NCBI RefSeq assembly: GCF_030056575.1
Contig: NZ_JASHHX010000005.1
Location: 62,001 to 126,000, forward strand
From: Rhodoblastus sp. 17X3
Lineage (GTDB): Bacteria > Pseudomonadota > Alphaproteobacteria > Rhizobiales > Beijerinckiaceae
Reading direction: 5' to 3'
DNA length: 64,000 bases
How positions within the stretch are numbered: position 1 is the first letter of the stretch; each line of letters opens with the position of its first letter. A program made the position numbers and the translations under genes. The notes below the pieces were generated by a model that was given only the letters and a program-made list of their open reading frames with translations, had not been told where the DNA came from and searched no databases. This document shows, piece after piece, positions 1-64,000 of the stretch.

Positions 1-2
1 CC

Positions 3-551
3 GCCGGCAAGGACCCGGTCGCTTTCCGGCTCGACATGCTGGCCGACAAGCCGCGCCACGCCGCCGTACTCAGGCTCGCCGCCGAAAAGGCGGACTGGAC
101 CGCGCCGCCCGCCCACGGCAAGTTCCGGGGCGTGGCCGTGGCGGAATCCTTCGGCTCTTATGTCGCGCAGGCGGTCGAGATCTCGGTCGACAAGTCCGGC
201 GCGCCGAAGGTCGAGCGGGTGGTGTGCGCGGTCGATTGCGGCGTCGCGGTCAATCCGGACATGGTGCGCGCCCAGATGGAAGGCGGCATCGGCTATGGCC
301 TGGGCGCGATCCTGAAATCGCGGATCACGCTCGACGGCGGCAAGGTCGTCGAAGGGAACTTCGACGGCTATGAAGTGTTGCGCCTGAACGAAATGCCGCG
401 CATTGAGGTCCATATCGTCAAATCGGCGGAAGATCCCAAAGGCGTCGGCGAGCCGGGCGTGCCGCCGATCGGCCCCGCTTTGGCCAACGCCTTCTTCAGG
501 GCGACCGGCAAGAGGATGCGGATCCTGCCGTTCGACCGTGGGGAAAGCTGA
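3..551 (+). CDS. Molybdenum hydroxylase large subunit, IorB type, C-terminal part only
   Basis: The frame is open from the window edge and ends at TGA 549-551, so only the last 182 residues are seen. They resemble the C-terminal molybdopterin-binding region of isoquinoline 1-oxidoreductase beta subunits and related xanthine-dehydrogenase-family enzymes: a [12 protein letters not shown] stretch, then [14 protein letters not shown], the [19 protein letters not shown] segment and [17 protein letters not shown] near the end. The conserved glutamate in GEPG is the position expected for the catalytic base of this family. Such enzymes hydroxylate heterocycles or oxidise aldehydes using Mo-cytosine-dinucleotide cofactor. 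The xdhC and mocA-type genes directly downstream fit a cofactor-maturation operon. The substrate cannot be told from this fragment. Confidence 0.85.
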
Positions 552-575
552 CGTTCGCGGATCGCCGGAGGGGGC

Positions 576-1604
576 ATGACGGATCGGGAGATCATCGCGA
601 CGGCCCTGGATTGGGCGCGAAGCGGCAAGCGCGTGGCGCTTGCGACCGTGATCGCCACATGGGGCTCGTCGCCGCGCGCAACGGGCTCGCGTCTCGCCGT
701 CGATCAGGACGGGCGTTTCATCGGCTCGGTTTCGGGCGGCTGCGTCGAAGGCGAAATTCTGGCGACGGCCGAAGAGGTCATCGCCAGCGGCCGGCCCGCC
801 TTGCGGGAATTTGGCGTCAGCAATGAAAAGGCGTGGTCGGTTGGCCTCGCCTGCGGCGGCGCGATCAGGATATTCGTCGAGCGGATCGAAGAGTGCGATT
901 TCCTGCAAAGCCTGATCGAGGACGCCGGCGCCGGCCGCGACGCGGCGACGACCCTCGCCCTCGACAGCGGCGAACGGATAAGGTTCGACAGGGATTCCGC
1001 GCCTGAGGCGTGGGACGATCTGACCCGTCATGCGATTTCGACGGCGGCGGAAAAGGGGGATGACGCGCTGGTCGAGACCCCGCGCGGCCTGTTCTTCGTC
1101 GAGCTCTGGCGCGCGCCGCTGCGGCTTGCGATCGTCGGGGCCGTGCATATCGCGCAGGCCCTCGCGCCCATCGCGATTTTGGCGGGTTATCAGGTGACCG
1201 TGATCGATCCGCGCCGCGCTTTCGCCGACGCGGCGCGCTTTCCGGGCGCAAGAATTCTCGCCGCGTGGCCCGACGAGGCGCTTCCCGATTTCCGACTCGA
1301 TAGCCGAACCGCATTGGTCGCGCTGAGCCACGAGCCGCGCATCGACGATCCGGCGCTCATCGCCGCCTTGCGCAGTCCGGCCTTTTACATCGGCTCGCTC
1401 GGCTCGCGCGGCTCTGCGGAAAGGCGACGGGCGCGTCTGCGCGCACAAGGCGTGGACGACGAGGCTCTGGCCCGGATTCACGGCCCGATCGGCCTCGCCA
1501 TCGGCGCCGCGACTCCGGCCGAAATCGCCATCGCCATCGCCGCCGAATTGACCGGGGCCTTGCGGCTCGCCCCGAAAGCCGCGCTCAGGAGCGCGGCGGA
1601 ATGA
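576..1604 (+). CDS. XdhC/CoxI family molybdenum hydroxylase maturation protein
   Basis: A 342-aa protein of the XdhC family, which binds the molybdenum cofactor, helps its sulfuration and inserts it into xanthine-dehydrogenase-type enzymes in the cytoplasm. The N-terminal XdhC_CoxI domain shows [18 protein letters not shown] (about residues 23-40) and the [11 protein letters not shown] motif (about 49-59). A Rossmann-like C-terminal domain starts near residue 185 ([19 protein letters not shown]), followed by [18 protein letters not shown]. The start has a GGAGGGGGC ribosome site just upstream. It lies 24 bases after the IorB-type gene, and its last four bases overlap the next start (ATGA), so the three genes are probably co-translated. 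Family assignment is firm; the partner enzyme is inferred from position. Confidence 0.93.
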
Positions 1605-3217
1605 AATTCGTCACGCTCCCCGCCCGCGCCGCCGAGGGCGGGCTGCTCGCCCATTCCTTGACCCGGCCCGGCCTGAACCTGCCGAAAGGCGTTCGCCTTG
1701 GCTCCGAGGAGGTCGCGCGCCTGCGCGCGGCGGGCGTCGAAAGCGTCACGGTGGCGATGATCGATGCGACGGACGTGCTGGAAGATCGCGCGGCGGAGCG
1801 CATCGCGCGCAGGCTGGCGGGCGCCGGATTGCGCGCGGGACCGGCGAAAAACGGGCGCTGCGACATTGTCGCGGATCATCGCGGCCTGGCGCTGTTCGCG
1901 CCTGAAACGATTCACGCGCTGAACAGAATCGACGAGTCGATCACTCTCGCGACCCTGCCGCCTTACGAGGCTGTTTCGCCCGGACAGCCGGTTGCGACAA
2001 TCAAGGTCAATCCCTTCGCGACGCCTGAGGCCGTCGTCGCGGCATGGGAATCGTTCGGAGCGGTCTTTCAGCTTGCCGGCTTTCAGCCGCATCGGGTCGC
2101 CCTGATCCAGACGGTCGCGCCCGGCCTCAAGGCGAGCCTGTTGGAAAAGACCGCCGCAGCCACGCGAAAAAGGCTTGAGGCGCTCGGCAGCGCCCTATGC
2201 GCGGATGCGCGCGCGCCGCATGAGGCCGAGGCGCTGGCGCGGGAAATCCGCCACCAGCTCCATTCGGGCGCCGACCTCGTGCTGATTTGCGGCGCGGGTT
2301 CGACTAGCGACCGGGGCGACGTGGTTCCGGCGGCGATGGTCGCGGCGGGCGGCGCGGTCGAATGTTTCGGCATGCCGGTTGATCCGGGCAATCTGCTGAC
2401 GCTCGGCTCGGTCGGCGACGTTGTGGTGGTCGGGATGCCGGGCTGCGCGCGGTCGCATCAATTGAACGGCTTCGATTACGTCCTGCAGCGCCTGCTTTCG
2501 CGGCAGAAGGTCGCGCGGGAAGACCTTGCGGCGATGGGCGTCGGCGGATTGCTGCGCGCCGCGCCGCGCCGGGTTTTTCCATGCGGAATGCGGGATGTGC
2601 CGCCCGCCGCGCCGCACAAGATCGCGGCGCTCGTCCTCGCCGCCGGACAATCGCGGCGCATGGGCGCCAACAAGCTGGTTCTCACGCTCGAAGGCAAGCC
2701 GGTTATCCGCCATGTGTTGGACGCCATCGCCGACTCGCGCATCGCGACGGCTTTCGTGGTTCTCGGCCATGAGGCCGAGCAGGTTCAGGCCGCGCTGGCG
2801 CAGACGGACGCGCGTTTCGTCGTCAACGCGGATTTCGACGGCGGGCTATCGACCTCGCTGAAAGCTGGCCTCGCCGCGCTGCCGCCGGATATTGACGGCG
2901 CGATGATTTTCCTCGGCGACATGCCGGACATCGACCCCGCCCTGATCGACCGCATGATCGAGGCTTTTGATCCCGGCCGGATGCAGGCGATCGTGGTCCC
3001 GAAGCGCGAGGGCCGGCGCGGTCATCCGGTGCTGTGGGGCAAGGGATTTTTCCCGCTGCTGCTCCAGGAAACGCAGGGCGATACCGGGGCCCGGCATCTC
3101 ATCGGCCAATATGCCGACTGGGTCGCCGAGATCGAGGCGGACGACGACGGCGTCCTCGTCGATCTCGATACGCCGGAGGCCTTCCTCCGGCGGCAGAAAT
3201 CGAGCGCGCCCGCCTGA
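1601..3217 (+). CDS. Fusion of a molybdopterin-binding domain and a MocA-like nucleotidyltransferase
   Basis: A 538-aa two-domain protein. Residues about 1-330 resemble the MoeA/MogA-type molybdopterin-binding fold (GADLVLICGAGSTSDRGD, then GMPVDPGNLLTLG). Residues about 340-530 are a MobA/MocA-like NTP transferase, with the nucleotide-binding start LVLAAGQSRRMGANKL, FLGDMPDIDPALID around the metal-binding aspartate, and RRGHPVLWG. The family makes molybdopterin cytosine dinucleotide for xanthine-oxidase-type enzymes, which matches the IorB-type enzyme two genes upstream. The start overlaps the xdhC stop by four bases. This fusion is a known architecture next to iorAB and xdhC. CTP rather than GTP specificity is inferred from context. 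Confidence 0.9.
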   Translation: MKFVTLPARAAEGGLLAHSLTRPGLNLPKGVRLGSEEVARLRAAGVESVTVAMIDATDVLEDRAAERIARRLAGAGLRAGPAKNGRCDIVADHRGLALFAPETIHALNRIDESITLATLPPYEAVSPGQPVATIKVNPFATPEAVVAAWESFGAVFQLAGFQPHRVALIQTVAPGLKASLLEKTAAATRKRLEALGSALCADARAPHEAEALAREIRHQLHSGADLVLICGAGSTSDRGDVVPAAMVAAGGAVECFGMPVDPGNLLTLGSVGDVVVVGMPGCARSHQLNGFDYVLQRLLSRQKVAREDLAAMGVGGLLRAAPRRVFPCGMRDVPPAAPHKIAALVLAAGQSRRMGANKLVLTLEGKPVIRHVLDAIADSRIATAFVVLGHEAEQVQAALAQTDARFVVNADFDGGLSTSLKAGLAALPPDIDGAMIFLGDMPDIDPALIDRMIEAFDPGRMQAIVVPKREGRRGHPVLWGKGFFPLLLQETQGDTGARHLIGQYADWVAEIEADDDGVLVDLDTPEAFLRRQKSSAPA

Positions 3218-3234
3218 TCGTCCCCAATCGATCG

Positions 3235-4836
3235 TCAATGAGCGCCGGCGGCGCCGGCGGCAGGCTTCAACTTGCTGGCAAACAGCAGCGCGACCGCCGC
3301 GACCCCCAGCAACACGCCAATGACCGCAAAGGCGTCGGCAAACCCCATGGTGAGCGCCTGCCGCCTGACGCCGGCGCCAATCGTCGCGAGAGCCTTGTGC
3401 TGTGCGACCGCAGGGTCGGACACGCCATGAGTCATGAAATAATGGGTCAGCTGGTCGATCCTGTCGCGCACCTCGTCGCGATAGGTGGTCACGGACTGGC
3501 CGATGATGTTGGAATGGAACTGCTCGCGCTTGGTGATGAGCGTCCCGAGGCTCGCCGTGCCGACCGCGCCGCCGAGATTGCGCAACATGTTCGACAGGCC
3601 AGAGGCCGATCCCGCCTCGCTTGGCGCGATGCCGGCGGTGACGATGGCGCTCACCGGCGTCAGCATCAAGGCCTGTCCGACGGCGCGCACGACATTCGGC
3701 GCGAAGAACTGATCGCCGGCCGAATCGAGCGACAACGCTATATTCATGAAGCTGCTGGCCGCAAAGATCGACATGCCGAGGAAGGCGATGTAGCGCGCGT
3801 CATAACGCTTCATAAGCATCGGCACGAAGGGGATGAAGAGCAGCTGGGGGAAGCCGGTCCAGGCCAGCACCTTGCCGATCTGTTCGGCGTTATAGTGCTG
3901 CACCTGCCCGAGATATTGCGGCATCACATAGATCGTGCCGAACAGAGCGAAGCCCAGCAGCATGTTGACCAGCACGCCGATCCCGAAATTGCGCCGCGTG
4001 AGCAGGCGCAGATTGACCAGCGGCTTTTCAACCGTCAGCTCGATGGCGACGAAAGCCGACAGGAAGACCACGGCGACCGCCATCAGCTTGACGATGAAGG
4101 GCGAGCCGAACCAGTCGTTCTTGTTGCCTTCCTCCAGCACGGTCTGCAGCGCGGAAAGCCCCACGGCCATGGTGAAGATGCCAGCCCAGTCCCCTTCCCT
4201 GAGCAGGGCAAGCCGCATCGGCGCGCGTTCAAGCGTCAGGGCGAGCGCCACGACCATCAGGATGGCCGGGGGCGTGTTGACGAAGAAGATGGTCTGCCAG
4301 CCGTAATTTTCCGTGAGATAGCCGCCAATCGTCGGCCCGACCGCGGGCGCGAAGGTCACCGCCACGGCGAACATCGCGAGCCCGATCGGCTGCTGCGCCT
4401 TCGGAAGCTTGGTCAGCACCATGGTGAAGGCCATCGGTATCAGCACGCCGCCGGCAAAACCCTGCAAGCCGCGCGCAAGAATCATCGAACCGAGGTCGCG
4501 GGTGAAGGCGCAGGCGATGGAGAAGACGGCGAACAGGATCGTATTGGTGAGGATCACGCGTCGGAAGCCGAACACGCGGCTCAGGTAATCCGTCAGCGGA
4601 ATGACGATGATCTCGCCGATCAGGTAGGAGGTCGAGATCCAGGCGCCATTGTCCACGCCGGTGCCGATGCCGCCCTCGATGTCGAGCAGGGAGGCGTTGG
4701 TGATCTGGATGTTGAGGATCGCCATGAAGGCGCCGATCATGCTGGCCATGACCGCGATCCAGGAGGTCAGGCTCGCCCTGGCTTCTTCGGCGGGGCGGGT
4801 CAGGCTTGCATTGGCGCTTTGGGCAAGGCTCGACAT
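3235..4836 (-). CDS. EmrB-type MFS drug efflux permease (DHA2 family)
   Basis: A 533-aa inner-membrane protein with the hydrophobic pattern of a 14-helix DHA2 drug:proton antiporter. The first helix carries MIGAFMAILNIQITNASL (about residues 32-49), typical of EmrB (usually ASLDTTIVNVAL). The antiporter motif C appears as APAVGPTIGGYL near residue 165. Length is close to the usual 500-530. It sits 25 bases downstream of the EmrA-like gene on the same strand, so the two form one operon. Together they would extrude hydrophobic toxic compounds through an outer-membrane channel encoded elsewhere. The substrate is unknown. Confidence 0.93.
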   Translation of the reverse strand: MSSLAQSANASLTRPAEEARASLTSWIAVMASMIGAFMAILNIQITNASLLDIEGGIGTGVDNGAWISTSYLIGEIIVIPLTDYLSRVFGFRRVILTNTILFAVFSIACAFTRDLGSMILARGLQGFAGGVLIPMAFTMVLTKLPKAQQPIGLAMFAVAVTFAPAVGPTIGGYLTENYGWQTIFFVNTPPAILMVVALALTLERAPMRLALLREGDWAGIFTMAVGLSALQTVLEEGNKNDWFGSPFIVKLMAVAVVFLSAFVAIELTVEKPLVNLRLLTRRNFGIGVLVNMLLGFALFGTIYVMPQYLGQVQHYNAEQIGKVLAWTGFPQLLFIPFVPMLMKRYDARYIAFLGMSIFAASSFMNIALSLDSAGDQFFAPNVVRAVGQALMLTPVSAIVTAGIAPSEAGSASGLSNMLRNLGGAVGTASLGTLITKREQFHSNIIGQSVTTYRDEVRDRIDQLTHYFMTHGVSDPAVAQHKALATIGAGVRRQALTMGFADAFAVIGVLLGVAAVALLFASKLKPAAGAAGAH

Positions 4837-4861
4837 GGCTTTTCCTCCTTCGGCGAGGCGA

Positions 4862-6061
4862 TCAGCTTCGGGCGTTCGCCGCCGTCGCGACCTGCGGCGT
4901 GGAAACGCGGGTGTCGATGGTCGGGGTGACGGACATGCCCGGCCGCAGCAGGGCGGCGAGCGGGCTTCCCGCGTCGAGCACGATCTTCACAGGAATGCGC
5001 TGCACGACCTTGGTGAAATTGCCGGTGGCGTTGTCGGGCGGCAGCACCGCGAATTCCTGCCCGCTCGCCGGGGCGACGCTGTCGACGCGGCCCTTGAAGA
5101 GCTGGCCCGGGAACATGTCGACCTCGATCTCGACCGGCTGTCCGGCGTGGACGTCGGTGAGCTGCGTCTCCTTGTAATTGGCGACGATATAGCTGGCCTC
5201 GACCGGCACGACGGACATTAATTGCGTGCCGGCCTGCACATATTGGCCGACCCGCAAGGTGCGATTGGCGATCTGGCCGTCCGCCGGCGAAACGACGACC
5301 GTATAGGTGAGGTTCAGCTCGGCCTGATCCAGCGCCGCCTGCGCCCGCGCCAGATTGGCCTGAGCCTGCGCGAGTTCGGCCTTGAGCACGTCGAGCTGGC
5401 GGGTCGCATTGGCGAGCGAGGCGCGGCCGCGGGCGCCGTTCGCCCTCGCGGCGAGCACGCGGGAGCTCGCCTGCTGTGCATTCTGCACGCTGCCGAAGCC
5501 AGTGGCCGCGAGGTCGGAATAACGCTTGTTCTCCTGCTCGGCGAAGGTCTGGTTCGCCTCGTCGGCAGCCACCGTCGCGCTCGCGCCGTCGATGGCGGAC
5601 TGTTGCGCGACAATGGCGGCCTGCCTCGTGCCGATAGCGGCCCTGGCGGCCTCGACATCGGCCCTGGCCTGTTCGACCGCGACCTTGAAATCGCGGTCGT
5701 CGATGCGAGCGAGGATCTGGCCGGCCTTGACCGGCTCATTGTCGCCGACATGGACCGTCGCGATATAGCCCGCCACCTTGGGGGAGATCGTCGTATTGTC
5801 CGCCTTGACATAGGCGTCGTCGGTCGAAACCGCGAAGCGCCCGAAGGTCCAGTAATTGTGGCCGAGATAGCCGCCGGCGCCGAGCGCGGCCACCGCCGCG
5901 CCGACGATCAGGAACCGCTTCAGAATGGATCGCGCGTTCTCTGTCCGCGCCGGGGCGACGGCGTCGCCGCGCGCGAAAGCGACGGGGCCTTGTGTCGCCG
6001 CAGGCGCGTCATATCTTGAAATCGCGCCTTCGAACTCCTCGATCTGCTGGTGCTGTGTCAT
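4862..6061 (-). CDS. EmrA-type membrane fusion protein (HlyD family)
   Basis: A 399-aa periplasmic adaptor. A short cytoplasmic tail leads to one membrane anchor (about residues 49-70, ILKRFLIVGAAVAALGAGGY). It is followed by the first half of a biotinyl-lipoyl-like domain (TTISPKVAGYIATVHVGDNEPVKAGQIL) and a long alanine-rich coiled coil (about 120-235). The second lipoyl half (VVSPADGQIANRTLRVGQYV) and the beta-barrel region (IVANYKETQLTDVHAGQPVEIEVD) come last. This order is that of EmrA, partner of the EmrB-type permease encoded next. The operon is read away from the TetR gene, with the intergenic operator at 6110-6127 as its likely control site. Confidence 0.93.
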   Translation of the reverse strand: MTQHQQIEEFEGAISRYDAPAATQGPVAFARGDAVAPARTENARSILKRFLIVGAAVAALGAGGYLGHNYWTFGRFAVSTDDAYVKADNTTISPKVAGYIATVHVGDNEPVKAGQILARIDDRDFKVAVEQARADVEAARAAIGTRQAAIVAQQSAIDGASATVAADEANQTFAEQENKRYSDLAATGFGSVQNAQQASSRVLAARANGARGRASLANATRQLDVLKAELAQAQANLARAQAALDQAELNLTYTVVVSPADGQIANRTLRVGQYVQAGTQLMSVVPVEASYIVANYKETQLTDVHAGQPVEIEVDMFPGQLFKGRVDSVAPASGQEFAVLPPDNATGNFTKVVQRIPVKIVLDAGSPLAALLRPGMSVTPTIDTRVSTPQVATAANARS

Positions 6062-6109
6062 CGGGCTGCTCTCCGTGGCCGCCGGAAAATCGGGGCTTGC
6101 GACTATTTA

Positions 6110-6127
6110 GGAAACGTCGTAGTTTCC
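6110..6127. promoter_or_regulatory. Inverted repeat, probable TetR operator of the emrAB-like operon
   Basis: GGAAAC-GTCGTA-GTTTCC is a perfect six-base inverted repeat with a six-base centre, and the match extends outward with TTTA on the left and AAA on the right. It lies in the 108-base gap between the divergent emrA-like and tetR starts, the expected place for an autoregulated TetR site. Binding by the neighbouring regulator is inference. Confidence 0.6.
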
Positions 6128-6169
6128 AAAATATCCCCGACGCTGCCGAAGTCAATCGGAATTTGGAAA

Positions 6170-6832
6170 ATGACCATAGTCGAAAATGCAAAGTCGCCTT
6201 GCAGAGGTCGCGGCCGCCCGCCCGTTCGCACCGATGAAGAGACGCGCGACCTGATCGTCCAGGCGGCGCGGGCGGAGTTCGACGCCAGCGGCTATGCGGG
6301 CGCGTCGATGTGCGCCGTCGCCCAACGCGCGGGCGTTTCGACCAAGACGCTCTACCGGATCATCCCCACCAAGGACGCCCTGTTCGAAAGCGTGATCGCC
6401 GACAGGATCGGGCGCTTCATCATTGAGATCGACGAGCGGGCGCTCGCCCATCTGGACATCGAGCAGGCGCTGGAGCGCATTCTGGTCGCCTTCGGCCGCC
6501 TGACGCTGGACAGCAAGACTATCGGCATCCTTCGTCTGGTCCTGAGCGAATGCGAGCGTTTCCCTGAAATCGGCCGGCACTTCTACGAGGCGGCGGTGAA
6601 GCGCAGCGGCGACGCCATGGCGCTGTGGCTCGACGAGCAATGCCGCAAGGGCCTGCTCGATCTGGAAGACCCGCAACTGGGGGCCGCCATGCTGCGCGGC
6701 ATGATGATCATGGAGCCGCAGCGCGCCGTCATGATGGGGCAACGCGAGGCGCCCGAGATCGATGAGATCGAACGGCGGGCGAAAATCTGCGCGAGATTGT
6801 TCCTGAACGGGTGCAGGAGCGCAGCGGCGTAA
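6170..6832 (+). CDS. TetR/AcrR family transcriptional regulator
   Basis: A 220-aa regulator. The N-terminal DNA-binding domain shows EETRDLIVQAARAEFDASGY and then the helix-turn-helix MCAVAQRAGVSTKTLYRIIP (about residues 45-66), classic for TetR. The C-terminal ligand-binding half resembles the TetR_C AefR-like type. An open frame reaches back to 6050, but the ATG at 6170 is preferred because the region before it contains the palindromic operator. It is divergent from the EmrAB-type pump and probably represses it, with release by a pump substrate. Confidence 0.9.
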   Translation: MTIVENAKSPCRGRGRPPVRTDEETRDLIVQAARAEFDASGYAGASMCAVAQRAGVSTKTLYRIIPTKDALFESVIADRIGRFIIEIDERALAHLDIEQALERILVAFGRLTLDSKTIGILRLVLSECERFPEIGRHFYEAAVKRSGDAMALWLDEQCRKGLLDLEDPQLGAAMLRGMMIMEPQRAVMMGQREAPEIDEIERRAKICARLFLNGCRSAAA

Positions 6833-7409
6833 CCCGACCCAAGTTCAGCTGGTCCTCGCCCGCCGGCGATCTTGATCGGTCTCAACGACCGTGGCCGGGA
6901 CCGAGCCAGAATATGTCGCATTCCGTTGGGGAAGGCGAATTGTGTCGCTGCAACCGGGCGCCAACCCGAAACGCCGCACAGGAATCCGCCGCCGGCTGCA
7001 TGAGCGAAATGCGCCGCCGCAGAAACGCCAAAAGGCAAGAACGACGCGCGCCGTCCCGTTCATCAGATAGTTGGATTTCGGACTTGCCCGGCGTCGATAA
7101 AACTCCGCGCATAAGGCCCGCTCGACCTTTCTCCTTCGAAAGGCGGCAGAGGCGACAAGAAAAGCGGCGACGAGGAAGAAAGCGGGCGACAGGACGCCTT
7201 TCGACCAGCTCAGGAGCCTCATCGTCGTCTTCAGGCCGAATTTCGAGATCCTGCCGGGAACCGCAGCCCCGGTCGCTGCGGCGTTGACCGAGGAGACAAA
7301 CCCGTTCAAGCTTCCCGACCTGATGCCGGCGGACGCCGCCGGCGACTGACGGGTCGCCAATCGAAGCTCTGGTCGCTCGTCGATCCCCACCCGGAGGAGC
7401 TGGCAACAG
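6833..7409. other. Stretch without a convincing gene
   Basis: No frame here has a plausible start, ribosome site and family match. One plus-strand frame stays open to TGA 7348-7350 with a fairly protein-like end (PFDQLRSLIVVFRPNFEILP), but it lacks a start codon in context and could be a decayed gene tail. Confidence 0.4.
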
Positions 7410-7658
7410 ATGGAAGCAATTGATCGTCGCGGATTGATGCGCGGATTGATGATCGCCACCGCCGCCACGGCTGCGGGCGCGGCCTTCGGGACCAGCGCGA
7501 GCGAAGCCATGCCGCTCGACGCCCGCATTGCAACGCCTTCGGATGAATTGATCCGGAAGGCGCAGGTTGTCGTCGTCGCTCCACGCCGCCGCCGTCGCCG
7601 TCGCTGGGTTTGCTGGTGGAACAGAGGCCGGCGCGTTTGCGGCTGGCGGTGGTTCTGA
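7410..7658 (+). CDS. Small exported arginine/tryptophan-rich (protamine-like) protein
   Basis: An 82-aa protein with a Tat-like N-terminus (DRRGLMRGLM, then an alanine/glycine-rich hydrophobic run), a short middle part, and a very basic tail with RRRRRRRWVCWW followed by NRGRRVCGWRWF. The same layout is found in small Hyphomicrobiales proteins often labelled 'protamine-2 (modular protein)'; that label is a similarity name and the function is unknown. GGAGGAGC upstream is a good ribosome site at the right distance. The tail has two cysteines in aromatic context, so it may be oxidised or bind a partner in the periplasm. The neighbour downstream is an arginine deiminase relic, which gives no functional hint. 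Confidence 0.65.
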   Translation: MEAIDRRGLMRGLMIATAATAAGAAFGTSASEAMPLDARIATPSDELIRKAQVVVVAPRRRRRRRWVCWWNRGRRVCGWRWF

Positions 7659-7667
7659 CGGGAGGAT

Positions 7668-7913
7668 ATGCGCGTCGTCGTGACCGGCGGCACCGCCTAT
7701 ATGCGCGAACGGACCCAATGGGACAGCGGCGCCAATCTCGTTTGCGCCTCGCCCGGCGTGGTCTTCGCCTATGACCCCAACACTTATACCAATTCGCTGC
7801 TGCGCAAGGCCGGCGTCGAGGTCGTCTCCATCGTCGGCGCCGAACTCGGCCGCGGACGCGGCGGCGGCCATTGCATGACCTGTCCGATCATTCGTGATCC
7901 TGCCGACTTCTGA
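7668..7913 (+). pseudogene. Arginine deiminase, C-terminal relic
   Basis: The 81 residues match only the end of arginine deiminase (ArcA, about 410 aa), which hydrolyses arginine to citrulline and ammonia. Visible are [32 protein letters not shown] and [17 protein letters not shown], including the nucleophilic cysteine of GGGHCMTCP. The other catalytic residues (Asp, Glu and His of the N-terminal three quarters) are absent, and the upstream frame is closed by the protamine-like gene's TGA at 7656. A GGGAGGAT ribosome site sits correctly before ATG 7668, so the relic might still be translated. Activity is very unlikely. Confidence 0.8.
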
Positions 7914-7961
7914 ACCGCCGAAATCGGGCGCCCGTAGCGCCCCGCAGACTGGGAGAAATTG

Positions 7962-9008
7962 ATGCAAAGGCGCCGGCGCCCCGGAAGTGCGGCAAGCATT
8001 TGCCGCCTCGCGGCTTTCGCCCTGGCTTTCGCCGGGCCGGTTGCCCCGGCGTCCGCGCAGACGGCGGGACGTCTGGACGCGCAAAGCGACGCCAATGACG
8101 CGATGAACGACGCCATGTTCGCGACGCCCAACGCCGCGACCCCTGCGCCGCTGTCGAATCTCTATGCGACGTCGCCGGATCTGGAAAAGCAGATCCCTTC
8201 GCCGCAGTTTCGCGCCAACGCCCTGCTGCCGCTGGGCTGGAATTCCAATGCGGAGGAGGTGAGCCGGGGCGGGACCTCGACCGGGCAATGGCGGCCCGTC
8301 GGCAACCTGTCCTGGGCGACGCCGGTCGGCGACCTCCCCTTGCGCGCGACCGTCGCCGGCTTTGCCGAAACCGACCGCTATTTCCGCGCCTCGAATGTCA
8401 ATCTCGACAAGACCGGCGGCTCGACGCGCCTGCAATATGTCGACCCTGGCAACGATCAGGCCTTCTCGCCTTATTTCGTGTTCGCGCCGCGCTGGGATTT
8501 CACGCCCACTTTCGACAATCAGATTTCGGCGCGGCAGGACTTCAATCTTGGCTTCAACAAGAGGTTCAATCTCGACGGCGACTTCCGTCAGGCGCCCATC
8601 GCATCGGACAGCTCCGGAGCCGCCGTCTGGTCGCTCGGCCTGACGGCCTTCGTGCAGCGCCGCCTTCGCGAGCCGCAGACGTCGTCCTATGCCGCTTTTG
8701 TCATTCCCTCGATGAGCTATTCGATCAGCAAGAACTGGAACGCCAGTTTCGCCGTCGAATTTATCGGCCGCTGGTTCGACCGCAACAGTTTCGGCTTTTT
8801 CGCCAACAATTATGAAATCCAGCCGATCGCCACGGTAGAATATGTCGTCCCGGCCGAGTGGCTCGGCGGCGAGCGCAACGCCGCCCTGCTCGGGCGCCCG
8901 GCGCTCGATCTGCAAAGCTCCTATCTGAAGGTCTGGTCGAACGCGCCGGGCGGCGGCTTCGAGCAATGGCAGGCGGTGGCCGCGCTCAAGATGGGCTGGC
9001 GGTTTTAA
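7962..9008 (+). CDS. Outer-membrane beta-barrel protein of unknown function
   Basis: A 348-aa protein with a cleavable signal peptide (basic start, hydrophobic LAAFALAFAGPVAPASAQ, cleavage near residue 28). It then alternates aromatic and polar residues in beta-strand style and ends in the bare phenylalanine WRF, as outer-membrane barrels do. ATG 7962 is preferred over the TTG one codon before it because GGGAGAA lies seven bases upstream. I do not recognise the family. It resembles predicted barrels without a defined substrate; strands such as PYFVFAPRWDFTPTFDNQIS suggest a surface or porin-like protein. The frame overlaps the start of the NhaC-like gene. Confidence 0.75.
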   Translation: MQRRRRPGSAASICRLAAFALAFAGPVAPASAQTAGRLDAQSDANDAMNDAMFATPNAATPAPLSNLYATSPDLEKQIPSPQFRANALLPLGWNSNAEEVSRGGTSTGQWRPVGNLSWATPVGDLPLRATVAGFAETDRYFRASNVNLDKTGGSTRLQYVDPGNDQAFSPYFVFAPRWDFTPTFDNQISARQDFNLGFNKRFNLDGDFRQAPIASDSSGAAVWSLGLTAFVQRRLREPQTSSYAAFVIPSMSYSISKNWNASFAVEFIGRWFDRNSFGFFANNYEIQPIATVEYVVPAEWLGGERNAALLGRPALDLQSSYLKVWSNAPGGGFEQWQAVAALKMGWRF

Positions 9009-10420
9009 TCGCCCCTTCCCCGGAGCGGCCCGCGCCAGAAGCAGTTCCCGAGCCTGAAAACATCCGCCCGCCTTCGGCGCTCGATTCCGCTCTGGTCTTC
9101 AGCGTGCTGATCGTCCTGCTCGCGGCCTCCTATCTGCTGTTTGGCAAGGAGTCCGCACTCGGCCCCAACCAGATCGCGCTGATTTTTTCCAGCGTCGTCG
9201 CTGGCGTGGTCGCCCACAAGAACGGCATGCGCTGGGAGGGCGTCAGCCAGTCCATCGTCGATGGCGTCGCCACGGGCCTGTCCGCCATTTTCATTCTTCT
9301 CGCGGTCGGCGCCCTGATCGGCTCCTGGGCCCTCAGCGGCGCCATGGCCGCGATGATCTATTACGGGCTCGAATTTCTGAATCCGAACTATTTCTACGTG
9401 TCGACGCTGATGATCTGCGCGCTCGTCGCCATCGCCGTCGGCAGCTCGTGGACCGTCATCGGCGCCATTGGGGTCGGCCTGATGGGCGTCGCCGCCAATC
9501 TGGGAATGTCGCCGGAAATCGCGGCGGGCGCGATCGTCTCCGGCGCCTTTTTCGGCGACCGGACGTCGCCGCTGTCCGACACGCTCAACCTCGCGACCGC
9601 CGTGACCGGCGCCGAATTGTTCCAGCTGATCCGGGAATCGCTCTGGACCTCCGTGCCGTCCTTTGCGCTTGCGGCGTTGCTGTTCGCGGGACTCGGTCAT
9701 TCGGCCTCGGGCGAATCCGGCCATGCGATGCAAAATCTGGCGGTGCATTTCAATATTTCAGGCTGGGCCTTCCTTCCGCTCATCGCGGTCTTCGTCCTCG
9801 CGATCCTGCGCTTTCCGCCCTTCGTCACGATCTTCGCCGGAGCGCTTCTTGGCGGCGTCGTCGCAGCGGCGCTCAATCCCCAGGTGGCGATGGCCTTCGC
9901 GGCGGACGCCAATCTTCCCGCGCCGATCAGCGTTTTCAAGGCCGTCTGGATGGCGCTATCGACCGGCTTCGTCTCGCGAACCGGGGAGGCGGCCATCGAC
10001 GCCCTGCTCTCGCGCGGCGGCATGGCGCAGAAGCTGAACATTGTCTGGCTCATCATGTCGGCGCTGGCCTTCGGCGCCATTGTCGAACATGCGGGCCTCG
10101 TTCAGCGAATCGTCGGCCCGATCGCAGCGCGCGCCCGCTCGATCGGCGGCCTCATCACCTCGGTCGCCGCCGTGTGCGTCGGAACCAATATCGCAACCGC
10201 CGATCAATATATGGCGGTCGCCCTGCCCGGCCGCATGTTCGGGCCCGAGTTCGGGCGGCGCGGCTATGCGCCGGTCGTGCTTGCGCGCACGCTGGCTACG
10301 CCTTCTTCTTCTGTTCGCACCGTTGATGACGGTCGCCATCGGATGGCTAGGACTGCGCATGCTCAAGGCCGCCCCTGCCGAGACGCAAGCCCTGTCAGAA
10401 GCGACCCCGTCCCGGCCTGA
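8966..10420 (+). CDS. NhaC-type Na+/H+ antiporter with disrupted C-terminus
   Basis: About 420 residues match the NhaC antiporter family, including GAIVSGAFFGDRTSPLSDT, FVSRTGEAAIDALLSRGGM and NIATADQYMAVALPGRMF, over about ten hydrophobic helices. After FGRRGYAPVVLARTL (near 10290) the frame turns into arginine-rich nonsense. A typical last helix (FAPLMTVAIGWLGLRMLK) is readable in another frame at about 10313-10366. The usual SGTVTSPLIPWNTC-like segment is missing altogether, so this is a deletion plus frameshift rather than one miscalled base. The product is probably inactive. ATG 8966 overlaps the previous gene; no better start in this frame is visible. Confidence 0.7.
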   Translation: MAGGGRAQDGLAVLIAPSPERPAPEAVPEPENIRPPSALDSALVFSVLIVLLAASYLLFGKESALGPNQIALIFSSVVAGVVAHKNGMRWEGVSQSIVDGVATGLSAIFILLAVGALIGSWALSGAMAAMIYYGLEFLNPNYFYVSTLMICALVAIAVGSSWTVIGAIGVGLMGVAANLGMSPEIAAGAIVSGAFFGDRTSPLSDTLNLATAVTGAELFQLIRESLWTSVPSFALAALLFAGLGHSASGESGHAMQNLAVHFNISGWAFLPLIAVFVLAILRFPPFVTIFAGALLGGVVAAALNPQVAMAFAADANLPAPISVFKAVWMALSTGFVSRTGEAAIDALLSRGGMAQKLNIVWLIMSALAFGAIVEHAGLVQRIVGPIAARARSIGGLITSVAAVCVGTNIATADQYMAVALPGRMFGPEFGRRGYAPVVLARTLATPSSSVRTVDDGRHRMARTAHAQGRPCRDASPVRSDPVPA

Positions 10421-10749
10421 TTAATGAGTCAGCGCGTGTCCCGGCGGGCCTGCGAGGCCTTCACAGCCTGCGAATCGCTGCCGATCCGTTTTCCGGTCAC
10501 GATCTTGCGACGCCTGGCGCCGGCCAGCGCCTGCATGCCTGGATTGGCCGTGTCGCCAGCGGCGGGGCGGTCGAAATTCGCCGCGCGCCGCAACGCGTGC
10601 GCCTTGTGGGCGGCCTCGCCATTGCGCTGAAGCCGGCGCCGCGATAAAATTCAGCCACATCCGACATGAAGCCGCACGCCGCGATGCGGACGCCGAAAAC
10701 CGTTCGGCGACATCCGTTGCGCCCGCGCCGGCCGCCAATGGAGGTCGTC
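10421..10749. other. Intergenic stretch, nothing convincing
   Basis: Only arginine-rich shadow frames are present. One minus-strand frame is open through 10437-10630 without a start codon in good context. The ribosome site of the following gene (GGAGG, 10740-10744) lies at the end. Confidence 0.4.
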
Positions 10750-11223
10750 ATGTCCATCTCCATGAAACTGCAGAAATATCTCGACCGCAAACAGGCTCGC
10801 TTCGATCTCATCGAACACCAGCCGACGAAGGACACGATGTCCGCAGCCGAAGTCTGTCGCGTCTATCCCGATTGTCTGGCGAAGGCGGTTGTCGTGCGGT
10901 CGCGCGGGGGCTACCTGCTGGCCGTCCTGCCGGCGTCGCAGCGGATCAGTTTATCGCGGCTGCAGCTGGCGCTCGGCCAGCCTTGCACATTGGCGACGGA
11001 AGGAGAACTCGACCGGCTGTTCGACGATTGCACTCACGGCGCCGTCCCGGCCATTGGCGAATGCTATGGGCTCGACGTCGTGGCGGAGGCCAGCGTTTTC
11101 GACCCCGGCGACATCTACTTCGAAGGGGGCGATCTCAAGACGCTCGTCCACATGAGCCAGGCGCAATTTTCGCAGCTGACCGATGAAGCGCGACGCGCAC
11201 ATTTCGCCGCCGCGTTCGAGTGA
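10750..11223 (+). CDS. YbaK/EbsC-type aminoacyl-tRNA deacylase-like protein
   Basis: A 157-aa single-domain protein of the YbaK/ProRS-editing family, which hydrolyses mischarged aminoacyl-tRNAs in the cytoplasm. Seen are the N-terminal LQKYLDRKQARFDLIEHQPT, the central VCRVYPDCLAKAVVVRSRGGYLLAVLPAS containing the conserved lysine, and a C-terminal GAVPAIGECYGLDVVAEASV segment typical of the fold. ATG 10750 follows GGAGG at ideal spacing. The second half (FEGGDLKTLVHMSQAQFSQL) is typical of the stand-alone subgroup annotated as YbaK/prolyl-tRNA synthetase associated. Substrate specificity is unknown. Confidence 0.85.
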   Translation: MSISMKLQKYLDRKQARFDLIEHQPTKDTMSAAEVCRVYPDCLAKAVVVRSRGGYLLAVLPASQRISLSRLQLALGQPCTLATEGELDRLFDDCTHGAVPAIGECYGLDVVAEASVFDPGDIYFEGGDLKTLVHMSQAQFSQLTDEARRAHFAAAFE

Positions 11224-11314
11224 GGCGCAGCCGGTTTGAAAGCCCGCATTCCGAAATCGCGCAAAGCGACCGATGTCTGGAATTTGGGGGAGACCGACTT
11301 CAACCGTCAACCCG

Positions 11315-11347
11315 GAGCGGTCATTCGGTAAATTTTCTTGACCGCTC
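11315..11347. terminator. Hairpin downstream of the ybaK-like gene
   Basis: GAGCGGTCA and TGACCGCTC form a perfect nine-base stem around a 15-base AT-rich loop. There is no clear T-tract. It lies between two convergent genes, so a bidirectional terminator role is plausible. Confidence 0.45.
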
Positions 11348-11439
11348 GACCACCCGTTGGAAGCAGACGTTCTCCCGAAATATGCGGTTCAGAACGGCAA
11401 GATTGCGATGCGCCATTTTTCGATTCGGAGTTTTCGACA

Positions 11440-12138
11440 TCAAATGGTTTCGTCGTCGATCAACGGGTCGGGATGAGCGAGTTTTTCAAGGGCGGCCCAA
11501 TCCTTGACGACGACAGTGGCGCCGTCGATGCGGACGTCATATTTCACGAGGGTGGCGAAGGCGCGGGACAGGGCTTCCGGCGCCATGCCGAGGCGCGCCG
11601 CGAGGATTTTCTTCTCAAAGGGAATGATGAAGCGGTGCCCGCCGCCGGTCTCCTTGTCGCGATGCACCAGCCAATTGGCGAGGCGTTCGAGGCTGGTGCG
11701 CAATTTCTGGTTCTTCAGCTCCTGCGCGACGTTGCGATAGGCGTTGGCCATTTCCTCGGCGATAGCGGTCGCGAAGCCGGCGTCAGTTCGCATGGCCTTT
11801 CTTATGGGTGCAGCAGGCAGCATCAGGATGCGGGAGGGCTCCAATACGCGGGCCGATTGCAGATAGAGCCGATCGAGCGCGACCGCGGCGACAATGAAAG
11901 TATGGGGCGGTCCGATCACCGCGATGGTCGTCTCGCGGTCGAGCCAGGAGGCGGCAAGCTCTATGGCGCCGGACAGAACCGCATAAAGAAAATCGGCCTT
12001 CTCGCCCTCCCTGGTCAGCTGGGTATGGGCCGGAAATCGCTGCACGAACGCGCCTTGCAGCAGGAGATCCAATGTCTCCGCCTGGCAGGCGGCAAGAAGG
12101 GGATGCCGGACAATTTCTTCGCGTTCTTCCGCGCGCAT
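11440..12138 (-). CDS. Crp/Fnr family regulator, probable nitrate/NO-responsive control of narK-narGHJI
   Basis: A 232-aa Crp/Fnr protein: an N-terminal cyclic-nucleotide-binding-like domain (LLLQGAFVQRFPAHTQLTREGEKADFLYAVLSGAIEL), a long dimer helix (about 125-150), and a winged helix-turn-helix with KKILAARLGMAPEALSRAFATL (about 183-204). The recognition helix has E-x-x-S-R, as in FNR, matching the TTGAT-N4-ATCAA boxes upstream. The N-terminus has one cysteine only (about residue 18), so the FNR iron-sulfur cluster is not expected. A Dnr/NnrR- or NarR-like haem or NO sensor is more likely. Its position divergent from narK and the box 45 bases before its start suggest control of the nar operon and of itself. 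Confidence 0.88.
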   Translation of the reverse strand: MRAEEREEIVRHPLLAACQAETLDLLLQGAFVQRFPAHTQLTREGEKADFLYAVLSGAIELAASWLDRETTIAVIGPPHTFIVAAVALDRLYLQSARVLEPSRILMLPAAPIRKAMRTDAGFATAIAEEMANAYRNVAQELKNQKLRTSLERLANWLVHRDKETGGGHRFIIPFEKKILAARLGMAPEALSRAFATLVKYDVRIDGATVVVKDWAALEKLAHPDPLIDDETI

Positions 12139-12182
12139 TCTGTGCTCCCTCGGCCCGGCGTCGAAACCTCGCCAATCCGTTC

Positions 12183-12196
12183 TTGATTATTATCAA
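12183..12196. promoter_or_regulatory. Perfect FNR-type box
   Basis: TTGATTATTATCAA is an exact TTGAT-N4-ATCAA palindrome, the FNR/ANR/Dnr consensus. It lies 45 bases upstream of the Crp/Fnr gene start and about 190 bases upstream of narK, so it probably serves autoregulation. Confidence 0.85.
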
Positions 12197-12297
12197 CTCC
12201 AAGGCGGATCTTTGTTGTCCGCGAGCAAATAAAATCGCGGAGCCGGAATTGATAGAAACACAATAACATATTGTTTTTAGTTATAAAACTAGCGATT

Positions 12298-12311
12298 TTG
12301 ATCGAAATCAA
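12298..12311. promoter_or_regulatory. Perfect FNR-type box before narK
   Basis: TTGATCGAAATCAA is a second exact TTGAT-N4-ATCAA palindrome, 76 bases upstream of the narK ATG. This spacing suits activation of a promoter about 40 bases downstream. A degenerate half-match (TTGATAGAAACACAA) lies nearby at about 12249-12263. Confidence 0.87.
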
Positions 12312-12387
12312 AGTGCCGACGGCGCCCCCGTCGTCAATGTGCCTCGCATGAGAAGCTTTTTTCCTTGACGGCTTGGCGGAATGGAAA

Positions 12388-15129
12388 ATGACCGACACTT
12401 TGCATGACCGTGGCGCAGCGTCGCGCGCCCTCTGGATTTCGACCGTCGCTTTTACCCTGTGTTTTGCGGTCTGGACGATTTTCGCCATCATCGGCATCCA
12501 GATCAAGAAAGACCTCGGTCTCAACGAGACGCAATTCGGCCTGCTGGTCGGTACGCCCATCCTCACCGGCTCGTTGATCCGCCTGGCGCTCGGCGTCTGG
12601 ACCGACCAATATGGCGGACGCCGCGTTTTCACCGTCGTCATGCTGGCGGCGGCGGTGGCGACCTATTTGCTCACCTATGCGGAAACCTATCCGCAATTCC
12701 TGCTGGCGGCGCTGGGCGTCGGCATCGCTGGCGGCTCTTTCGCGGTCGGCGTCGCCTATGTCTCGCGTTGGTACGAGGCCGGCAAGCAGGGCACGGCGCT
12801 CGGCATTTTCGGCGCCGGCAATGTCGGCGCGGCGGTCACCAAATTCTGCGCGCCTTTCGTGATGATCGCGCTGGGCTGGAAGGGCGTCGCCGAGGTTTGG
12901 GCCGCGGTCCTGGCCGCAATGGCCGTCGTGTTCTGGTTCACCACCCGGGAAGATCCGGTGGTGGCCGAGCGCCGCCGCACCGGCGAAAAGCCGCGCAGCG
13001 CCTGGCTGGAAATGGAGCCGCTGAAGAACGTCCAGGTCTGGCGTTTCGCGCTCTATTATTTCTTCGTTTTCGGCGGCTTCGTCGCGCTGTCGCTGTGGCT
13101 GCCGCAATATCTGATCAATGTCTATCATGTCGATCTGAAAACGGCCGGCATGACCGCGGCGATGTTCTCGCTGCCCGCCAGCCTGTTCCGCGCCTATGGC
13201 GGCCATCTGTCCGACCGTTACGGCGCCCGCACGGTGATGTACTGGACGTTCCTCGTCGGCGTGGTTTGCACCTTCATCCTGTCCTATCCGCCGACGGATT
13301 ACATTGTGCATACGGCGCAGGGCGACAAGGCTTTCCATCTCGCGATGGGCCTGGCCGCCTTCATCGTGACGATCTTCGTGCTCGGCTTCTTCATGGCGCT
13401 GGGCAAGGCGGCGGTCTACAAGCACATCCCGGTCTATTATCCCAAGAATGTCGGCGCGGTCGGCGGCCTCGTCGGCATGATCGGCGGTCTTGGCGGCTTC
13501 GTGCTGCCCATCGCCTTCGGCGCCCTGTTCGATCTCACGGGGCTGTGGACCAGCTGCTTCATGCTGCTGTTCGTGCTCGTCACGGGCGCGCTGGTCTGGA
13601 TGCATTTCTCAATCCGCGCCATGGAGCGCAGCGCCGCGAGCGCCGTCGAACTGCAACGGCTGCCGCAATTTCCCGAAATGCAGGAGGTCCACAAACCGGA
13701 GCATGTCGGCGCCTTGTCCGGCGCGGTGCTGCAGGATTGGCGCCCGGAAGACAAGACCTTTTGGGACCAGACGGGCAGGGCGGTCGCGCGCAAGAATCTG
13801 TGGCTGTCGATCCCCTCGTTGTTCCTGTCCTTCGCCATCTGGCAGGTCTGGTCGGTGGTTGTGGCCAAGCTGCCTTTGGTCGGTTTCAAATTCTCGACCG
13901 ACCAATTGTTCTGGCTGGCCGCTCTGCCCGGCCTGAGCGGAGCGACCCTGCGCATCTTCTATTCCTTCATGGTGCCCGTCTTCGGCGGCAGGCTTTGGAC
14001 GACGCTGGCGACCTGGTCGCTGATGATCCCGGCGATCGGCATCGGCTACGCCGTTCAGAACCCCGACACGCCCTATGTCGTGCTGCTGATCCTCGCCTTG
14101 CTGTGCGGCTTCGGCGGCGGCAATTTCGCCTCCTCGATGGCCAATATTTCCTTCTTCTTCCCGAAGGCGGAAAAGGGCAACGCGCTGGCGCTCAATGCGG
14201 GCCTCGGCAATCTCGGCGTCAGCGCGGTGCAGTTCGTCGCGCCGCTGATCATCGCCTATGGCGTGTTCGGCGCGCTTGGCGGCGCGCCGCAGGTGGTCGG
14301 CGCGGCGGACAAGGCGACCCAGCTCTGGCTCCAGAACGCCGCCTTCATCTTCGTGCCCTTCATCGCCGCATCGGCCTTCGCAGCCTGGTTCGGCATGAAT
14401 GACATCGCCTCGGCCAAGGCCAGTTTCGCCGAACAGTCGGTGATTTTCTCCCGCCGCCACAACTGGATCATGTGCGTCCTCTACACTGGCACCTTTGGCT
14501 CGTTCATCGGCTTTTCGGCGGGCTTCCCCCTGCTGAGCAAGATCCTGTTCCCGCAGGTGGATGCGCTGGCCTACGCCTTCCTCGGCCCGCTGGTCGGCGC
14601 GCTGGCGCGCTCCGGCACGGGCTGGGTCGCGGATCGCTGGGGCGGCGGGCGCGTCACGCTTGGCGTGTTCCTCGGCATGATCCTGGGCGTGCTCGGCGTG
14701 ATCTATTTCATCGGGGTGAAGGACCAGCCGGGCGCGTTCTGGGGCTTCTTCGCCAGTTTCCTGTTCCTGTTCCTGATGACCGGAATCGGCAACGCCTCCA
14801 CCTTCCAGATGATCCCGAACATCATGCGCAAGGAGATCGCGCGGCTGGAGCCGCAGATGGACGCGGCCCAGCGCACCCGCCAGGCCGAGAAGGAATCCGC
14901 CGCGATCACCGGCTTCACCTCGGCCATCGCCGCCTATGGCGCCTTCTTCATCCCCAAATCCTACGGCACGTCGATCGCCCTCACCGGCGGGGTAAGCGGC
15001 GCGCTCTGGGCCTTCTGCGGTTTCTACGTCATCTGCGTCGTGGTCACCTGGGCGGTCTACACCCGCAAGGGCGGGTTGCTCCACGACGTCGAGGGACGTC
15101 GGGCGGCCGCGCCGACGCCAGCAGAATAA
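12388..15129 (+). CDS. narK: Fused NarK1-NarK2 nitrate/nitrite transporter
   Basis: A 913-aa protein made of two complete major-facilitator domains. The first half (about residues 1-420) is of NarK1 type, expected to import nitrate with protons (ETQFGLLVGTPILTGSLIR; GAVGGLVGMIGGLGGFVLP). The second half (about 450-905) is of NarK2 type, expected to exchange nitrate for nitrite (LPGLSGATLRIFYSFMVPVFGG; ALNAGLGNLGVSAVQFVAP). Natural NarK1-NarK2 fusions are known from Paracoccus and other denitrifying proteobacteria. ATG 12388 is chosen over the TTG at 12373. It is the first gene of the unit with narGHJI (34 bases to narG) and is preceded by an FNR-type box. Confidence 0.93.
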   Translation: MTDTLHDRGAASRALWISTVAFTLCFAVWTIFAIIGIQIKKDLGLNETQFGLLVGTPILTGSLIRLALGVWTDQYGGRRVFTVVMLAAAVATYLLTYAETYPQFLLAALGVGIAGGSFAVGVAYVSRWYEAGKQGTALGIFGAGNVGAAVTKFCAPFVMIALGWKGVAEVWAAVLAAMAVVFWFTTREDPVVAERRRTGEKPRSAWLEMEPLKNVQVWRFALYYFFVFGGFVALSLWLPQYLINVYHVDLKTAGMTAAMFSLPASLFRAYGGHLSDRYGARTVMYWTFLVGVVCTFILSYPPTDYIVHTAQGDKAFHLAMGLAAFIVTIFVLGFFMALGKAAVYKHIPVYYPKNVGAVGGLVGMIGGLGGFVLPIAFGALFDLTGLWTSCFMLLFVLVTGALVWMHFSIRAMERSAASAVELQRLPQFPEMQEVHKPEHVGALSGAVLQDWRPEDKTFWDQTGRAVARKNLWLSIPSLFLSFAIWQVWSVVVAKLPLVGFKFSTDQLFWLAALPGLSGATLRIFYSFMVPVFGGRLWTTLATWSLMIPAIGIGYAVQNPDTPYVVLLILALLCGFGGGNFASSMANISFFFPKAEKGNALALNAGLGNLGVSAVQFVAPLIIAYGVFGALGGAPQVVGAADKATQLWLQNAAFIFVPFIAASAFAAWFGMNDIASAKASFAEQSVIFSRRHNWIMCVLYTGTFGSFIGFSAGFPLLSKILFPQVDALAYAFLGPLVGALARSGTGWVADRWGGGRVTLGVFLGMILGVLGVIYFIGVKDQPGAFWGFFASFLFLFLMTGIGNASTFQMIPNIMRKEIARLEPQMDAAQRTRQAEKESAAITGFTSAIAAYGAFFIPKSYGTSIALTGGVSGALWAFCGFYVICVVVTWAVYTRKGGLLHDVEGRRAAAPTPAE

Positions 15130-15162
15130 TCAAAACGCGAATCCAGATCTGGAGCTTGAGCG

Positions 15163-18100
15163 ATGAGCCATTTTCTCGACCGTCTGACCTTTTTCCAGAG
15201 GGCGCCGCAGCCTTTCTCGAATGGACACGGCGTCACCACCAATGAGGACCGCCGCTGGGAAGACGGCTATCGGAAACGCTGGCAGCACGACAAGATCGTT
15301 CGCTCGACCCATGGCGTGAACTGCACCGGCTCCTGCTCGTGGAAAATCTACGTCAAGGGCGGCATCGTCACCTGGGAGACGCAGCAGACCGATTATCCGC
15401 GCACGCGGCCCGACCTGCCCAATCACGAGCCGCGCGGCTGCCCGCGCGGCGCGAGCTACAGCTGGTATCTCTATTCCGCCAATCGCGTGAAATATCCGCT
15501 GGTGCGTTCGCGTCTCGTCAAGCTCTGGCGCGAGGCGCGGAAAAGCTTGACGCCCGTCACGGCCTGGGCGTCCATCGTCGAAGATCCGGCCAAGCGCGAT
15601 TCCTATACGACGAAGCGCGGTCACGGCGGATTCGTCCGCGCGAACTGGGACGAGGTCAATGAGATCATCGCCGCCGCCAACGCCTATACGGTGAAGAAGC
15701 ACGGCCCGGATCGCGTGATCGGCTTCTCGCCAATTCCCGCCATGTCGATGGTCTCCTATGCGGCCGGCGCGCGCTATCTGTCGCTGATCGGCGGCGCCTG
15801 TCTGTCGTTCTACGACTGGTATTGCGACTTGCCGCCATCCTCGCCGCAGACCTGGGGCGAGCAGACCGATGTCGCGGAATCGGCCGATTGGTACAATTCC
15901 GGCTTCCTGCTGCTGTGGGGCTCCAACGTGCCGCAGACGCGCACGCCGGATGCGCATTTCTATACCGAGGCGCGCTATCGCGGCGCCAAGAGCGCGGTGA
16001 TAGCGCCGGATTATTCCGAGGCCGCGAAATTCGGCGACATCTGGCTTTCGGTGAAACAGGGAACCGATTCCGCTCTGGCCATGGCCTTCGGCCACGTTAT
16101 TTTGAAAGAATTCCATGTCGATCGGCGGGTCGATTATTTCGTCGATTATTGCAAGCGCTACACCGACATGCCGATGCTGGTGCGCCTCGTCGAAAAGGAC
16201 GGGCGCCTCATCCCCGACCGCTTCCTCCGCGCGTCCGATCTGAACGGGGCGCTGAGCGAGACCAACAATCCCGAATGGAAGACGCTGGCCTTCGATTCCA
16301 AGACCGGCGAACTGGTGGCGCCCAATGGCTCTGTCGGCTTCCGCTGGGGCGAGAAGGGCAAGTGGAATCTCGAAGCCAAACGCTCCGACGGAACGCCGGT
16401 CGATCTGATGCTGTCGCTGAAGGACGGCCAGCACGAGCTGGTCGATGTCGCCTTCCCCTATTTCGGCAATGTCGCGCATGAGCATTTCGCCCATTCCGAT
16501 CACGACAGCATATTGGAGCGCCGCCTTCCGGCGACGCGGCTGGCGACCGCCGAAGGCGAGGTTCTGGTCGCTTCGGTCTATGATCTGTTCCTGGCCAATT
16601 ACGGCGTGGATCGCGGCTTCGGCGGCGCCAATGTCGCCCGCAATTTCGACGACAATGTTCCCTATACGCCAGCCTGGGCCGAAGCCATCACCGGCGTCTC
16701 GCGCGACAAGATCGCGCAGGTCGCGCACGAATTCGCGCTCAACGCCGAAAAGACCAACGGCCGCTCGATGGTCATCATCGGCGCGGGCATGAACCATTGG
16801 TTCCATTGCGACATGAATTATCGCGGCGTGATCAACATGCTGGTCATGTGCGGCTGCGTCGGCCAGTCGGGCGGCGGCTGGGCGCATTATGTCGGGCAGG
16901 AAAAGCTGCGCCCGCAATCGGGCTGGGCGCCTCTGGCCTTCGCGCTCGACTGGGGCCGTCCGCCACGCCAGCAGAACGGCACGTCCTTCTTCTACGCCCA
17001 CACCGATCAATGGCGCTACGAGACGGTCGACCCGAAGGAACTGCTCTCGCCCACCGCTCCGGTCGGACCGTGGGACGGCGCGATGATCGATTACAACGTG
17101 CGCGCCGAACGGATGGGCTGGCTGCCTTCTGCGCCGCAACTCGAACAGAACCCGCTCACCCTCGCGGCGAAAGCGGCGGAGAAGGGGCTGGAGCCGAAGG
17201 ATTATGTAGCCCAAGGGCTGGTTTCCGGCGAGCTGAAACTGTCCTGCGAGGATCCGGACAATCCGAAGAACTGGCCGCGCAACCTGTTCGTCTGGCGCTC
17301 AAACCTGCTCGGCTCGTCCGGCAAGGGCCACGAATATTTTCTCAAGCATCTGCTCGGGACGTCGCATGGCGTGCTCGGCAAGAATCTCGGTGAGGAAGGT
17401 CGCGCCAAGCCGCAGGAGGTCGCCTGGCATGAGCGGGGGCCGGAAGGCAAGCTCGACCTGCTGGTGACGCTCGACTTCCGCATGTCCACGACCTGCGTCT
17501 ATTCCGACATCGTGCTGCCGACCGCCACCTGGTACGAGAAGGACGATCTCAACACCTCGGACATGCATCCCTTCATCCATCCGCTCGGCGCGGCGGTCGA
17601 TCCGGCGTGGGAGTCGCGCTCGGACTGGGAAATCTACAAGGGAATCGCCAAGGCCTTTTCCAAGGTCGCGCCGGAAGTGCTGGGCGTCGAGAAGGACGTC
17701 GTGCTGACCCCGATCATGCACGATTCGCCGGCTGAGATCGCGCAGGCGCTCGACGTCAAGGACTGGAAGAAGGGCGAGTGCGCCGCGCTTCCGGGCAAGA
17801 CCATGCCGGCGGTGACGGTCGTGGAGCGCGACTATCCCAATATCTACCAGCGTTTCACCTCGCTCGGACCGCTGATGGACAAGGTCGGCAATAATGTGAA
17901 GGGCATCGCCTGGGAGACCGGCGCGGAGGTCGAGCACTTAAAACATCTCAACGGCGTGGTTCTCGAGGAAGGCGCCACGAAGGGCCTGGCGAAAATCAAC
18001 ACCGCCGTCGATGCTGCGGAAGTCATTCTCATGCTGGCGCCGGAGACCAATGGCGAGGTCGCGGTGCGCGCGTGGGAGGCTTTGTCCACGGCCACCGGCC

Positions 18101-18927
18101 TCGAACACGCGCATCTCGCCTTGCCGAAGGAAGACGAAAAAATCCGCTTCCGCGACATTGTCGCGCAGCCGCGCAAGATCATTTCGGCGCCAACCTGGTC
18201 GGGGCTCGAAAGCGAGCATGTCTGCTACAACGCCGGCTATACCAATGTGCATGAGCTGATCCCGTGGCGCACGCTCACCGGGCGCCAGCAGCTCTATCAG
18301 GATCATCTGTGGATGCGCGCTTTCGGCGCCAGCCTCTGCGTGTACAGGCCTCCGATCGACACGCGCGCGATCAAGCCGGTGATCGACAAGCATCCCAATG
18401 GCGAAAAGCAGATCGTCCTGAACTTCATCACGCCGCATCAGAAATGGGGCATCCACTCGACCTATACCGACAATCTGCTGATGCTTACGCTGTCGCGTGG
18501 CGGGCCGATTGTCTGGATCAGCGAGGTCGACGCCAGACAGGCCGGGCTTGTCGATAACGACTGGATCGAAGCCTATAATTCCAACGGCGCGCTGGTCGCG
18601 CGGGCCGTCGTTTCCCAGCGCGTCAAGCAGGGCATGTGCCTGATGTATCACGCGCAGGAAAAGATCGTGAACATGCCGGGCTCGGAGACCACGGGGCGGC
18701 GCGGCGGCATCCATAATTCGGTGACGCGCGTGGTGCTCAACCCGACCCATATGATCGGCGGCTACGCCCAGCAGGCCTATGGCTTCAATTATTACGGAAC
18801 CATCGGCACCAATCGGGATGAATTCGTCATCATCCGCAAATTGTCGAAGGTCGATTGGCTCGAAAAGCCGTTCGACGAAAGCAAACATCGCGCATCGCGC
18901 GGCCCGCTCACCACTGCGGCGGAATAG
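15163..18927 (+). CDS. narG: Respiratory nitrate reductase alpha subunit
   Basis: 1254 aa, the usual size. NarG holds the Mo-bisMGD site and one iron-sulfur cluster (FS0) and reduces nitrate to nitrite on the cytoplasmic face of the membrane. The FS0 ligands are at the same positions as in E. coli: His50, Cys54, Cys58 (THGVNCTGSCSW) and Cys93 (RGCPRG). Further hallmarks are SADWYNSGFLLLWGSNVPQTRTPD, which contains the aspartate region of the Mo ligand, and PGSETTGRRGGIHNSVTRVV near the end. No Tat leader is present, as expected for this cytoplasmic-facing enzyme. A GGAGCTTGAGCG ribosome region precedes the ATG. Confidence 0.98.
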   Translation: MSHFLDRLTFFQRAPQPFSNGHGVTTNEDRRWEDGYRKRWQHDKIVRSTHGVNCTGSCSWKIYVKGGIVTWETQQTDYPRTRPDLPNHEPRGCPRGASYSWYLYSANRVKYPLVRSRLVKLWREARKSLTPVTAWASIVEDPAKRDSYTTKRGHGGFVRANWDEVNEIIAAANAYTVKKHGPDRVIGFSPIPAMSMVSYAAGARYLSLIGGACLSFYDWYCDLPPSSPQTWGEQTDVAESADWYNSGFLLLWGSNVPQTRTPDAHFYTEARYRGAKSAVIAPDYSEAAKFGDIWLSVKQGTDSALAMAFGHVILKEFHVDRRVDYFVDYCKRYTDMPMLVRLVEKDGRLIPDRFLRASDLNGALSETNNPEWKTLAFDSKTGELVAPNGSVGFRWGEKGKWNLEAKRSDGTPVDLMLSLKDGQHELVDVAFPYFGNVAHEHFAHSDHDSILERRLPATRLATAEGEVLVASVYDLFLANYGVDRGFGGANVARNFDDNVPYTPAWAEAITGVSRDKIAQVAHEFALNAEKTNGRSMVIIGAGMNHWFHCDMNYRGVINMLVMCGCVGQSGGGWAHYVGQEKLRPQSGWAPLAFALDWGRPPRQQNGTSFFYAHTDQWRYETVDPKELLSPTAPVGPWDGAMIDYNVRAERMGWLPSAPQLEQNPLTLAAKAAEKGLEPKDYVAQGLVSGELKLSCEDPDNPKNWPRNLFVWRSNLLGSSGKGHEYFLKHLLGTSHGVLGKNLGEEGRAKPQEVAWHERGPEGKLDLLVTLDFRMSTTCVYSDIVLPTATWYEKDDLNTSDMHPFIHPLGAAVDPAWESRSDWEIYKGIAKAFSKVAPEVLGVEKDVVLTPIMHDSPAEIAQALDVKDWKKGECAALPGKTMPAVTVVERDYPNIYQRFTSLGPLMDKVGNNVKGIAWETGAEVEHLKHLNGVVLEEGATKGLAKINTAVDAAEVILMLAPETNGEVAVRAWEALSTATGLEHAHLALPKEDEKIRFRDIVAQPRKIISAPTWSGLESEHVCYNAGYTNVHELIPWRTLTGRQQLYQDHLWMRAFGASLCVYRPPIDTRAIKPVIDKHPNGEKQIVLNFITPHQKWGIHSTYTDNLLMLTLSRGGPIVWISEVDARQAGLVDNDWIEAYNSNGALVARAVVSQRVKQGMCLMYHAQEKIVNMPGSETTGRRGGIHNSVTRVVLNPTHMIGGYAQQAYGFNYYGTIGTNRDEFVIIRKLSKVDWLEKPFDESKHRASRGPLTTAAE

Positions 18928-18938
18928 GGAGAAGTTCG

Positions 18939-20462
18939 ATGAAAATCCGCGCGCAAATCGCGATGGTGCTCAACCTCGACAAATGTATCGGCTGCCACAC
19001 CTGCTCGATCACCTGCAAGAATGTATGGACGAGCCGGGAAGGCGTCGAATACGCCTGGTTCAACAATGTCGAGACCAAGCCGGGCATCGGCTATCCCAAG
19101 GATTGGGAAAATCAAAAGAAGTGGAACGGCGGCTGGAAGCGCAAGGCCGACGGATCGATCGAACCGAAGATCGGCGCCAAATGGCGGGTGCTGGCGAAAA
19201 TCTTCGCCAACCCCGACCTGCCGGAAATCGACGATTATTACGAACCCTTCACCTTCGATTACGAGCACCTGCAAAAGGCGCCGGAACTCGAAGCCTTCCC
19301 GACGGCGCGACCGCGCTCGCTGATCACCGGCGAGCGGATGGAGAAGATCGAGGGCGGCCCGAACTGGGAGGAAATTCTCGGCGGCGAATTCTCCAAGCGC
19401 TCGAAGGATTATAATTTCGAGGGCGTGCAGAAGGAGATGTACGGCCAGTTCGAAAACACCTTCATGATGTATCTGCCGCGCCTGTGCGAGCATTGCCTTA
19501 ATCCGGCCTGTTCGGCGTCGTGTCCCTCGGGCGCGATCTACAAGCGCGAGGAGGACGGGGTCGTCCTGATCGACCAGGACAAGTGCCGCGGCTGGCGCAT
19601 GTGCGTCTCCGCCTGCCCCTACAAGAAGATTTATTACAACTGGTCGACGGGCAAGTCGGAGAAATGCATTCTCTGCTATCCGCGCCTCGAAGCGGGCATG
19701 CCGACGGTCTGTTCGGAAACCTGCGTCGGACGCATCCGCTATCTCGGCGTGATCCTCTATGACGCCGATCGCATCGAGGCCGCGGCGAGCGTCAAGGACG
19801 AAGGCAAGCTTTATCAATCTCAGCTCGAAATTTTCCTCGATCCCAACGATGAGGCCGTAATCGCGCAGGCGCGCGCCGACGGCGTGCCAGACGCGTGGCT
19901 CGAAGCCGCGAAGAAATCGCCGGTCTGGAAAATGGCGATGGACTGGAAGATCGCATTCCCGCTCCATCCCGAATACCGCACCCTGCCGATGGTCTGGTAC
20001 GTGCCGCCGCTGTCGCCGATCCAGGCGGCGGCCGAAGCCGGCAAGATGGGCATGGACGGCGCCATGCCGGACGTGCGGTCGCTTCGCATTCCGCTGAAAT
20101 ATCTCGCCAACCTGCTCACGGCGGGCGACGAGGCGCCGGTGGCGCTGGGTCTCGAACGCCTGCTCGCCATGCGCGCCTATATGCGCGCGAAAAGCATCGA
20201 CGGCATGATCGACGCGTCGCTCGCCGAACGCGTCGGCATGACGGCTGAGCAGATCGAGGACATGTACAAGATCATGGCGATCGCCAATTACGAGGACCGT
20301 TTCGTCATTCCGACGACGCATCGCGAGTGGGCCGAAGACGCCTATGACCTGCGTGGCTCCTGCGGCTTTTCCTTTGGCAACGGCTGTTCCGAGGGCGAGA
20401 CGCCGAGCCTGTTCGGCGGCAACAAATCGCCGAAAATTTTCAAACCCGAAGAGGTCGCATGA
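18939..20462 (+). CDS. narH: Respiratory nitrate reductase beta subunit
   Basis: 507 aa. NarH wires electrons from NarI to NarG through four iron-sulfur clusters. The first cysteine group is C16, C19, C22, C26 (KCIGCHTCSITCKN). The others are CEHCLNPACSASCPSG, CRGWRMCVSACPYK and CILCY...CSETCVGR. The tryptophan in CRGWRMC replaces a cysteine, the normal signature of the three-iron cluster in NarH. ATG 18939 follows AGGGAGAAG at good distance, although the frame extends upstream into narG. The stop overlaps the narJ start (ATGA). Confidence 0.98.
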   Translation: MKIRAQIAMVLNLDKCIGCHTCSITCKNVWTSREGVEYAWFNNVETKPGIGYPKDWENQKKWNGGWKRKADGSIEPKIGAKWRVLAKIFANPDLPEIDDYYEPFTFDYEHLQKAPELEAFPTARPRSLITGERMEKIEGGPNWEEILGGEFSKRSKDYNFEGVQKEMYGQFENTFMMYLPRLCEHCLNPACSASCPSGAIYKREEDGVVLIDQDKCRGWRMCVSACPYKKIYYNWSTGKSEKCILCYPRLEAGMPTVCSETCVGRIRYLGVILYDADRIEAAASVKDEGKLYQSQLEIFLDPNDEAVIAQARADGVPDAWLEAAKKSPVWKMAMDWKIAFPLHPEYRTLPMVWYVPPLSPIQAAAEAGKMGMDGAMPDVRSLRIPLKYLANLLTAGDEAPVALGLERLLAMRAYMRAKSIDGMIDASLAERVGMTAEQIEDMYKIMAIANYEDRFVIPTTHREWAEDAYDLRGSCGFSFGNGCSEGETPSLFGGNKSPKIFKPEEVA

Positions 20463-21226
20463 TGCGTATTTTCAAGGCCTTTTCGGCGCTGCTCTCCTAT
20501 CCGACCGAGGATATTGTCGCGGCGCTGGACGAGATCGGGGCCACCATCGAAAACGAGCGGCTCATTCCGGCGGCGGAAAGCGTTGCGCTGCGCCAGTTGA
20601 TCGACGACCTGCGCGGCCGCGATCTCTATGACTTGCAGGAAAGCTACGTCCTGCTGTTCGACCGCACGCGTGCCTTGTCGCTGCACCTGTTCGAGCATGT
20701 GCATGGCGAAAGTCGCGACCGTGGGCAGGCCATGGTCGATTTGCGCGCGCTCTACGAGAGCAAGGGCCTTGTCGGCGCAGATAACGAGCTGCCCGATTTC
20801 ACGCCCTTGTTCCTGGAGTTCCTCTCCACGCTCGATCCCGCCGAGGCGTTGCCTCTGCTCGCTGATCCGGCCCATGTCTTCACGGTGCTGGCGGAGCGGC
20901 TGCACAAGCGTTGCTCGCTATACGAAGCCGTGTTCCGGGCGATGGCGGCGATGGCGCAGGTTCAGCCCGACGCCGCCTTGCTCGCCGTCCTGCGCAACGA
21001 GCCAGATCCCGCGCCCGACGATTTCGAGGCGCTGGACCAGGCCTATGAAGACGCGCCGGTCGATTTCGGCGCGCCGGCGGACGGCGATTGCGGACATGAC
21101 TCGCTCGCCGCGAAATTGCGCCAGGCCCGGCGACCGGCGCCGGGCGTCGTCCAGTCGGCGGCGCCGCGCACGACGTTCACGCATTCCCCTTCCCACCACG
21201 CGATGGAGGACGGCCGTCATGGCTGA
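20459..21226 (+). CDS. narJ: Nitrate reductase assembly chaperone NarJ
   Basis: 255 aa, TorD/NarJ family. NarJ binds apo-NarGH in the cytoplasm and permits insertion of iron-sulfur clusters and the Mo cofactor before docking to NarI; it is not part of the mature enzyme. Typical NarJ stretches are FSALLSYPTEDIVAALDEIG, LQESYVLLFDRTRALSLHLFEHVHGESRDRGQAMVDL and ELPDFTPLFLEFLSTLDP. The start overlaps the narH stop by four bases and the stop lies eight bases inside narI, indicating translational coupling. The C-terminal tail beyond residue 200 is variable in the family. Confidence 0.96.
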   Translation: MMRIFKAFSALLSYPTEDIVAALDEIGATIENERLIPAAESVALRQLIDDLRGRDLYDLQESYVLLFDRTRALSLHLFEHVHGESRDRGQAMVDLRALYESKGLVGADNELPDFTPLFLEFLSTLDPAEALPLLADPAHVFTVLAERLHKRCSLYEAVFRAMAAMAQVQPDAALLAVLRNEPDPAPDDFEALDQAYEDAPVDFGAPADGDCGHDSLAAKLRQARRPAPGVVQSAAPRTTFTHSPSHHAMEDGRHG

Positions 21227-21923
21227 CTATGCCAATCACCTGCTGTTCGGCTGGTATCCCTATCTCTGCCTGACCGTGTTCCTGCTCGGGAGCGCAATCC
21301 GCTTCGACCGCGAGCAATATTCCTGGCGCTCGGGCTCTTCGCAGCTTCTGCGCCGGAAGCAGCTGATGTGGGGCTCCAACCTTTTCCATGTCGGCATATT
21401 GATCATCTTCCTGGGTCATTGCGTCGGCCTGCTGACGCCGATCGCCATCTTCGACGCGCTTGGCGTTTCGCATTCGTTCAAGCAGATGCTGGCGATCGTC
21501 GTCGGCGGAACCGCGGGGCTGATGTGCCTTGTCGGCATCGTCCTGCTCACCCAGCGCCGCCTGACCGATCCGCGCATTCGCGCGACGTCGTCGTTCAGCG
21601 ACATCGCCATCTTGCTGATGCTGTTTGCGCAATTGCTGCTCGGCCTGTCCACCATCTTCGTGTCGCTCGGTCATCTCGACGGCCATGAAATGGTGAAGTT
21701 CATGAACTGGGCGCAGGGCGTGCTGACCTTGCAGACGGACGCCTGGCTCAACGTCGTCGACGTCAGCCCGATCTTCAAGCTGCACCTCGTGCTGGGCATG
21801 ACCATTTTCCTGGTCTTTCCCTTTACCCGGTTGGTGCACGTCTGGTCGGCGCCCGTCTGGTATCTGGGCCGGCAGGGCTATCAGGTCGTGCGCAGCCGCA
21901 AGACGCTACCGGCAGGGGAGTGA
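21219..21923 (+). CDS. narI: Respiratory nitrate reductase gamma subunit (cytochrome b)
   Basis: 234 aa with five membrane helices. NarI oxidises quinol and carries two b-type haems. Four histidines fit the haem ligands: His57 and His67 (LFHVGILIIFLGHC), and the pair in FKLHLVLG and TRLVHVW near the C-terminus. ATG 21219 has GGAGG ten bases upstream and overlaps the end of narJ. The frame runs open upstream through narJ, but that part is a shadow. With narGHJ this completes a membrane-bound nitrate reductase that conserves energy through a quinol loop. Confidence 0.97.
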   Translation: MADYANHLLFGWYPYLCLTVFLLGSAIRFDREQYSWRSGSSQLLRRKQLMWGSNLFHVGILIIFLGHCVGLLTPIAIFDALGVSHSFKQMLAIVVGGTAGLMCLVGIVLLTQRRLTDPRIRATSSFSDIAILLMLFAQLLLGLSTIFVSLGHLDGHEMVKFMNWAQGVLTLQTDAWLNVVDVSPIFKLHLVLGMTIFLVFPFTRLVHVWSAPVWYLGRQGYQVVRSRKTLPAGE

Positions 21924-21928
21924 AAGCC

Positions 21929-22756
21929 ATGAGCGCCTGCGCCATTCATGCGCCGGATTCCATGCCCGCGCGAAAGCAAGTCAGCGTCAATGGCGTTGTC
22001 CTGCCCCATGAAACGATCGCGGCGGAGGCGCAGCACCATGCCGCCCCTTCGCCCACGCAGGCTTTCGCCGCCGCCGCGCGCGCGCTGGCCATTCGCGAAT
22101 TGCTGCTCCAGGAAGCTGGACGCCTTGGCCTCGCGCCCGAACCGGAACAGGATGCCGAAGGGCGCCGCGAAACGGACGAGGACGCGCTGATCCGCGCCCT
22201 GATGGCCCAGGCGACGCCGCAGGATGCTCCGGACGACGCGCTTTGCCGCCGCTATTATGACAATAATCGGCCGCGCTTCCGCTCGGCCGACATTTACGAG
22301 GCCGCGCATATTCTCATCGCGTTCAATTCGGATAACGAAGAGTACGAGCTTGAGGCCGCGCGCGCGTTGATCGCTACGCTCAAGCATGATCCCTCCGGAT
22401 TTGCCGGCGTGGCGCGCGCCTGCTCGGCCTGCCCCTCGCGCGAAACCGGGGGCAATCTCGGCCAGATCACGCGCGGGCAAATGGTCCCCGAATTCGAGCG
22501 CGCGCTTTTCGCCATGGCGCCCGGCGAGATTTCGGACGAGCCTGTGCGCACGCGCTTTGGCCTGCATGTGTTGCGGCTCGACCGGAAGATTGAAGGCGCG
22601 ATCCTGCCCTTTGAAGCGGTCAAGGCGCGGATCGCGGACTTCCTGTCGGAAACCCGCGAACGCCAAGCGATTGCAGGCTATATCGCCCATCTGGCGCAGC
22701 AGGCGGACATTCGCGGCGTCATTCTCGGGCGACCTGGCTCGGCGCAGGGAGAATGA
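21929..22756 (+). CDS. Parvulin-type peptidyl-prolyl isomerase linked to narGHJI
   Basis: 275 aa, with a parvulin (PpiC/NifM-like) domain at about residues 125-235: YEAAHILIAFNSDNEEYELE, then RETGGNLGQITRGQMVPEFE and FGLHVLRLD. There is no signal peptide, so it acts in the cytoplasm, probably helping to fold a nitrate reductase subunit as NifM does for NifH. Isomerase genes directly after narI are common in proteobacterial nar operons. The preferred start is ATG 21929 with AGGGGAG nine bases upstream; GTG 21920 would overlap narI. Its stop overlaps the next start (ATGA). Confidence 0.88.
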   Translation: MSACAIHAPDSMPARKQVSVNGVVLPHETIAAEAQHHAAPSPTQAFAAAARALAIRELLLQEAGRLGLAPEPEQDAEGRRETDEDALIRALMAQATPQDAPDDALCRRYYDNNRPRFRSADIYEAAHILIAFNSDNEEYELEAARALIATLKHDPSGFAGVARACSACPSRETGGNLGQITRGQMVPEFERALFAMAPGEISDEPVRTRFGLHVLRLDRKIEGAILPFEAVKARIADFLSETRERQAIAGYIAHLAQQADIRGVILGRPGSAQGE

Positions 22757-23325
22757 CGGCCGTGATGACGATGTATCCCTCGCTTTCGGCCTCTAACGTT
22801 CCCCCTTGCGTCGTCGGACTCGATCCGCTCGCCAGCCCGCTGACGGCGCTGGTCTATGACGAGGGCTTCGCCATCGGCGAGGTCTTTCGCGCCCTCGCTG
22901 CAGCGGGGCGCGACGCTGGTTTCCGCCTGGGCGGCGTGATCGAGCAGGAGCCTGCGCCTTCCGCGCCCGGAAAGCGCTGCGACATGGCGCTGGAAGATTT
23001 GGCCAGCGGGGATATCATCAGGATTTCGGAAGATCGCGGCGCGCTGGCGCGCGGCTGCCGGCTCGATCACGACGGGTTGGCCCGCGCCTGTGCGCTCGTC
23101 CTGTCCAACATGAAGCATTGCGATCTCGTCCTGCTCAACAAGTTCGGGAAGACGGAGGCCGAGGGCGGCGGGTTCAGATGTATCATCTCGGATGCGCTCG
23201 CTCTCGAGATTCCGGTCGTCATTGGCGTGCCGCGCCGCAATCTGGCGTCCTGGCGCGATTTTGCGGGCGGTTTCGCGAACGATCGTGATGTGAGCGCCGG
23301 GCCCAACGGACATGTCGGCGCCTGA
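22753..23325 (+). CDS. DUF2478 family protein, last gene of the nar unit
   Basis: A 190-aa cytoplasmic protein matching DUF2478, a family of unknown activity often encoded near molybdenum enzymes and Mo uptake genes. The family-like parts are LTALVYDEGFAIGEVFRALA, GRDAGFRLGGVIEQE, KRCDMALEDLASGDIIRISEDRG, then CDLVLLNKFGKTEAEGGGF with the LLNKFG motif, and IPVVIGVPRRNLASWRDFAGG. The arrangement recalls small nucleotide-binding proteins, but no complete P-loop is visible. It overlaps the isomerase stop by four bases, so it is the end of the nar transcription unit. A link to cofactor supply for NarG is inference. Confidence 0.82.
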   Translation: MTAVMTMYPSLSASNVPPCVVGLDPLASPLTALVYDEGFAIGEVFRALAAAGRDAGFRLGGVIEQEPAPSAPGKRCDMALEDLASGDIIRISEDRGALARGCRLDHDGLARACALVLSNMKHCDLVLLNKFGKTEAEGGGFRCIISDALALEIPVVIGVPRRNLASWRDFAGGFANDRDVSAGPNGHVGA

Positions 23326-23328
23326 GAA

Positions 23329-23520
23329 GGCCTTCCAGGCTTTCGACCCGCAGTTCTTCGCAGATCGCGAGTTGCTCACGCCGTTGATCACGACGCTGTA
23401 TTTCGCCAGGGTCGCGAGGCTGCGGGATAGCGCTTCCCGAACATTGTTTCGATAAGCATCGGCCGGTTTCTGGCGATCGAGGTAGCGAAAGCGCCATCCT
23501 CGACCATGGCCTTGCGCGAT
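23329..23520 (-). pseudogene. Relic of a second Crp/Fnr regulator
   Basis: Read on the minus strand, two pieces in different frames match the regulator at 11440-12138. KAMVEDGAFATSIAR (about 23473-23517) corresponds to its KAMRTDAGFATAIAE. DAYRNNVREALSRSLATLAKYSVVINGV (about 23370-23460) corresponds to the recognition helix and wing EALSRAFATLVKYDVRIDGA. Roughly 50 residues between them are deleted and the frame is shifted; the N-terminal domain is gone. It is therefore a dead paralogue. Confidence 0.7.
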
Positions 23521-23575
23521 GTCTGAAGACGCTGGAAGCTGAAAACCGGCGGGCGCCGCAAAAGCCAAAGTCGTT

Positions 23576-24928
23576 CTAGCGGGGCGTCGCAACGCCGAAT
23601 GTCTGAACGATGAGCACGGCATTGAGCAACAACACTGCGCCGGCACAGACCGCGGCGACGATTTGCGTCGGCCAGCGATTGGCAAAAGCGCCCATGATAT
23701 CGGCGCGCCGCGTAAGGAGGAGCAGAGCAAACATCGGTATCGGCAAGGCGATGCTGAGCACGACCTGACTCATTACGAGCGCCTGCGTGGCGTTGACGCC
23801 CCAGGCGACCAGCGCGAAAGCCGGCAGCATGGTGATCAGCCTGCGCGCCCAAGCGGGGGTGCGAAAACCGATGAAGCCCTGCATGATCATCTGTCCCGCC
23901 ATGGTGCCGACCGTCGAGCTCGACACCCCCGAGGCGATGAGCGAAATCAGAAAGATGCCGCTGGCGCCCGCGCCCAGCAGAGGCGTCAGTGTGTGATAGG
24001 CCGTCTCGATTTCCGCGACGTCGCTGTAGCCGGCGTGAAAGGCGCTCGACGCCATGATCACCATGGCCATGTTGACGAGGCCGGCAAAGGAGAGCGCGAT
24101 GATCACTTCCCAGTTGGAAAAGCGTATGACCCGACGCCGTTCCGACTCGTTGCGGACCGGCGTGCGGCCCTGCGTGAGGCCAGAGTGAAGATAGAGCGCG
24201 TGCGGCATGATCGTGGCGCCGACAATGCCGACGGCTATGAACAAGGCCCCGTCGTCGGCAAGCTGCGGGACGAAGGCGTGAAAGCCCACCTTCGCCCAGT
24301 CGACCGGCGCGATGAACATTTCGGCGAGGTAGCAAAGGCCGATCAAGACGACCAGACCGCCGATGATCAGCTCAATCGGCCGGAAGCCGCGACCCTCGAA
24401 CATCAAGATGCCATAGGAGACGATCGCCGTGACGCCCATGCCGGCGATCAGCGGCATGTGGAACAGCAGCGAAAGCCCGATGGCCCCGCCCAGAAACTCC
24501 GCCAGATCGGTGGCCATGGCGGCGATTTCGCTGACGGCCCACATGATCCAGACAATCGGCCACGGAAAATGTGCGCGGCACAGCTCGGCGAGATTGTGGC
24601 CGGCGGCGATGCCCAGTTTGGCGGACAGGGCCTGAAACAGCATGGCGATCAGATTGGCAAGCGCCACGACCCAAAGCAGCCCATAGCCATATTTCGCCCC
24701 CGCCTGAATATTGGTCGCGAAATTGCCAGGGTCCATATAGGCGATGGACGCGATCAAGGCGGGGCCGGCAAACGCCAGATAGGCGCCAGGGCCGCCGCCC
24801 GCCCCCGACAGAAGCTGGCGCGTCGCGAAGACGTTTCGTTCGGTCAAGGAGCCCGGCTTCAGAGCGGTTTCAAATTCCATCGGAAAATCGGGGGCTTTGC
24901 GTGGACGACTGGATTTCGGCGCGCCCAT
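23576..24928 (-). CDS. mntH: Nramp-type divalent metal transporter (MntH-like)
   Basis: 450 aa with eleven to twelve helices. It belongs to the Nramp family, which imports Mn2+ or Fe2+ with protons. The signature metal-site motif DPGN is in SIAYMDPGNFATNIQ, and the helix-6 partner motif MPH is in GATIMPHALYLHS. GQMIMQGFIGFRTPAWARRL near the end is also typical. Start choice is uncertain: ATG 24928 (MGAPK), TTG 24943 or ATG 24880 (MEFET), none with a strong ribosome site. An inverted repeat at 24954-24970 sits just upstream. The gene is convergent with the nar unit. Confidence 0.92.
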   Translation of the reverse strand: MGAPKSSRPRKAPDFPMEFETALKPGSLTERNVFATRQLLSGAGGGPGAYLAFAGPALIASIAYMDPGNFATNIQAGAKYGYGLLWVVALANLIAMLFQALSAKLGIAAGHNLAELCRAHFPWPIVWIMWAVSEIAAMATDLAEFLGGAIGLSLLFHMPLIAGMGVTAIVSYGILMFEGRGFRPIELIIGGLVVLIGLCYLAEMFIAPVDWAKVGFHAFVPQLADDGALFIAVGIVGATIMPHALYLHSGLTQGRTPVRNESERRRVIRFSNWEVIIALSFAGLVNMAMVIMASSAFHAGYSDVAEIETAYHTLTPLLGAGASGIFLISLIASGVSSSTVGTMAGQMIMQGFIGFRTPAWARRLITMLPAFALVAWGVNATQALVMSQVVLSIALPIPMFALLLLTRRADIMGAFANRWPTQIVAAVCAGAVLLLNAVLIVQTFGVATPR

Positions 24929-24953
24929 TGGAGCCGCCAACAAGGTCTATATT

Positions 24954-24970
24954 ATCGGCATATCGCCGAT
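24954..24970. promoter_or_regulatory. Inverted repeat upstream of the Nramp gene
   Basis: ATCGGC-ATATC-GCCGAT has perfect six-base arms and lies 26 bases before the likely Nramp start. It is a candidate operator for a metal-responsive repressor. It does not look like the E. coli MntR or Fur consensus; the binding protein is unknown. Confidence 0.45.
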
Positions 24971-25013
24971 GAATAGTCCACAAGATAACCGCACATTTAT
25001 TTGCCTATTTGGT

Positions 25014-25060
25014 ATGTTACACGATTTTACAATTGTAATATCCGTGTATGTAACATGTAA
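25014..25060. promoter_or_regulatory. AT-rich repeat cluster, candidate upstream activator site (first copy)
   Basis: Within an AT-rich stretch lie TGTTACAC (25015-25022), the perfect palindrome TTACAATTGTAA (25027-25038) and ATGTAACATGTAA (25049-25061). The same TTACAATTGTAA occurs at 34513-34524, and GTTACAT-type elements recur there and before prmA. It lies about 140-190 bases upstream of the sigma-54 promoter at 25201, a normal distance for an enhancer-binding protein. Confidence 0.6.
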
Positions 25061-25200
25061 TATTATCTTACAGCACAAATATCGTGCTTAGTTGATGCAA
25101 ATTACATCGACAGACTTGTGCATTGCAACAATTAAAATTTCTCAGTCGCACATATGAGGAAAGCAAGGCGCATAACTTCACTATTTAATCCAACCTTTTC

Positions 25201-25216
25201 TGGCATAAACCTTGCC
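25201..25216 (+). promoter_or_regulatory. Sigma-54 (-24/-12) promoter before the DUF1097 gene
   Basis: TGGCATAAACCTTGCC has the GG-N10-GC spacing and close match to the TGGCAC-N5-TTGCW consensus. It lies 91 bases upstream of the DUF1097 start on the same strand and downstream of the TTACA/TGTAA repeats. The activator is inferred to be PrmR, the only sigma-54 activator gene in the window. Confidence 0.72.
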
Positions 25217-25306
25217 GACGCGATGTCGTGGGTGGAGCCGATATCGGAGAGCGATTGAGGCCTCCACTCTCGACAAAACGACAACAGAAATCAAAAAGGG
25301 ATGGAC

Positions 25307-25801
25307 ATGAAAACATTGCATGCAATCGCATTGGCCGTGGCCTTGCTCGTCGCCCCATGGGTCTATGTCAGCGTTGGCGCTCCCGCGCTGCACCTCAATG
25401 CCTGGATTGGCTTTATCGCGTGGGGCGCCTACTTTGCCGCCGGCGGCGGCGCACAAGCGATCCTCAAAGTCGGCTGTGCCGGGCTGGCGGGCATTGGCCT
25501 GACTTTTCTGACCTTGCTTGCCGTGCAATTTGCGGGCGGCGGATTGTGGCCGCTGATCGCCTTCGTGACAATCCTTGCCTTCGTTCTCGTGGCGATGGCG
25601 GACGTTTCGGCGCTCGCCTTCACGCCTGCCGCTTTCCTGGGCGCGGCGAGTTTCTTCGGCTCGCAGAGCCCGCTTGACGCCGCCGCCCTGTATGTCGCCT
25701 TGACCTGGGTGGCCGGCTTGGGACTGGGCTATGCTTCCGAGCGTCTTGGGAAATTGATCGCGGGCGGCGCCGGCGCCGAGTCCAAACTTTCCGAGATCTG
25801 A
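25307..25801 (+). CDS. DUF1097 family inner-membrane protein
   Basis: 164 aa with about five membrane helices: ALAVALLVAPWVYVSVGA, AWIGFIAWGAYFAAGG, CAGLAGIGLTFLTLLAVQFAG, WPLIAFVTILAFVLVAMADV and a C-terminal YVALTWVAGLGLGYASERLG. It matches the DUF1097 family (E. coli YcdZ is a member), whose transport or other role is unknown. ATG 25307 is preferred over ATG 25301 because the AAAGGG ribosome site would touch the latter. The notable point is the sigma-54 promoter and propane-type repeats upstream, which place it in the same predicted regulon as prmA. It might move a propane metabolite or small solute, but that is speculation. Confidence 0.82.
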   Translation: MKTLHAIALAVALLVAPWVYVSVGAPALHLNAWIGFIAWGAYFAAGGGAQAILKVGCAGLAGIGLTFLTLLAVQFAGGGLWPLIAFVTILAFVLVAMADVSALAFTPAAFLGAASFFGSQSPLDAAALYVALTWVAGLGLGYASERLGKLIAGGAGAESKLSEI

Positions 25802-25907
25802 TGTAAGCGAGACGAGGACGCGGCCGCGCCCGGCGACGGGATCGCGCAACGTGTCCGGGATGGCGACGGTCGCTGCTGCGATCGTCGCCTGATCTCTTTC
25901 GGGCAAA

Positions 25908-28607
25908 TCAAATGGACCAGGGAGCGGGCGCGTCCGCGTCGATCTCGTAACGTTGGATTGCCGAGGCCAATGTCTCCGGCTCAATCGCTCCTTCGCCGAC
26001 AAGCGCTTGCAATGCGGCGAGCACCGTCTGTTTCCGATCGACCTCAAAAAAGCGACGAAGACTTGTGCGCGTATCGCTTCGTCCGAAGCCGTCGGTTCCG
26101 AGCGTCACGTAACGCGCCTTGATGTATGGCGCGATCAGTTGCGGATAAGCGCGCACATAGTCGGTGACGGCGATCACGGGAACGCCTCCGCGCAAGCATT
26201 CGCCGACGTGAGAGGCTTTCGCGGGTTGTAACGGGTGTAGACGGTTCCACCGGTCCACTTTTCTGGCGTCATGCGCGAGTTCGCTGAAACTGGTGACGCT
26301 CCAAATTTCGCTCTCGATCCGCCAATCCTTCGCCAGCAGCTCTGCGGCGGCGATGACTTCAGGCAAAATCGCGCCCGACCCGAGAAGTCTCACTTTGCCG
26401 GCGGCGGTCCCGGCAACTTCATGGCCGCCAAAGAGATACATGCCTTTGATGATATCGTCTTCCGCGCCATCGGGCAGCGACGGCTGGGCGTAGTTTTCGT
26501 TCATGACGGTGATGTAATAGAAAGCGTCTTCCTGCGCTTCCAGCATTTGGCGCATGCCGTAATCGATGATTACCGCCAACTCGCCTGCGAAGGCAGGATC
26601 GTAGGCGCGGCAATTGGGAATCGTCGCCGCAATGACGTGACTTTGGCCATCCTGGTGTTGTAGCCCCTCGCCGCCAAGCGTCGTGCGCCCGGAAGTGGCG
26701 CCAAAGAGAAATCCTCTCGCGCGTTGATCAGCCGCGGCCCAAATCAGGTCGCCTACACGCTGGAAGCCGAACATCGAGTAGTAAATATAGAAAGGCAGCA
26801 TTGGTAGGCCATTGACGCTGTACGACGTTGCCGCGGCGACCCACGACGACAGCGCGCCTGCCTCGGTGATGCCCTCTTCCAGGATTTGGCCGTCCCTGGC
26901 CTCCCTGTAAAAGAGCAGCGATTTTGCGTCCTCTGGCTCGTAAAGCTGGCCAACCGGAGAATAGATGCCGACCTGACGGAACAGGTTGGCCATGCCGAAT
27001 GTCCGCGCCTCATCGGCGACAATCGGCACAATGCGCCGGCCAAGCTGCGCATCTTTCAGCAAGGTTCCAAAAATTCGCACCAAGGCCATCGTCGTCGACA
27101 TTTCCTTGCCGTCGGCGGTCAGGGCGAAATTCGCGTAATCGGCCAAGGGCGGGACTGGAACGACCAGCGCCCGGCTCCGCCGCGCAGGCAGATATCCGCC
27201 TAATTCCGCGCGGCGTTCGCGCAAATAATTCAGTTCCGGCCCGTCTTCAGCGGGTCGATAGAATTTCAACTGGACGAGATCATCATCGGTTAGAGGCAGC
27301 TGGAAGCGATCACGAAATGATTTGAGTCCAGCGATATCGAGCTTTTTGGTGGAATGGGCGGTCATGCGGGATTCGCCCGCTTCGCCCATCCCGTAACCCT
27401 TTTTCGTTTTCGCGAGGATAACGGTCGGCTTCCCCTGATGAGATTTGGCGGCCGCGAAAGCCGCGAAGAGCTTGCGGATATCGTGGCCGCCCCGCTTCAG
27501 CCCATCAATTTCGCTGTCGCTCATATGCGCGACGAGCGCCTTCAATTCCGGGTCTTCGTCAAAGAAATGCGTCAGGTTGTAACCGCCGCCTTTTGCTCCG
27601 AGCGTCTGGTATTTCCCATCCACGGTCGCCGCGAAGCGCTTCAGCAGCGCGTGGTTGACATCTCTGCTGAACAGCGCGTCCCATTCCGAGCCCCACAGGA
27701 CCTTGATGACATTCCAACCCGCGCCAGCTAAGAGCGCCTCCAGTTCCTGAATGATTTGTCCGTTGCCCCGCACCGGACCATCCAGGCGCTGAAGGTTGCA
27801 GTTGATGATAAAAGTGAGGTTGTCGAGTTTCTCTCGCGCCGCCAGCGTCAAACCGGCGATCGACTCCGGCTCGTCCATTTCGCCATCGCCGAAGACGCCC
27901 CAAACATGGCGAGCATCGGTCTTGGCCAAGCCGCGGTGTTCGAGGTAGCGCAGAAAGCGCGCCTGATAGATGGCGCTGATGGGGCCAATGCCCATCGAAC
28001 CCGTCGGAAACTGCCAGAAGTCCGGCATAAGCCAGGGATGCGGGTAGGAGCACAAACCCGAGCCGCCCGTTTCCCGCCGGTAATGGGCGAGTTGCTCCTC
28101 GCCCAAGCGCCCTTCAAGAAATGCGCGGGCATAGACCCCAGGGGCCGAATGGGGCTGGAAATAGACGAGATCCGCGCCCTGTTCGGCATCCGCGCCGCGG
28201 AAAAAATGATTGAAGCCGACCTCGAAAATTTCCGCGGCGGACGCATAGCTTGCGATGTGTCCGCCGAGTTCGCCATAGGCAATGTTCGCCCGGGACACCA
28301 TGGCGAGCGCGTTCCAGCGCATGATGGCGGTCAGCCTTTCTTCAATCGTCAGATCGCCAGGGAAGCGACCCTGCTTTTCAGCCGGAATCGTATTGCGGTA
28401 GGCTGAATAGGGCTGCGCATGGCCGGTCAGGCCCAACTCACGAGCGCGTTCTTCGAGCCGCTGAATGAGGAAGCTTCCGCGCTCGTCTCCAGCGAAGCTC
28501 ACAACAGATTCGAGTGCGTCAAGCCACTCTCGCGTCTCGGTCACATCGCTATCAGCGGCTGATCGTTGGGACGGTAGAGCCACGTCCGAGTTCGCTATTT
28601 GCGCCAT
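25908..28607 (-). CDS. Homodimeric 2-oxoacid (pyruvate or 2-oxobutyrate) dehydrogenase E1
   Basis: 899 aa, full length for the AceE-type homodimeric E1 component. It decarboxylates a 2-oxoacid with thiamine diphosphate and passes the acyl group to a lipoyl E2. The ThDP motif is GDGEMDEPES (about residue 240) followed by NLTFIINCNLQRLDGPVRGN. Other hallmarks are GGSGLCSYPHPWLMPDFWQFP, TKKGYGMG, and GGEGLQHQDGQSHV near residue 640. No E2 or E3 gene is adjacent. A divergent Lrp regulator beside a stand-alone AceE-like gene recalls mdeB-mdeR of Pseudomonas putida, where the E1 acts on 2-oxobutyrate. Either substrate is possible here; 2-oxobutyrate would fit C3/propionyl metabolism. Confidence 0.9.
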   Translation of the reverse strand: MAQIANSDVALPSQRSAADSDVTETREWLDALESVVSFAGDERGSFLIQRLEERARELGLTGHAQPYSAYRNTIPAEKQGRFPGDLTIEERLTAIMRWNALAMVSRANIAYGELGGHIASYASAAEIFEVGFNHFFRGADAEQGADLVYFQPHSAPGVYARAFLEGRLGEEQLAHYRRETGGSGLCSYPHPWLMPDFWQFPTGSMGIGPISAIYQARFLRYLEHRGLAKTDARHVWGVFGDGEMDEPESIAGLTLAAREKLDNLTFIINCNLQRLDGPVRGNGQIIQELEALLAGAGWNVIKVLWGSEWDALFSRDVNHALLKRFAATVDGKYQTLGAKGGGYNLTHFFDEDPELKALVAHMSDSEIDGLKRGGHDIRKLFAAFAAAKSHQGKPTVILAKTKKGYGMGEAGESRMTAHSTKKLDIAGLKSFRDRFQLPLTDDDLVQLKFYRPAEDGPELNYLRERRAELGGYLPARRSRALVVPVPPLADYANFALTADGKEMSTTMALVRIFGTLLKDAQLGRRIVPIVADEARTFGMANLFRQVGIYSPVGQLYEPEDAKSLLFYREARDGQILEEGITEAGALSSWVAAATSYSVNGLPMLPFYIYYSMFGFQRVGDLIWAAADQRARGFLFGATSGRTTLGGEGLQHQDGQSHVIAATIPNCRAYDPAFAGELAVIIDYGMRQMLEAQEDAFYYITVMNENYAQPSLPDGAEDDIIKGMYLFGGHEVAGTAAGKVRLLGSGAILPEVIAAAELLAKDWRIESEIWSVTSFSELAHDARKVDRWNRLHPLQPAKASHVGECLRGGVPVIAVTDYVRAYPQLIAPYIKARYVTLGTDGFGRSDTRTSLRRFFEVDRKQTVLAALQALVGEGAIEPETLASAIQRYEIDADAPAPWSI

Positions 28608-28690
28608 TTGAAGCCTCCTTCATTTGAAGCAGAACTTACCATGACGACCGGCGCAGCATCCGCCGAAGAGGGCTGCATAAGCGGCAATTT

Positions 28691-28738
28691 TCCGCATAAA
28701 CTACCATGAATCGCCCAATATGCAGCGTGTTATGCGGA
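28691..28738. promoter_or_regulatory. Inverted repeat between E1 and Lrp genes, probable Lrp operator
   Basis: TCCGCATAA (28691-28699) and TTATGCGGA (28730-28738) are exact reverse complements with 30 bases between them, in the gap between divergent genes. The spacing puts both arms on one face of the helix, as Lrp-type octamers like. The right arm covers the regulator's translation start area. Confidence 0.6.
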
Positions 28739-29214
28739 GATCGAACTTGGACGCAATAGATATCAAAATCCTTCGCGAGCTCCAGGAAAACGCCAAGCTC
28801 ACCAATGTTGAGCTCGCCTCCCGGGTCAACCTTTCGCCCTCTCCCTGTCTTGCGCGTGTTCGAGCGCTTGAGGCATCTGGTTGCATCAACCGCTATGTCA
28901 TCTTGTTGGATCCCTTGACCATGGGCTTGGGCGTCAGCGTATTCATTCAAGTCAGTCTCGAAAAGCAGGTCGAAAAAGCCTTGGAGATTTTTCAAGCCGC
29001 GATGCATCGCTACCCAGAGGTTATGGAGTGCTATTTGATGAGCGGGGAATCCGACTACATGCTGCGCGTCGTTGTCGAGGATATCCCGGCGTTTGAGCGC
29101 TTCATCATTGATAAACTGACCAAAATACAGGGCATTTCGCAAATACGTTCGAGCTTTGCTCTCAAACAGGTAAAATATAAAACGGCCCTTCCCTTGAATA
29201 TTCCGCAAAAATAG
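28732..29214 (+). CDS. Lrp/AsnC family transcriptional regulator
   Basis: 160 aa. The N-terminal helix-turn-helix is [45 protein letters not shown], followed by the ligand-sensing RAM domain ([10 protein letters not shown]...[30 protein letters not shown]). ATG 28732 is given, but TTG 28747 is a serious alternative: GGAGA lies six bases before it and the protein would then begin at LDAIDIK, as Lrp proteins normally do. It is divergent from the E1 gene and probably activates it in response to an amino acid, as MdeR does with methionine. The effector is not known. Confidence 0.9.
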
Positions 29215-29432
29215 TTTTTAGCGGGCTCGCCATTGCCCGGGTCTCGATCTGGCCGATGGCGGTTACGTCGACGCCAGCGCCCAAGCCACATGCGACTACG
29301 ATTGGCCGTGCACGGAGGTAAATGGGAACAATTTGAGCTTGGCCAGCAACCTTATGCTCGGTCGTGCGTATTATCGCCGATGACTAGCAATTACCGCTAG
29401 CCACAACTTGACCAGCCTCGGGAGGACGTGCA
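29215..29432 (+). other. Non-coding stretch with a possible gene tail
   Basis: One frame without a start reads GGYVDASAQATCDYDWPCTE and ends at TGA 29380-29382, looking protein-like but unrecognised. No complete gene is supported. Confidence 0.3.
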
Positions 29433-29711
29433 ATGCCAATCGCAACACAACGTACTTTCAGCTCGGTCGGCAAGTGCACAGCTTGCGCTATGCTGATCTT
29501 GGTAAGCATAGGCCAGACCACGAGCCTTGCCAACTCCAGTCACGCTCGCCGCGAAGGCGTCGGCGTCGATACTACTCAGTTCCACTTCCAAAAGCCCGTT
29601 GCCGCGTTCAGACATTGCCTGCCCGCGACAGGGGTGCAGGTGCTCGGTGGCTTCGCTTCCCCGGATGACTGGCTCGATCCCGACACCAACGAGATCTGCA
29701 ACCCACGGTGA
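29433..29711 (+). CDS. Small secreted protein of unknown function
   Basis: 92 aa, with a signal-peptide-like start (about residues 1-34, hydrophobic CAMLILVSIGQTTSLA) and a short mature part with two cysteines (FRHCLPATG and EICNPR). A strong GGGAGG ribosome site lies eight bases before ATG 29433, the main support for a real gene. I recognise no family. It is convergent with the GMC dehydrogenase gene. A minus-strand frame over the same bases is judged a shadow. Confidence 0.5.
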   Translation: MPIATQRTFSSVGKCTACAMLILVSIGQTTSLANSSHARREGVGVDTTQFHFQKPVAAFRHCLPATGVQVLGGFASPDDWLDPDTNEICNPR

Positions 29712-29815
29712 AACTGCCAGCCCTATCTCCAAGTGCGGGCGGCTGACCGCCGCCCGCACTTGCCATGAATCGCCCCCCAATGAGGACCGTCAGAGATAGC
29801 CGGCAAAACCGCCGG

Positions 29816-31387
29816 TCAGATGGCGCGCACGCTCATCTGCTGGGCGATATATTCGGCCTGACGAATTGCCAGAGAAACGATCGTCAATGTTGGATTTTCT
29901 GCGCCGCCAGTTGTGAACTGGCTCCCGTCCGACACAAAGAGATTCTTGATGTCGTGCGTCTGGCCCCATTTGTTGACGACGCCGTCGCGCGGGTGTGCGC
30001 TCATGCGGTTAGTGCCGAGATTATGCGTCGATGGATAGGGCGGCGTCGGAAATGTGCGGATGGCGCCGACCGACTCATAAAGCTTTCGGCCCTGCTGATA
30101 GGCGTGGTTTCGCATCGCCACGTCATTCGGGTGGTCGTCGAAATGCACGTCGGCGACGGGCAGGCCGAGCTTGTCCTTGACCGTTGCGCTGAGGGTGACG
30201 CGATTTTTTTCCTGCGGCATATCCTCGCCGACGATCCACAGGCCGGCCATGTTCGGATAATCATCCATGGCGCTGGTGAAGGTACGACCCCAGGCGCCCG
30301 GGTCGAGAAACGCCGCCATGAAAGGGACGCCCAGCGACAAAGTCTCCAGATTATAGCCGCCGACAAAGCCGCGGGAGGGATCGTTGCGCGCCTCGTCGTG
30401 GATCGCGCCGGCCATGATCGTGCCGCGATGCATATGCACCGGCTTGTCGAACGAGGCGTAGACCGAACCTGTGGTGTGACGCATGTAATTGCGCCCCACC
30501 TGCCCCGAGGAATTGGCAAGGCCCTGGGGATATTTCGACGAGGCGGACAACAGAAGGAGCCTTGGGCTCTCGATCGAATTGCCGGCGACGCAGACGATCC
30601 GCGCCTTCTGGCGCTGCTTGTTTCCGTCCTTATCGACATAGACCACGGCGTTCACTTTGCCCGCGTCGTCATGCTCGATGCGCAAAACCCGCGATTGCGG
30701 CCGCACTTCCATGTGCCCTGTCGCTTCGCCTTTCGGAATCTCCGTATAGAGCGTCGACCATTTCGCGCCCCATTTGCAGCCCTGGAAGCAGAAACCGGTC
30801 TGCTGGCAGGAATTGCGGTTGTCGCGCTCGACCGAATTGATCGCCATACGGCCGGTATTGCATTCCTTGTAGCCGAGCTTGTCGGCGCCGGCCTTGAACA
30901 CTTTGAAGTTGTTGTTGCCCGGCAGGCCCGGCAGGCCATTGGTGCGCGTCACGCCCATCTTATCCTCGGCGCGGGCGTAGTAGGGCTCCAGCTCTTCCAG
31001 CGTGATTGGCCAGTCGAGCAGATTGGCGCCGTCGATCTTGCCATAAGTTGTCAGGGTCTTGAACTCGTGCGGCTGGAAGCGCAGCGAAGCGCCCGCCCAA
31101 TGGGTGGTGGTGCCGCCAACCGATTTGACGATCCAGGCCGGAAGGTTGGGAAAATTCTTCGCGACGCGCCAAGTGCCGGAGGTGGTGCGCGCATCGGTCC
31201 ACGCGAGCTGGGCGAAGCTCTCCCATTCGTCGTTGACGAAATCGTCGGTCGTCAGCCGCGGTCCGGCTTCGAGAATGACGACATTCACGCCCTTCTGGGC
31301 CAGCTCATTGCCGAGCGTTCCGCCCCCCGCGCCGGAGCCAATGATGACGACGACGTTGTCGTCGTTGAGTTCGAATTTCGCAACCAT
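29816..31387 (-). CDS. GMC-family dehydrogenase, gluconate-dehydrogenase-like large subunit
   Basis: 523 aa flavoprotein. The FAD-binding GSGAGGG is at residues 17-23 (VVVIIGSGAGGGTLGNELAQ), followed by GGTTTHWAGASLRFQP. A cysteine-containing CQQTGFCFQGCKWGAKWS segment lies near residue 195. The C-terminal active-site region has STHNLGTNRMSAHP and AENPTLTIVSLAIRQAEYIA. The family oxidises alcohols, polyols and aldonic acids and passes electrons to a cytochrome or quinone. The Tat-exported small subunit is encoded 24 bases upstream; no cytochrome c subunit is seen. In Methylocella a similar GMC gene has been linked to growth on propane intermediates such as acetol, as I recall; here that role is inferred from the neighbouring prm operon. 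Confidence 0.88.
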   Translation of the reverse strand: MVAKFELNDDNVVVIIGSGAGGGTLGNELAQKGVNVVILEAGPRLTTDDFVNDEWESFAQLAWTDARTTSGTWRVAKNFPNLPAWIVKSVGGTTTHWAGASLRFQPHEFKTLTTYGKIDGANLLDWPITLEELEPYYARAEDKMGVTRTNGLPGLPGNNNFKVFKAGADKLGYKECNTGRMAINSVERDNRNSCQQTGFCFQGCKWGAKWSTLYTEIPKGEATGHMEVRPQSRVLRIEHDDAGKVNAVVYVDKDGNKQRQKARIVCVAGNSIESPRLLLLSASSKYPQGLANSSGQVGRNYMRHTTGSVYASFDKPVHMHRGTIMAGAIHDEARNDPSRGFVGGYNLETLSLGVPFMAAFLDPGAWGRTFTSAMDDYPNMAGLWIVGEDMPQEKNRVTLSATVKDKLGLPVADVHFDDHPNDVAMRNHAYQQGRKLYESVGAIRTFPTPPYPSTHNLGTNRMSAHPRDGVVNKWGQTHDIKNLFVSDGSQFTTGGAENPTLTIVSLAIRQAEYIAQQMSVRAI

Positions 31388-31411
31388 GTTTCTCTCCCGA
31401 ATTCTTGTCGT

Positions 31412-31972
31412 TCACAACCAGTCGAGGTCGTCGAAGCCGCGATGGATGTAGCCGCCCTTGGAATAGGACTCGCCCTCGTAGCCAAAGAGCGGCCAGATTT
31501 CCTTTTGGTTGTAGAGCGACACGACCAGCGCCGAGCGCACGGCTTCAAACATCGCCGTGCTGGAGATCTTGTTGAGAAGGGCGACGCGGTCGGCCTCCCA
31601 GGGAACCGCGACATAGCCGCCGGGGCCCGCCAGCGCGTTGAGCTCAGCGACGCCCTTTTCGAACATTTCCTTCTGCGCGGGATCGGCGGCGGCCTTCTGG
31701 TCGAAAGGCTTGGCGGCGATAGCGTAATAGCGGTCGGCGATCCGGTCATGCGGATAGATATCGCGCGACAACAAGATCAGAGTCTTGAGCGTTTCAGGCC
31801 GGAGACCCTTGACCTCGAGAGCCCATGATTCTTCTGCGTTCAGCAACGCCCCGCCCATTGTGACGCTGATCGCCGCGGCCAGAGTGACCCCGGAAGACCG
31901 GCGAAGAAATATGCGGCGGCTCAGCGACGAAGGAGCGTGTGAATGGTCGTGATGATGCTTGTGTTCCGTCAT
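31412..31972 (-). CDS. Gluconate 2-dehydrogenase subunit 3-like protein, Tat-exported
   Basis: 186 aa. The N-terminus is histidine-rich (HKHHHDHSHA) and then carries a twin-arginine leader, SRRIFLRRSSGVTLAAAIS. The mature part matches the gluconate_2-dh3 family: LKTLILLSRDIYPHDRIADRYY and later LYNQKEIWPLFGYEGESYSKGGYIHRGF. In this family the small subunit carries the folded flavoprotein to the periplasm by the Tat route. A GGGGAGGA ribosome site precedes ATG 31972. The histidine stretch ahead of the leader is unusual and may bind metal or be cleaved. Confidence 0.87.
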   Translation of the reverse strand: MTEHKHHHDHSHAPSSLSRRIFLRRSSGVTLAAAISVTMGGALLNAEESWALEVKGLRPETLKTLILLSRDIYPHDRIADRYYAIAAKPFDQKAAADPAQKEMFEKGVAELNALAGPGGYVAVPWEADRVALLNKISSTAMFEAVRSALVVSLYNQKEIWPLFGYEGESYSKGGYIHRGFDDLDWL

Positions 31973-32175
31973 GTTGTTTCCTCCCCACGGGATTGGAACG
32001 CGCCCGTTTGATTGGTTATTGGACCGAGACGCCTGATTGGAAAAGGAGATCAGCGGTATCAGCCGCGCAAGGACGCCTCTTCACGGCGCAAGTTGATCGA
32101 ATGTTCGAAACTAACGTGAGGATCAGACGCCGGGTGGTATGCTGCTAATACCTTCCAATAAATCGGCAGCCTTTT

Positions 32176-32472
32176 CTATGCTGCGCGCCTGGCGTCCTCG
32201 CGGCGATTGAGACGATCGCCCTCCTGCGCGACGATGCAAATGCAGCGAAGATGCGATGTGAAATTGGGCACGTCGCCCCTGAGGAGCAGGATCTCCTGAT
32301 GCACGGAAGAAATGAATCGGGGAAGCTTGAGTCCCATCTGTTCAGCAACGGTTTCGAGCCGTTGCCAAAAAATCTTCTCGAGCCGGATGCTCGTGGATTG
32401 TCCGTTCAATCGAAGCGAGCGCGTCTCAAAGGCGTAACTATCTGGATCCTGGCTTGCAAAAAAATGGCACAT
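32176..32472 (-). CDS. Ribbon-helix-helix domain protein (RHH_4 type)
   Basis: 98 aa. It begins MCHFFASQDPDSYAFETRSL and continues with LNGQSTSIRLEKIFWQRLE, the ribbon-helix-helix signature of the RHH_4 family. The family is found in Alphaproteobacteria and presumed to bind DNA or a partner protein. GTG 32478 lies two codons earlier; ATG 32472 is preferred because family members start MCRxF. The gene lies between the 60-aa gene and the GMC dehydrogenase pair, all on the minus strand, so it may regulate this set. Its C-terminal tail after RCICIVA is variable. Confidence 0.75.
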   Translation of the reverse strand: MCHFFASQDPDSYAFETRSLRLNGQSTSIRLEKIFWQRLETVAEQMGLKLPRFISSVHQEILLLRGDVPNFTSHLRCICIVAQEGDRLNRREDARRAA

Positions 32473-32588
32473 TTCCACTATCCCACGATATTCTTGGCGC
32501 CTCGGCAGTGTCTTGAGAGATCAGAAGCGCAGCGTGAACTCTGAAGGCCTTCGCGGCCGACCAAACCACAAGCGGCGGCGGCAGCACG

Positions 32589-32771
32589 TCATTCGGCGCC
32601 TTGCGACTGAAGCTTGCCCTCGGCGATCCAGCGGACCGCCATCAGAAGCGCGCCCATAGAGAAATCCTTTCCATGTGCGGCGACCATATTCTCCGACAAT
32701 TGCGCGAGCTCCTGAAAGAAAGCGTCCTTGCTTTCTTCCTCCGCCGATAATTGAGCCGATTGATTTTGCAT
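32589..32771 (-). CDS. Small 60-aa protein of unknown function
   Basis: 60 aa, acidic at the N-terminus (SAEEESKDAFFQELAQ) and helical, ending in MGALLMAVRWIAEGKLQ. No family is recognised and there is no signal peptide. AAGGAAA lies just before ATG 32771, and the gene follows the WD40 gene by 23 bases, so co-transcription is likely. The frame extends upstream but that part runs through the end of the WD40 gene. Its position in a set with WD40 and coiled-coil genes suggests a small adaptor; this is inference only. Confidence 0.6.
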   Translation of the reverse strand: MQNQSAQLSAEEESKDAFFQELAQLSENMVAAHGKDFSMGALLMAVRWIAEGKLQSQGAE

Positions 32772-32794
32772 GGCGTTTTCCTTGGGGTTGGACG

Positions 32795-33910
32795 TTATTT
32801 GAACATGACGGGGGGGAATCCGATGATCGCCGCTTCGTCGCGCCCTCCCGCGGCGAGACTCTTTCCATCGGAAGACCACGCGAGGGATGTCACGCCGCTC
32901 TTGAACGCTCCGACAATCAGTTCGTCGCGGGAACCGGGCCGAGCGAGAATAACGTGCCCATTTTCATAACCAACCGCGACGACGTCATTCCGAGGATTGA
33001 CCGCGAGACACCGAGTTGCAACGAGGCGAGCGCGACCAGTTTCCAGCGCCCCCGAGTGGTCGCCATCGAAAGGTGGATGCGCCAGCGACCACGCGACAAT
33101 TCTGAATGCCCCGGATGCGAACAATCTGTCCGACTGTCGCGCCCAACCGATCGATTGCACCGCCGACGGAAAGCCGGAGATGGCTCCAAATCGATTGCGC
33201 GCCAGATCAATGAGCGCGAAGCCGGACGTTTCAAGAGCGACGCTCACCCAGGAACCATTCGGACTCCAGATAATGTCAGTCGGCTTCGCCGGAAGAGCGT
33301 AGCGGGCGCGCGCTTCGCAAGCGCCCAGGGTGTCGAAAATCACGATGTGATCGGGAATTGCGCAGGCGAGCAGCGCACCGTCGGGAGAGATCCTCAGAGC
33401 GCAGGCGGCATCCGCCTTCAAGGATCCGGAGACATTATAGCCGCTCGCCAAAGTGATGTTTTCGGGCGTCGCAAACGCCAAGCGACCGTCCTTTTGACGA
33501 CAGTCCATCGCGACGATGGGCGCTCCCGTTTTCAGACCGGTCGGAGAAATGCGGCCATCCGCGCCCATGCGGCGAATTTCGCCATCCGATTGCCCGATCA
33601 GATATTCGGAATCGATCCCCTCCGTGAGGATCGGGGAACCTTCCGCCGGAGCGCCCACGACGACGAGCGGACGCACGCGCTCCTTGCGCCGCCTGATTGT
33701 CATCCGCCCGCTCTCGGTGTCGATGCGGGTTCGCGCTTCCGCGGAATCGTTATCCGCAGCCTCGGCGAGACGGATTGAGCCGTCATCCAGCAAAAACGCA
33801 ATGCTTGACCGATCCGCGCCGAAGCAAATCTGTCGCACGGGCGATTGAACGCTCCACTGCCGCCCCATCAACTCAAACATACTCGCTTCATTGCCTATGT
33901 GCTGGTTCAT
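32795..33910 (-). CDS. WD40-repeat-like beta-propeller protein
   Basis: 371 aa composed of recurring blade-like units. Examples are SPDGALLACAIPDHIVIFD, SPNGSWVSVALETSGFALID, NPRNDVVAVGYENGHVILA and SSDGKSLAAGGRDEAAIIGF, each with the S/N-P/S-D/N-G turn of WD40-type propellers. Six or seven blades would fill the length. There is no signal peptide, so it is predicted to be a cytoplasmic scaffold. It starts at ATG 33910 (weak ribosome site) or ATG 33880 (MFELMG). It lies 24 bases downstream of the coiled-coil gene and just upstream of the 60-aa gene. The partner and role are unknown; a propeller gene in a propane-oxidation island is unexpected. Confidence 0.8.
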   Translation of the reverse strand: MNQHIGNEASMFELMGRQWSVQSPVRQICFGADRSSIAFLLDDGSIRLAEAADNDSAEARTRIDTESGRMTIRRRKERVRPLVVVGAPAEGSPILTEGIDSEYLIGQSDGEIRRMGADGRISPTGLKTGAPIVAMDCRQKDGRLAFATPENITLASGYNVSGSLKADAACALRISPDGALLACAIPDHIVIFDTLGACEARARYALPAKPTDIIWSPNGSWVSVALETSGFALIDLARNRFGAISGFPSAVQSIGWARQSDRLFASGAFRIVAWSLAHPPFDGDHSGALETGRARLVATRCLAVNPRNDVVAVGYENGHVILARPGSRDELIVGAFKSGVTSLAWSSDGKSLAAGGRDEAAIIGFPPVMFK

Positions 33911-33934
33911 GATTGCCCCGTACTCGTGCTCTCT

Positions 33935-34252
33935 CTATGAATCCTTGGCGAGGCCATTGAAGAAGCCGTCGATCTTTTTGATTTCGGCTTCTACCGAATC
34001 CATCTCCAGTTCGAGCTTCATCCGATCGCGTCGAATTTCATGAGCGACACGCTCGGCCTGGATCACGGCGGCGGCCGCCTCCGCAACATCCAAGCCAGCC
34101 TCCAACGCCAATTCGCAACGCTGCATTTCGAAATCGAGACCCGCCTGCGCTTGCTGAAGGCGCTGTAACTGCGCGTTGATTTGACAAGCCTGACCGACCA
34201 GTTGCAGGCGACGCATCAACATGTTCCGGCTCGCCGGCCCGGAATCCGTCAT
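33935..34252 (-). CDS. Small coiled-coil protein, first gene of the WD40 set
   Basis: 105 aa, almost wholly helical with heptad-like pattern: LQLVGQACQINAQLQRLQQA (about residues 15-35), a middle alanine-rich helix, and IRRDRMKLELEMDSVEAEIKK (about 75-95). ATG 34252 is chosen because AAGGAG lies six bases upstream; the TTG at 34270 would include the ribosome site in the protein. No family is recognised. It precedes the WD40 gene by 24 bases, so the two products may form a complex. Two cysteines are present, within the coiled-coil part. Confidence 0.65.
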   Translation of the reverse strand: MTDSGPASRNMLMRRLQLVGQACQINAQLQRLQQAQAGLDFEMQRCELALEAGLDVAEAAAAVIQAERVAHEIRRDRMKLELEMDSVEAEIKKIDGFFNGLAKDS

Positions 34253-34462
34253 CAGCAACTCCTTTGGCAAATACTTGAATCGTCATGAGATCGAGCGCAG
34301 CCATCGAAACGGGCCCGATCACTCAAGCCAGCCTCAATTCAAGCTCCAACCCTCGGCCTTGACCCGAGATCCAGTTAAAGGACCCACAAAGATCCCAGCC
34401 GACCGCCCCATTCCAGAAATCAAAATATAAGCACTTGCCCATCATTTCAAGTACAAAATAAT

Positions 34463-34544
34463 AATATTGCACTGCAATATTGAAAAACGCGCGCGCATTA
34501 CATGCGCTCGATTTACAATTGTAAAAAAACGTTACATGTGTAAC
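34463..34544. promoter_or_regulatory. AT-rich repeat cluster, candidate upstream activator site (second copy)
   Basis: Three palindromes lie close together: AATATTGCA-C-TGCAATATT (34463-34481, perfect), TTACAATTGTAA (34513-34524, perfect) and GTTACA-TG-TGTAAC (34531-34544, perfect arms). The run TTACAATTGTAAAAAAACG then GTTACAT aligns with TTACAAGTGTCAAGAAACG then GTTACAT before prmA, so the two regions look like diverged copies. The sigma-54 promoter at 34601 begins 57 bases after the last palindrome. Confidence 0.7.
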
Positions 34545-34600
34545 GGTAAAACATCTATACACCCCCTCCTTATTGCAAGCAATTCCACGCATTCAGCGCT

Positions 34601-34616
34601 TGGCATGTCGATTGCT
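34601..34616 (+). promoter_or_regulatory. Sigma-54 promoter without a recognisable gene
   Basis: TGGCATGTCGATTGCT shows GG-N10-GC spacing and a close match to the -24/-12 consensus. Transcription would start near 34627 and run to the hairpin at 34861-34896. No protein with a convincing start codon is found in that interval. Confidence 0.7.
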
Positions 34617-34626
34617 CTTCAAGCCC

Positions 34627-34860
34627 AGGTAAAGAAATCACGTCAAACGCGGCGCAATAAAAGCACCAGGACGGAAAGGAGCGGCAGCCAAACGGTTGCG
34701 TCCCGAACCGCCGTCGTCGCCAGCTGGAAAGATTTGAAAGTCATCGTGGCCACGAACAAGGACGAGGGGGCCAAACCTTACTCGTCCCTGCCGGATTTCG
34801 AGACGGAACCCGGCAGATAAACAATCTGATCGCCCTTACCCTCCCAAGGACGATCGTGAA
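34627..34860 (+). other. Short predicted transcript of unclear content
   Basis: Between the sigma-54 promoter and the downstream hairpin lies a GGAAAGGAG ribosome-site-like sequence (34675-34683 region) and an open frame ending at TAA 34818-34820 (SWKDLKVIVATNKDEG... in its last part). No ATG, and no GTG or TTG at a suitable distance, opens this frame after the site. It could be a small RNA, a leaderless or non-canonically started peptide, or what remains of a gene lost by deletion. Confidence 0.35.
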
Positions 34861-34896
34861 GGCGCGCGCCAGCCAAGAAGTCGCCTGGCGCGCGCC
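34861..34896 (+). terminator. Strong hairpin ending the short transcript
   Basis: GGCGCGCGCCAG and CTGGCGCGCGCC form a perfect 12-base stem around a 12-base loop. No T-tract follows, so it may be a terminator of the strong-hairpin type or an RNA stabiliser. Confidence 0.6.
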
Positions 34897-34941
34897 AATT
34901 CGAAATACACGGCTGTCACGTTACGCGGAACGAGCGCGAGC

Positions 34942-35145
34942 ATGCCGACGAGGATGAACGGGCCGCAACTCGTCAAAGAACTCGCGCGACCAGCTGGCCG
35001 TCGATTTTCCGAATTGATTTTGACCGGTGAAACCGACAGCGCGACACTTGCTCACATTCCCGGAAGCGGCATTGCATTGGCGCGCAAGCCAGCCACAAAG
35101 GAAGAACTGCGAGAAAAGTTGTCTTCGCTGCCGTCGCAATCAACA
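34942..35145 (+). pseudogene. Relic of a response-regulator receiver domain
   Basis: The frame reads MPTRMNGPQLVKELARPAGR, LTGETDSATLAHIPGSGIAL and ARKPATKEELREKLSSL. This follows the second half of receiver domains of hybrid histidine kinases (MPGxMNGxxLAxEA, then TTGY, then the conserved KP lysine). The phospho-acceptor aspartate that normally lies three residues before MP, and everything before it, is missing. Continuation after the KP helix is unrelated. It is a fragment of a lost sensory gene between two sigma-54 control regions. Confidence 0.6.
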
Positions 35146-35509
35146 GACATTCGCCGGAGCCTGTTCAATTCGGCGTCCATGCGAGCCGCAGTTCGCGCCG
35201 GTCGGAGCTCGGGCTGCCCAAGCGCCCGCTGACGAAACCGAGGCCTTCGTCAATCCGGATCGCGTTTGCAGAGGTGGCGTTGACGGGGACGTCTGTGACG
35301 CTGCCCGCGCACACATTTGCACGCACGAATTCGACCGCGCGTCGTCGCAAAAAAAGCGCCGAACAAAACTCGAAACCGGCGCATGCAAACGATGGGCTTC
35401 CGTCTTTGGCGCTGACTCGCATTGCCAATAAATGACAAGTCGCGCGCTACGCCGGAGCCGCTCCATTTCGCCCATTAAACCACACGGGCCGCACACAGTT
35501 AAATCCGGG
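35146..35509. other. Intergenic remnant region
   Basis: Both strands have short frames with no recognisable family, no convincing starts and mixed composition. It looks like degenerate DNA between the receiver relic and the prm control region. Confidence 0.4.
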
Positions 35510-35511
35510 AA

Positions 35512-35605
35512 CAATAATATTGCGATGCAAAAACAATTATTCCGCAATTGCTAACGTAACGATTCCGCATTGGCAGAATTACAAGTGTCAAGAAACGTTA
35601 CATAC
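35512..35605. promoter_or_regulatory. Repeat cluster upstream of prmA, candidate activator site (third copy)
   Basis: AATAATATTGC-GA-TGCAA (about 35515-35529) resembles the perfect AATATTGCA palindrome at 34463. GTAAC at 35555-35560 and GTTACAT at 35597-35603 are inverted to each other around TTACAAGTGTCAA. The region lies 73 bases or more upstream of the sigma-54 promoter. It is AT-rich compared with its surroundings. Confidence 0.62.
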
Positions 35606-35675
35606 GGAGCTCATCAACCGATAATATTTCATCCACATACCCATATTCTATTGGTGTTCGCGATATTTTTGCACT

Positions 35676-35691
35676 TGGCACGCCTGTTGCT
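35676..35691 (+). promoter_or_regulatory. Sigma-54 promoter of the prm operon
   Basis: TGGCACGCCTGTTGCT is a near-perfect -24/-12 element (TGGCAC-N5-TTGCW, GG-N10-GC). It lies 267 bases before the prmA ATG, so the transcript would have a leader of about 250 bases. PrmR (43329-45422), a sigma-54 activator, is the obvious candidate regulator. Confidence 0.88.
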
Positions 35692-35957
35692 AACAGATGC
35701 TCGAACGAAGATGCCGTCTTAAACGCGGTTAAATAAATAAAATACGATGGGATGGAAAATGGAAGCTGATCGCGTGCGCGCCGCGCGATCGACGTCGTAA
35801 TTCCGAACACAGATTCCAATATGCGCCGCTTGTCCTGTGTTCAATCAGGACACGCTACGCGAATAAGCTACTGCTTCAACCAGCGCAAAGCTGTTTAGAG
35901 GCAGTGATGTCCGGCTTTCAAAGCTGGGGATATAGAAGGACCAAAAGGGAGTAAGAA

Positions 35958-37625
35958 ATGAACGCTATCACCCTCAATAAAATCACTTCTCAACGCGGAA
36001 TTTCGGTGGGAGAGGCGACGAAGAAAATCGCCGATCTGGGTTGGAATCCCTCCTATGTCCAGGAAGCGATGACCTTTCCCACCGATTACAAGATCACCAA
36101 AGCGCCGCGCGACCCGATGAAGCAGGTTCTGCGTTCCTATTTCCCGACGCAGGAAGAAAAGGACAATCGCGTCTATGGCGCGCTCGACGCGGCCCTGCGC
36201 GGCGACATGTTCCGCAATGTCGAGCCCCGCTGGGTCGAATGGATGAAGCTGTTCCTCGGCATCATTCCCTTCCCCGAGATTTCGGCCGCGCGTTCGATGG
36301 CCATGGTGGCCCGCATTGCGCCGGGCGAAGAACTGCGCACCGGCTTCACGATGCAGATGGTGGACGAATTTCGTCACTCCACCATCCAGATGAATCTGAA
36401 GAAGTGGTACATGGAAAACTATATCGACCCGGCCGGGTTCGATATTACCGAGGAAGCCTTCGGCAAGTGCTACGCGACCACGATCGGGCGCCAGTTCGGT
36501 GAAGGCTTCATCACCGGCGACGTCATGACCTCGGCGTGTATGTATCTGACGGTCGTCGCCGAAACGGCCTTCACTAACACGCTCTTCGTCGCGATGCCCT
36601 CCGAGGCCGCGCGCAACGGCGACTATGCGCTGCCGACGGTGTTCCTCTCCGTGCAGTCGGACGAAAGCCGCCACATCGGCAATGGCCACTCCCTGCTCAT
36701 GGCTGCTTTGAAGGAGCCGGAAAACCACCTGCTGCTTGAGCGCGATCTGCGCTACGCCTTCTGGCAGAACCATGCGATCGTCGACGCGGCCATCGGCACC
36801 ATCATCGAATACGGCACCACCAACCGCGACAAAAACAAGGAATCCTACGCGGAAATGTGGCACCGCTGGATCTTCGAAGATTACTATCGCACCTACATGC
36901 TTCCGCTGGAGAAATACGGCGTCAAGGTCCATCATGACGACGTCCATGAAGCGTGGAACCGCATCACCAAGAAGCACTACGTCCACCGCGTCGCGCAGTT
37001 CTTCGCGGTCGGCTGGCCAGTGAACTTCTGGCGCATCGAAGCCCAGCGGGAAGCCGACTTCGAATGGTTCGAAGCCAAATATCCAGGCTGGTACGCGGAG
37101 TTCGGCGACTTCTGGAAATGGTATGACAAGCTCAGCAAGCCTGGCAGCAAGGTCATCACCTTCAATGAAGAGACCGGATACGTCTACCCGCATCGCTGCT
37201 GGAGCTGCCTGGTTCCCTGCCTGATCCGCGAGGACATGGTGGTCGACGAGATCGACGGCAAGTTGCACACCTTCGCGCATGAGCTGGATCGCTGGACGGC
37301 CGTCGAGGCCTTCGCCGGCGAATTCCAGGGTCGCCCGACGCCCGCGATGGGCCGCTTCAGCGGCAAGCGCGAATGGGAATCGGTCTATCATGGTTGGGAC
37401 CTCGCCGATGCGATCAAGGACCTCAACTTCGTCCGCTCGGACGGCAAGACGCTGGTGCCGCAGCCGCATCTGCGTTTCGACGACAAGGACATGTGGACGC
37501 TTGACGACGTGCGCGGCCACACCCTGCTTTCGCCGCTCGAAACCCTGCGCGCGATGACCCCCGCCGATCGCGAGAAGCATCTCGCCGAATATCGCGCGGG
37601 CTTCAAGATCAAGGCCTTCAACTAA
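35958..37625 (+). CDS. prmA: Propane monooxygenase hydroxylase large (alpha) subunit
   Basis: 555 aa. This is the diiron-bearing alpha subunit of a soluble diiron monooxygenase; with NADH and O2 it hydroxylates propane, mainly to 2-propanol in known PrMO enzymes. Iron ligands are visible in the two E-x-x-H motifs: VDEFRHST (residues 136-140) and SDESRHIGNG (235-239). EISAARSMAM (about 107) supplies the first glutamate. The gene order alpha-reductase-beta-coupling is that of propane monooxygenases; soluble methane monooxygenase has mmoXYBZDC. AGGGAG precedes ATG 35958. The sigma-54 promoter lies at 35676. Confidence 0.95.
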   Translation: MNAITLNKITSQRGISVGEATKKIADLGWNPSYVQEAMTFPTDYKITKAPRDPMKQVLRSYFPTQEEKDNRVYGALDAALRGDMFRNVEPRWVEWMKLFLGIIPFPEISAARSMAMVARIAPGEELRTGFTMQMVDEFRHSTIQMNLKKWYMENYIDPAGFDITEEAFGKCYATTIGRQFGEGFITGDVMTSACMYLTVVAETAFTNTLFVAMPSEAARNGDYALPTVFLSVQSDESRHIGNGHSLLMAALKEPENHLLLERDLRYAFWQNHAIVDAAIGTIIEYGTTNRDKNKESYAEMWHRWIFEDYYRTYMLPLEKYGVKVHHDDVHEAWNRITKKHYVHRVAQFFAVGWPVNFWRIEAQREADFEWFEAKYPGWYAEFGDFWKWYDKLSKPGSKVITFNEETGYVYPHRCWSCLVPCLIREDMVVDEIDGKLHTFAHELDRWTAVEAFAGEFQGRPTPAMGRFSGKREWESVYHGWDLADAIKDLNFVRSDGKTLVPQPHLRFDDKDMWTLDDVRGHTLLSPLETLRAMTPADREKHLAEYRAGFKIKAFN

Positions 37626-37634
37626 GGCGCATTC

Positions 37635-37663
37635 CGGCGCGGCGGCGTTTCTCCGCCGCGCCG
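37635..37663 (+). other. GC-rich hairpin between prmA and prmB
   Basis: CGGCGCGGCGG and CCGCCGCGCCG form a perfect 11-base stem with a 7-base loop (CGTTTCT), nine bases after the prmA stop. No T-tract follows. It may stabilise the prmA message or reduce read-through so that hydroxylase is made in excess. Confidence 0.65.
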
Positions 37664-37771
37664 CTCACATCCAACCGGAATCACGAACCGCCGCGCTGAA
37701 ACGCGTTGGCCGGACAAGAAGAGTTTACCTGCTTTCGCCTGTCGAAAGCCGAGGTTTGGGAGAGAATTTCT

Positions 37772-38833
37772 ATGAGCGGCACCCATATAGTTCGCCTCAC
37801 GCCCGTCGGGGTCGAATATGAGGTCAACGATGGCGAAACCCTCCTCAACGCCGCGTTCCGCCAGGGCATCGCGCTGCCGCATGGATGCAAGGAAGGTCAG
37901 TGTTCGGCCTGCAAATGCATCCTGACGGACGGCGAAGTCGACATGTTGAAATATTCGACCTTCGCCTTGAACGACGGCGAAAAGGACAGCGGCCAAATCC
38001 TCCTTTGCCGCGCTCGCGCCTATTCCGATCTTGAGATCGAACTGCTCAATTACGATGAAGAAGTCCTCTCAAAATCCATCGCGGTCAAAACCTTCAGCGG
38101 AAAGATCGCGCATATCGAGAAGCTGACGCACGACATTCGCGGCATCGAAATCGACCTCAGCGATTCGATGAAGTTCTGGGCCGGTCAATATGTCGACATC
38201 ACTGTCTCGACCTCGCAGGGCGAGACGATTACGCGCTCATTTTCCATGGCGAACGCGCCTTCGGAAACGCGGAAACTCTCATTCATCATCAAGAAATATC
38301 CGGAAGGAAAATTTTCCGGCGAGCTCGATTCGGGCGGCATCAAACTCGGCGCGGAAGTGTCGATCGTCGGTCCTTATGGATCGTGTTTCAGGCGCGAAAA
38401 TCGCGATGGCCCGTTGATCCTGGTCGGCGCCGGATCGGGCATGTCGCCGGTCTGGTCGATCCTCAACGATCATCTCGCCAGCGGCGAAGATCGTCCCGTC
38501 TATTTCTTTTATGGGGCGAGGACGCGCGATGACCTGTTCCATCTCGATCGCATCGCCGGTCTGATCGATGGACGGCCCAACGTCCATTTCATTCCCGTCC
38601 TGTCCCATGCCGGCGATGACGCCGCCTGGACCGGCGAGCGCGGCTTCGTACACGAGCGTGTCGACGCGCGGCTCAAGGAGCTCGGGATCGATGGGCAAGG
38701 CGATGTCTACGCCTGCGGGCCGCCGCCGATGATCGACGCGCTGCAGCCCGTTCTGTTCATGAACGGTTTTGAGTCCGAGCGAGTCTTCTTCGACCGTTTC
38801 ACCACATCTTCCGGCGCTCCAGCAGGACATTGA
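37772..38833 (+). CDS. prmB: Propane monooxygenase reductase
   Basis: 353 aa. It transfers electrons from NAD(P)H through FAD and a [2Fe-2S] cluster to the hydroxylase. The ferredoxin domain ligands are Cys39, Cys44, Cys47 and Cys79 (HGCKEGQCSACKC ... LLCRA). The FAD-binding part has ITRSFSMANAP, and the NAD-binding part has LILVGAGSGMSPVWSIL and DVYACGPPPMIDA near the end. ATG 37772 follows GGGAGAG; a longer frame to 37706 lacks a ribosome site. It lies 146 bases after prmA, behind the hairpin, and 50 bases before prmC. Confidence 0.94.
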   Translation: MSGTHIVRLTPVGVEYEVNDGETLLNAAFRQGIALPHGCKEGQCSACKCILTDGEVDMLKYSTFALNDGEKDSGQILLCRARAYSDLEIELLNYDEEVLSKSIAVKTFSGKIAHIEKLTHDIRGIEIDLSDSMKFWAGQYVDITVSTSQGETITRSFSMANAPSETRKLSFIIKKYPEGKFSGELDSGGIKLGAEVSIVGPYGSCFRRENRDGPLILVGAGSGMSPVWSILNDHLASGEDRPVYFFYGARTRDDLFHLDRIAGLIDGRPNVHFIPVLSHAGDDAAWTGERGFVHERVDARLKELGIDGQGDVYACGPPPMIDALQPVLFMNGFESERVFFDRFTTSSGAPAGH

Positions 38834-38883
38834 GGCGCAGGTCGTACGCAAAGCCAAGCAACAAACGAAAGGGAGTTTAAACG

Positions 38884-39942
38884 ATGGCTGCCACTTCAAG
38901 TTCGGTCGGGTCCGGCGCGGCCGGAGCCGCGACATTCGCGGACTCCGATAGCCGGAAATACCGGTATTTCCAGCCGAGGGCCAATCGCGCGACGCATTAC
39001 GAAGACGTGACTGTCGATGTTCAGCCCGATCCCGAACGCTATCTCATCCAGGACTGGATCATTTCCTTCGCGGATGGCAAGGGCGCCTATGTCAAGGACA
39101 ACACTGCGGCCAAGAGCTCGAACTGGCACGCCTTCCGGGCGCCTGATCAGGAATGGGAACGGACGCATTACCAGCGCCAGTCCCGCATCGAGGTCATGGT
39201 TCAGGGCGTGATCGCGAACGGCCGCAAGGCCGGAACGCCGTCGACGTTCGACAAGGCCTGGCTCGGCATTCTCCAGACCCAACTCGGCGCGTGGAAACAT
39301 GCGGAGTTCGGCCTCGGGACCTCGCTGATGCACGCCCAGCGCTACGGCTACACGCAGATGATCAACAACGCCACGTTGACCAACTCGTCGTACAAGCTGC
39401 GGCTGGCGCAGGACATCACGCTGTTCCTTGCGGAAATCGGCCTGGATATTCCCGGCTGGAGCGACGAGGTCGGCAAGAAGGCGTGGCTGGAAGATCCGAT
39501 GTGGCAAGGCGTTCGCCGGGCCGTCGAGTCGATCATGGGCGCCACCGATTATCTCGAACAATATTTCGCGACCAATATCGTGTTCGAACCGCTCGTCGGC
39601 GAACTCGTTCGCTCCGGCTTCTTCATTCCCGTCGGATCCGCCAACAAGGATTCAATGACCCCATCGGTTATTTCGGCGGCCGAAGGCGATTATGAGCGCA
39701 ACCTCGCCAACACGATCGACCTCGCCTACCTGCTGGTCAATGACGCCCAATATGGCGATCACAACCGCAGCCTGTTCCAGGGCTGGCTGAAGAAGCATCG
39801 CGCGCTCGCGGATGCGGCGGCCACGGCGCTGCAGCCCTTGTGGTCGATGCCGCATTCCAAGCCCGTTTCCTACGCCGAGGCGCACGCCAAACGGCAGGAG
39901 CGTTTCGAACAGATCATTCGCGAACTCGGCCTCAAGGCCTAA
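38884..39942 (+). CDS. prmC: Propane monooxygenase hydroxylase small (beta) subunit
   Basis: 352 aa. The beta subunit packs against PrmA in the alpha2-beta2 hydroxylase core; it has the ferritin-like helix bundle without the iron ligands. Family features include RKYRYFQPRANRATHYEDVTVDVQ at the start region, SSNWHAFRAPDQEWERTHYQRQSRIE (about 80-105), and DAQYGDHNRSLFQGWLKKH (about 290-310). GGGAG lies at a good distance before ATG 38884. Spacing to prmB and prmD (15 bases) supports one operon. Confidence 0.95.
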   Translation: MAATSSSVGSGAAGAATFADSDSRKYRYFQPRANRATHYEDVTVDVQPDPERYLIQDWIISFADGKGAYVKDNTAAKSSNWHAFRAPDQEWERTHYQRQSRIEVMVQGVIANGRKAGTPSTFDKAWLGILQTQLGAWKHAEFGLGTSLMHAQRYGYTQMINNATLTNSSYKLRLAQDITLFLAEIGLDIPGWSDEVGKKAWLEDPMWQGVRRAVESIMGATDYLEQYFATNIVFEPLVGELVRSGFFIPVGSANKDSMTPSVISAAEGDYERNLANTIDLAYLLVNDAQYGDHNRSLFQGWLKKHRALADAAATALQPLWSMPHSKPVSYAEAHAKRQERFEQIIRELGLKA

Positions 39943-39956
39943 GGGAGTCAAACAAT

Positions 39957-40325
39957 ATGTCCACATCAGCGAGAGATTCGTCGCACGCCAATATTTTCAA
40001 AACGATGGACACCATCACTTTTGAAGAGACGATTTCGCATCAGTGCGGCGTCACGATGAGCGACTCCGTCGAGGCCCGCGCCATCGCCGAATTCATGGCG
40101 CAAAAGCCGGATGTCATCATCACGTATCAGCCGGCGCTGATCCGCATCGACGGCGTCGGCAAGCTGATCTTCAAGATGGATGAAATCTCCGATTATCTCG
40201 GTCGCGAGATGACTGCGGAGATGTTCGAAGTGAACGCCTCCACCCATTACGGGCGGATGGTGCGGGTCGACGACAACACGATCATCCTGTTCGGCGATAT
40301 GACCGAAATGGAAGAATACATCTAA
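39957..40325 (+). CDS. prmD: Propane monooxygenase coupling (effector) protein
   Basis: 122 aa. It is the small cofactor-free regulatory component (MmoB/DmpM family) that binds the hydroxylase and tunes oxygen activation. The domain spans about residues 30-115: CGVTMSDSVEARAIAEFMAQ, ITYQPALIRIDGVGKLIFKM and HYGRMVRVDDNTIILFGDM. GGGAG precedes ATG 39957 at the normal distance, and a longer frame back to 39840 lies inside prmC. A GC-rich hairpin with a UUCG-type loop follows the stop. Confidence 0.94.
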   Translation: MSTSARDSSHANIFKTMDTITFEETISHQCGVTMSDSVEARAIAEFMAQKPDVIITYQPALIRIDGVGKLIFKMDEISDYLGREMTAEMFEVNASTHYGRMVRVDDNTIILFGDMTEMEEYI

Positions 40326-40333
40326 GCCAATCC

Positions 40334-40360
40334 GGCGGGCCGCTCTTCGGAGCGGCCGCC
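40334..40360 (+). other. UUCG-loop hairpin between prmD and the chaperonin gene
   Basis: GGCGGGCCGCTC-TTCG-GAGCGGCCGCC forms a stable stem with one bulged base and the very stable TTCG tetraloop, eight bases after the prmD stop. No T-tract follows, so it may be an attenuator or RNA-protecting structure rather than a full terminator. Confidence 0.6.
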
Positions 40361-40456
40361 ACCCTGGCGGGTTCCAAATTCCCGGCAGACCGAAATGCGC
40401 ATTTCCCGTTTCGCCAAACCAATCCGCCCGGAGCCCCGCGGCGGGCAGGAGCTTCT

Positions 40457-42088
40457 ATGCCTAAGATCATGCTGCATAATTCGGACGCGCGTCAGGCTTT
40501 GGCGCGCGGCGTCGCCCGCCTTGCCGCCGCCGTGGTTCCGACCCTCGGCCCCAAGGGCATGAACGCGATGATCGACCGGCCCGTGGGCACGCCGATCATC
40601 ACGCGCGACGGGGTGAGCATTGCGGCGTCGATCGAGCTGGAAGACCGTTTCGAGAATATGGGCGCGCAGGTCGTGCGCGAAGTCTCGATGCAGACGAATG
40701 AAGTCGCAGGCGACGGCACGACCACAGCGATCGTGCTCGCCAATGCGCTCATTCAATCCGGCAATGCGGCGGCTGGGCGCGGAGCGAAGACTGTCGACTT
40801 GTGCCGGGGCATCGAACTGGGCGTGGCGGCCGTGGTCGCCGCCCTCAAGGCTTCGGCGAGGCCGGCCAACAACCCCGAAACATTGCGGGCGGTGGCCACC
40901 ATCGCCGCCACCGATCCGAAGCTCGGCGCGCTGGTCGCGGAGGCGCATGAGCGGGTCGGCCTTAGCGGAATCATCAGCGCGGATTTCAGCGTCACCACCG
41001 AGACGACGCTCGATGTTCTGGAAGGCATGTCATTCGACCGCGGCTATCTGTCCCACCACATGGTCACCGATCCGGAAAAGATGGAAGCCGTTCTGGAGCG
41101 GCCGTTCATCCTGCTGACCGATTTGAAGATCAAGGACCCGGCTTCCCTCGACAAGGCGCGCGCCATCGCCGATGCGGCGGGTCGTCCGCTGCTCATTGTC
41201 GCCGAGGAGGTTTCTCCGGAGGTGATCGTCAACCTCGTGAGCAAAAGCGGCGTCGGCAAATATCTCGTCGTTCATCCGCCGGAATATGGCCATTGGCGCA
41301 AGGCGCTGCTCGAGGACATGGCGATCATGACCGGGGGACAGGTCGTCGCCCGCGACCTCGGCGGCCAGATCGAAGATGTCACCGAGGAAATCCTTGGCTC
41401 AGCGGCGAGCGTGCGCACCAGCGCGACCCATACCGTGATTATTCGCGGCGGCGGCGATGCGGCGGCGGTCGTCGCCCGCCGGGCTCAGGTTCAGCGGCAA
41501 TTGGACGTCTCGGCGCCGAATATCGATCAGGACAAGTTGCGCGAACGCGTCGCCAAGCTCTCGGGCGGCGCCGCCGTGCTTTACGCGGGCGGCAGGACGC
41601 CAGTCGAACAGAAACGCACCGTCCAATTGCTGGAGGATTCACTGAACGCCGTGCGCGCCGCCGCGGAGGAAGGCGTCGTCGCGGGCGGCGGGACCGCGCT
41701 CGCGCAGATCGGTCCTGTTCTCGACCCGGTCCTGGCAAGCGCCGCGGGCGATGTCGCTGAGGGCGTCAGGCTGGTCAAGTCAATCCTGACCTGCCCGCTC
41801 AAGCAGATCGCCCTGAACGCCGGCGCGGATATTGAGAAGGTCGTCACCGAGGCCACGGGCCAAAACGCGGGCTACGGCTATAACGCGGCGCGCGGCGTGT
41901 TCCAGGACATGTTTGAGGCGGGAGTCATAGATCCCGTCCGCGTCACCACCGCGGCCCTCGGCAACGCCGCTTCGGTCGCCGTTCTGATCCTCACGACAGA
42001 GACCCTCGTCGCCGATTTGCCCATCGACGTCGATCCGACCGCCGGACCGAGCCGAGGCGGCGGCGCGGAAAAGCTCGGGCGCGCCTGA
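40457..42088 (+). CDS. prmG: Dedicated GroEL-like chaperonin of the prm operon
   Basis: 543 aa, chaperonin 60 fold. ATP-binding motifs are GPKGMNAMI (about residues 31-39) and GDGTTTAIVLANAL (about 86-99); VVAGGGTAL is near residue 412. It differs from housekeeping GroEL: the C-terminus is GPSRGGGAEKLGRA without the usual GGM repeats, and no groES lies beside it. Chaperonins in soluble diiron monooxygenase operons (mmoG, prmG, mimG) are required to assemble the hydroxylase in tested systems. AGGAG precedes ATG 40457. The symbol follows Methylocella-type usage. Confidence 0.9.
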   Translation: MPKIMLHNSDARQALARGVARLAAAVVPTLGPKGMNAMIDRPVGTPIITRDGVSIAASIELEDRFENMGAQVVREVSMQTNEVAGDGTTTAIVLANALIQSGNAAAGRGAKTVDLCRGIELGVAAVVAALKASARPANNPETLRAVATIAATDPKLGALVAEAHERVGLSGIISADFSVTTETTLDVLEGMSFDRGYLSHHMVTDPEKMEAVLERPFILLTDLKIKDPASLDKARAIADAAGRPLLIVAEEVSPEVIVNLVSKSGVGKYLVVHPPEYGHWRKALLEDMAIMTGGQVVARDLGGQIEDVTEEILGSAASVRTSATHTVIIRGGGDAAAVVARRAQVQRQLDVSAPNIDQDKLRERVAKLSGGAAVLYAGGRTPVEQKRTVQLLEDSLNAVRAAAEEGVVAGGGTALAQIGPVLDPVLASAAGDVAEGVRLVKSILTCPLKQIALNAGADIEKVVTEATGQNAGYGYNAARGVFQDMFEAGVIDPVRVTTAALGNAASVAVLILTTETLVADLPIDVDPTAGPSRGGGAEKLGRA

Positions 42089-42172
42089 GCGCGCTCCAAG
42101 AAAAGCGGCGAACTCAACGCTGGCAATCGATCGGCCTCTAACGGGCTTCGATTTCTTCAAGGGAGGAACAAC

Positions 42173-43039
42173 ATGAAATTGAACCAAATTGCGGGAGCGA
42201 TGACGACCGCTGGCCTCTTGCTGCTGAACGCCGGCAATGCACTCGCGGGTTCGGAACTGCCGCCCGGCGTTTCGACCGGCCTGGCGCTTGGCGCGCCTTT
42301 GCCGGAAGGCGTCTACGACGTCACGATTCCAACCTGGGGCAGCCGTTCGACTAATCCGGCGACCGATGTCGGCGCACTGGTTCCCGCTTGGCTCATCTGG
42401 GCGACGCCCTACCACATCCTCGGCGGACAAGTCGGCCTGGCCGTCGCGACTCCCGTGGCGCAAGTCAGCATCGACAACCCGGTCGGCTTGAACAAGTCCG
42501 GCGTGATGAATCCGCTGCTGGAACTGAGGCTCAAATGGGACCTCGGCAACGGATTCAATTTCGGCATTCACGAGGACGTCTATCTGCCTGTCGACAGCGA
42601 ATTGACGAATATCGGCGTCTCCTACAATTTCGCGTCGTTCATGCAGATCGCCTCGTTCAGCTATCTGAAGGACGGTTGGAACCTCACCGCGACGGCGGTT
42701 TACGGCACCGGCCGGAGCGGCAATCGCCCAGGATACAATGCTCCAGAGTGGTTCAACTACGACCTCACGGCGACGAAGACATTCGGTAAATGGGAGGTCG
42801 GTCCCATCGCATATGGTTCGACTGATCTGAGCAGCCCGCATGCGGGCTATCTCAGGCAGAGCCAGTTCGCTGTCGGCGGACTGGTCGGCTATAATTTCGG
42901 ACCGGTCGACGTCCAACTCAAACTGACGCGCGACATTTGCCAATCGAACTACGGCGGTTACGACACGCGTTTTTGGAGCAATATCATCTTTGCGATTTGG
43001 AACCCTCCGGCGCCGACGACCGTCGCCGCCAAGTACTGA
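42173..43039 (+). CDS. Outer-membrane channel, MetA-pathway (phenol degradation) type
   Basis: 288 aa with a signal peptide (about residues 1-26, MTTAGLLLLNAGNALAG). The mature part matches the 'MetA-pathway of phenol degradation' outer-membrane family: PEGVYDVTIPTWGSR, GVSYNFASFMQIASFSYLKDGWNLTATAVYG and VGGLVGYNFGPVDVQLKLTRD, with barrel-type strands. Members often sit in aromatic or alkane monooxygenase operons and are presumed to aid entry of hydrophobic substrates; that role here is inferred. AGGGAGGAA precedes the start. It is 84 bases after the chaperonin gene, and the terminator at 43095 ends the operon. Confidence 0.85.
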   Translation: MKLNQIAGAMTTAGLLLLNAGNALAGSELPPGVSTGLALGAPLPEGVYDVTIPTWGSRSTNPATDVGALVPAWLIWATPYHILGGQVGLAVATPVAQVSIDNPVGLNKSGVMNPLLELRLKWDLGNGFNFGIHEDVYLPVDSELTNIGVSYNFASFMQIASFSYLKDGWNLTATAVYGTGRSGNRPGYNAPEWFNYDLTATKTFGKWEVGPIAYGSTDLSSPHAGYLRQSQFAVGGLVGYNFGPVDVQLKLTRDICQSNYGGYDTRFWSNIIFAIWNPPAPTTVAAKY

Positions 43040-43094
43040 GTCGCCCTCCGGGAGCTCCCGGGACTCAGGCGCTCGACGTCCCGAGAGCAGACTG

Positions 43095-43129
43095 GCGCCG
43101 ATGCAGGAACCTGTATCGGCGCTTTTTTT
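43095..43129 (+). terminator. Rho-independent terminator of the prm operon
   Basis: GCGCCGATGCAGG and CCTGTATCGGCGC pair with one mismatch around an AA loop, followed by seven T (43123-43129). It lies 55 bases after the outer-membrane channel stop. Confidence 0.9.
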
Positions 43130-43328
43130 ATTTCCCGCCGCCTCCCGAACGGATTCGCCTGCGGTCCGGTTGCGCCAGGGCGCCGCCTGACGCGACGCCG
43201 CATCATTCGACGACCGTAAAACCGCTCCCCCCTATTTCGCAAACGGCTACTGAGCCCCACCGCCGACGAACCTTGTCAGGCAAGTTGGATGTGAGGCGCC
43301 CGGGCTTCCGCGCGACGATAACGGGCCG

Positions 43329-45422
43329 CTATGTCAAAGAAATGCTGCGGCGGATGCCGTATTGGTTTACTTTTCGATAGAGGGTCGGCCTTGAAATGCC
43401 CAACCTGTGTGCGACCCGGCTCAGATTGCCGTTTTCCGCCAGAAGCGCCGATCTAATCGCCTCCCGCTCAGCGAATTCGAGGCTGGAACTTGAGAGGCTG
43501 CAATCTGCCGCAGCTATTTCTTCTTTCTTTTTCTCGAGCTTAGGCGAGGAAAGAATATCTGCCGGCAAATCCGAACAACGAACCAGGTCCGATTGCACGA
43601 GCAAGTGCAAACGAGAGACAAGATTTCTCAATTCGCGCACATTGCCAGGCCAGCGATAGTCCATCAACACATACAACGCTTCAGGTGAAAAGCGCAGCTT
43701 CTCCCGTCCCATCTGCTCGGCGGTTTTGCAGCTGAAATGTTCAAGCAACAACAAGATGTCGTCGCCCCGTTCCCGGAGCGGCGGGACACTGATGGAGACT
43801 GCGCCGATGCGGTAATAAAGGTCTCGGCGGAAGCGTCCCGCTTCAATTTCGAGCTTCAGATCGCGATTGGTCGAAGCGACCAGCCGAATATCCACCGGGC
43901 GGTCTTTGTTATCGCCGATGCGACGCACAACACGTTCTTCGAGAACGCGTAGCAAAAAAGCCTGGATGTCCAGCGGAAGCTCGCCAATTTCGTCGAGGCT
44001 GAGCACCCCTCCGTTGGCAAGTTCAAACACGCCGAGCTTCCCTTCCTTCGCGGCTCCCGTGAACGCCCCGCCGACATGCCCAAAAAGCTCGCTTCCGAAC
44101 AATTCTCGTGTAATCGCGCCGCAATTCAAAGCAACGAATGGGCTACTGGCGCTCTTTTGACTGCGCAGATGCACCAGCTTGGCGAATAGTTCCTTTCCGA
44201 CGCCGGTTTCGCCTTCAATCAGCAAGGCGATCTTATCCTTTGATTGAGCCGCGCGACTGGCGACGTCGACGGCTTCGCGAATGGCGTCGCTTCGTCCTAT
44301 AATCAAAGACGCCGCGTCCGTTTGCGCGCCCGACGCAAGCGCGGGAACCGCGAATGTCCGTCGCCCGACAGCCGTCGCGCTGAACGGAAAGACCAGCGCC
44401 GCTCCCCGCAAATTTCCGCCAAGGTTGAGCGGCGTCACGTGGCAGGAATCGCGCAAGTCAGAAGGCAGCGCGCTATTCAACGCGGTGATGTTCGCCAGCG
44501 TGCTCAAGACCTTGGAGCCGCGCTCGAACCGCGTCGCGCCGCCCGTCTCGTTAGAAAGGACGCGGGCAGGCAGGTTGTTGGTGAATATCGTACGGCCATG
44601 GCGGTCCACGATGACGAGTCCATCGCGTTGCGCGTAGCTCGGTGCGGAGGCGATGAACGATTCCAGAAGTCTCGTCTGTTCGGCCCGTTGCTGCTCCATC
44701 AGGGCGTTTTCGATATCGCGCGCTGCAGCGGCGACCATTGCCGTATTATGCGGGCGAAAGATCGGAGAAAAACCGGAGAGATCGACAACGCCGATAATGG
44801 CGCCGTCCAAAGGATCGTGAATAGGCGCGCCCGCGCAGGTCCACCCTCTGATGCCGGAGCAAAAATGTTCCGCAGCGTGAACGAAAACCGGCTCGCCCGT
44901 CGCGAGCGCAGTTCCGATTCCATTCGTGCCGACAGAGTCCTCGCGCCATTGGCCTCCGATCGTGAGATGGATATCCATCCCGTTGAACAATGTCTTCTGG
45001 TCTCCAACCGCCTCGAGCACGACCGCATTGCGATCGGCCAGGATGAACATGGCGCCCGTACCATGAAGCAAATTGCCAACGGCTTCGATTGAACGACGCG
45101 CCGCTGTCCGCAACTCCGAATTGGAGTGCCTGATATATTCAATTTCGTCACGATTGTCGCTTAGGGGCGCATACGAGCCATTTGCGTCAATGCCGCAAGT
45201 GGCGCTGCGGCTCCACGAGTTCTGGATCACAGGACGCATGGCGACGGCATCGTCGTTTGGCGTGACGCCTCCAGACACGAAATTTTCCCAGGCGTCGATG
45301 GTGACGCCCTCTTCGTAAGGACAGCCGCCATTGGCCTTGTCAACGCCCGCGCAAAGTGCGGGCGACCTGAAAACCGAGGGGACGCTGCACTCGTCGCAGT
45401 TCGCACTCACGTCCTTTTTCAT
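43329..45422 (-). CDS. prmR: Sigma-54-dependent activator of the prm operon (AcoR-like)
   Basis: 697 aa. The N-terminal sensory part contains a GAF-like domain (about residues 105-235: GTGAMFILADRNAVVLEAVGD ... GWTCAGAPIHDP). The AAA+ domain has Walker A GETGVGKE (404-411), the sigma-54 contact loop GAFTGA (452-457), and LSLDEIGELPLDIQAFLLRVLEER as the Walker B region. A Fis-type helix-turn-helix ends the protein (NLSRVAHRLGISRPTLYRKV). Architecture is that of AcoR/acetoin-type activators. It lies convergent to the prm operon, which has a sigma-54 promoter. Unusually, the N-terminus has a cysteine group (Cys9, Cys12, Cys24, Cys34), possibly metal-binding. The inducer is unknown. Confidence 0.92.
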   Translation of the reverse strand: MKKDVSANCDECSVPSVFRSPALCAGVDKANGGCPYEEGVTIDAWENFVSGGVTPNDDAVAMRPVIQNSWSRSATCGIDANGSYAPLSDNRDEIEYIRHSNSELRTAARRSIEAVGNLLHGTGAMFILADRNAVVLEAVGDQKTLFNGMDIHLTIGGQWREDSVGTNGIGTALATGEPVFVHAAEHFCSGIRGWTCAGAPIHDPLDGAIIGVVDLSGFSPIFRPHNTAMVAAAARDIENALMEQQRAEQTRLLESFIASAPSYAQRDGLVIVDRHGRTIFTNNLPARVLSNETGGATRFERGSKVLSTLANITALNSALPSDLRDSCHVTPLNLGGNLRGAALVFPFSATAVGRRTFAVPALASGAQTDAASLIIGRSDAIREAVDVASRAAQSKDKIALLIEGETGVGKELFAKLVHLRSQKSASSPFVALNCGAITRELFGSELFGHVGGAFTGAAKEGKLGVFELANGGVLSLDEIGELPLDIQAFLLRVLEERVVRRIGDNKDRPVDIRLVASTNRDLKLEIEAGRFRRDLYYRIGAVSISVPPLRERGDDILLLLEHFSCKTAEQMGREKLRFSPEALYVLMDYRWPGNVRELRNLVSRLHLLVQSDLVRCSDLPADILSSPKLEKKKEEIAAADCSLSSSSLEFAEREAIRSALLAENGNLSRVAHRLGISRPTLYRKVNQYGIRRSISLT

Positions 45423-45497
45423 ATCGTCGGCGCCTTAAAAACGAAGTCGTAAGTTGATGCTCGCGTGCCTGTCTGGCGGCCGCATGCACGACCGCCG

Positions 45498-45971
45498 TCA
45501 AACCATGCCGAGACGCCGGCCGATTTCGGCCACGATCTCCTCTTCGTCTTTTTCGCTCCGGATTGGCGTTCCATCGAGATCAGACAGGGAACCCGCGATT
45601 TCATCGTCAACTGGAGCGAAGAAGCCGTTGGCCTTCGTCACCAGGAGAAAGAGCGTGTCGTTGTATTTTCGGGCGATCTGACCAATATGATGCAGTTGCT
45701 TTCCCGAATTTTCATCGACGGCGATAACTCGCCCGTTCCGGGTGGAACGCACGCGGGCGCAAATCTCGGCCGCCGCAAAACCCCCGCCGCCCACCATGAT
45801 GATGTGGTTCTCGGCCTGCGGCTTTTCTTGCTGAACTTTGGATGCGGAATAATTCCCATTGCTCAGATGGTCCGCCAGGCGGGTGATTGTGGATCGGTTC
45901 TCGCGCAAGAAGCGCTTCAACGGCACGTCTTCGCGACGCGGACCGTCGCTTTTCACGATGATCTCAACCAT
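45498..45971 (-). CDS. Uncharacterised 157-aa protein upstream of prmR
   Basis: 157 aa with no signal peptide. N-terminal half: EIIVKSDGPRREDVPLKRFL and TITRLADHLSNGNY. Second half begins with glycine-rich HIIMVGGGGFAAAEICARVRS, then VIAVDENSGKQLHHIGQIARKYNDTLFLLVT, which reads like an alternating beta-alpha fold, perhaps nucleotide-binding. No family is recognised. ATG 45971 has GGGAGGAA six bases upstream; a longer frame (45989) includes this site. The gene is 75 bases upstream of prmR on the same strand, so it may share its transcript and take part in propane sensing or dehydrogenase control. This is inference from position. Confidence 0.68.
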   Translation of the reverse strand: MVEIIVKSDGPRREDVPLKRFLRENRSTITRLADHLSNGNYSASKVQQEKPQAENHIIMVGGGGFAAAEICARVRSTRNGRVIAVDENSGKQLHHIGQIARKYNDTLFLLVTKANGFFAPVDDEIAGSLSDLDGTPIRSEKDEEEIVAEIGRRLGMV

Positions 45972-46084
45972 GGCTTCCTCCCGATACACGGCGCCTCTCC
46001 GACCAAGCGGGGGCGCTTTTTCTTCACTTTAGCATCACGCACGGCAATAATAATCCATAATTGCGCGCGGTGTGGGCTATTCAA

Positions 46085-47680
46085 ATACTACAATCCTCGA
46101 CCATTGACTGCGGGGCGACCGGAGCTGGAAGGGGAGATCCGCACAAACTTGCAATCGGCCGCTTCCCAGGCCATCGCCATTCCGGCCGCCCCCCGCGCGC
46201 CGGATCAACGTGACGGTTGCCGAACCAGCAGACCTGATCAGGAGCGTGTGCGCCTCATCCGGCGCGAAGAGGCCCCCAATAGAATCGCAGGCCCCTGCTC
46301 CATGACGCCTCCCCAAACGCTGGCTTTGCAGATCAGGCAATGGCGGAGATGAGCAATTCGTCATTGAAGCTACATCGACCCTCGAGTGCAATCAACCGCC
46401 ACGCCGATCAACGTCTTCAGCGCCCGCGTCAGCTCACCGTAGTCGTCGGTCGAGCCGACGCGATCATGGGCCACGACCGCCTCTTTGGGGCGACGGCGGC
46501 GCGCAAGCTCTCGCTCAACCGGATCGCCAGGTTTTCCGGGGAGAGAGCGTGCGTTGGCCGGTTGCATCGAAATCGAGCAATTAATCAAAGTCGACGTGAC
46601 GATCCTTGTCGGCGAGATCATGGGCCTGCGAGAAGTCCTTGGCTGCGTTGTAGAGCTCCCATTTGTCCTGGGCGGAATCATGCAAGCCGGTGAGGACCCT
46701 GGGCACGCCATGAAAGGCCGTGGCGACCCAGCCGTCCTGATAGATCGCGCGGCGACCTCCGGTTTCGTAATATTAAACATGGTGGGTCGTCGGCGCCGCA
46801 GCGTCATTGAATGAGTAAAGCGTGCTCACGCCGGCGACCTGCTTCTGGGCGACGCCGTCAACCTTGGTCGGCGCCTGCACGCCCACCGCTTAGTAGATCG
46901 TCGGAACGATGTCGATGACGTGGTGGAACGGCGTGCGCAGACCGCGCTACTCCTTGATGCCCGCCGGCCATGAGACCACCATGCCGTTGCGGGCGCCGCC
47001 GAAATGCGAAGCCACGCGCTTCTTCGATTGGAAAGGCGACGAACCGACCCAGGACCAGCCGACCGGGTAATGGTTCGCGTGCAGCCGGCCGCCGATCTCG
47101 TCCATATGCGGCAACTGGCCCTCGACCGTGTCGGGAACCCCATTCTGGGTCATCATATTGTTGAGCGTGCCTGTCAGGCTGCTCTCGGCGCTCGGTCGTT
47201 GTCGCCCGCGATGTAGATGATCAGCGCATTGTCGCCCTCGGGGAGCGCCTTCACGGCGTCGAGAAGACGGCCGACATGATAATCGGTGTGGGCGAGGAAG
47301 CCGGCAAAGACTTCCATGTGTCGCGCATAAAGCCGCCTGGCGTCCGGCGACAGGCTGTCTCAGGCCTCGATCTCCTTTGGTCGGGACGTCAGGATCGTAT
47401 CCGACGGAACGACGCCGCGTTTCTTCTGGCGCGCGATGGTCTCCTCGCCGACCTTGTCCCAGCCCTGGTCGAACTGCCCCTTGAACTTGTCGATCCATTC
47501 CTTGGGGATATGGAGAGGGGCGTGGGCGGCGCCGGAGGCGAAGTAAATGAAGAACGCCTTGTCGGTCGCGATGGATTTCTGGCGATGGATCCAGGTGATC
47601 GCGTCGTCGGTGATGTCTTCGGTGAGGTGATAGCCCTGTTCCGGCTTTTTCCGCGGCTAGACCGGCGTCTCGTTGCGGAA
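46085..47680 (-). pseudogene. Decayed arylsulfatase gene
   Basis: Minus-strand pieces in changing frames match the middle and end of a long arylsulfatase. In order they are [20 protein letters not shown] (about 47575-47635), [35 protein letters not shown], then [16 protein letters not shown] and SSPFQSKKRVASHFGGARNG (about 46960-47190). The C-terminal pieces are GGLFAPDEAHTLLIRSAG and GDGLGSGRLQVCADLPF (about 46120-46270). Several stops and frameshifts interrupt it, and the N-terminal part with the formylglycine cysteine is absent. Its 5' side is close to the left end of the IS element, but the missing N-terminus is not found on the other side of it. Confidence 0.82.
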
Positions 47681-47950
47681 GATTTGCCCTTACCGGCGAT
47701 GGCGGGCGTCTTCCGCTATCCGCCGAAGGCGGTCATTCTTCGTGCTTTAGCGGCCAGAAGTAACGCCACCCGCCAATAGCGGAAAGCAACTCGACGGATT
47801 GCACGCAAATCTGAAAGCCGAACGCTGAACAAAGGATTGGCAGCCATGCGGTAGCCACGAATTTCACCGGGACTGCAAGATCATAAACAACTTATTGATT
47901 TATTGGCGTGCCACTCAGGATAAAACTGCGAACACCTACGTCATTGTTTT
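47681..47950. other. Gap between arylsulfatase relic and IS element
   Basis: No gene is supported. The sequence becomes more AT-rich towards the IS terminus. Confidence 0.4.
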
Positions 47951-47982
47951 GGGACCTATATACGTGTGTGACCTATTGAACC
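47951..47982 (+). repeat. Left terminal inverted repeat of the IS1595-type element
   Basis: GGGACCTATATACGTG followed by TGTGACCTATTGAACC, matching the right end in inverted orientation at about 25 of 32 positions. Confidence 0.8.
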
Positions 47983-48028
47983 GTATACGCGAATCGGTCA
48001 GATTGAAGCCTCAATAACGAGGCTCGAA

Positions 48029-48232
48029 ATGAACATTCCAGAATTGAGCGATCAATCCCTTCGCGATCTTCACGATCTGATCCAGGAGGCGATGAAAACC
48101 GACGATCAGAGCCAAAGCGTGGAGAAGCCTTACGGAGTTCGTTCGTTTCCAGCATGGCGCAGACAAGCAGACCAGTTCGAGGCCGAACTTGAGAAGCGCG
48201 CGCTTCCGTATGAAAAAATTAATTGGGGATGA
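48029..48232 (+). CDS. Small protein inside the IS element
   Basis: 67 aa: a leucine/aspartate-rich helical start (IPELSDQSLRDLHDLIQEAM) and a C-terminal part with EKPYGVRSFPAWRRQADQFE ending in KINWG. Similar short proteins of unknown function occur in Hyphomicrobiales genomes. AACGAGG lies upstream of ATG 48029 at usable distance. It is read toward the 264-aa gene, and the hairpin at 48253-48273 lies between their ends. It starts 47 bases inside the left inverted repeat. Function unknown; no toxin or antitoxin family is recognised. Confidence 0.6.
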   Translation: MNIPELSDQSLRDLHDLIQEAMKTDDQSQSVEKPYGVRSFPAWRRQADQFEAELEKRALPYEKINWG

Positions 48233-48252
48233 TCTAAAGGTTAGCATGAAAA

Positions 48253-48273
48253 AGCCCGGCGCTTGGCCGGGCT
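48253..48273 (-). terminator. Terminator between convergent passenger genes
   Basis: AGCCCGGC-GCTTG-GCCGGGCT is a perfect eight-base stem. On the minus strand it is followed by five T (plus-strand AAAAAG before the stem), so it terminates the 264-aa gene and may act both ways. Confidence 0.85.
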
Positions 48274-48296
48274 AAGTCACGCTCGAATGACCACGC

Positions 48297-49091
48297 CTAT
48301 TTCTTTTCCACGCTGATCGCATCCGTCTGGCCGTAAGTCATCTGGAAAGCCATCGCCATCATTTGAAGCCACATAATCCTGTCGTCGATAGAGAAAGCTT
48401 TCCCCTCATCTTTTGATGGTAGCTTTTGAATCAGGGCGTCAATTAACGGATCGATGCCGTTGCCTCCACCACTGCCGCCGCCTGATTTGGCGCTGTCTTT
48501 CTCTGGTGAAACAACAATGGCGGGCGCCTCATCGGGCAGTGGGAGAGTTTCTGTCTTGGGCCTGACAAGTCTGTCCTCTCCCTTCCAAAAGAACCCGGCC
48601 TGACGCGCAGACCGCTCAAAGGCTTGCCTAGCTTTGTCAGTCTGCTTTGACGAAACGCCGAATGCCGCCATTTCCCTTTCAAGGGCCTTCGCAGGCGGCA
48701 GGAGATGGCCACGGTATTTCTCGTAAATCGCTGAATACAATGGCACAATAAGAAATGCCTCTGCGCGCGCATCCGGGGCCGTTTCCGGCAGAACAATGCG
48801 GCGCCCAAGCGGGCTTAGCTTCATCGCGCTGCGTGAATCTTTTTCCAAGAGCCCGAAGGTTTTCGCCGTACCGGTTTTCAAGCGGAAGGCTCCGCTTACC
48901 GTCTGCCCCAGCTCTGCGGCAAGATGGTCGAGATCGCACGCCCCGAGTCCATGGGCGCGATAGATCGCAGCAGCCACTTCCACGCCCGCGTCAAGGTCGA
49001 GATACGGGAACACGATAGTCGAGCGCTCACGCTCCTCGGGAGGAGAAGCCGCACGGGTTACTTCGTCAAAATTGACCGTTTCGCCTGCCAT
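48297..49091 (-). CDS. Uncharacterised 264-aa passenger protein
   Basis: 264 aa. Residues about 1-130 look like a winged-helix-type segment: STIVFPYLDLDAGVEVAAAIY, ACDLDHLAAELGQTVSGAFRLKTGTAKTFGLLEKD and LSPLGRRIVLPE. A helical part follows (SAIYEKYRGHLLPPAKALEREM), then a proline/glycine linker (KSGGGSGGGNG), and a C-terminal DPLIDALIQKLP...RIMWLQMMAMAFQMTYG. ATG 49091 follows GGAGGA; a longer frame lacks a ribosome site. Similar 'hypothetical' proteins with this layout occur in phage and island DNA. It is on the same strand as the transposase and lies within the element. Function unknown. Confidence 0.75.
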   Translation of the reverse strand: MAGETVNFDEVTRAASPPEERERSTIVFPYLDLDAGVEVAAAIYRAHGLGACDLDHLAAELGQTVSGAFRLKTGTAKTFGLLEKDSRSAMKLSPLGRRIVLPETAPDARAEAFLIVPLYSAIYEKYRGHLLPPAKALEREMAAFGVSSKQTDKARQAFERSARQAGFFWKGEDRLVRPKTETLPLPDEAPAIVVSPEKDSAKSGGGSGGGNGIDPLIDALIQKLPSKDEGKAFSIDDRIMWLQMMAMAFQMTYGQTDAISVEKK

Positions 49092-49312
49092 GAGGGAATC
49101 CTCCTCCTTGTTGATAGGAGGAACATATCGGAACGTGCCTTTGCCCGCAATAAGTGTTTGCGTAATTCGGAAAACAAACACGAGCAAACTAGACGCACGC
49201 CTTTATTCGTGCCTTACTGTGAAGGCGCGAATCAGTTCGCCGGAAAGGAGGATTTGTGGTGAGACTTGATAAGCCCCTTCGCCAACCACCGGTGCCAGGG
49301 GAGACTAACTAA

Positions 49313-49351
49313 GAAGGCCAGAAACCCGGTTGCAACGGGTTACTGGCCTTC
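49313..49351. other. Stem-loop inside the IS element
   Basis: GAAGGCCAG and CTGGCCTTC form a perfect nine-base outer stem, with an inner AACCCG...CGGGTT stem. No T-tract follows. It lies in the 360-base gap upstream of the 264-aa gene and may be a structured RNA or terminator. Confidence 0.6.
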
Positions 49352-49457
49352 ATGGTGGCAAAGCAACCGGGCGGTTAGGCTCGATCTCTTGCAGGTTCCA
49401 ACTTCAAGAATCGCACGCCTGCCGCCCATCCGCAACTCCTTTTTGAAAGGAGCCACG

Positions 49458-49556
49458 ATGGCCTGCGCCCGCGCTTGTCATCGGGTCCGCGCTTATGTGC
49501 GGATTCGTTTTGGGCGGCTTGAGCACGTTTGTGCTCATTCTCGCTGCTGCGGCTGA
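49458..49556 (+). CDS. Possible 32-aa cysteine/arginine-rich peptide
   Basis: MACARACHRVRAYVRIRFGR and then LEHVCAHSRCCG: five cysteines and seven arginines in 32 residues. GAAAGGAGCC lies at ideal spacing before ATG 49458, which is the main reason for listing it. There is no family match. It is convergent with the 59-aa gene and inside the IS element. It might be a small metal- or nucleic-acid-binding peptide, or chance. Confidence 0.35.
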   Translation: MACARACHRVRAYVRIRFGRLEHVCAHSRCCG

Positions 49557-49565
49557 TCGCTTCGA

Positions 49566-49745
49566 TTAGTCTTTAGACTTCCGGGGCCGTCGCTGGATCG
49601 CATCCTGCGGCGGCTTTTTCGTTTTGGACCGCTCTATGCTTTCGTCAACCTCTTTCGGAACCGTCTGGACAAATCGGCCCAATGCCTCCCCGAAGCTCAT
49701 ATCGAGCTTGAGTGGCGGCTCCATCTTCTTTCCCTTGTTCGTCAT
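49566..49745 (-). CDS. Small protein translationally coupled to the IS1595 transposase
   Basis: 59 aa: MTNKGKKMEPPLKLDMSFGE then ALGRFVQTVPKEVDESIERSK and a basic tail RRPRKSKD. Its ATG overlaps the transposase stop in ATGA (49742-49745), so it is translated with the transposase. A short basic partner encoded directly after IS1595 transposases is seen in other elements of this kind, with unknown role. It might bind DNA ends or modulate transposase, which is inference. Confidence 0.7.
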   Translation of the reverse strand: MTNKGKKMEPPLKLDMSFGEALGRFVQTVPKEVDESIERSKTKKPPQDAIQRRPRKSKD

Positions 49746-50656
49746 GCGATCAGCGCCTTGTACGTCAGGCGCCCTTCGACGCAGGCGAACAGGTCGTTCA
49801 TGCGCGGCGTCACTTTCATGTCGCGGCGATTGTAGCGCCAAGTCATCTCTTGCACATAGCGGTCGAGATGTTTCGGGCTAACCCAATGATGGATGCCTAC
49901 GATCTGGCGCTTCAAGAGCGCCCAGACGCTTTCGATCCCGTTCGTATGATGGACGAAATTGCGGACGTACTCGCCCTTGGAATGGTTGACCGAATGAACG
50001 TTGTATTCGCCGTCCAGACCGAGGAACGAGCGATCCTCGTCCGTCATCAGATTTGAACCAGCGGCGACATTCGCCTTCACGAAACCATGAATTGTCTTGG
50101 CCTTGGCGTCATCAACGTGCGCAGCCCGAAGCTCGCCGTCGCGCTCGACAACGCCGAGCACAACCGCCTTGTTGGCTCCGCCCTGCGAACCGGGAGTGCG
50201 CTTGTCGGCGTGCTTGTTCTTCTCCTTGCCGCCAACGAAGGTCGTATCGGCCTCAACGTCGCCCTTGAGGGGCGCATTGAAAGAATTCGTGCGGGCGGCA
50301 TGGCGCAGGCGGTGCAGGACAAACCAAGCGGACTTCTGAGTGATTTTCAGGTCCTTGGCGAGCGTGACAGAGGCAATGCCCTTCGGGTGGTTCGTGATCA
50401 GCCAGATCGCCATGAACCATTTGCGCAGCGGCAGTTTCGTGTCCTCGAATATCGTCCCGACCTTGATCGAAAACCGCGCCTTGCACTCTCCACACTTGAA
50501 CGTCTTGCGGTCGCTGAAATGATAAATCTTGTTGCCGCCGCAGTGGGGGCAGAACTCGCCATCAGCCCAGCGGATCGCGCGCAAATGGTCGATGCAAGCC
50601 TCCTCGTCTTTGAAGGCGTCCATCAGATCAAAGAGGCTGTCGAAATTCGTGACCAC
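49742..50656 (-). CDS. IS1595-family transposase
   Basis: 304 aa. The N-terminal zinc ribbon is FCPHCGGNKIYHFSDRKTFKCGECKARFSIKVGT. The DDE-type catalytic core follows: the first acidic site in EADTTFVGGKEKN (about residue 133), the second in LMTDEDRSFLG, and the last region in HTNGIESVWALLKRQIVG. The end, MTWRYNRRD, is typical of ISXO2-like IS1595 transposases. Length is normal and the frame intact, so it may be active. It lies 38 bases inside the right inverted repeat. Confidence 0.95.
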   Translation of the reverse strand: MVTNFDSLFDLMDAFKDEEACIDHLRAIRWADGEFCPHCGGNKIYHFSDRKTFKCGECKARFSIKVGTIFEDTKLPLRKWFMAIWLITNHPKGIASVTLAKDLKITQKSAWFVLHRLRHAARTNSFNAPLKGDVEADTTFVGGKEKNKHADKRTPGSQGGANKAVVLGVVERDGELRAAHVDDAKAKTIHGFVKANVAAGSNLMTDEDRSFLGLDGEYNVHSVNHSKGEYVRNFVHHTNGIESVWALLKRQIVGIHHWVSPKHLDRYVQEMTWRYNRRDMKVTPRMNDLFACVEGRLTYKALIA

Positions 50657-50694
50657 GGCTTGTCTCCCCCCGATGGGACGACCTTACCCCAAAG

Positions 50695-50726
50695 GGTACA
50701 ATGGGTCAAGCACGTATATAGTCCCC
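50695..50726 (-). repeat. Right terminal inverted repeat of the IS1595-type element
   Basis: Read inward on the minus strand: GGGGACTATATACGTG then CTTGACCCATTGTACC. It lies 38 bases before the transposase ATG, so it may overlap the transposase promoter. Confidence 0.8.
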
Positions 50727-51225
50727 AGAAATTTCTGTATCTTGGAATGGGGCGCTCGCGAGACAGGCCCGAGTTCGACTCGATCCCGCGATTCGGCTCT
50801 TCCGCGCCTTTAGGACCGCCCTCGGCCAGTTCGCGCAATAGACGACTGCCGGGCCACGCTTTCTTGTTGGCATCAAAAAGTCAGCTCAATCACTTTTTGC
50901 CTTCGTCCTCGGACCTAAAAGTAATTGCGGGAACCACTCCACTGACATTTTTCAGAATGCGGACGGCCTGAATGCTCTCTTTGCGCACGTTAAAGTAAGA
51001 AGAAAGCAGAGATGATCCGCGCTGGTGCAGCATGCCGTCAATTCGTCGGTGCTGAGCCCAACGCCCTCGCCATAGCCCCTTCGTTAAGTCAGGCGGCCAT
51101 TTGTCATACCTTGCCTAGGGATTTGCCGTCGGCGTATCAGTTGAAATGCTTTGATCGCAGCTGGACCGAAACCCAGCCACCGGTCAATCATCATGATCTA
51201 CTCTTGCCTGGCGATTCCGGCGGCG
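50727..51225. other. Intergenic stretch right of the IS element
   Basis: Short frames on both strands are not convincing; a minus-strand frame reads LRELAEGGPKGAEEPNRGIE without a clear family. This may be decayed DNA. The promoter of the TolC-type operon should lie in its last 100 bases, but no clear boxes were recognised. Confidence 0.35.
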
Positions 51226-52590
51226 ATGTTGAAAAGAACACTGTATAGCGCGGTCCTCGTTGTCCTCGGCGCCTTGGCGCTGACCGGATGCGCTTCTTAC
51301 GCGCCGCAACCGCTGGACCGGACGCCCAATCTGGCGTCAAGCCTCCCTGTTCTTACGGAGGTGAAGCGCGGCGCACTTACCATCCACGATGTCGACCGGC
51401 TGGCGCTGGCCAATAATCCCGAGCTTCGGGCGGCGCGCGCGCGACTCGGCCTCGCCAGGGCGCAGATCATCGAAGCCGGGGTCTTGCCCAATCCTCAAAT
51501 CGCGCTTTCCTATCCGTTTTTCGCCGGCGGGGGCGAGGGGACGAATTCCTTCAGCTCCGGAATTTCGCAAGACCTGAAATCGATCATCCTCAGGCCGGCA
51601 AAGATCGAGGCCGCATCCAACGCCGCCGCCGAAATCGATGCGTCGCTGTATTGGCAGGAATGGCAGACGATCGGCAAGGTGCGGATTCTTTTCGTCGATA
51701 TCGTCTCGGGCGAGCGCGCGGAAAAGGTGATCGGGCGCGCGCGGAAGCTGCTTGAAGACCGTCTGGACCATTCGACGAAGGCGATCGACCAGGGCAACGG
51801 AACCCTTGCCGCTCTGTCTCCGGACCTGGCGGCGGCCGCGGAAATCCAGAAGCTCGACGACGACCTGAAACGGACGCAGCTTTCCCGTCGCCATCAGCTC
51901 AACGCCCTGCTCGGCGTCGCGCCCGACGCCCCTCTCGCGCTCGCGGCCGGCAGCCTGCCGCCGCCGCTCGACCCCCAGCGGGTAAGGCGGGGCCTCGACA
52001 ATCTGGCCGACCGGCGGCCGGACCTGATCGCGCTGCAATATGGCTATCAGTCGCAGGAGGCGAAGTTGCGCCAGGCCGTCCTCGCGCAATTTCCGAATGT
52101 CACGATCGGGATTATCGGCGGCCGCGACAATAGCGGGATTTATTCCCTCGGCCCGCAAGCCACGTTCGACCTGCCGATCTTCGATCGCAATGAAGGCGCC
52201 ATCGCGCGGGAGAGCGCGACCCGCGAGGCGCTCCGGAGCGAGTTCGACGCCCGGCTCGCCGCTGCGGCGTCCGAGGTCGGCGCGCTCCTGTCGGAACAGG
52301 CTCTGCTGCAGCGCCAATATGCGGGGCTTGCGCCGCGTCTCGCCAAGGCGAGAGAATTTGCTGCGCAATCGGAAAAGGCCTACCGGCAAAATCTCCTCGA
52401 CGAGCGCTCCTTTCTTGACGCTCAACTCGCGCAGCTGACGATCGAGCGGCAGAGGATTGAGCTGGAGCAGGCCCTGCTTGACGGCCGCGCCTCGCTTTCC
52501 ATCCTGACCGGCGCAGACCTGCCGCCGGTCGCGATCGTTGTCGAATCGCCCCACGACAACATGATCAGCATGATCCGCGAGCGGTTTTAA
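51226..52590 (+). CDS. TolC-family outer-membrane efflux lipoprotein
   Basis: 454 aa. The signal peptide ends in a lipobox LALTGCAS with cysteine near residue 23, so the protein is lipid-anchored. Two repeated OEP domains follow, with the typical helical stretches LANNPELRAARARLGLARAQ and GVLPNPQIALSY in the first and DLPIFDRNEGAIARESATREALRSEFDARL in the second. ATG 51226 is chosen because it opens the lipoprotein signal; the frame reaches back to 51151. It is the first gene of a tripartite pump operon (adaptor 92 bases downstream, then RND permease). Confidence 0.88.
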   Translation: MLKRTLYSAVLVVLGALALTGCASYAPQPLDRTPNLASSLPVLTEVKRGALTIHDVDRLALANNPELRAARARLGLARAQIIEAGVLPNPQIALSYPFFAGGGEGTNSFSSGISQDLKSIILRPAKIEAASNAAAEIDASLYWQEWQTIGKVRILFVDIVSGERAEKVIGRARKLLEDRLDHSTKAIDQGNGTLAALSPDLAAAAEIQKLDDDLKRTQLSRRHQLNALLGVAPDAPLALAAGSLPPPLDPQRVRRGLDNLADRRPDLIALQYGYQSQEAKLRQAVLAQFPNVTIGIIGGRDNSGIYSLGPQATFDLPIFDRNEGAIARESATREALRSEFDARLAAAASEVGALLSEQALLQRQYAGLAPRLAKAREFAAQSEKAYRQNLLDERSFLDAQLAQLTIERQRIELEQALLDGRASLSILTGADLPPVAIVVESPHDNMISMIRERF

Positions 52591-52682
52591 CGGCATTTGC
52601 CGCTTTTTGCCGGCGTCAGTTGAACCGCGGGCGCAAATCAAATACCTAAAATCGACGGGAAAAATTCCCGAGGGATGAGGAC

Positions 52683-53768
52683 ATGCTGGCCGAACAGGGT
52701 TCGGCCCGGGCGGGCGGCCGAAAACGCGGCTTCTTCTGGCTGGCGTTTTTCGCGTTGCTCCTGGCTCTGGCCGCTTTCTTGGCGTTGCGCTCGAATGCAC
52801 TCAGGGCGCTCGACGACGATGACGCACGCCCCGCCGCCCAAAACACCGCCGTCGCATCGACTGGCGCGGCCGGAGCCGTGACGCTCGACGCCGTCGATCA
52901 GGAGCGGGGACGGATTATTTCCGTCGTGCCGAAGGAAATCAATTATCAGGAACGCGTCCGGGCCTATGGACTGGTCCTGCCGCTCGACCGCCTGACGGCG
53001 CTTTACAACAGCTCTTCCGCCGCGGCGAAGCAGCTCAAGTCGGCGGAAACGAAGCTCTCCGCGTCTCATACCGCGAATGTGCGGGCGCAAAATTTGCTGA
53101 AGGTCGCGCCTTCCGCCGTCGCGCAGGCAGAGGCGGCCGAGGCCGCCGAGAAGATCGACGAATCCGCCGTCGATGCGGCAAAGGACCAGGTTGAAGCAGT
53201 CAATAATGTTGCGGCGCAAGACTGGGGGCCGGTCCTTGGTCCCGCCATCGCGGCCCATGCGTCGCTCGCTGAAAATCTCATCCTTCGCAAGTCGGCCCTG
53301 TTGCAACTGACGTTGCAGCCCGGCGCCGTCGCCGAACCGCCCGCCAGGATCGCAATTACTTTCGGCGGCGGCGAAACGGCGGAAGCGGAATTCGTCTCGC
53401 CAGCGACCCAGACCGATCCGAAACTGGCGGGCCCGAGCTATTTCTATGTCCTGCCCGCGACGCCCGCCGCTTTGGCGGGAGCGAGCGTGACCGCTTCCGT
53501 GCCGAAGGGCGAGGCGAAGCCGAGCGTCGTCCTGCCGTCGTCGGCCATCGTCTGGCAATCGGGCAAGCCGTGGATCTATGTCAAGGCGGCGGCCGACCGC
53601 TACGAACGCCAGCCGCTCGACGACGATGCGGTTCCCTCGGCCGACGGCGGCTATATCGTTCCGGCGGACGACTGGCCGCGGGGGCAATCCATCGTCGTAG
53701 AGGGCGCGCAGGCTTTGGCGACCGAAGAGTCGAAGGCGCACAAGCGTCGCGACGAGGACGATGATTAA
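52683..53768 (+). CDS. RND pump periplasmic adaptor subunit
   Basis: 361 aa. An N-terminal membrane segment (GFFWLAFFALLLALAAFLAL, residues about 18-37) is followed by a short acidic linker, the lipoyl-like RVRAYGLVLPLDRLTALYN, and a reduced helical hairpin (about 105-175). The beta-barrel region comes last, with LPSSAIVWQSGKPWIYVKAA near residue 280. The histidine-free tail ends in KAHKRRDEDDD. Compared with CusB-type adaptors it is rather short and its hairpin is alanine-rich. The stop overlaps the permease start by one base. The substrate is unknown, though the permease looks like the metal-type (HME) group. Confidence 0.82.
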   Translation: MLAEQGSARAGGRKRGFFWLAFFALLLALAAFLALRSNALRALDDDDARPAAQNTAVASTGAAGAVTLDAVDQERGRIISVVPKEINYQERVRAYGLVLPLDRLTALYNSSSAAAKQLKSAETKLSASHTANVRAQNLLKVAPSAVAQAEAAEAAEKIDESAVDAAKDQVEAVNNVAAQDWGPVLGPAIAAHASLAENLILRKSALLQLTLQPGAVAEPPARIAITFGGGETAEAEFVSPATQTDPKLAGPSYFYVLPATPAALAGASVTASVPKGEAKPSVVLPSSAIVWQSGKPWIYVKAAADRYERQPLDDDAVPSADGGYIVPADDWPRGQSIVVEGAQALATEESKAHKRRDEDDD

Positions 53769-56700
53769 TGGAGGCCGTTCGTCCCGGACGCCCAGCCGGA
53801 ATCCAGGCGACGATCATTTCGACGGCGATCCGTTATCGCCAAATCGTCCTCTCGCTCTGCATGCTGCTGCTCTTCTATGGCGGCCTGTCGATCAGCCGCG
53901 CAAAATATGACGTCTTTCCGGAATTTTCGCCGCCGCAGGTGAATATTCAGACGGAAGCGCCGGGTCTCGCCGCCGAGGAAATCGAAGCGCTGGTGACCCT
54001 GCCGCTGGAGAGCGCGATCAATGGCGTCTCCGGCGTGCGCACCCTGCGCTCGACCTCGATGCAGGGCCTGTCCACGATCAATGTGATCTTCGAGCCTGGC
54101 AGCGACATTTATCTCGACCGGCAGATCGTCGCCGAACGCGTCGCCAGCGTGGCGCCCTTGTTGCCGGCGGGGGTGAGGACGCCGGTCCTGACGCCGCTGA
54201 CGTCGTCGAGCAGCACGGTGCTGATCGCGGGCCTGACGTCCAAGACGCGCAATCTCATGGACGTCCGCTCGGCGGGCGATTGGCTAGTGCGGCCGCGCCT
54301 GCTCGCCGTTCCCGGCGTGGCCAAGGTCGCCATTTTCGGCGGCGAGACGCGCTCGCTACAAATCCAGATTCGCCCCGACGACCTTGTCCGCCTCGGGATC
54401 GGCGTCGAGGATGTCGCCACCGCCGCTCGCAAGGCGACAGCGATCCAGGGCGCCGGCGTCCTCGACACGGTCAACCAGCGCATCAATCTACGCAGCGCCG
54501 GTCAGGCCGTAACGCCGGAGCAGATCGGGCGGACTGTCGTCGCAACCAGCGGCGCCAACAGGATTCTACTGTCCGATGTCGCAACGGTCGCCAATGCGCC
54601 GGAAACGGCGATCGGCGGCGCCTCCGTCATGGGCCGTCCGGGCGTCGCGCTGCTGATCTCGGCGCAATATGGCGCCAATACGGTCGAAGTGACCCGCAGA
54701 GTCGAGGATGCGCTCGCCACCTTGCGCCCGGCGCTGGACAAGGAGGGGATTGACCTCGACCAAACCCTGTTCCGTCCGGCCAATTTCATCAATGTGGCGA
54801 TGAGAAGCGTCGGCGACGCGCTACTGCTTGGCGGCGTGCTGGTCATCGTCGTCTTGTTCCTGTTCCTGTTCGATTGGCGCACGGCGGCGATTTCCTGCGT
54901 CGCCATCCCGCTGTCTTTGATGGCGGCCGTCATCGTGCTCAATAACCTCGGCATGACCTTCAACGCCATGACGCTCGGCGGCCTCGCCATAGCCATCGGC
55001 GAGGTAGTCGACGATGCGGTGATCGATGTCGAAAACATCGTCCGCCGCCTGCGGGAGAATCACCAGAAAGCGACGCCGCGCCCGGCGGCTTCGGTCATTC
55101 TCGACGCCTCCCTCGAAGTCCGCAGCGCTGTCGTCTACGCCACATTCATCGTGATGCTGGTCTTCGTCCCGGTGCTGACCCTGCCGGGCCTGGCGGGACG
55201 TTTCTTCGCGCCGCTTGCTTTTGCCTATCTGCTCGCGCTCATCGCCTCGCTGGTCACGGCGCTAACCGTGACGCCAGCTTTGGCCATGATCCTGCTCGCC
55301 AAGGATAGAAAGTCAGCGGCGGAGGCCGAGAAGCCGCCGCCGGCAGTGCGGCTGATCAGGCGGCCCTATGAACGCCTGCTCGCGAAAATCACTCGCTTTC
55401 CCAACGCCGTCATGGCGGGAGCGGTAGCGGCAACGATTAGCGGCTTGCTGCTGCTGCCTTTGTTCAGCAGCGCCTTCCTGCCGGAGTTCAAGGAGGGGCA
55501 TTACACGTTGCATCTGACGGCGGCGCCGGGAACCTCGATTGCGGAATCCTTGCGCATGGGCCGGTTGGTGACCGACATCCTCAACGACCTGCCTTGGGTC
55601 CGCTCGGTTTCGCAGCGCGTCGGCCGGGCCGAACTTGCCGACGACACCAGCGGCACGCAGGCCAGCGAGATCGAAGTCGATTTGAAGCTAGGTCTCTCCG
55701 GCGCGCAATTGAGCAAGGCCGATCACGACATCCGGGAGAGCCTCTCCAAATTTCCCGGCATGACTTATTCGCTCAAGCCGTTCCTGACCGAGCGCGTGGA
55801 GGAAACGCTCTCCGGCGCGACGGCGGCGGTCGCGGTCAACATCTATGGCAATGAATTGCCTGCGCTCGACGCCGCCGCGGCGAAAATCGCCGAGGTCATG
55901 GGCAATGTGCCGGGCGGGCGCGACGTGCGCCTGCGCGCGGCTCCCGAGACGCCCGAACTGACGATGCAGCTCCGCGACGAGGACCTCATCCGCTGGGGGC
56001 TTCAGCCGGTCGATGTCATGGGCGTCATCCGGACGGCCTTCCAGGGCGATGTCGTCGGCCAGGTCTATGACGGCATCCGCGTCTTCAATGTCGTCGCGGT
56101 GCTGGACCCCGCCAGTCGCAACAGCGTCGCCAAAATTTCGGAACTGCCGCTGCGCACGCCCGGCGGCACCTTTGTGTCGCTCGGCCAGGTCGCGGATGTG
56201 ACCCAGACGACGGGGCGGTCGCAGGTCGATCATCTCGGCGCCCGCCGCATCGTGACGGTGCTGGCGGATGTGTCCGACGGCGACATTTCATCTTACGTCG
56301 CCAAGGCGAAAAAGGCCGTCGCCGCCAAAGTCCCTCTGCCGAAGGGAGTCTATGTCGAATTTTCCGGCTCGGCCGAAGCCGATGCGCAGGCGCGGCGCGA
56401 TCTCGCCATTTATGCGTCGATGGCTTTCGTCGGCATCGTGCTGATCTTGTCGATCATCACCAAGAGCTGGCGCAATCTCATTCTCATCCTCGCCAACGCC
56501 CCCTTCGCATTGGTCGGCGGAATCGTCGCCGCTTATGTAAGCGGCGCGGTGCTTTCAATCGGCTCCATGGTCGGTTTCGTCGCTCTCTTCGGCATTTCAC
56601 TGCGCAATTCCATCATGATGGTTTCCCATTTCGAGCATCTCGTCATCGTTGAACACCTGCCCTGGGGATTGAAAACGGCGATCAAAGGCGCCGGCGACCG

Positions 56701-56893
56701 CCTGACGCCGATCGTCATGACATCGCTCGTCACCGCGCTCGGTCTGGCGCCTCTGGCTATGGGAATGGCCGAGCCCGGCCGCGAGGTTCAGGGGCCGATG
56801 GCGGTGGTCATTCTGGGTGGGCTGTTCAGCTCATTTCTGCTCAATTTACTTGTCCTGCCGACCCTGACGCTGCGCTTTGGACGTTTCGGCTGA
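53768..56893 (+). CDS. RND efflux permease, CusA/CzcA-like
   Basis: 1041 aa with twelve helices and two large periplasmic loops, the normal RND size. The first helix region is IRYRQIVLSLCMLLLFYGG. The proton-relay helix reads GGLAIAIGEVVDDAVIDVEN (about residues 415-434), which resembles CzcA/CusA (GxxVDDAVVMVEN). Loop 2 opens at FLPEFKEGHYTLHLTAAPGTS, like the metal-RND 'FlPpldEG' segment. It therefore groups with the heavy-metal exporters rather than AcrB drug pumps; the metal is not determined. It forms an operon with the preceding TolC-like and adaptor genes. Confidence 0.9.
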   Translation: MEAVRPGRPAGIQATIISTAIRYRQIVLSLCMLLLFYGGLSISRAKYDVFPEFSPPQVNIQTEAPGLAAEEIEALVTLPLESAINGVSGVRTLRSTSMQGLSTINVIFEPGSDIYLDRQIVAERVASVAPLLPAGVRTPVLTPLTSSSSTVLIAGLTSKTRNLMDVRSAGDWLVRPRLLAVPGVAKVAIFGGETRSLQIQIRPDDLVRLGIGVEDVATAARKATAIQGAGVLDTVNQRINLRSAGQAVTPEQIGRTVVATSGANRILLSDVATVANAPETAIGGASVMGRPGVALLISAQYGANTVEVTRRVEDALATLRPALDKEGIDLDQTLFRPANFINVAMRSVGDALLLGGVLVIVVLFLFLFDWRTAAISCVAIPLSLMAAVIVLNNLGMTFNAMTLGGLAIAIGEVVDDAVIDVENIVRRLRENHQKATPRPAASVILDASLEVRSAVVYATFIVMLVFVPVLTLPGLAGRFFAPLAFAYLLALIASLVTALTVTPALAMILLAKDRKSAAEAEKPPPAVRLIRRPYERLLAKITRFPNAVMAGAVAATISGLLLLPLFSSAFLPEFKEGHYTLHLTAAPGTSIAESLRMGRLVTDILNDLPWVRSVSQRVGRAELADDTSGTQASEIEVDLKLGLSGAQLSKADHDIRESLSKFPGMTYSLKPFLTERVEETLSGATAAVAVNIYGNELPALDAAAAKIAEVMGNVPGGRDVRLRAAPETPELTMQLRDEDLIRWGLQPVDVMGVIRTAFQGDVVGQVYDGIRVFNVVAVLDPASRNSVAKISELPLRTPGGTFVSLGQVADVTQTTGRSQVDHLGARRIVTVLADVSDGDISSYVAKAKKAVAAKVPLPKGVYVEFSGSAEADAQARRDLAIYASMAFVGIVLILSIITKSWRNLILILANAPFALVGGIVAAYVSGAVLSIGSMVGFVALFGISLRNSIMMVSHFEHLVIVEHLPWGLKTAIKGAGDRLTPIVMTSLVTALGLAPLAMGMAEPGREVQGPMAVVILGGLFSSFLLNLLVLPTLTLRFGRFG

Positions 56894-57549
56894 TTGGGCG
56901 CTCAAGCCGGCGGCAACCACACGAGGTCGCGATGAATTAGCGTCGCGCCAGCTATACGACCGCTTCGCGCTCATCAGGAGACGGCCACGGCGGCAGATGA
57001 CCGTCAGCTAGGGGTCGTCACGAGGCGTTCACAGGTGACGCCGGAAACGTCCCCTTCGAGCCGATCGCCGCCATTGACGACTGGCAGCAGTCGGCGGGAA
57101 GGCGACATTCGCAGACGCATTCGGCAAGGTCGGCTCGGCGCCAATTCCGGAAATTCACTGTCGGGCGGCCTTAATTCCGGACTCGACCCATTGCGGAAGC
57201 TCGAAGCTCACTTCTGATGGCGGATATGGCCCAGATCAGGGACATTCGCCAAACCGATCGAACTCAACCAAGAAACGAGCGACAGGCCACCGGGCCTATC
57301 TTGCAGCACGGCTTGCTGGCGGCCTTTGAGAACAAAGTGGGTGGCCAGGGCCCCCGGAAAACACTGATCCGACACTATCGAAAACCGCCTTCCGCTCAGG
57401 TCTGGCGTCCCCGTTTACCATCGGCAAAACGAATCCGAGAAATCCGCCCGGCGAGCCCCCGCGCTCAAGGCGTCTCCGCCCTGTCCATGGGACGCCCGTG
57501 AGGGTTAACACGGGCGCGCGGCGTTGGCGCGCGCTGCGGTTAAGAGACA
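56894..57549. other. Gene-poor gap with a hairpin near its end
   Basis: No frame shows a recognisable protein. Near 57490-57515, CCCGTG-AGGGTTAA-CACGGG forms a six-base stem between convergent genes and could be a weak terminator. The rest looks like degenerate DNA. Confidence 0.4.
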
Positions 57550-58356
57550 TCAGGACAGCTTTTTCAAACCATCGCCGCTCAAAAGATAGGCGGAAGCGAC
57601 ATCGGCCGCTTTCGCACACGCCAGTTCGACGACAGCCGCGCCCGCGCCTTCGGGCGTCACGAGCGGGCCGCCCGTAGCGACCAGCGCGGCGAGATAATCA
57701 TCGACCGATTGGCCGGTCCGATCCGCATAGGCCTGGACGGCGGGCCGTCCCACTCCAGTTTGCGGCGAGAAACGCGGCAACACGGCTGCGAAAGCGATGT
57801 CGAGGCGGGCCCGACGCGCTTCATCCTGGGCATAGGCCGTAATGAAGCGCTGAGTTGCTTTTGCCCCGGCGTAACCGCCGCTGAGCGGCGATCCGTTCAA
57901 AGCCGCTCCGCTGCTGAACACGATAACCCGGCCGCCAGGCCGTAATGGCCGCAGGAGAATTTCGCGCAGCCAATGAAAGGCGATCCGGACATCGCTGTTC
58001 CAGTTGGCGGAAAATGTCTCCCAGGTGTGTTGCTGGAGCGGCGCCATATGTGGACTCGCGCCGGCGACAATCACAACTATATGCGGATCGTAAGCATCAA
58101 GGATTCTGCGGGGCGTCGTCGCATCGCCGGCGTCGCCAAGCTCCCAATGGACGGCGGGTTCATGTCCGGCTTCCCCGTTGGGCCGAACTTGGGTCCGCGA
58201 AAGGGCGACCACGCCCACGCCGGCCTCGCCGAGAGCGGTAACGACGCCGTGCCCCAAACCTCGGCTCGCGCCGACCACGACCGCCGTCTTGCCGGCGAGT
58301 TCGCGTGCGCTCGATTGTTGGATTTCAGTGCCTTGCACGGACGAGAGCGAGTACAT
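57550..58356 (-). CDS. Short-chain dehydrogenase/reductase (SDR)
   Basis: 268 aa. The NAD(P)-binding TAVVVGASRGLGHGVVTALGE has the TGxxxGxG-like turn (GASRGLG, about residues 29-35). VVIVAGASPH stands where NNAG usually lies. The catalytic region has VIVFSSGAALNGSPLSGGYAGAKAT with serine and the Y-x-x-x-K motif (YAGAK). ATG 58356 follows AAGGAGG; the frame extends farther but without a ribosome site. The substrate is unknown. It may belong with the ECF sigma and SRPBCC genes on the same strand, although a 490-base gap separates them. Confidence 0.88.
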   Translation of the reverse strand: MYSLSSVQGTEIQQSSARELAGKTAVVVGASRGLGHGVVTALGEAGVGVVALSRTQVRPNGEAGHEPAVHWELGDAGDATTPRRILDAYDPHIVVIVAGASPHMAPLQQHTWETFSANWNSDVRIAFHWLREILLRPLRPGGRVIVFSSGAALNGSPLSGGYAGAKATQRFITAYAQDEARRARLDIAFAAVLPRFSPQTGVGRPAVQAYADRTGQSVDDYLAALVATGGPLVTPEGAGAAVVELACAKAADVASAYLLSGDGLKKLS

Positions 58357-58846
58357 CTTGGCCTCCTTGCGTTCACTTTCCTGCTGGTTTGACCGCGTTG
58401 GTCTGTCTGTGTGACCTGGGGGGTGAACGAAAATCATCGGCGCCGCGCTTTTTTTGTGCCGTCAATATTCGCGCACGCGCTGAAAAGGATGTTTCGCGGT
58501 GAAAACAGCGGTTGTCGCCTGATGGCCGATGCGCATGTGGATCAGGACGCCGTCATGACTAGCCCGAAAGATCAGCGGGCGAAATCTTGTTCGAAGTCGT
58601 TGTAGACATGCGCGCAATTCCCGGGAACGCGGAATTCGGCGCGAAAATGAAGCCTTAGGCCGCCCGTGACGGGCGCATGCCGCGCGACGGGCCCTGACGC
58701 AAATCGCGCACGCGCGCCGATGCTCGACGCATCCGCCTGGTCTTCGACTCGCTCGCGGAGACGTCGCGAGCGGCAAAAAAGGAGCAGCCCGGTTGAACGT
58801 GGCCGGCGTGAGTCCGCTGTTGGCCGTCGGCTCGGCGAAACCGCAC
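58357..58846. other. Gap downstream of the ECF sigma gene
   Basis: No convincing gene. Minus-strand frames continue without start signals; one ends with the protein-like NCAHVYNDFEQDFAR at about 58572 but has no recognisable origin. Confidence 0.35.
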
Positions 58847-59887
58847 TCAAGGTTCGAGTGAGAGCGGCAGCCCGAAGGCCGGAAACAACCGCGGGCCGGT
58901 AGGCTTTGCAAACAGGGTCAAGCCAGAGATCGTGTCGCCCTCCAAGGCGAGCACGTGGATGGAATGCGCAGTCCATGGCTCGCCCGGCTTGGCGCGCGAA
59001 TAGGCCGCAAAAGCGGGCTGCCCGTTGGCGGCCGTCGGAACCATGCGGAAACCATCGTAAAGCTTCCATGCCCAAGCGAAGAAGACGCCGATCGCCCGCC
59101 TTCCCGCATACCATTGTGGCAGCGGCGGCATGGTGTATGTGGCGTCCTCCTTCAGGAGCGCCACGAATTCGGAAACATCGAGTCCTTCCCAAGCGCGCAT
59201 GTATCGGCGGAGCAAATCCTGCTGCGCAGCGATCGGAACCGCCGCGGCTTCCGGCCGGCCATGGGGATAGCGCTTGGCCAATGTGTCGCGCGATCGTTGC
59301 AATGCGCTGTTGATCGACGCCGTGGTTGCGCCGAGCGCTGTTGCGGCTTCGGCCGCCGACCAGCCGATGACGTCGCAAAGCATCAAGACGGCGCGCTGGC
59401 GAGGAGGCAGCTGTTGGATGGCGGCGACAAAGGCCAGTTGTACGGCTTGCCGGGACGAGTAGCGCGCCTCCGGATCCGGCGTCTCATCAGCAATCCGTCC
59501 CAGCTCGGAGTCGGGATAGGGATCGAGCCAAGCCACGTCCGCGGCAGGTTTTCCGTCAGGCATTTCCGTCGTGGCCGGCGCCCTTTGGTCCGGCATGAGG
59601 CGTGCGCTGTGCTTGCATTTGGCCAGCGCGTCGAGACAGGCGTTGGTCGCGATTCGGTAAAGCCACGCTCGAAACGGGCCGCGGCCGTCGAATCCGTCGA
59701 AGCTGCGCCAAGCCCGCAAATAGGTCTCCTGGACGAGGTCTTCGGCCTCGTCCAGCGAGCCCATCATGCGGTAGCAATGGACGCTCAGCTCTCGCCGATG
59801 CTTTTCCGCGAGACGTTCGAATTCTTGCCGCACAGGCTTCGACTGCAAACGCTGTTCTCCCTGCGGATCGGACATGGCGCGAGACAT
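58847..59887 (-). CDS. ECF sigma factor with C-terminal SnoaL-like domain
   Basis: 346 aa. Sigma region 2 is HRRELSVHCYRMMGSLDEAEDLVQETYLRAWRSFDGFDGRGPFRAWLYRIATNACLD (about residues 30-90, with the DEAEDLVQET core). Region 4 is LPPRQRAVLMLCDVIGWSAAEAATALGATTASINSALQRSR (about 170-210). A C-terminal SnoaL/NTF2-like domain follows (FVALLKEDATYTMPPLPQWYAGRRAIGVFF). This is the layout of the large ECF group with SnoaL extensions (TIGR02960-like), in which the extension replaces an anti-sigma factor. ATG 59887 follows GGAGGTGATATC. The signal and target genes are unknown. Confidence 0.9.
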   Translation of the reverse strand: MSRAMSDPQGEQRLQSKPVRQEFERLAEKHRRELSVHCYRMMGSLDEAEDLVQETYLRAWRSFDGFDGRGPFRAWLYRIATNACLDALAKCKHSARLMPDQRAPATTEMPDGKPAADVAWLDPYPDSELGRIADETPDPEARYSSRQAVQLAFVAAIQQLPPRQRAVLMLCDVIGWSAAEAATALGATTASINSALQRSRDTLAKRYPHGRPEAAAVPIAAQQDLLRRYMRAWEGLDVSEFVALLKEDATYTMPPLPQWYAGRRAIGVFFAWAWKLYDGFRMVPTAANGQPAFAAYSRAKPGEPWTAHSIHVLALEGDTISGLTLFAKPTGPRLFPAFGLPLSLEP

Positions 59888-59998
59888 GATATCACCTCCG
59901 GGAAGCGATCGGACGCGTCTACGCCTCAGACGCGCAGAGCGCGGTTGCGAGAGCGCCGCCATCACGCTTGGAAGCGGCGGCGCTTTCCGCATCGACTT

Positions 59999-60445
59999 CT
60001 ATCCCTTTGCGTTTGGTTCTCCCTTGCCGGTCGTAATCAGGTTGCGCAGGCTTTGATTGATATAGAAGCCCCAGGCGCCGGAACAACCGTCGTAACATTC
60101 GATGGCCGGAATCAGCCCCTCATGCGTGAAACGCAACTCGGTCTTGCCATGCCTCCGGGCGATGTCGAATACGACAGTCGTGCCGTTCCATTCATGCGTG
60201 TCCTTCACGAAATTGATATCGGCGTCAACGACCCGCCAGACGACCTTCTTACCCGGAACCATTTCGGTGATCGTTTGCGTGCTGCGATGGACGTCTCTGT
60301 AGCGGTAAGTGAACTCCGCCCCGAGCCGATCCGTGATTCCGTCGATTTCGCCCGACCACCAGGCCCGGACGTTGTTGACGGCGGCGAAAACCTCCTCCGC
60401 CGACTGGTCGACGGCGAAAGCCGTGGTGAAGCTGCTGTTGTTCAT
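59999..60445 (-). CDS. SRPBCC-domain protein (AHSA1-like)
   Basis: 148 aa, a single SRPBCC/START-like domain: FAVDQSAEEVFAAVNNVRAWWSGEIDG at the start, FTYRYRDVHRSTQTITEM in the middle, and TELRFTHEGLIP followed by YDGCSGAWGFYINQSLRNL. These hydrophobic-pocket proteins bind small ligands or act in stress pathways; no enzyme activity is evident. It lies 111 bases upstream of the ECF sigma gene on the same strand. Pairs of AHSA1-type and ECF-SnoaL genes recur, so joint regulation is plausible. Confidence 0.88.
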   Translation of the reverse strand: MNNSSFTTAFAVDQSAEEVFAAVNNVRAWWSGEIDGITDRLGAEFTYRYRDVHRSTQTITEMVPGKKVVWRVVDADINFVKDTHEWNGTTVVFDIARRHGKTELRFTHEGLIPAIECYDGCSGAWGFYINQSLRNLITTGKGEPNAKG

Positions 60446-60644
60446 ATCGCACCTATTTGGTTGCGGTTGAAACGAGACCGATGCTCATAAGACTGTTGCG
60501 GGGGCTAAAATTCATCGGCGGCCCGGATGCGCCAGCGGTTTCGTCGGCGGCGTTTTTGTTGAAACCAAGCCGCCACGGTTGCCTAAACGTTAGAGGCATA
60601 ACAGCGCGCCTCAGCCTCGGTGATGTCCGGGTCCAGCCCCAGGA
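60446..60644. other. Gap with possible gene remnants
   Basis: A minus-strand frame reads PLILGLDPDITEAEARCYAS at about 60590-60655 and then stops; I cannot name it. Nothing complete is seen. Confidence 0.3.
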
Positions 60645-60839
60645 TCAGCGGCCACTGGCGTGGCATAAGCATGCACGGATAGCGTCTCGACCGCGGGCGA
60701 ATTGTCCTTCGCCGATGTCGAGCACAGCATCGCGTTCGTAAAGGGCAGCCATTCCCTCGACATCGCCCGCTCGCTCACGCGAGATCAGTAACTGCGCCAA
60801 GTCCTGGTGGTCACGCGCCGCCTCATTGGTTGCTTCATC
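60645..60839 (-). pseudogene. SnoaL-like/NTF2-fold gene fragment
   Basis: The minus strand reads LLISRERAGDVEGMAALYER, DAVLDIGEGQFARGRDAIRA and CLCHASGR before TGA. This matches the N-terminal half of SnoaL-like (nuclear transport factor 2 fold) proteins, in which GDVEGMAALYxxDAVL and ARGRxAIR are typical. The second half is missing and no start codon is evident upstream, so it is a relic. The ECF sigma factor nearby has a SnoaL-like domain of its own. Confidence 0.6.
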
Positions 60840-61056
60840 ATTGATGAGAGCACTCCTCTGACAGCAAGAATAAATGCGCCAATGGCGCCGACTGGCCGCG
60901 TTGATCCGTCATCGTCGATGGTGTCCATCATCGCACAATGGACAAAGTCTCGCGCCGCCAAGGGCGACAATATGGTCAATCCATCCCGCGCCTCACAGGC
61001 GGCCCTCGGCGCGGGGATAGGTCGCCGGTCAAGCTGCGCCGCATTCACGGTTTATT

Positions 61057-61090
61057 GATGAGTGATGATTATTGATAATCGTCACTCATC
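61057..61090. promoter_or_regulatory. 34-base palindrome before the second RND operon, probable repressor site
   Basis: Left arm GATGAGTGATGATTAT and right arm ATAATCGTCACTCATC are reverse complements with one mismatch, around a TG centre. It ends 39 bases before the adaptor ATG, where a TetR-type repressor would block transcription. No regulator gene is adjacent inside the window. Confidence 0.75.
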
Positions 61091-61129
61091 ATGCTTCAAT
61101 GCGCCCGCTTGGAACGGAGGCCGTCCGCC

Positions 61130-62236
61130 ATGTTCACATTGCGCGCTTCACACTTTTCCAATCTGGCGCGGATCAGCCTGGCCATGTCGCTCGGGGCCGC
61201 GCTTGCCGGATGCGGCAAGGCGAATGGTGGTCCCGGCGAACTGGTTGCGCCCAGAGTCCTGGTCCAGGAAATCCATTATGCTCCAGCGGGGGACACCCAC
61301 AGCTTTATCGCGGCGATCCGTTCCAGGATCGAAACAGACCAGGGCTTCCGCGTGGGCGGCAAGATTGCCACCCGCCTCGTCGAAACCGGCCAGAGGGTCA
61401 CGGCCGGCCAACCCCTGGGAAAAATCGACGACGTCGATTTGCGGCTCCAGAAGCAGCAGGCCGACGCCGAGCTTGCGGCGTCGAAAACCGCGCTCGACCA
61501 AGCGCTCGCCGACGACCGGCGCGCCGCCGAGTTGCTCGCCAAAGGCTGGACGACGCAAGCCGCCTATGACCGCGCCCACGCCGCCGCGGCCGAAGCGCGC
61601 GGACGCAACCTGCGCGCCAGGCGCGCGGTAGAGCTCGCGGCCAATTCCCTCGATTACGCCACTTTGCGCGCCGACGCCGACGGCGTCGTCACCGCGACCT
61701 TCATCGAGGCCGGCCAGGTCGTCGCGGCCGGACAACAAGCGATCCGTTTGGCCCGCCTCGCCGAAAAGGAGGCGGTCGTCGCGCTGCCGGAAACCTTCGT
61801 CGGCCAGGTTAGGAACTGGGATGCGCGGCTGACCTTGTGGTCGCAGCCCGGCAGATCCTATCGCGCCATGCTGCGCGAACTCGCGCCGGCCGCCGATCCT
61901 GTGACCCGCACCTTCGAGGCGCGGTTTTCCCTGCCCGATGCGGACGACAAGGTCGATTTGGGCATGAGCGCGACGCTGACCATTGCGCCGCGGAAAAGCG
62001 AGCCGGTTGCGCGGGCGCCACTCTCCGCCTTGATCGACCAGGGCCGCGGCAGCGCGCTGTGGGTCGTCGCGTCCGACGACAGGCTGGAGCTGAAACCGGT
62101 CGCGGTGCGCCGTTACGACGGCCGCGATGTGGAGATTTCCTCCGGCGTGGCCGAGGGCGACAAAGTCGTCATTCTTGGCGCGCAAAAACTCGAAGCCGGC
62201 GAAAAGGTTCGCCCGACCACCCAACTCGCGTTCTGA
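61130..62236 (+). CDS. RND efflux adaptor lipoprotein (second pump)
   Basis: 368 aa. The signal peptide ends in the lipobox LGAALAGCGKA, with the lipid-modified cysteine near residue 24. The lipoyl-like half-motifs are GFRVGGKIATRLVETGQRVTAGQPLGKID and ATFIEAGQVVAAGQQAIRLA, with an alanine-rich hairpin between (about residues 105-175). The beta-barrel part follows (LTLWSQPGRSYRAMLREL). GGAGG precedes ATG 61130. It is nine bases upstream of the RND permease gene, forming one operon under the palindrome at 61057-61090. Substrate unknown. Confidence 0.9.
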   Translation: MFTLRASHFSNLARISLAMSLGAALAGCGKANGGPGELVAPRVLVQEIHYAPAGDTHSFIAAIRSRIETDQGFRVGGKIATRLVETGQRVTAGQPLGKIDDVDLRLQKQQADAELAASKTALDQALADDRRAAELLAKGWTTQAAYDRAHAAAAEARGRNLRARRAVELAANSLDYATLRADADGVVTATFIEAGQVVAAGQQAIRLARLAEKEAVVALPETFVGQVRNWDARLTLWSQPGRSYRAMLRELAPAADPVTRTFEARFSLPDADDKVDLGMSATLTIAPRKSEPVARAPLSALIDQGRGSALWVVASDDRLELKPVAVRRYDGRDVEISSGVAEGDKVVILGAQKLEAGEKVRPTTQLAF

Positions 62237-62245
62237 GGCGGCGCC

Positions 62246-64000
62246 ATGCGTAAGCTCAATCTCTCCGACTGGGCGGTCCGGCATCAGCCGATGGTCCTGT
62301 TCCTGATTCTCATCCTGGCCGTGGGCGGCTCTTATTCCTATCTGCGCCTCGGCTGCGCCGAGGATCCATCCTTCACAATCAAAGTGGCCAATGTCACTGC
62401 GGTCTGGCCGGGCGCCACCGCGAAGGATCTGCAGAACCAGGTCGCCGATCCGATCGAAAAGAAGGTGCAGGACCTCCCCTTTTTCGATCATGTCCAGACT
62501 GACACCAGGCCGTCCTTTATGGCGATGCAGGTGTTCTTCAAGGACACCACGCCTCCCGCGCAAGTCCCGTGGCTGTTCTACCTTTTGCGGAAAAAACTGA
62601 CCGACGCGCACGGCGATTTGCCGGCGGGCCTCGTCGGTCCCGACGTCAACGACGAATTCGGCGACGTCGATTCGGTCCTCTACATGGTCACCGGCGAGAG
62701 TGCCGATTACGGCCAGTTGAAAAAGGTCGTCGAGTCGATGCGCCAGCGCCTGCTCGACGTGCCGGATGTCGTCAAGGTCAATCTCTACGGGGTGCAGGCC
62801 CCGCGCATATTCGTCGAATTCAGCCAGGCGCGGCTCGCCAATCTCGGCGTCATCCCGCAGGCGATCTTCGATTCCCTGGCGCGGCAGAACGACGTGGTCG
62901 CCAGCGGCGTGTTCCAGACCGCGGCTGACCGCGCGCCGGTGCGCGTTTCCGGCGCGATGAGCGGCGCGGTGGCGGTGGCGGCGACGCCGGTCGAAGCCAA
63001 TGGCCGGGTGTTCCGCCTCGGCGACGTCGCCAAGGTGACGTCCGGCTTTGAAGATCCGCCCCAGGAATTGATACGCCAGCGCGGCAAGGCGGCGCTCGGC
63101 GTCGGCGTTGTCATGGCCAAGGGCGGCAATCTGCTCACGCTGGGCAAGAATCTCGACGCGGCGATGCAGGGCATCCGCGACGCATTGCCGGTCGGCATCG
63201 ACATCGAAAAGGTCGCGGATCAGCCGAAAGTGGTGGAACATGCGGTCGGCGAATTCACCCGTTCCTTTATCGAAGCGCTGACCATCGTGCTGTTCGTCAG
63301 CCTGCTGTCGCTCGGCCTGCGCACCGGAATCGTCGTCGCCACGGCGGTCCCGCTCGTGCTCGCGATCGTTTTCATCGTCATGTTTGCCATCGGCCTCGAC
63401 CTGCAACGCATCACGCTCGGCGCCCTGATCATCGCGCTCGGCCTGCAGGTCGACGACGCCATCATTTCCGTCGAGACAATGGCGGTGCGTATGGAGCAGG
63501 GCTTCAGCCGGAGCAAGGCGGCGACGGCCGCCTGGGACACGACGGCCTTCCCCATGCTCTCGGGCACGCTCGTAACCGCCGCGGGATTCCTGCCGGTTGG
63601 ATTCGCCGCCTCCTCGGCCGGCGAATATGCCGGTGGAATCTTCTGGGTCGTGAGCATTGCATTGCTAGCGTCATGGCTCGTCGCCGTGCTGTTCACGCCG
63701 CTCCTCGGCGTCAAGCTCCTGCCCGATTTCGGCGCGGGCGCGGGAAACACCGATCCCCACGCCATCTACGAAACACGGCCCTATCGCGCTCTGCGCCGGG
63801 CGATCTCCTGGTCGGTCGATCATCGCGGCCTGGTCGTCTCCGGTGTCCTCGGCCTGATGGCGACGGCGGTGATGTTCTTCGCCACCGTGCCGCAGCAATT
63901 CTTTCCGATCTCGGAGCGGCCAGAATTGTTCTTCCAGATCCGCATGCCGGAGGGCTCGGCGATTGGCGCCACTCTGGCGACAGCGGAAAAGGCCGAGAAA
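62246..64000 (+). CDS. RND efflux permease (second pump), truncated by window end
   Basis: 585 residues are visible and the frame is open at the window end; a full protein would be about 1000-1050. It starts LNLSDWAVRHQPMVLFLILILAVGG with the first helix, followed by YLRLGCAEDPSFTIKVANVTAVWPGATAKDLQ. The proton-relay helix has LGALIIALGLQVDDAIISVE (about residues 390-409). Only the HAE-type AcrB-like group has this ADPxF/PSFT-like start, so it is more like a drug or solvent pump than the metal-type pump at 53768. ATG 62246 has GGCGGCGCC just upstream, a weak site. Confidence 0.92.
   Translation, partial: MRKLNLSDWAVRHQPMVLFLILILAVGGSYSYLRLGCAEDPSFTIKVANVTAVWPGATAKDLQNQVADPIEKKVQDLPFFDHVQTDTRPSFMAMQVFFKDTTPPAQVPWLFYLLRKKLTDAHGDLPAGLVGPDVNDEFGDVDSVLYMVTGESADYGQLKKVVESMRQRLLDVPDVVKVNLYGVQAPRIFVEFSQARLANLGVIPQAIFDSLARQNDVVASGVFQTAADRAPVRVSGAMSGAVAVAATPVEANGRVFRLGDVAKVTSGFEDPPQELIRQRGKAALGVGVVMAKGGNLLTLGKNLDAAMQGIRDALPVGIDIEKVADQPKVVEHAVGEFTRSFIEALTIVLFVSLLSLGLRTGIVVATAVPLVLAIVFIVMFAIGLDLQRITLGALIIALGLQVDDAIISVETMAVRMEQGFSRSKAATAAWDTTAFPMLSGTLVTAAGFLPVGFAASSAGEYAGGIFWVVSIALLASWLVAVLFTPLLGVKLLPDFGAGAGNTDPHAIYETRPYRALRRAISWSVDHRGLVVSGVLGLMATAVMFFATVPQQFFPISERPELFFQIRMPEGSAIGATLATAEKAEK

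Follow-up and report, generated by a model that had tools for sequence, protein, structure and literature searches.

The window, a 64-kb stretch of contig 44 of a 4.18-Mb genome, raises the question of whether one activator, PrmR, may govern three sigma-54 promoters: one in front of a DUF1097 gene (region 1), one about 1 kb upstream of the prmA promoter (region 2), and that of the monooxygenase gene prmA itself (region 3). The plus strand carries prmA, which encodes the hydroxylase large subunit (35958-37625), the reductase gene prmB (37706-38833; limits of the open reading frame, start provisional), prmC for the second hydroxylase subunit (38884-39942), and prmD for an MmoB/DmpM coupling protein (39840-40325; open reading frame limits, with the true start probably further in). 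This gene order points to a propane-type diiron monooxygenase cluster. A GroEL-like gene on the plus strand (40457-42088) is conserved in 79 of the 80 best prm loci among 366 relatives; the name GroEL and the label prmG presumably apply to it. The cluster also holds a gene of the Phenol_MetA_deg family. The actual substrate may be propane, 2-propanol or acetone. The two other diiron monooxygenases of the genome resemble toluene monooxygenase and phenol hydroxylase, which gives no support to a methanotroph of the Methylocella kind. The Prm enzyme presumably belongs to SDIMO group 5 (PMC7660913).

The prmR gene is located on the minus strand (43329-45422) and encodes a 697-residue sigma-54 activator of GAF-AAA+-Fis architecture. 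Its GAFTGA-bearing AAA+ domain and Fis-type helix-turn-helix identify it as a bacterial enhancer-binding protein. The genome contains 17 Sigma54_activat matches, 12 of them strong (at least 171 bits), of which one lies on the contig of the window. The only GAFTGA motif of the window is that of PrmR, so that the original prediction was right in naming a single sigma-54 activator nearby.

The sigma-54 pattern YTGGCAYN5TTGC starts at three positions of the window when both strands are scanned: 25200, 34600 and 35675. The strict matches, all on the plus strand, are CTGGCATAAACCTTGCC in region 1 (25200-25216), TTGGCATGTCGATTGCT in region 2 (34600-34616), and TTGGCACGCCTGTTGCT in region 3, the promoter of prmA (35675-35691). 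All three are close to the consensus YTGGCAYN5TTGCW, with a GG at -24 and a GC at -12 separated by 10 bases, and region 1 deviates at the last W. GG-N10-GC promoters had been predicted at these positions correctly to within one base, with TGGCA starting at 25201, 34601 and 35676. Genome-wide, the pattern has 8 matches, compared to 5 for the reversed pattern, and is therefore uninformative alone, whereas its local clustering is informative. With the genome rate, to which these three themselves contribute, the Poisson probability of three strict promoters per 64 kb is about 3e-4, and with the control rate it is about 7e-5. The other strict sigma-54 promoters were considered as hidden members of the regulon and rejected; TTACA and TGTAA are both absent from the 200 bp preceding each of the four on contig 1, and the one on contig 5 has three TGTAA in that interval.

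A genome-wide search for the palindrome upstream of promoters, proposed with the original prediction, found exact TTACANNTGTAA at three places, at window positions 25027, 34513 and 34532 (reversed control, one), all within 200 bp upstream of the promoters of regions 1 and 2. The repeat TTACAATTGTAA is identical at 25027 and 34513, and the palindrome at 34532, TTACATGTGTAA, was absent from the earlier list. The variant before prmA, TTACAAGTGTCA at 35579, has one mismatch and is accompanied by a TTACA half-site at 35598. GTTACAT is present at 34531 and 35597, and in the inverted form ATGTAAC at 25048. Repeats of the same type and GTTACAT-type elements are hence found at all three promoters, as had been proposed. 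With one mismatch allowed, the palindrome occurs at 15 places in the genome and its reversed control at 42, which is no enrichment; the loose palindrome is therefore worthless alone, and region 3 on its own is modest. The strength of the motif lies in its exact form and in its combination with a third site 19 bp further on.

We defined the composite enhancer as TTACANNTGTAA-N7-TTACA from the DNA upstream of prmA in relatives, and region 1 was not used in the definition. With up to one mismatch, the enhancer conserved at prmA lies upstream of all three promoters and nowhere else in the genome (reversed control, 0), the sequence pattern of a putative PrmR regulon. Region 1 has it inverted with one mismatch, region 2 has it twice, exact and in both orientations, and region 3 has it with one mismatch (35579-35602, plus strand). 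The enhancer of region 2 (34498-34543, plus strand) consists of a half-site at 34498 and the palindromes at 34513 and 34532, spaced 19 bp apart; it is the best match in the genome, and no other place there has a perfect double palindrome. Relative to the promoters, the sites span -183 to -98 in region 1, -102 to -61 in region 2, and -96 to -77 in region 3.

We compared the locus with 88 others, comprising the best 80 of 366 confirmed prmA relatives and 8 genomes from the family of the window. Judging by their titles, the best 80 are presumably Rhizobiales and Rhodobacterales. Most Rhizobiales loci have a sigma-54 promoter about 210-335 bp before prmA and, 70-130 bp upstream of that promoter, TTACANNTGTAA in exact or nearly exact form. 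In 59 forward loci aligned on the palindrome, TTACANNTGTAA is followed by seven bases, often AATAACG, and TTACA, and a second palindrome usually lies 13 bp before it. As these loci were selected for the composite at up to two mismatches, the conservation of the motif letters is partly built in, while that of the spacer and of the upstream palindrome is not. With up to one mismatch, the composite is found upstream of prmA in 35 of 51 relatives' loci, 33 times forward and twice inverted. The inverted cases, Mesorhizobium loci L046 and L048, set a precedent for an inverted array. Across 64 genomes, the composite at this threshold matches 42 times in 37 genomes, and the reversed control 12 times.

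A stricter unit, the exact palindrome followed after 50-110 bp by a strict sigma-54 promoter, is present in 39 of 51 chosen prm genomes and absent from 12 (control, 0); since these genomes were taken from loci that mostly show the site, the count measures specificity of place and not frequency. The unit lies at prmA in 38 relatives and at region 2 here, and each matching genome has it at one place or at two nested ones. All 30 matches with retrieved loci are within prm loci or, in the genome studied here, within the window. The unit occurs in 39 of 81 loci (38 of the best 80 of 366, and L010), always within 700 bp upstream of prmA, and among these 39 are all nine genomes for which the genome-wide match had no locus attached. 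As relatives have the strict unit at prmA only, a regulon of several promoters is not the usual arrangement, and the layout with three promoters looks like a local extension. Partial text of PMC6615313 reports that 170 of 263 Clostridiales sigma-54 activators (65%) have a single target operon, which fits one target in prm relatives and a local extension to three here.

The distribution of the enhancer is uneven. The composite has no match in five genomes of the same genus, and prmA is likewise unmatched in all five. Genera g4 and g40 belong to the family of the window and have PrmA proteins 76-78% identical, and their prm loci are without this enhancer. Limibaculum (G164) has two overlapping composites and a sigma-54 promoter upstream of a 157-residue open reading frame followed by prmR, a placement that suggests autoregulation of prmR in that genome. 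Genome G167 has one composite away from prmA, with no sigma-54 match in the 5 kb covered. The composite (up to two mismatches) is upstream of prmA in 49 of the 60 loci in which the SRPTLYR helix of PrmR was seen, compared to 10 of the 28 others, a table of 88 loci confounded by kinship and by PrmR genes that lie beyond the retrieved loci. Nine of the 11 loci with the helix and without the site are of Rhodobacterales type and two are from Roseibium, with PrmR 45-51% identical. Among the ten loci with the site in which the helix was not seen, four (L039, L044, L072 and L074) stop early at contig ends. In the Clostridiales, similar binding domains of such activators accompany similar sites (PMC6615313).

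As the original prediction had supposed, the promoters in regions 2 and 3 are paralogs, both of prmA type. Loose local alignment of the two extends over about 300 bp and scores 51, compared to a shuffle maximum of 37 (n = 300), and each beats 300 of 300 shuffles when aligned to the single prmA promoter of genome G037. The similarity extends beyond the functional motifs. The ungapped repeats shared by the two regions are 28 and 21 nt long, 86% identical, and 1066 and 1053 bp apart; the shorter one forms the upstream elements at 34457-34477 in region 2 and 35510-35530 in region 3. The copy continues into the 5′ leader, as the leaders of the two regions align with a score of 35 (shuffle maximum, 30). 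The prmA leader (35693-35957, plus strand) is similar in length to those of relatives and diverged in sequence. In comparisons with the leaders of 22 relatives, 47 of 500 shuffles are as good as the leader of region 3 and 2 of 500 as good as the leader remnant of region 2 (34618-34700, plus strand). Region 2 is therefore the better-preserved copy, although region 3 holds the ancestral distance from prmA.

Region 2 is predicted to start a strongly folded transcript (34628-34910, plus strand; z -4.46), in which positions 34861-34896 hold an inverted repeat of 12 bp. The possibility that the DNA between regions 2 and 3 codes for a protein was considered and rejected. Six-frame comparison of 34620-35430 with 28 relatives' loci gave weak scattered matches, for one frame in 3 of the 28 and for another in 1. 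The 173-residue open reading frame of G037, situated between a 111-residue frame and prmA, had no counterpart in this comparison, and the open reading frames at 34467 and 35027 had no Pfam match. No Rfam family matched the window or the leader of loci L010 and L072, the one match in these loci being a tRNA elsewhere. A consensus scan of the plus strand from 34250 to 36000 found no terminator-like site; transcripts from region 2 may therefore run into prmA.

The preservation of region 2 also bears on whether it could be a non-functional relic of the duplication, with region 3 alone driving prmA. We consider this unlikely. It would agree with the lack of a conserved coding sequence found in the roughly 800 bp downstream of region 2, and with the count of sigma-54 sites in the 1800 bp preceding prmA in the 88 other prm loci, which at the threshold used is one in 68 of them, zero in 20, and two in none. 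However, a relic is expected to decay, whereas region 2 has an exact composite where region 3 has a mismatch, a promoter that fits the consensus, and a leader whose start is less diverged than that of region 3.

Region 1 is of a different kind. It precedes the gene of a DUF1097 membrane protein (25307-25801, plus strand; start set by visual inspection, guided by the ribosome-binding site and by where a paralog starts). Among 397 genomes sampled in the order, the protein was found in one, which is this genome, and a second set of 37 genomes likewise gave one. The composite enhancer lies on the minus strand at 25015-25038 (C44:87015-87038) and comprises TTACAATTGTAA and a third half-site with one mismatch. 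Further half-sites at 25049-25072 include an exact TGTAA-N7-TTACA at 25056-25072. The latter motif has three occurrences genome-wide, compared to one for the control; that at C1:466613 has no sigma-54 match with up to one mismatch in the surrounding 2.3 kb. The 200 bp of region 1 thereby hold seven half-sites, the exact palindrome, the exact TGTAA-N7-TTACA, and the inverted composite.

In the forward direction, region 1 shares with region 2 no more than a 17-nt motif stretch and does not align to region 3 (286 of 300 shuffles as good). Its leader is unrelated to those of the relatives, as 500 of 500 shuffles are as good. Judging by these alignments, region 1 is not a promoter copy; it carries the array inverted. 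When region 1 is reversed, 30 of 49 ungapped positions agree with region 2, and outside the palindrome 18 of 37 do, a value reached by 24 of 5000 shuffles. Gapped alignment to reversed region 2 narrowly beats 500 of 500 shuffles with strict scoring (31, compared to a maximum of 30), and 36 of 500 shuffles are as good with loose scoring.

The genome encodes a second DUF1097 protein, 76% identical, at C5:100130-100600. Its gene sits between those of a PQQ-alcohol dehydrogenase and an aldehyde dehydrogenase, behind a Rieske-protein gene. The operon has its own sigma-54 promoter at C5:103083 and a divergent gene of a 660-residue sigma-54 activator (C5:103373-105355), which is presumably AcoR-like. 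Both DUF1097 genes might share this regulator, with PrmR confined to regions 2 and 3. Apart from the paralog within that operon, such an arrangement would be in line with the site TTACATGTGTTA, one mismatch from TTACANNTGTAA, which is positioned 127 bp upstream of the contig-5 promoter, and with TGTAA sites at -165 to -131, which are closer to the -183 to -98 of region 1 than are the distances at prmA. The helix RITLYR of the contig-5 activator is also nearer to the RPTLYR of PrmR than is the RTTIHR of a paralog on contig 23. However, the contig-5 sites are built otherwise, with TGTAA repeats 9 and 25 bp apart and no exact palindrome, and the genome-wide composite search missed the promoter. 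It does not align to region 1 in the forward direction either (shuffles as good, 121 of 500 strict and 70 of 500 loose), and region 1 was rejected as its direct copy for that reason; in reverse, a short strict match is equalled by 3 of 500 shuffles and a loose one by 109 of 500. Overall, control of region 1 by the contig-5 activator is the main alternative to PrmR and the less likely of the two.

The activators of the alcohol operons on contigs 5 and 23 are, like PrmR, sigma-54 activators with a Fis-type binding domain, and their sites share the form NNACA-NN-TGTNN. They differ from PrmR in the CCACA-type half-sites seen at the promoters of several relatives and in the layout of the repeats, and the contig-5 operon differs from prm in its PQQ-alcohol and aldehyde dehydrogenase genes. 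By eye, CCACA-type palindromes occur near sigma-54 promoters in several relatives and at the contig-23 paralog of the contig-5 activator. We lean towards control of region 1 by PrmR.

A more elaborate reading may be drawn. Region 2 could serve as a shared remote enhancer, acting on its own promoter and, over 1.1 kb, on the weaker one of prmA, and make a PrmR-controlled structured noncoding RNA from the conserved prmA leader, while region 1 would belong to a duplicate of the alcohol-operon DUF1097 gene that was rewired by an inverted copy of the array. We regard this combination as rather improbable. Chance matches within AT-rich intergenic DNA are hardly credible, even though the A+T content of the 200 bp upstream of the three promoters is 60-67%, while the window as a whole has 62% G+C, and the one-mismatch palindrome is not enriched, because composition-preserving shuffles of these 200 bp (n = 5000 each) reach the observed composite in 0, 0 and 1 cases for regions 1, 2 and 3 (6, 3 and 81 for the palindrome alone), and because the composite is confined to the three regions genome-wide and conserved at prmA.

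We propose that PrmR is probably the common activator of the three promoters, region 2 being a copy of the prmA promoter and the gene of region 1 a recruit. Activators of sigma-54 polymerase act as hexamers on two or three dimer sites and loop to the poised polymerase. PrmR would bind the TTACA/TGTAA array, that is, the palindrome TTACANNTGTAA and the TTACA that follows at 19 bp, to which a further palindrome or half-site is often added 13-15 bp ahead of the first. Bound PrmR would loop to RNA polymerase-sigma-54 at the -24/-12 promoters 60-180 bp away and open them upon sensing a substrate or product. PMC8899819 describes looping and, for NorR, a requirement for three sites. Region 3 would drive prmABCD from the ancestral distance, and region 2, the paralogous copy about 1 kb further upstream, would fire towards prmA. 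Region 1 would drive the DUF1097 gene, apparently drawn into the regulon by the inverted array. The original prediction that one protein controls all three promoters stands for regions 2 and 3, for which a shared activator is well supported at the level of sequence by the composite conserved at prmA, the PrmR relative usually encoded nearby, and the promoter copies. For region 1 it is likely and not secure, as the inverted one-mismatch composite has to be weighed against the contig-5 paralog with its related site and similar distances.

The composite TTACANNTGTAA-N7-TTACA offers a DNA code, open to testing, by which an activator of monooxygenase genes found in many bacteria would be recognised, and a three-promoter PrmR regulon is predicted in one genome. 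This regulon would be a case of growth by promoter duplication and paralog rewiring. It would also link a DUF1097 protein to the oxidation of short-chain alkanes, alcohols or ketones.

We found no description of the composite enhancer in the open-licence PMC literature, to which our coverage was confined. The prmABCDGR genes of Methylocella, as presented in excerpts of PMC6778391 and PMC7660913, resemble the cluster described here in combining a prmABCD monooxygenase with G and R genes, and the excerpts differ in giving no enhancer sequence, second promoter or DUF1097 target. The Methylocella enzyme is also implicated in growth on 2-propanol and acetone in the accessible text of PMC7660913. 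The MmoR-controlled soluble methane monooxygenase has a -24/-12 consensus in front of mmoX, and its cluster includes an activator gene and a GroEL-like one, MmoG, as here; it is a different monooxygenase, and the excerpts of PMC5874634 give no enhancer sequence. In the BmoR-PBMO system of Thauera butanivorans, the enhancer lies 193 bp upstream of the core promoter, unlike here, and the comparison is one of placement and not of letters; the system shares with the prm locus a sigma-54 promoter, a dedicated activator of an alkane monooxygenase, and an upstream inverted repeat (PMC8899819 and PMC8784404, both in part).

The 5′ leader of prmA (positions 35693-35957 of the window) has counterparts at 22 other loci, including 13705-14000 of the fetched locus L010. 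It is strongly conserved among relatives, and its length is about 245-305 nucleotides in most of them; the window's own leader is diverged. A structure of 25 base pairs is predicted across 23 sequences, with 94% of cells paired. Both sides have changed at 12 pairs, a result matched by none of 500 shuffles, and further pair types were equalled in 33 of 500, but these pairing statistics are inflated by the kinship of the sequences, and the alignment used to test the structure is also the one that yielded it. The ribosome-binding region is predicted to be paired within one helix of the model. An Rfam scan of leaders from two loci returned no match. The prmA leader may be a riboregulator.

The predicted transcript of region 2, the paralogous copy of the prmA promoter, spans 34628-34910 and folds unusually well (z -4.46). 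It contains a perfect 12-bp inverted repeat at 34861-34896, which may be an ordinary genomic element, because the window has more GGCGCGCGCCAG-like words than expected (12 versus 4.4).

Two genes on the reverse strand (33935-34270 and 32795-33910) are oriented divergently from prmA; one encodes a WD40-repeat protein, the other a protein of 111 residues. Of the 80 named prm loci, 79 have a relative of the WD40 gene. For the 111-residue protein, a comparison of 28 loci at lax settings gave relatives in 25.

In Limibaculum (L194:4946-8070, G164:C16), a 157-residue ORF and prmR lie downstream of another composite enhancer, the second there, with its own sigma-54 promoter, a sequence arrangement with which PrmR autoregulation is possible.

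The DUF1097 gene is adjoined by genes of a homodimeric 2-oxoacid dehydrogenase E1 (25908-28607; top NCBIfam match TIGR03186, alpha-ketoglutarate dehydrogenase) and a divergent Lrp/AsnC regulator (28720-29214). On contig 5 of the same genome (G000), a PQQ-alcohol dehydrogenase operon (L108:631-7356) also contains Rieske protein, DUF1097 and aldehyde dehydrogenase genes, and a sigma-54 activator gene diverges from it.

Two further diiron monooxygenases are encoded on contig 1 (C1:163871-167295 and C1:183437-185334). In sequence comparison, neither is close to methane monooxygenase; one resembles toluene-4-monooxygenase (E 3.5e-123) and the other phenol hydroxylase (E 6e-119).
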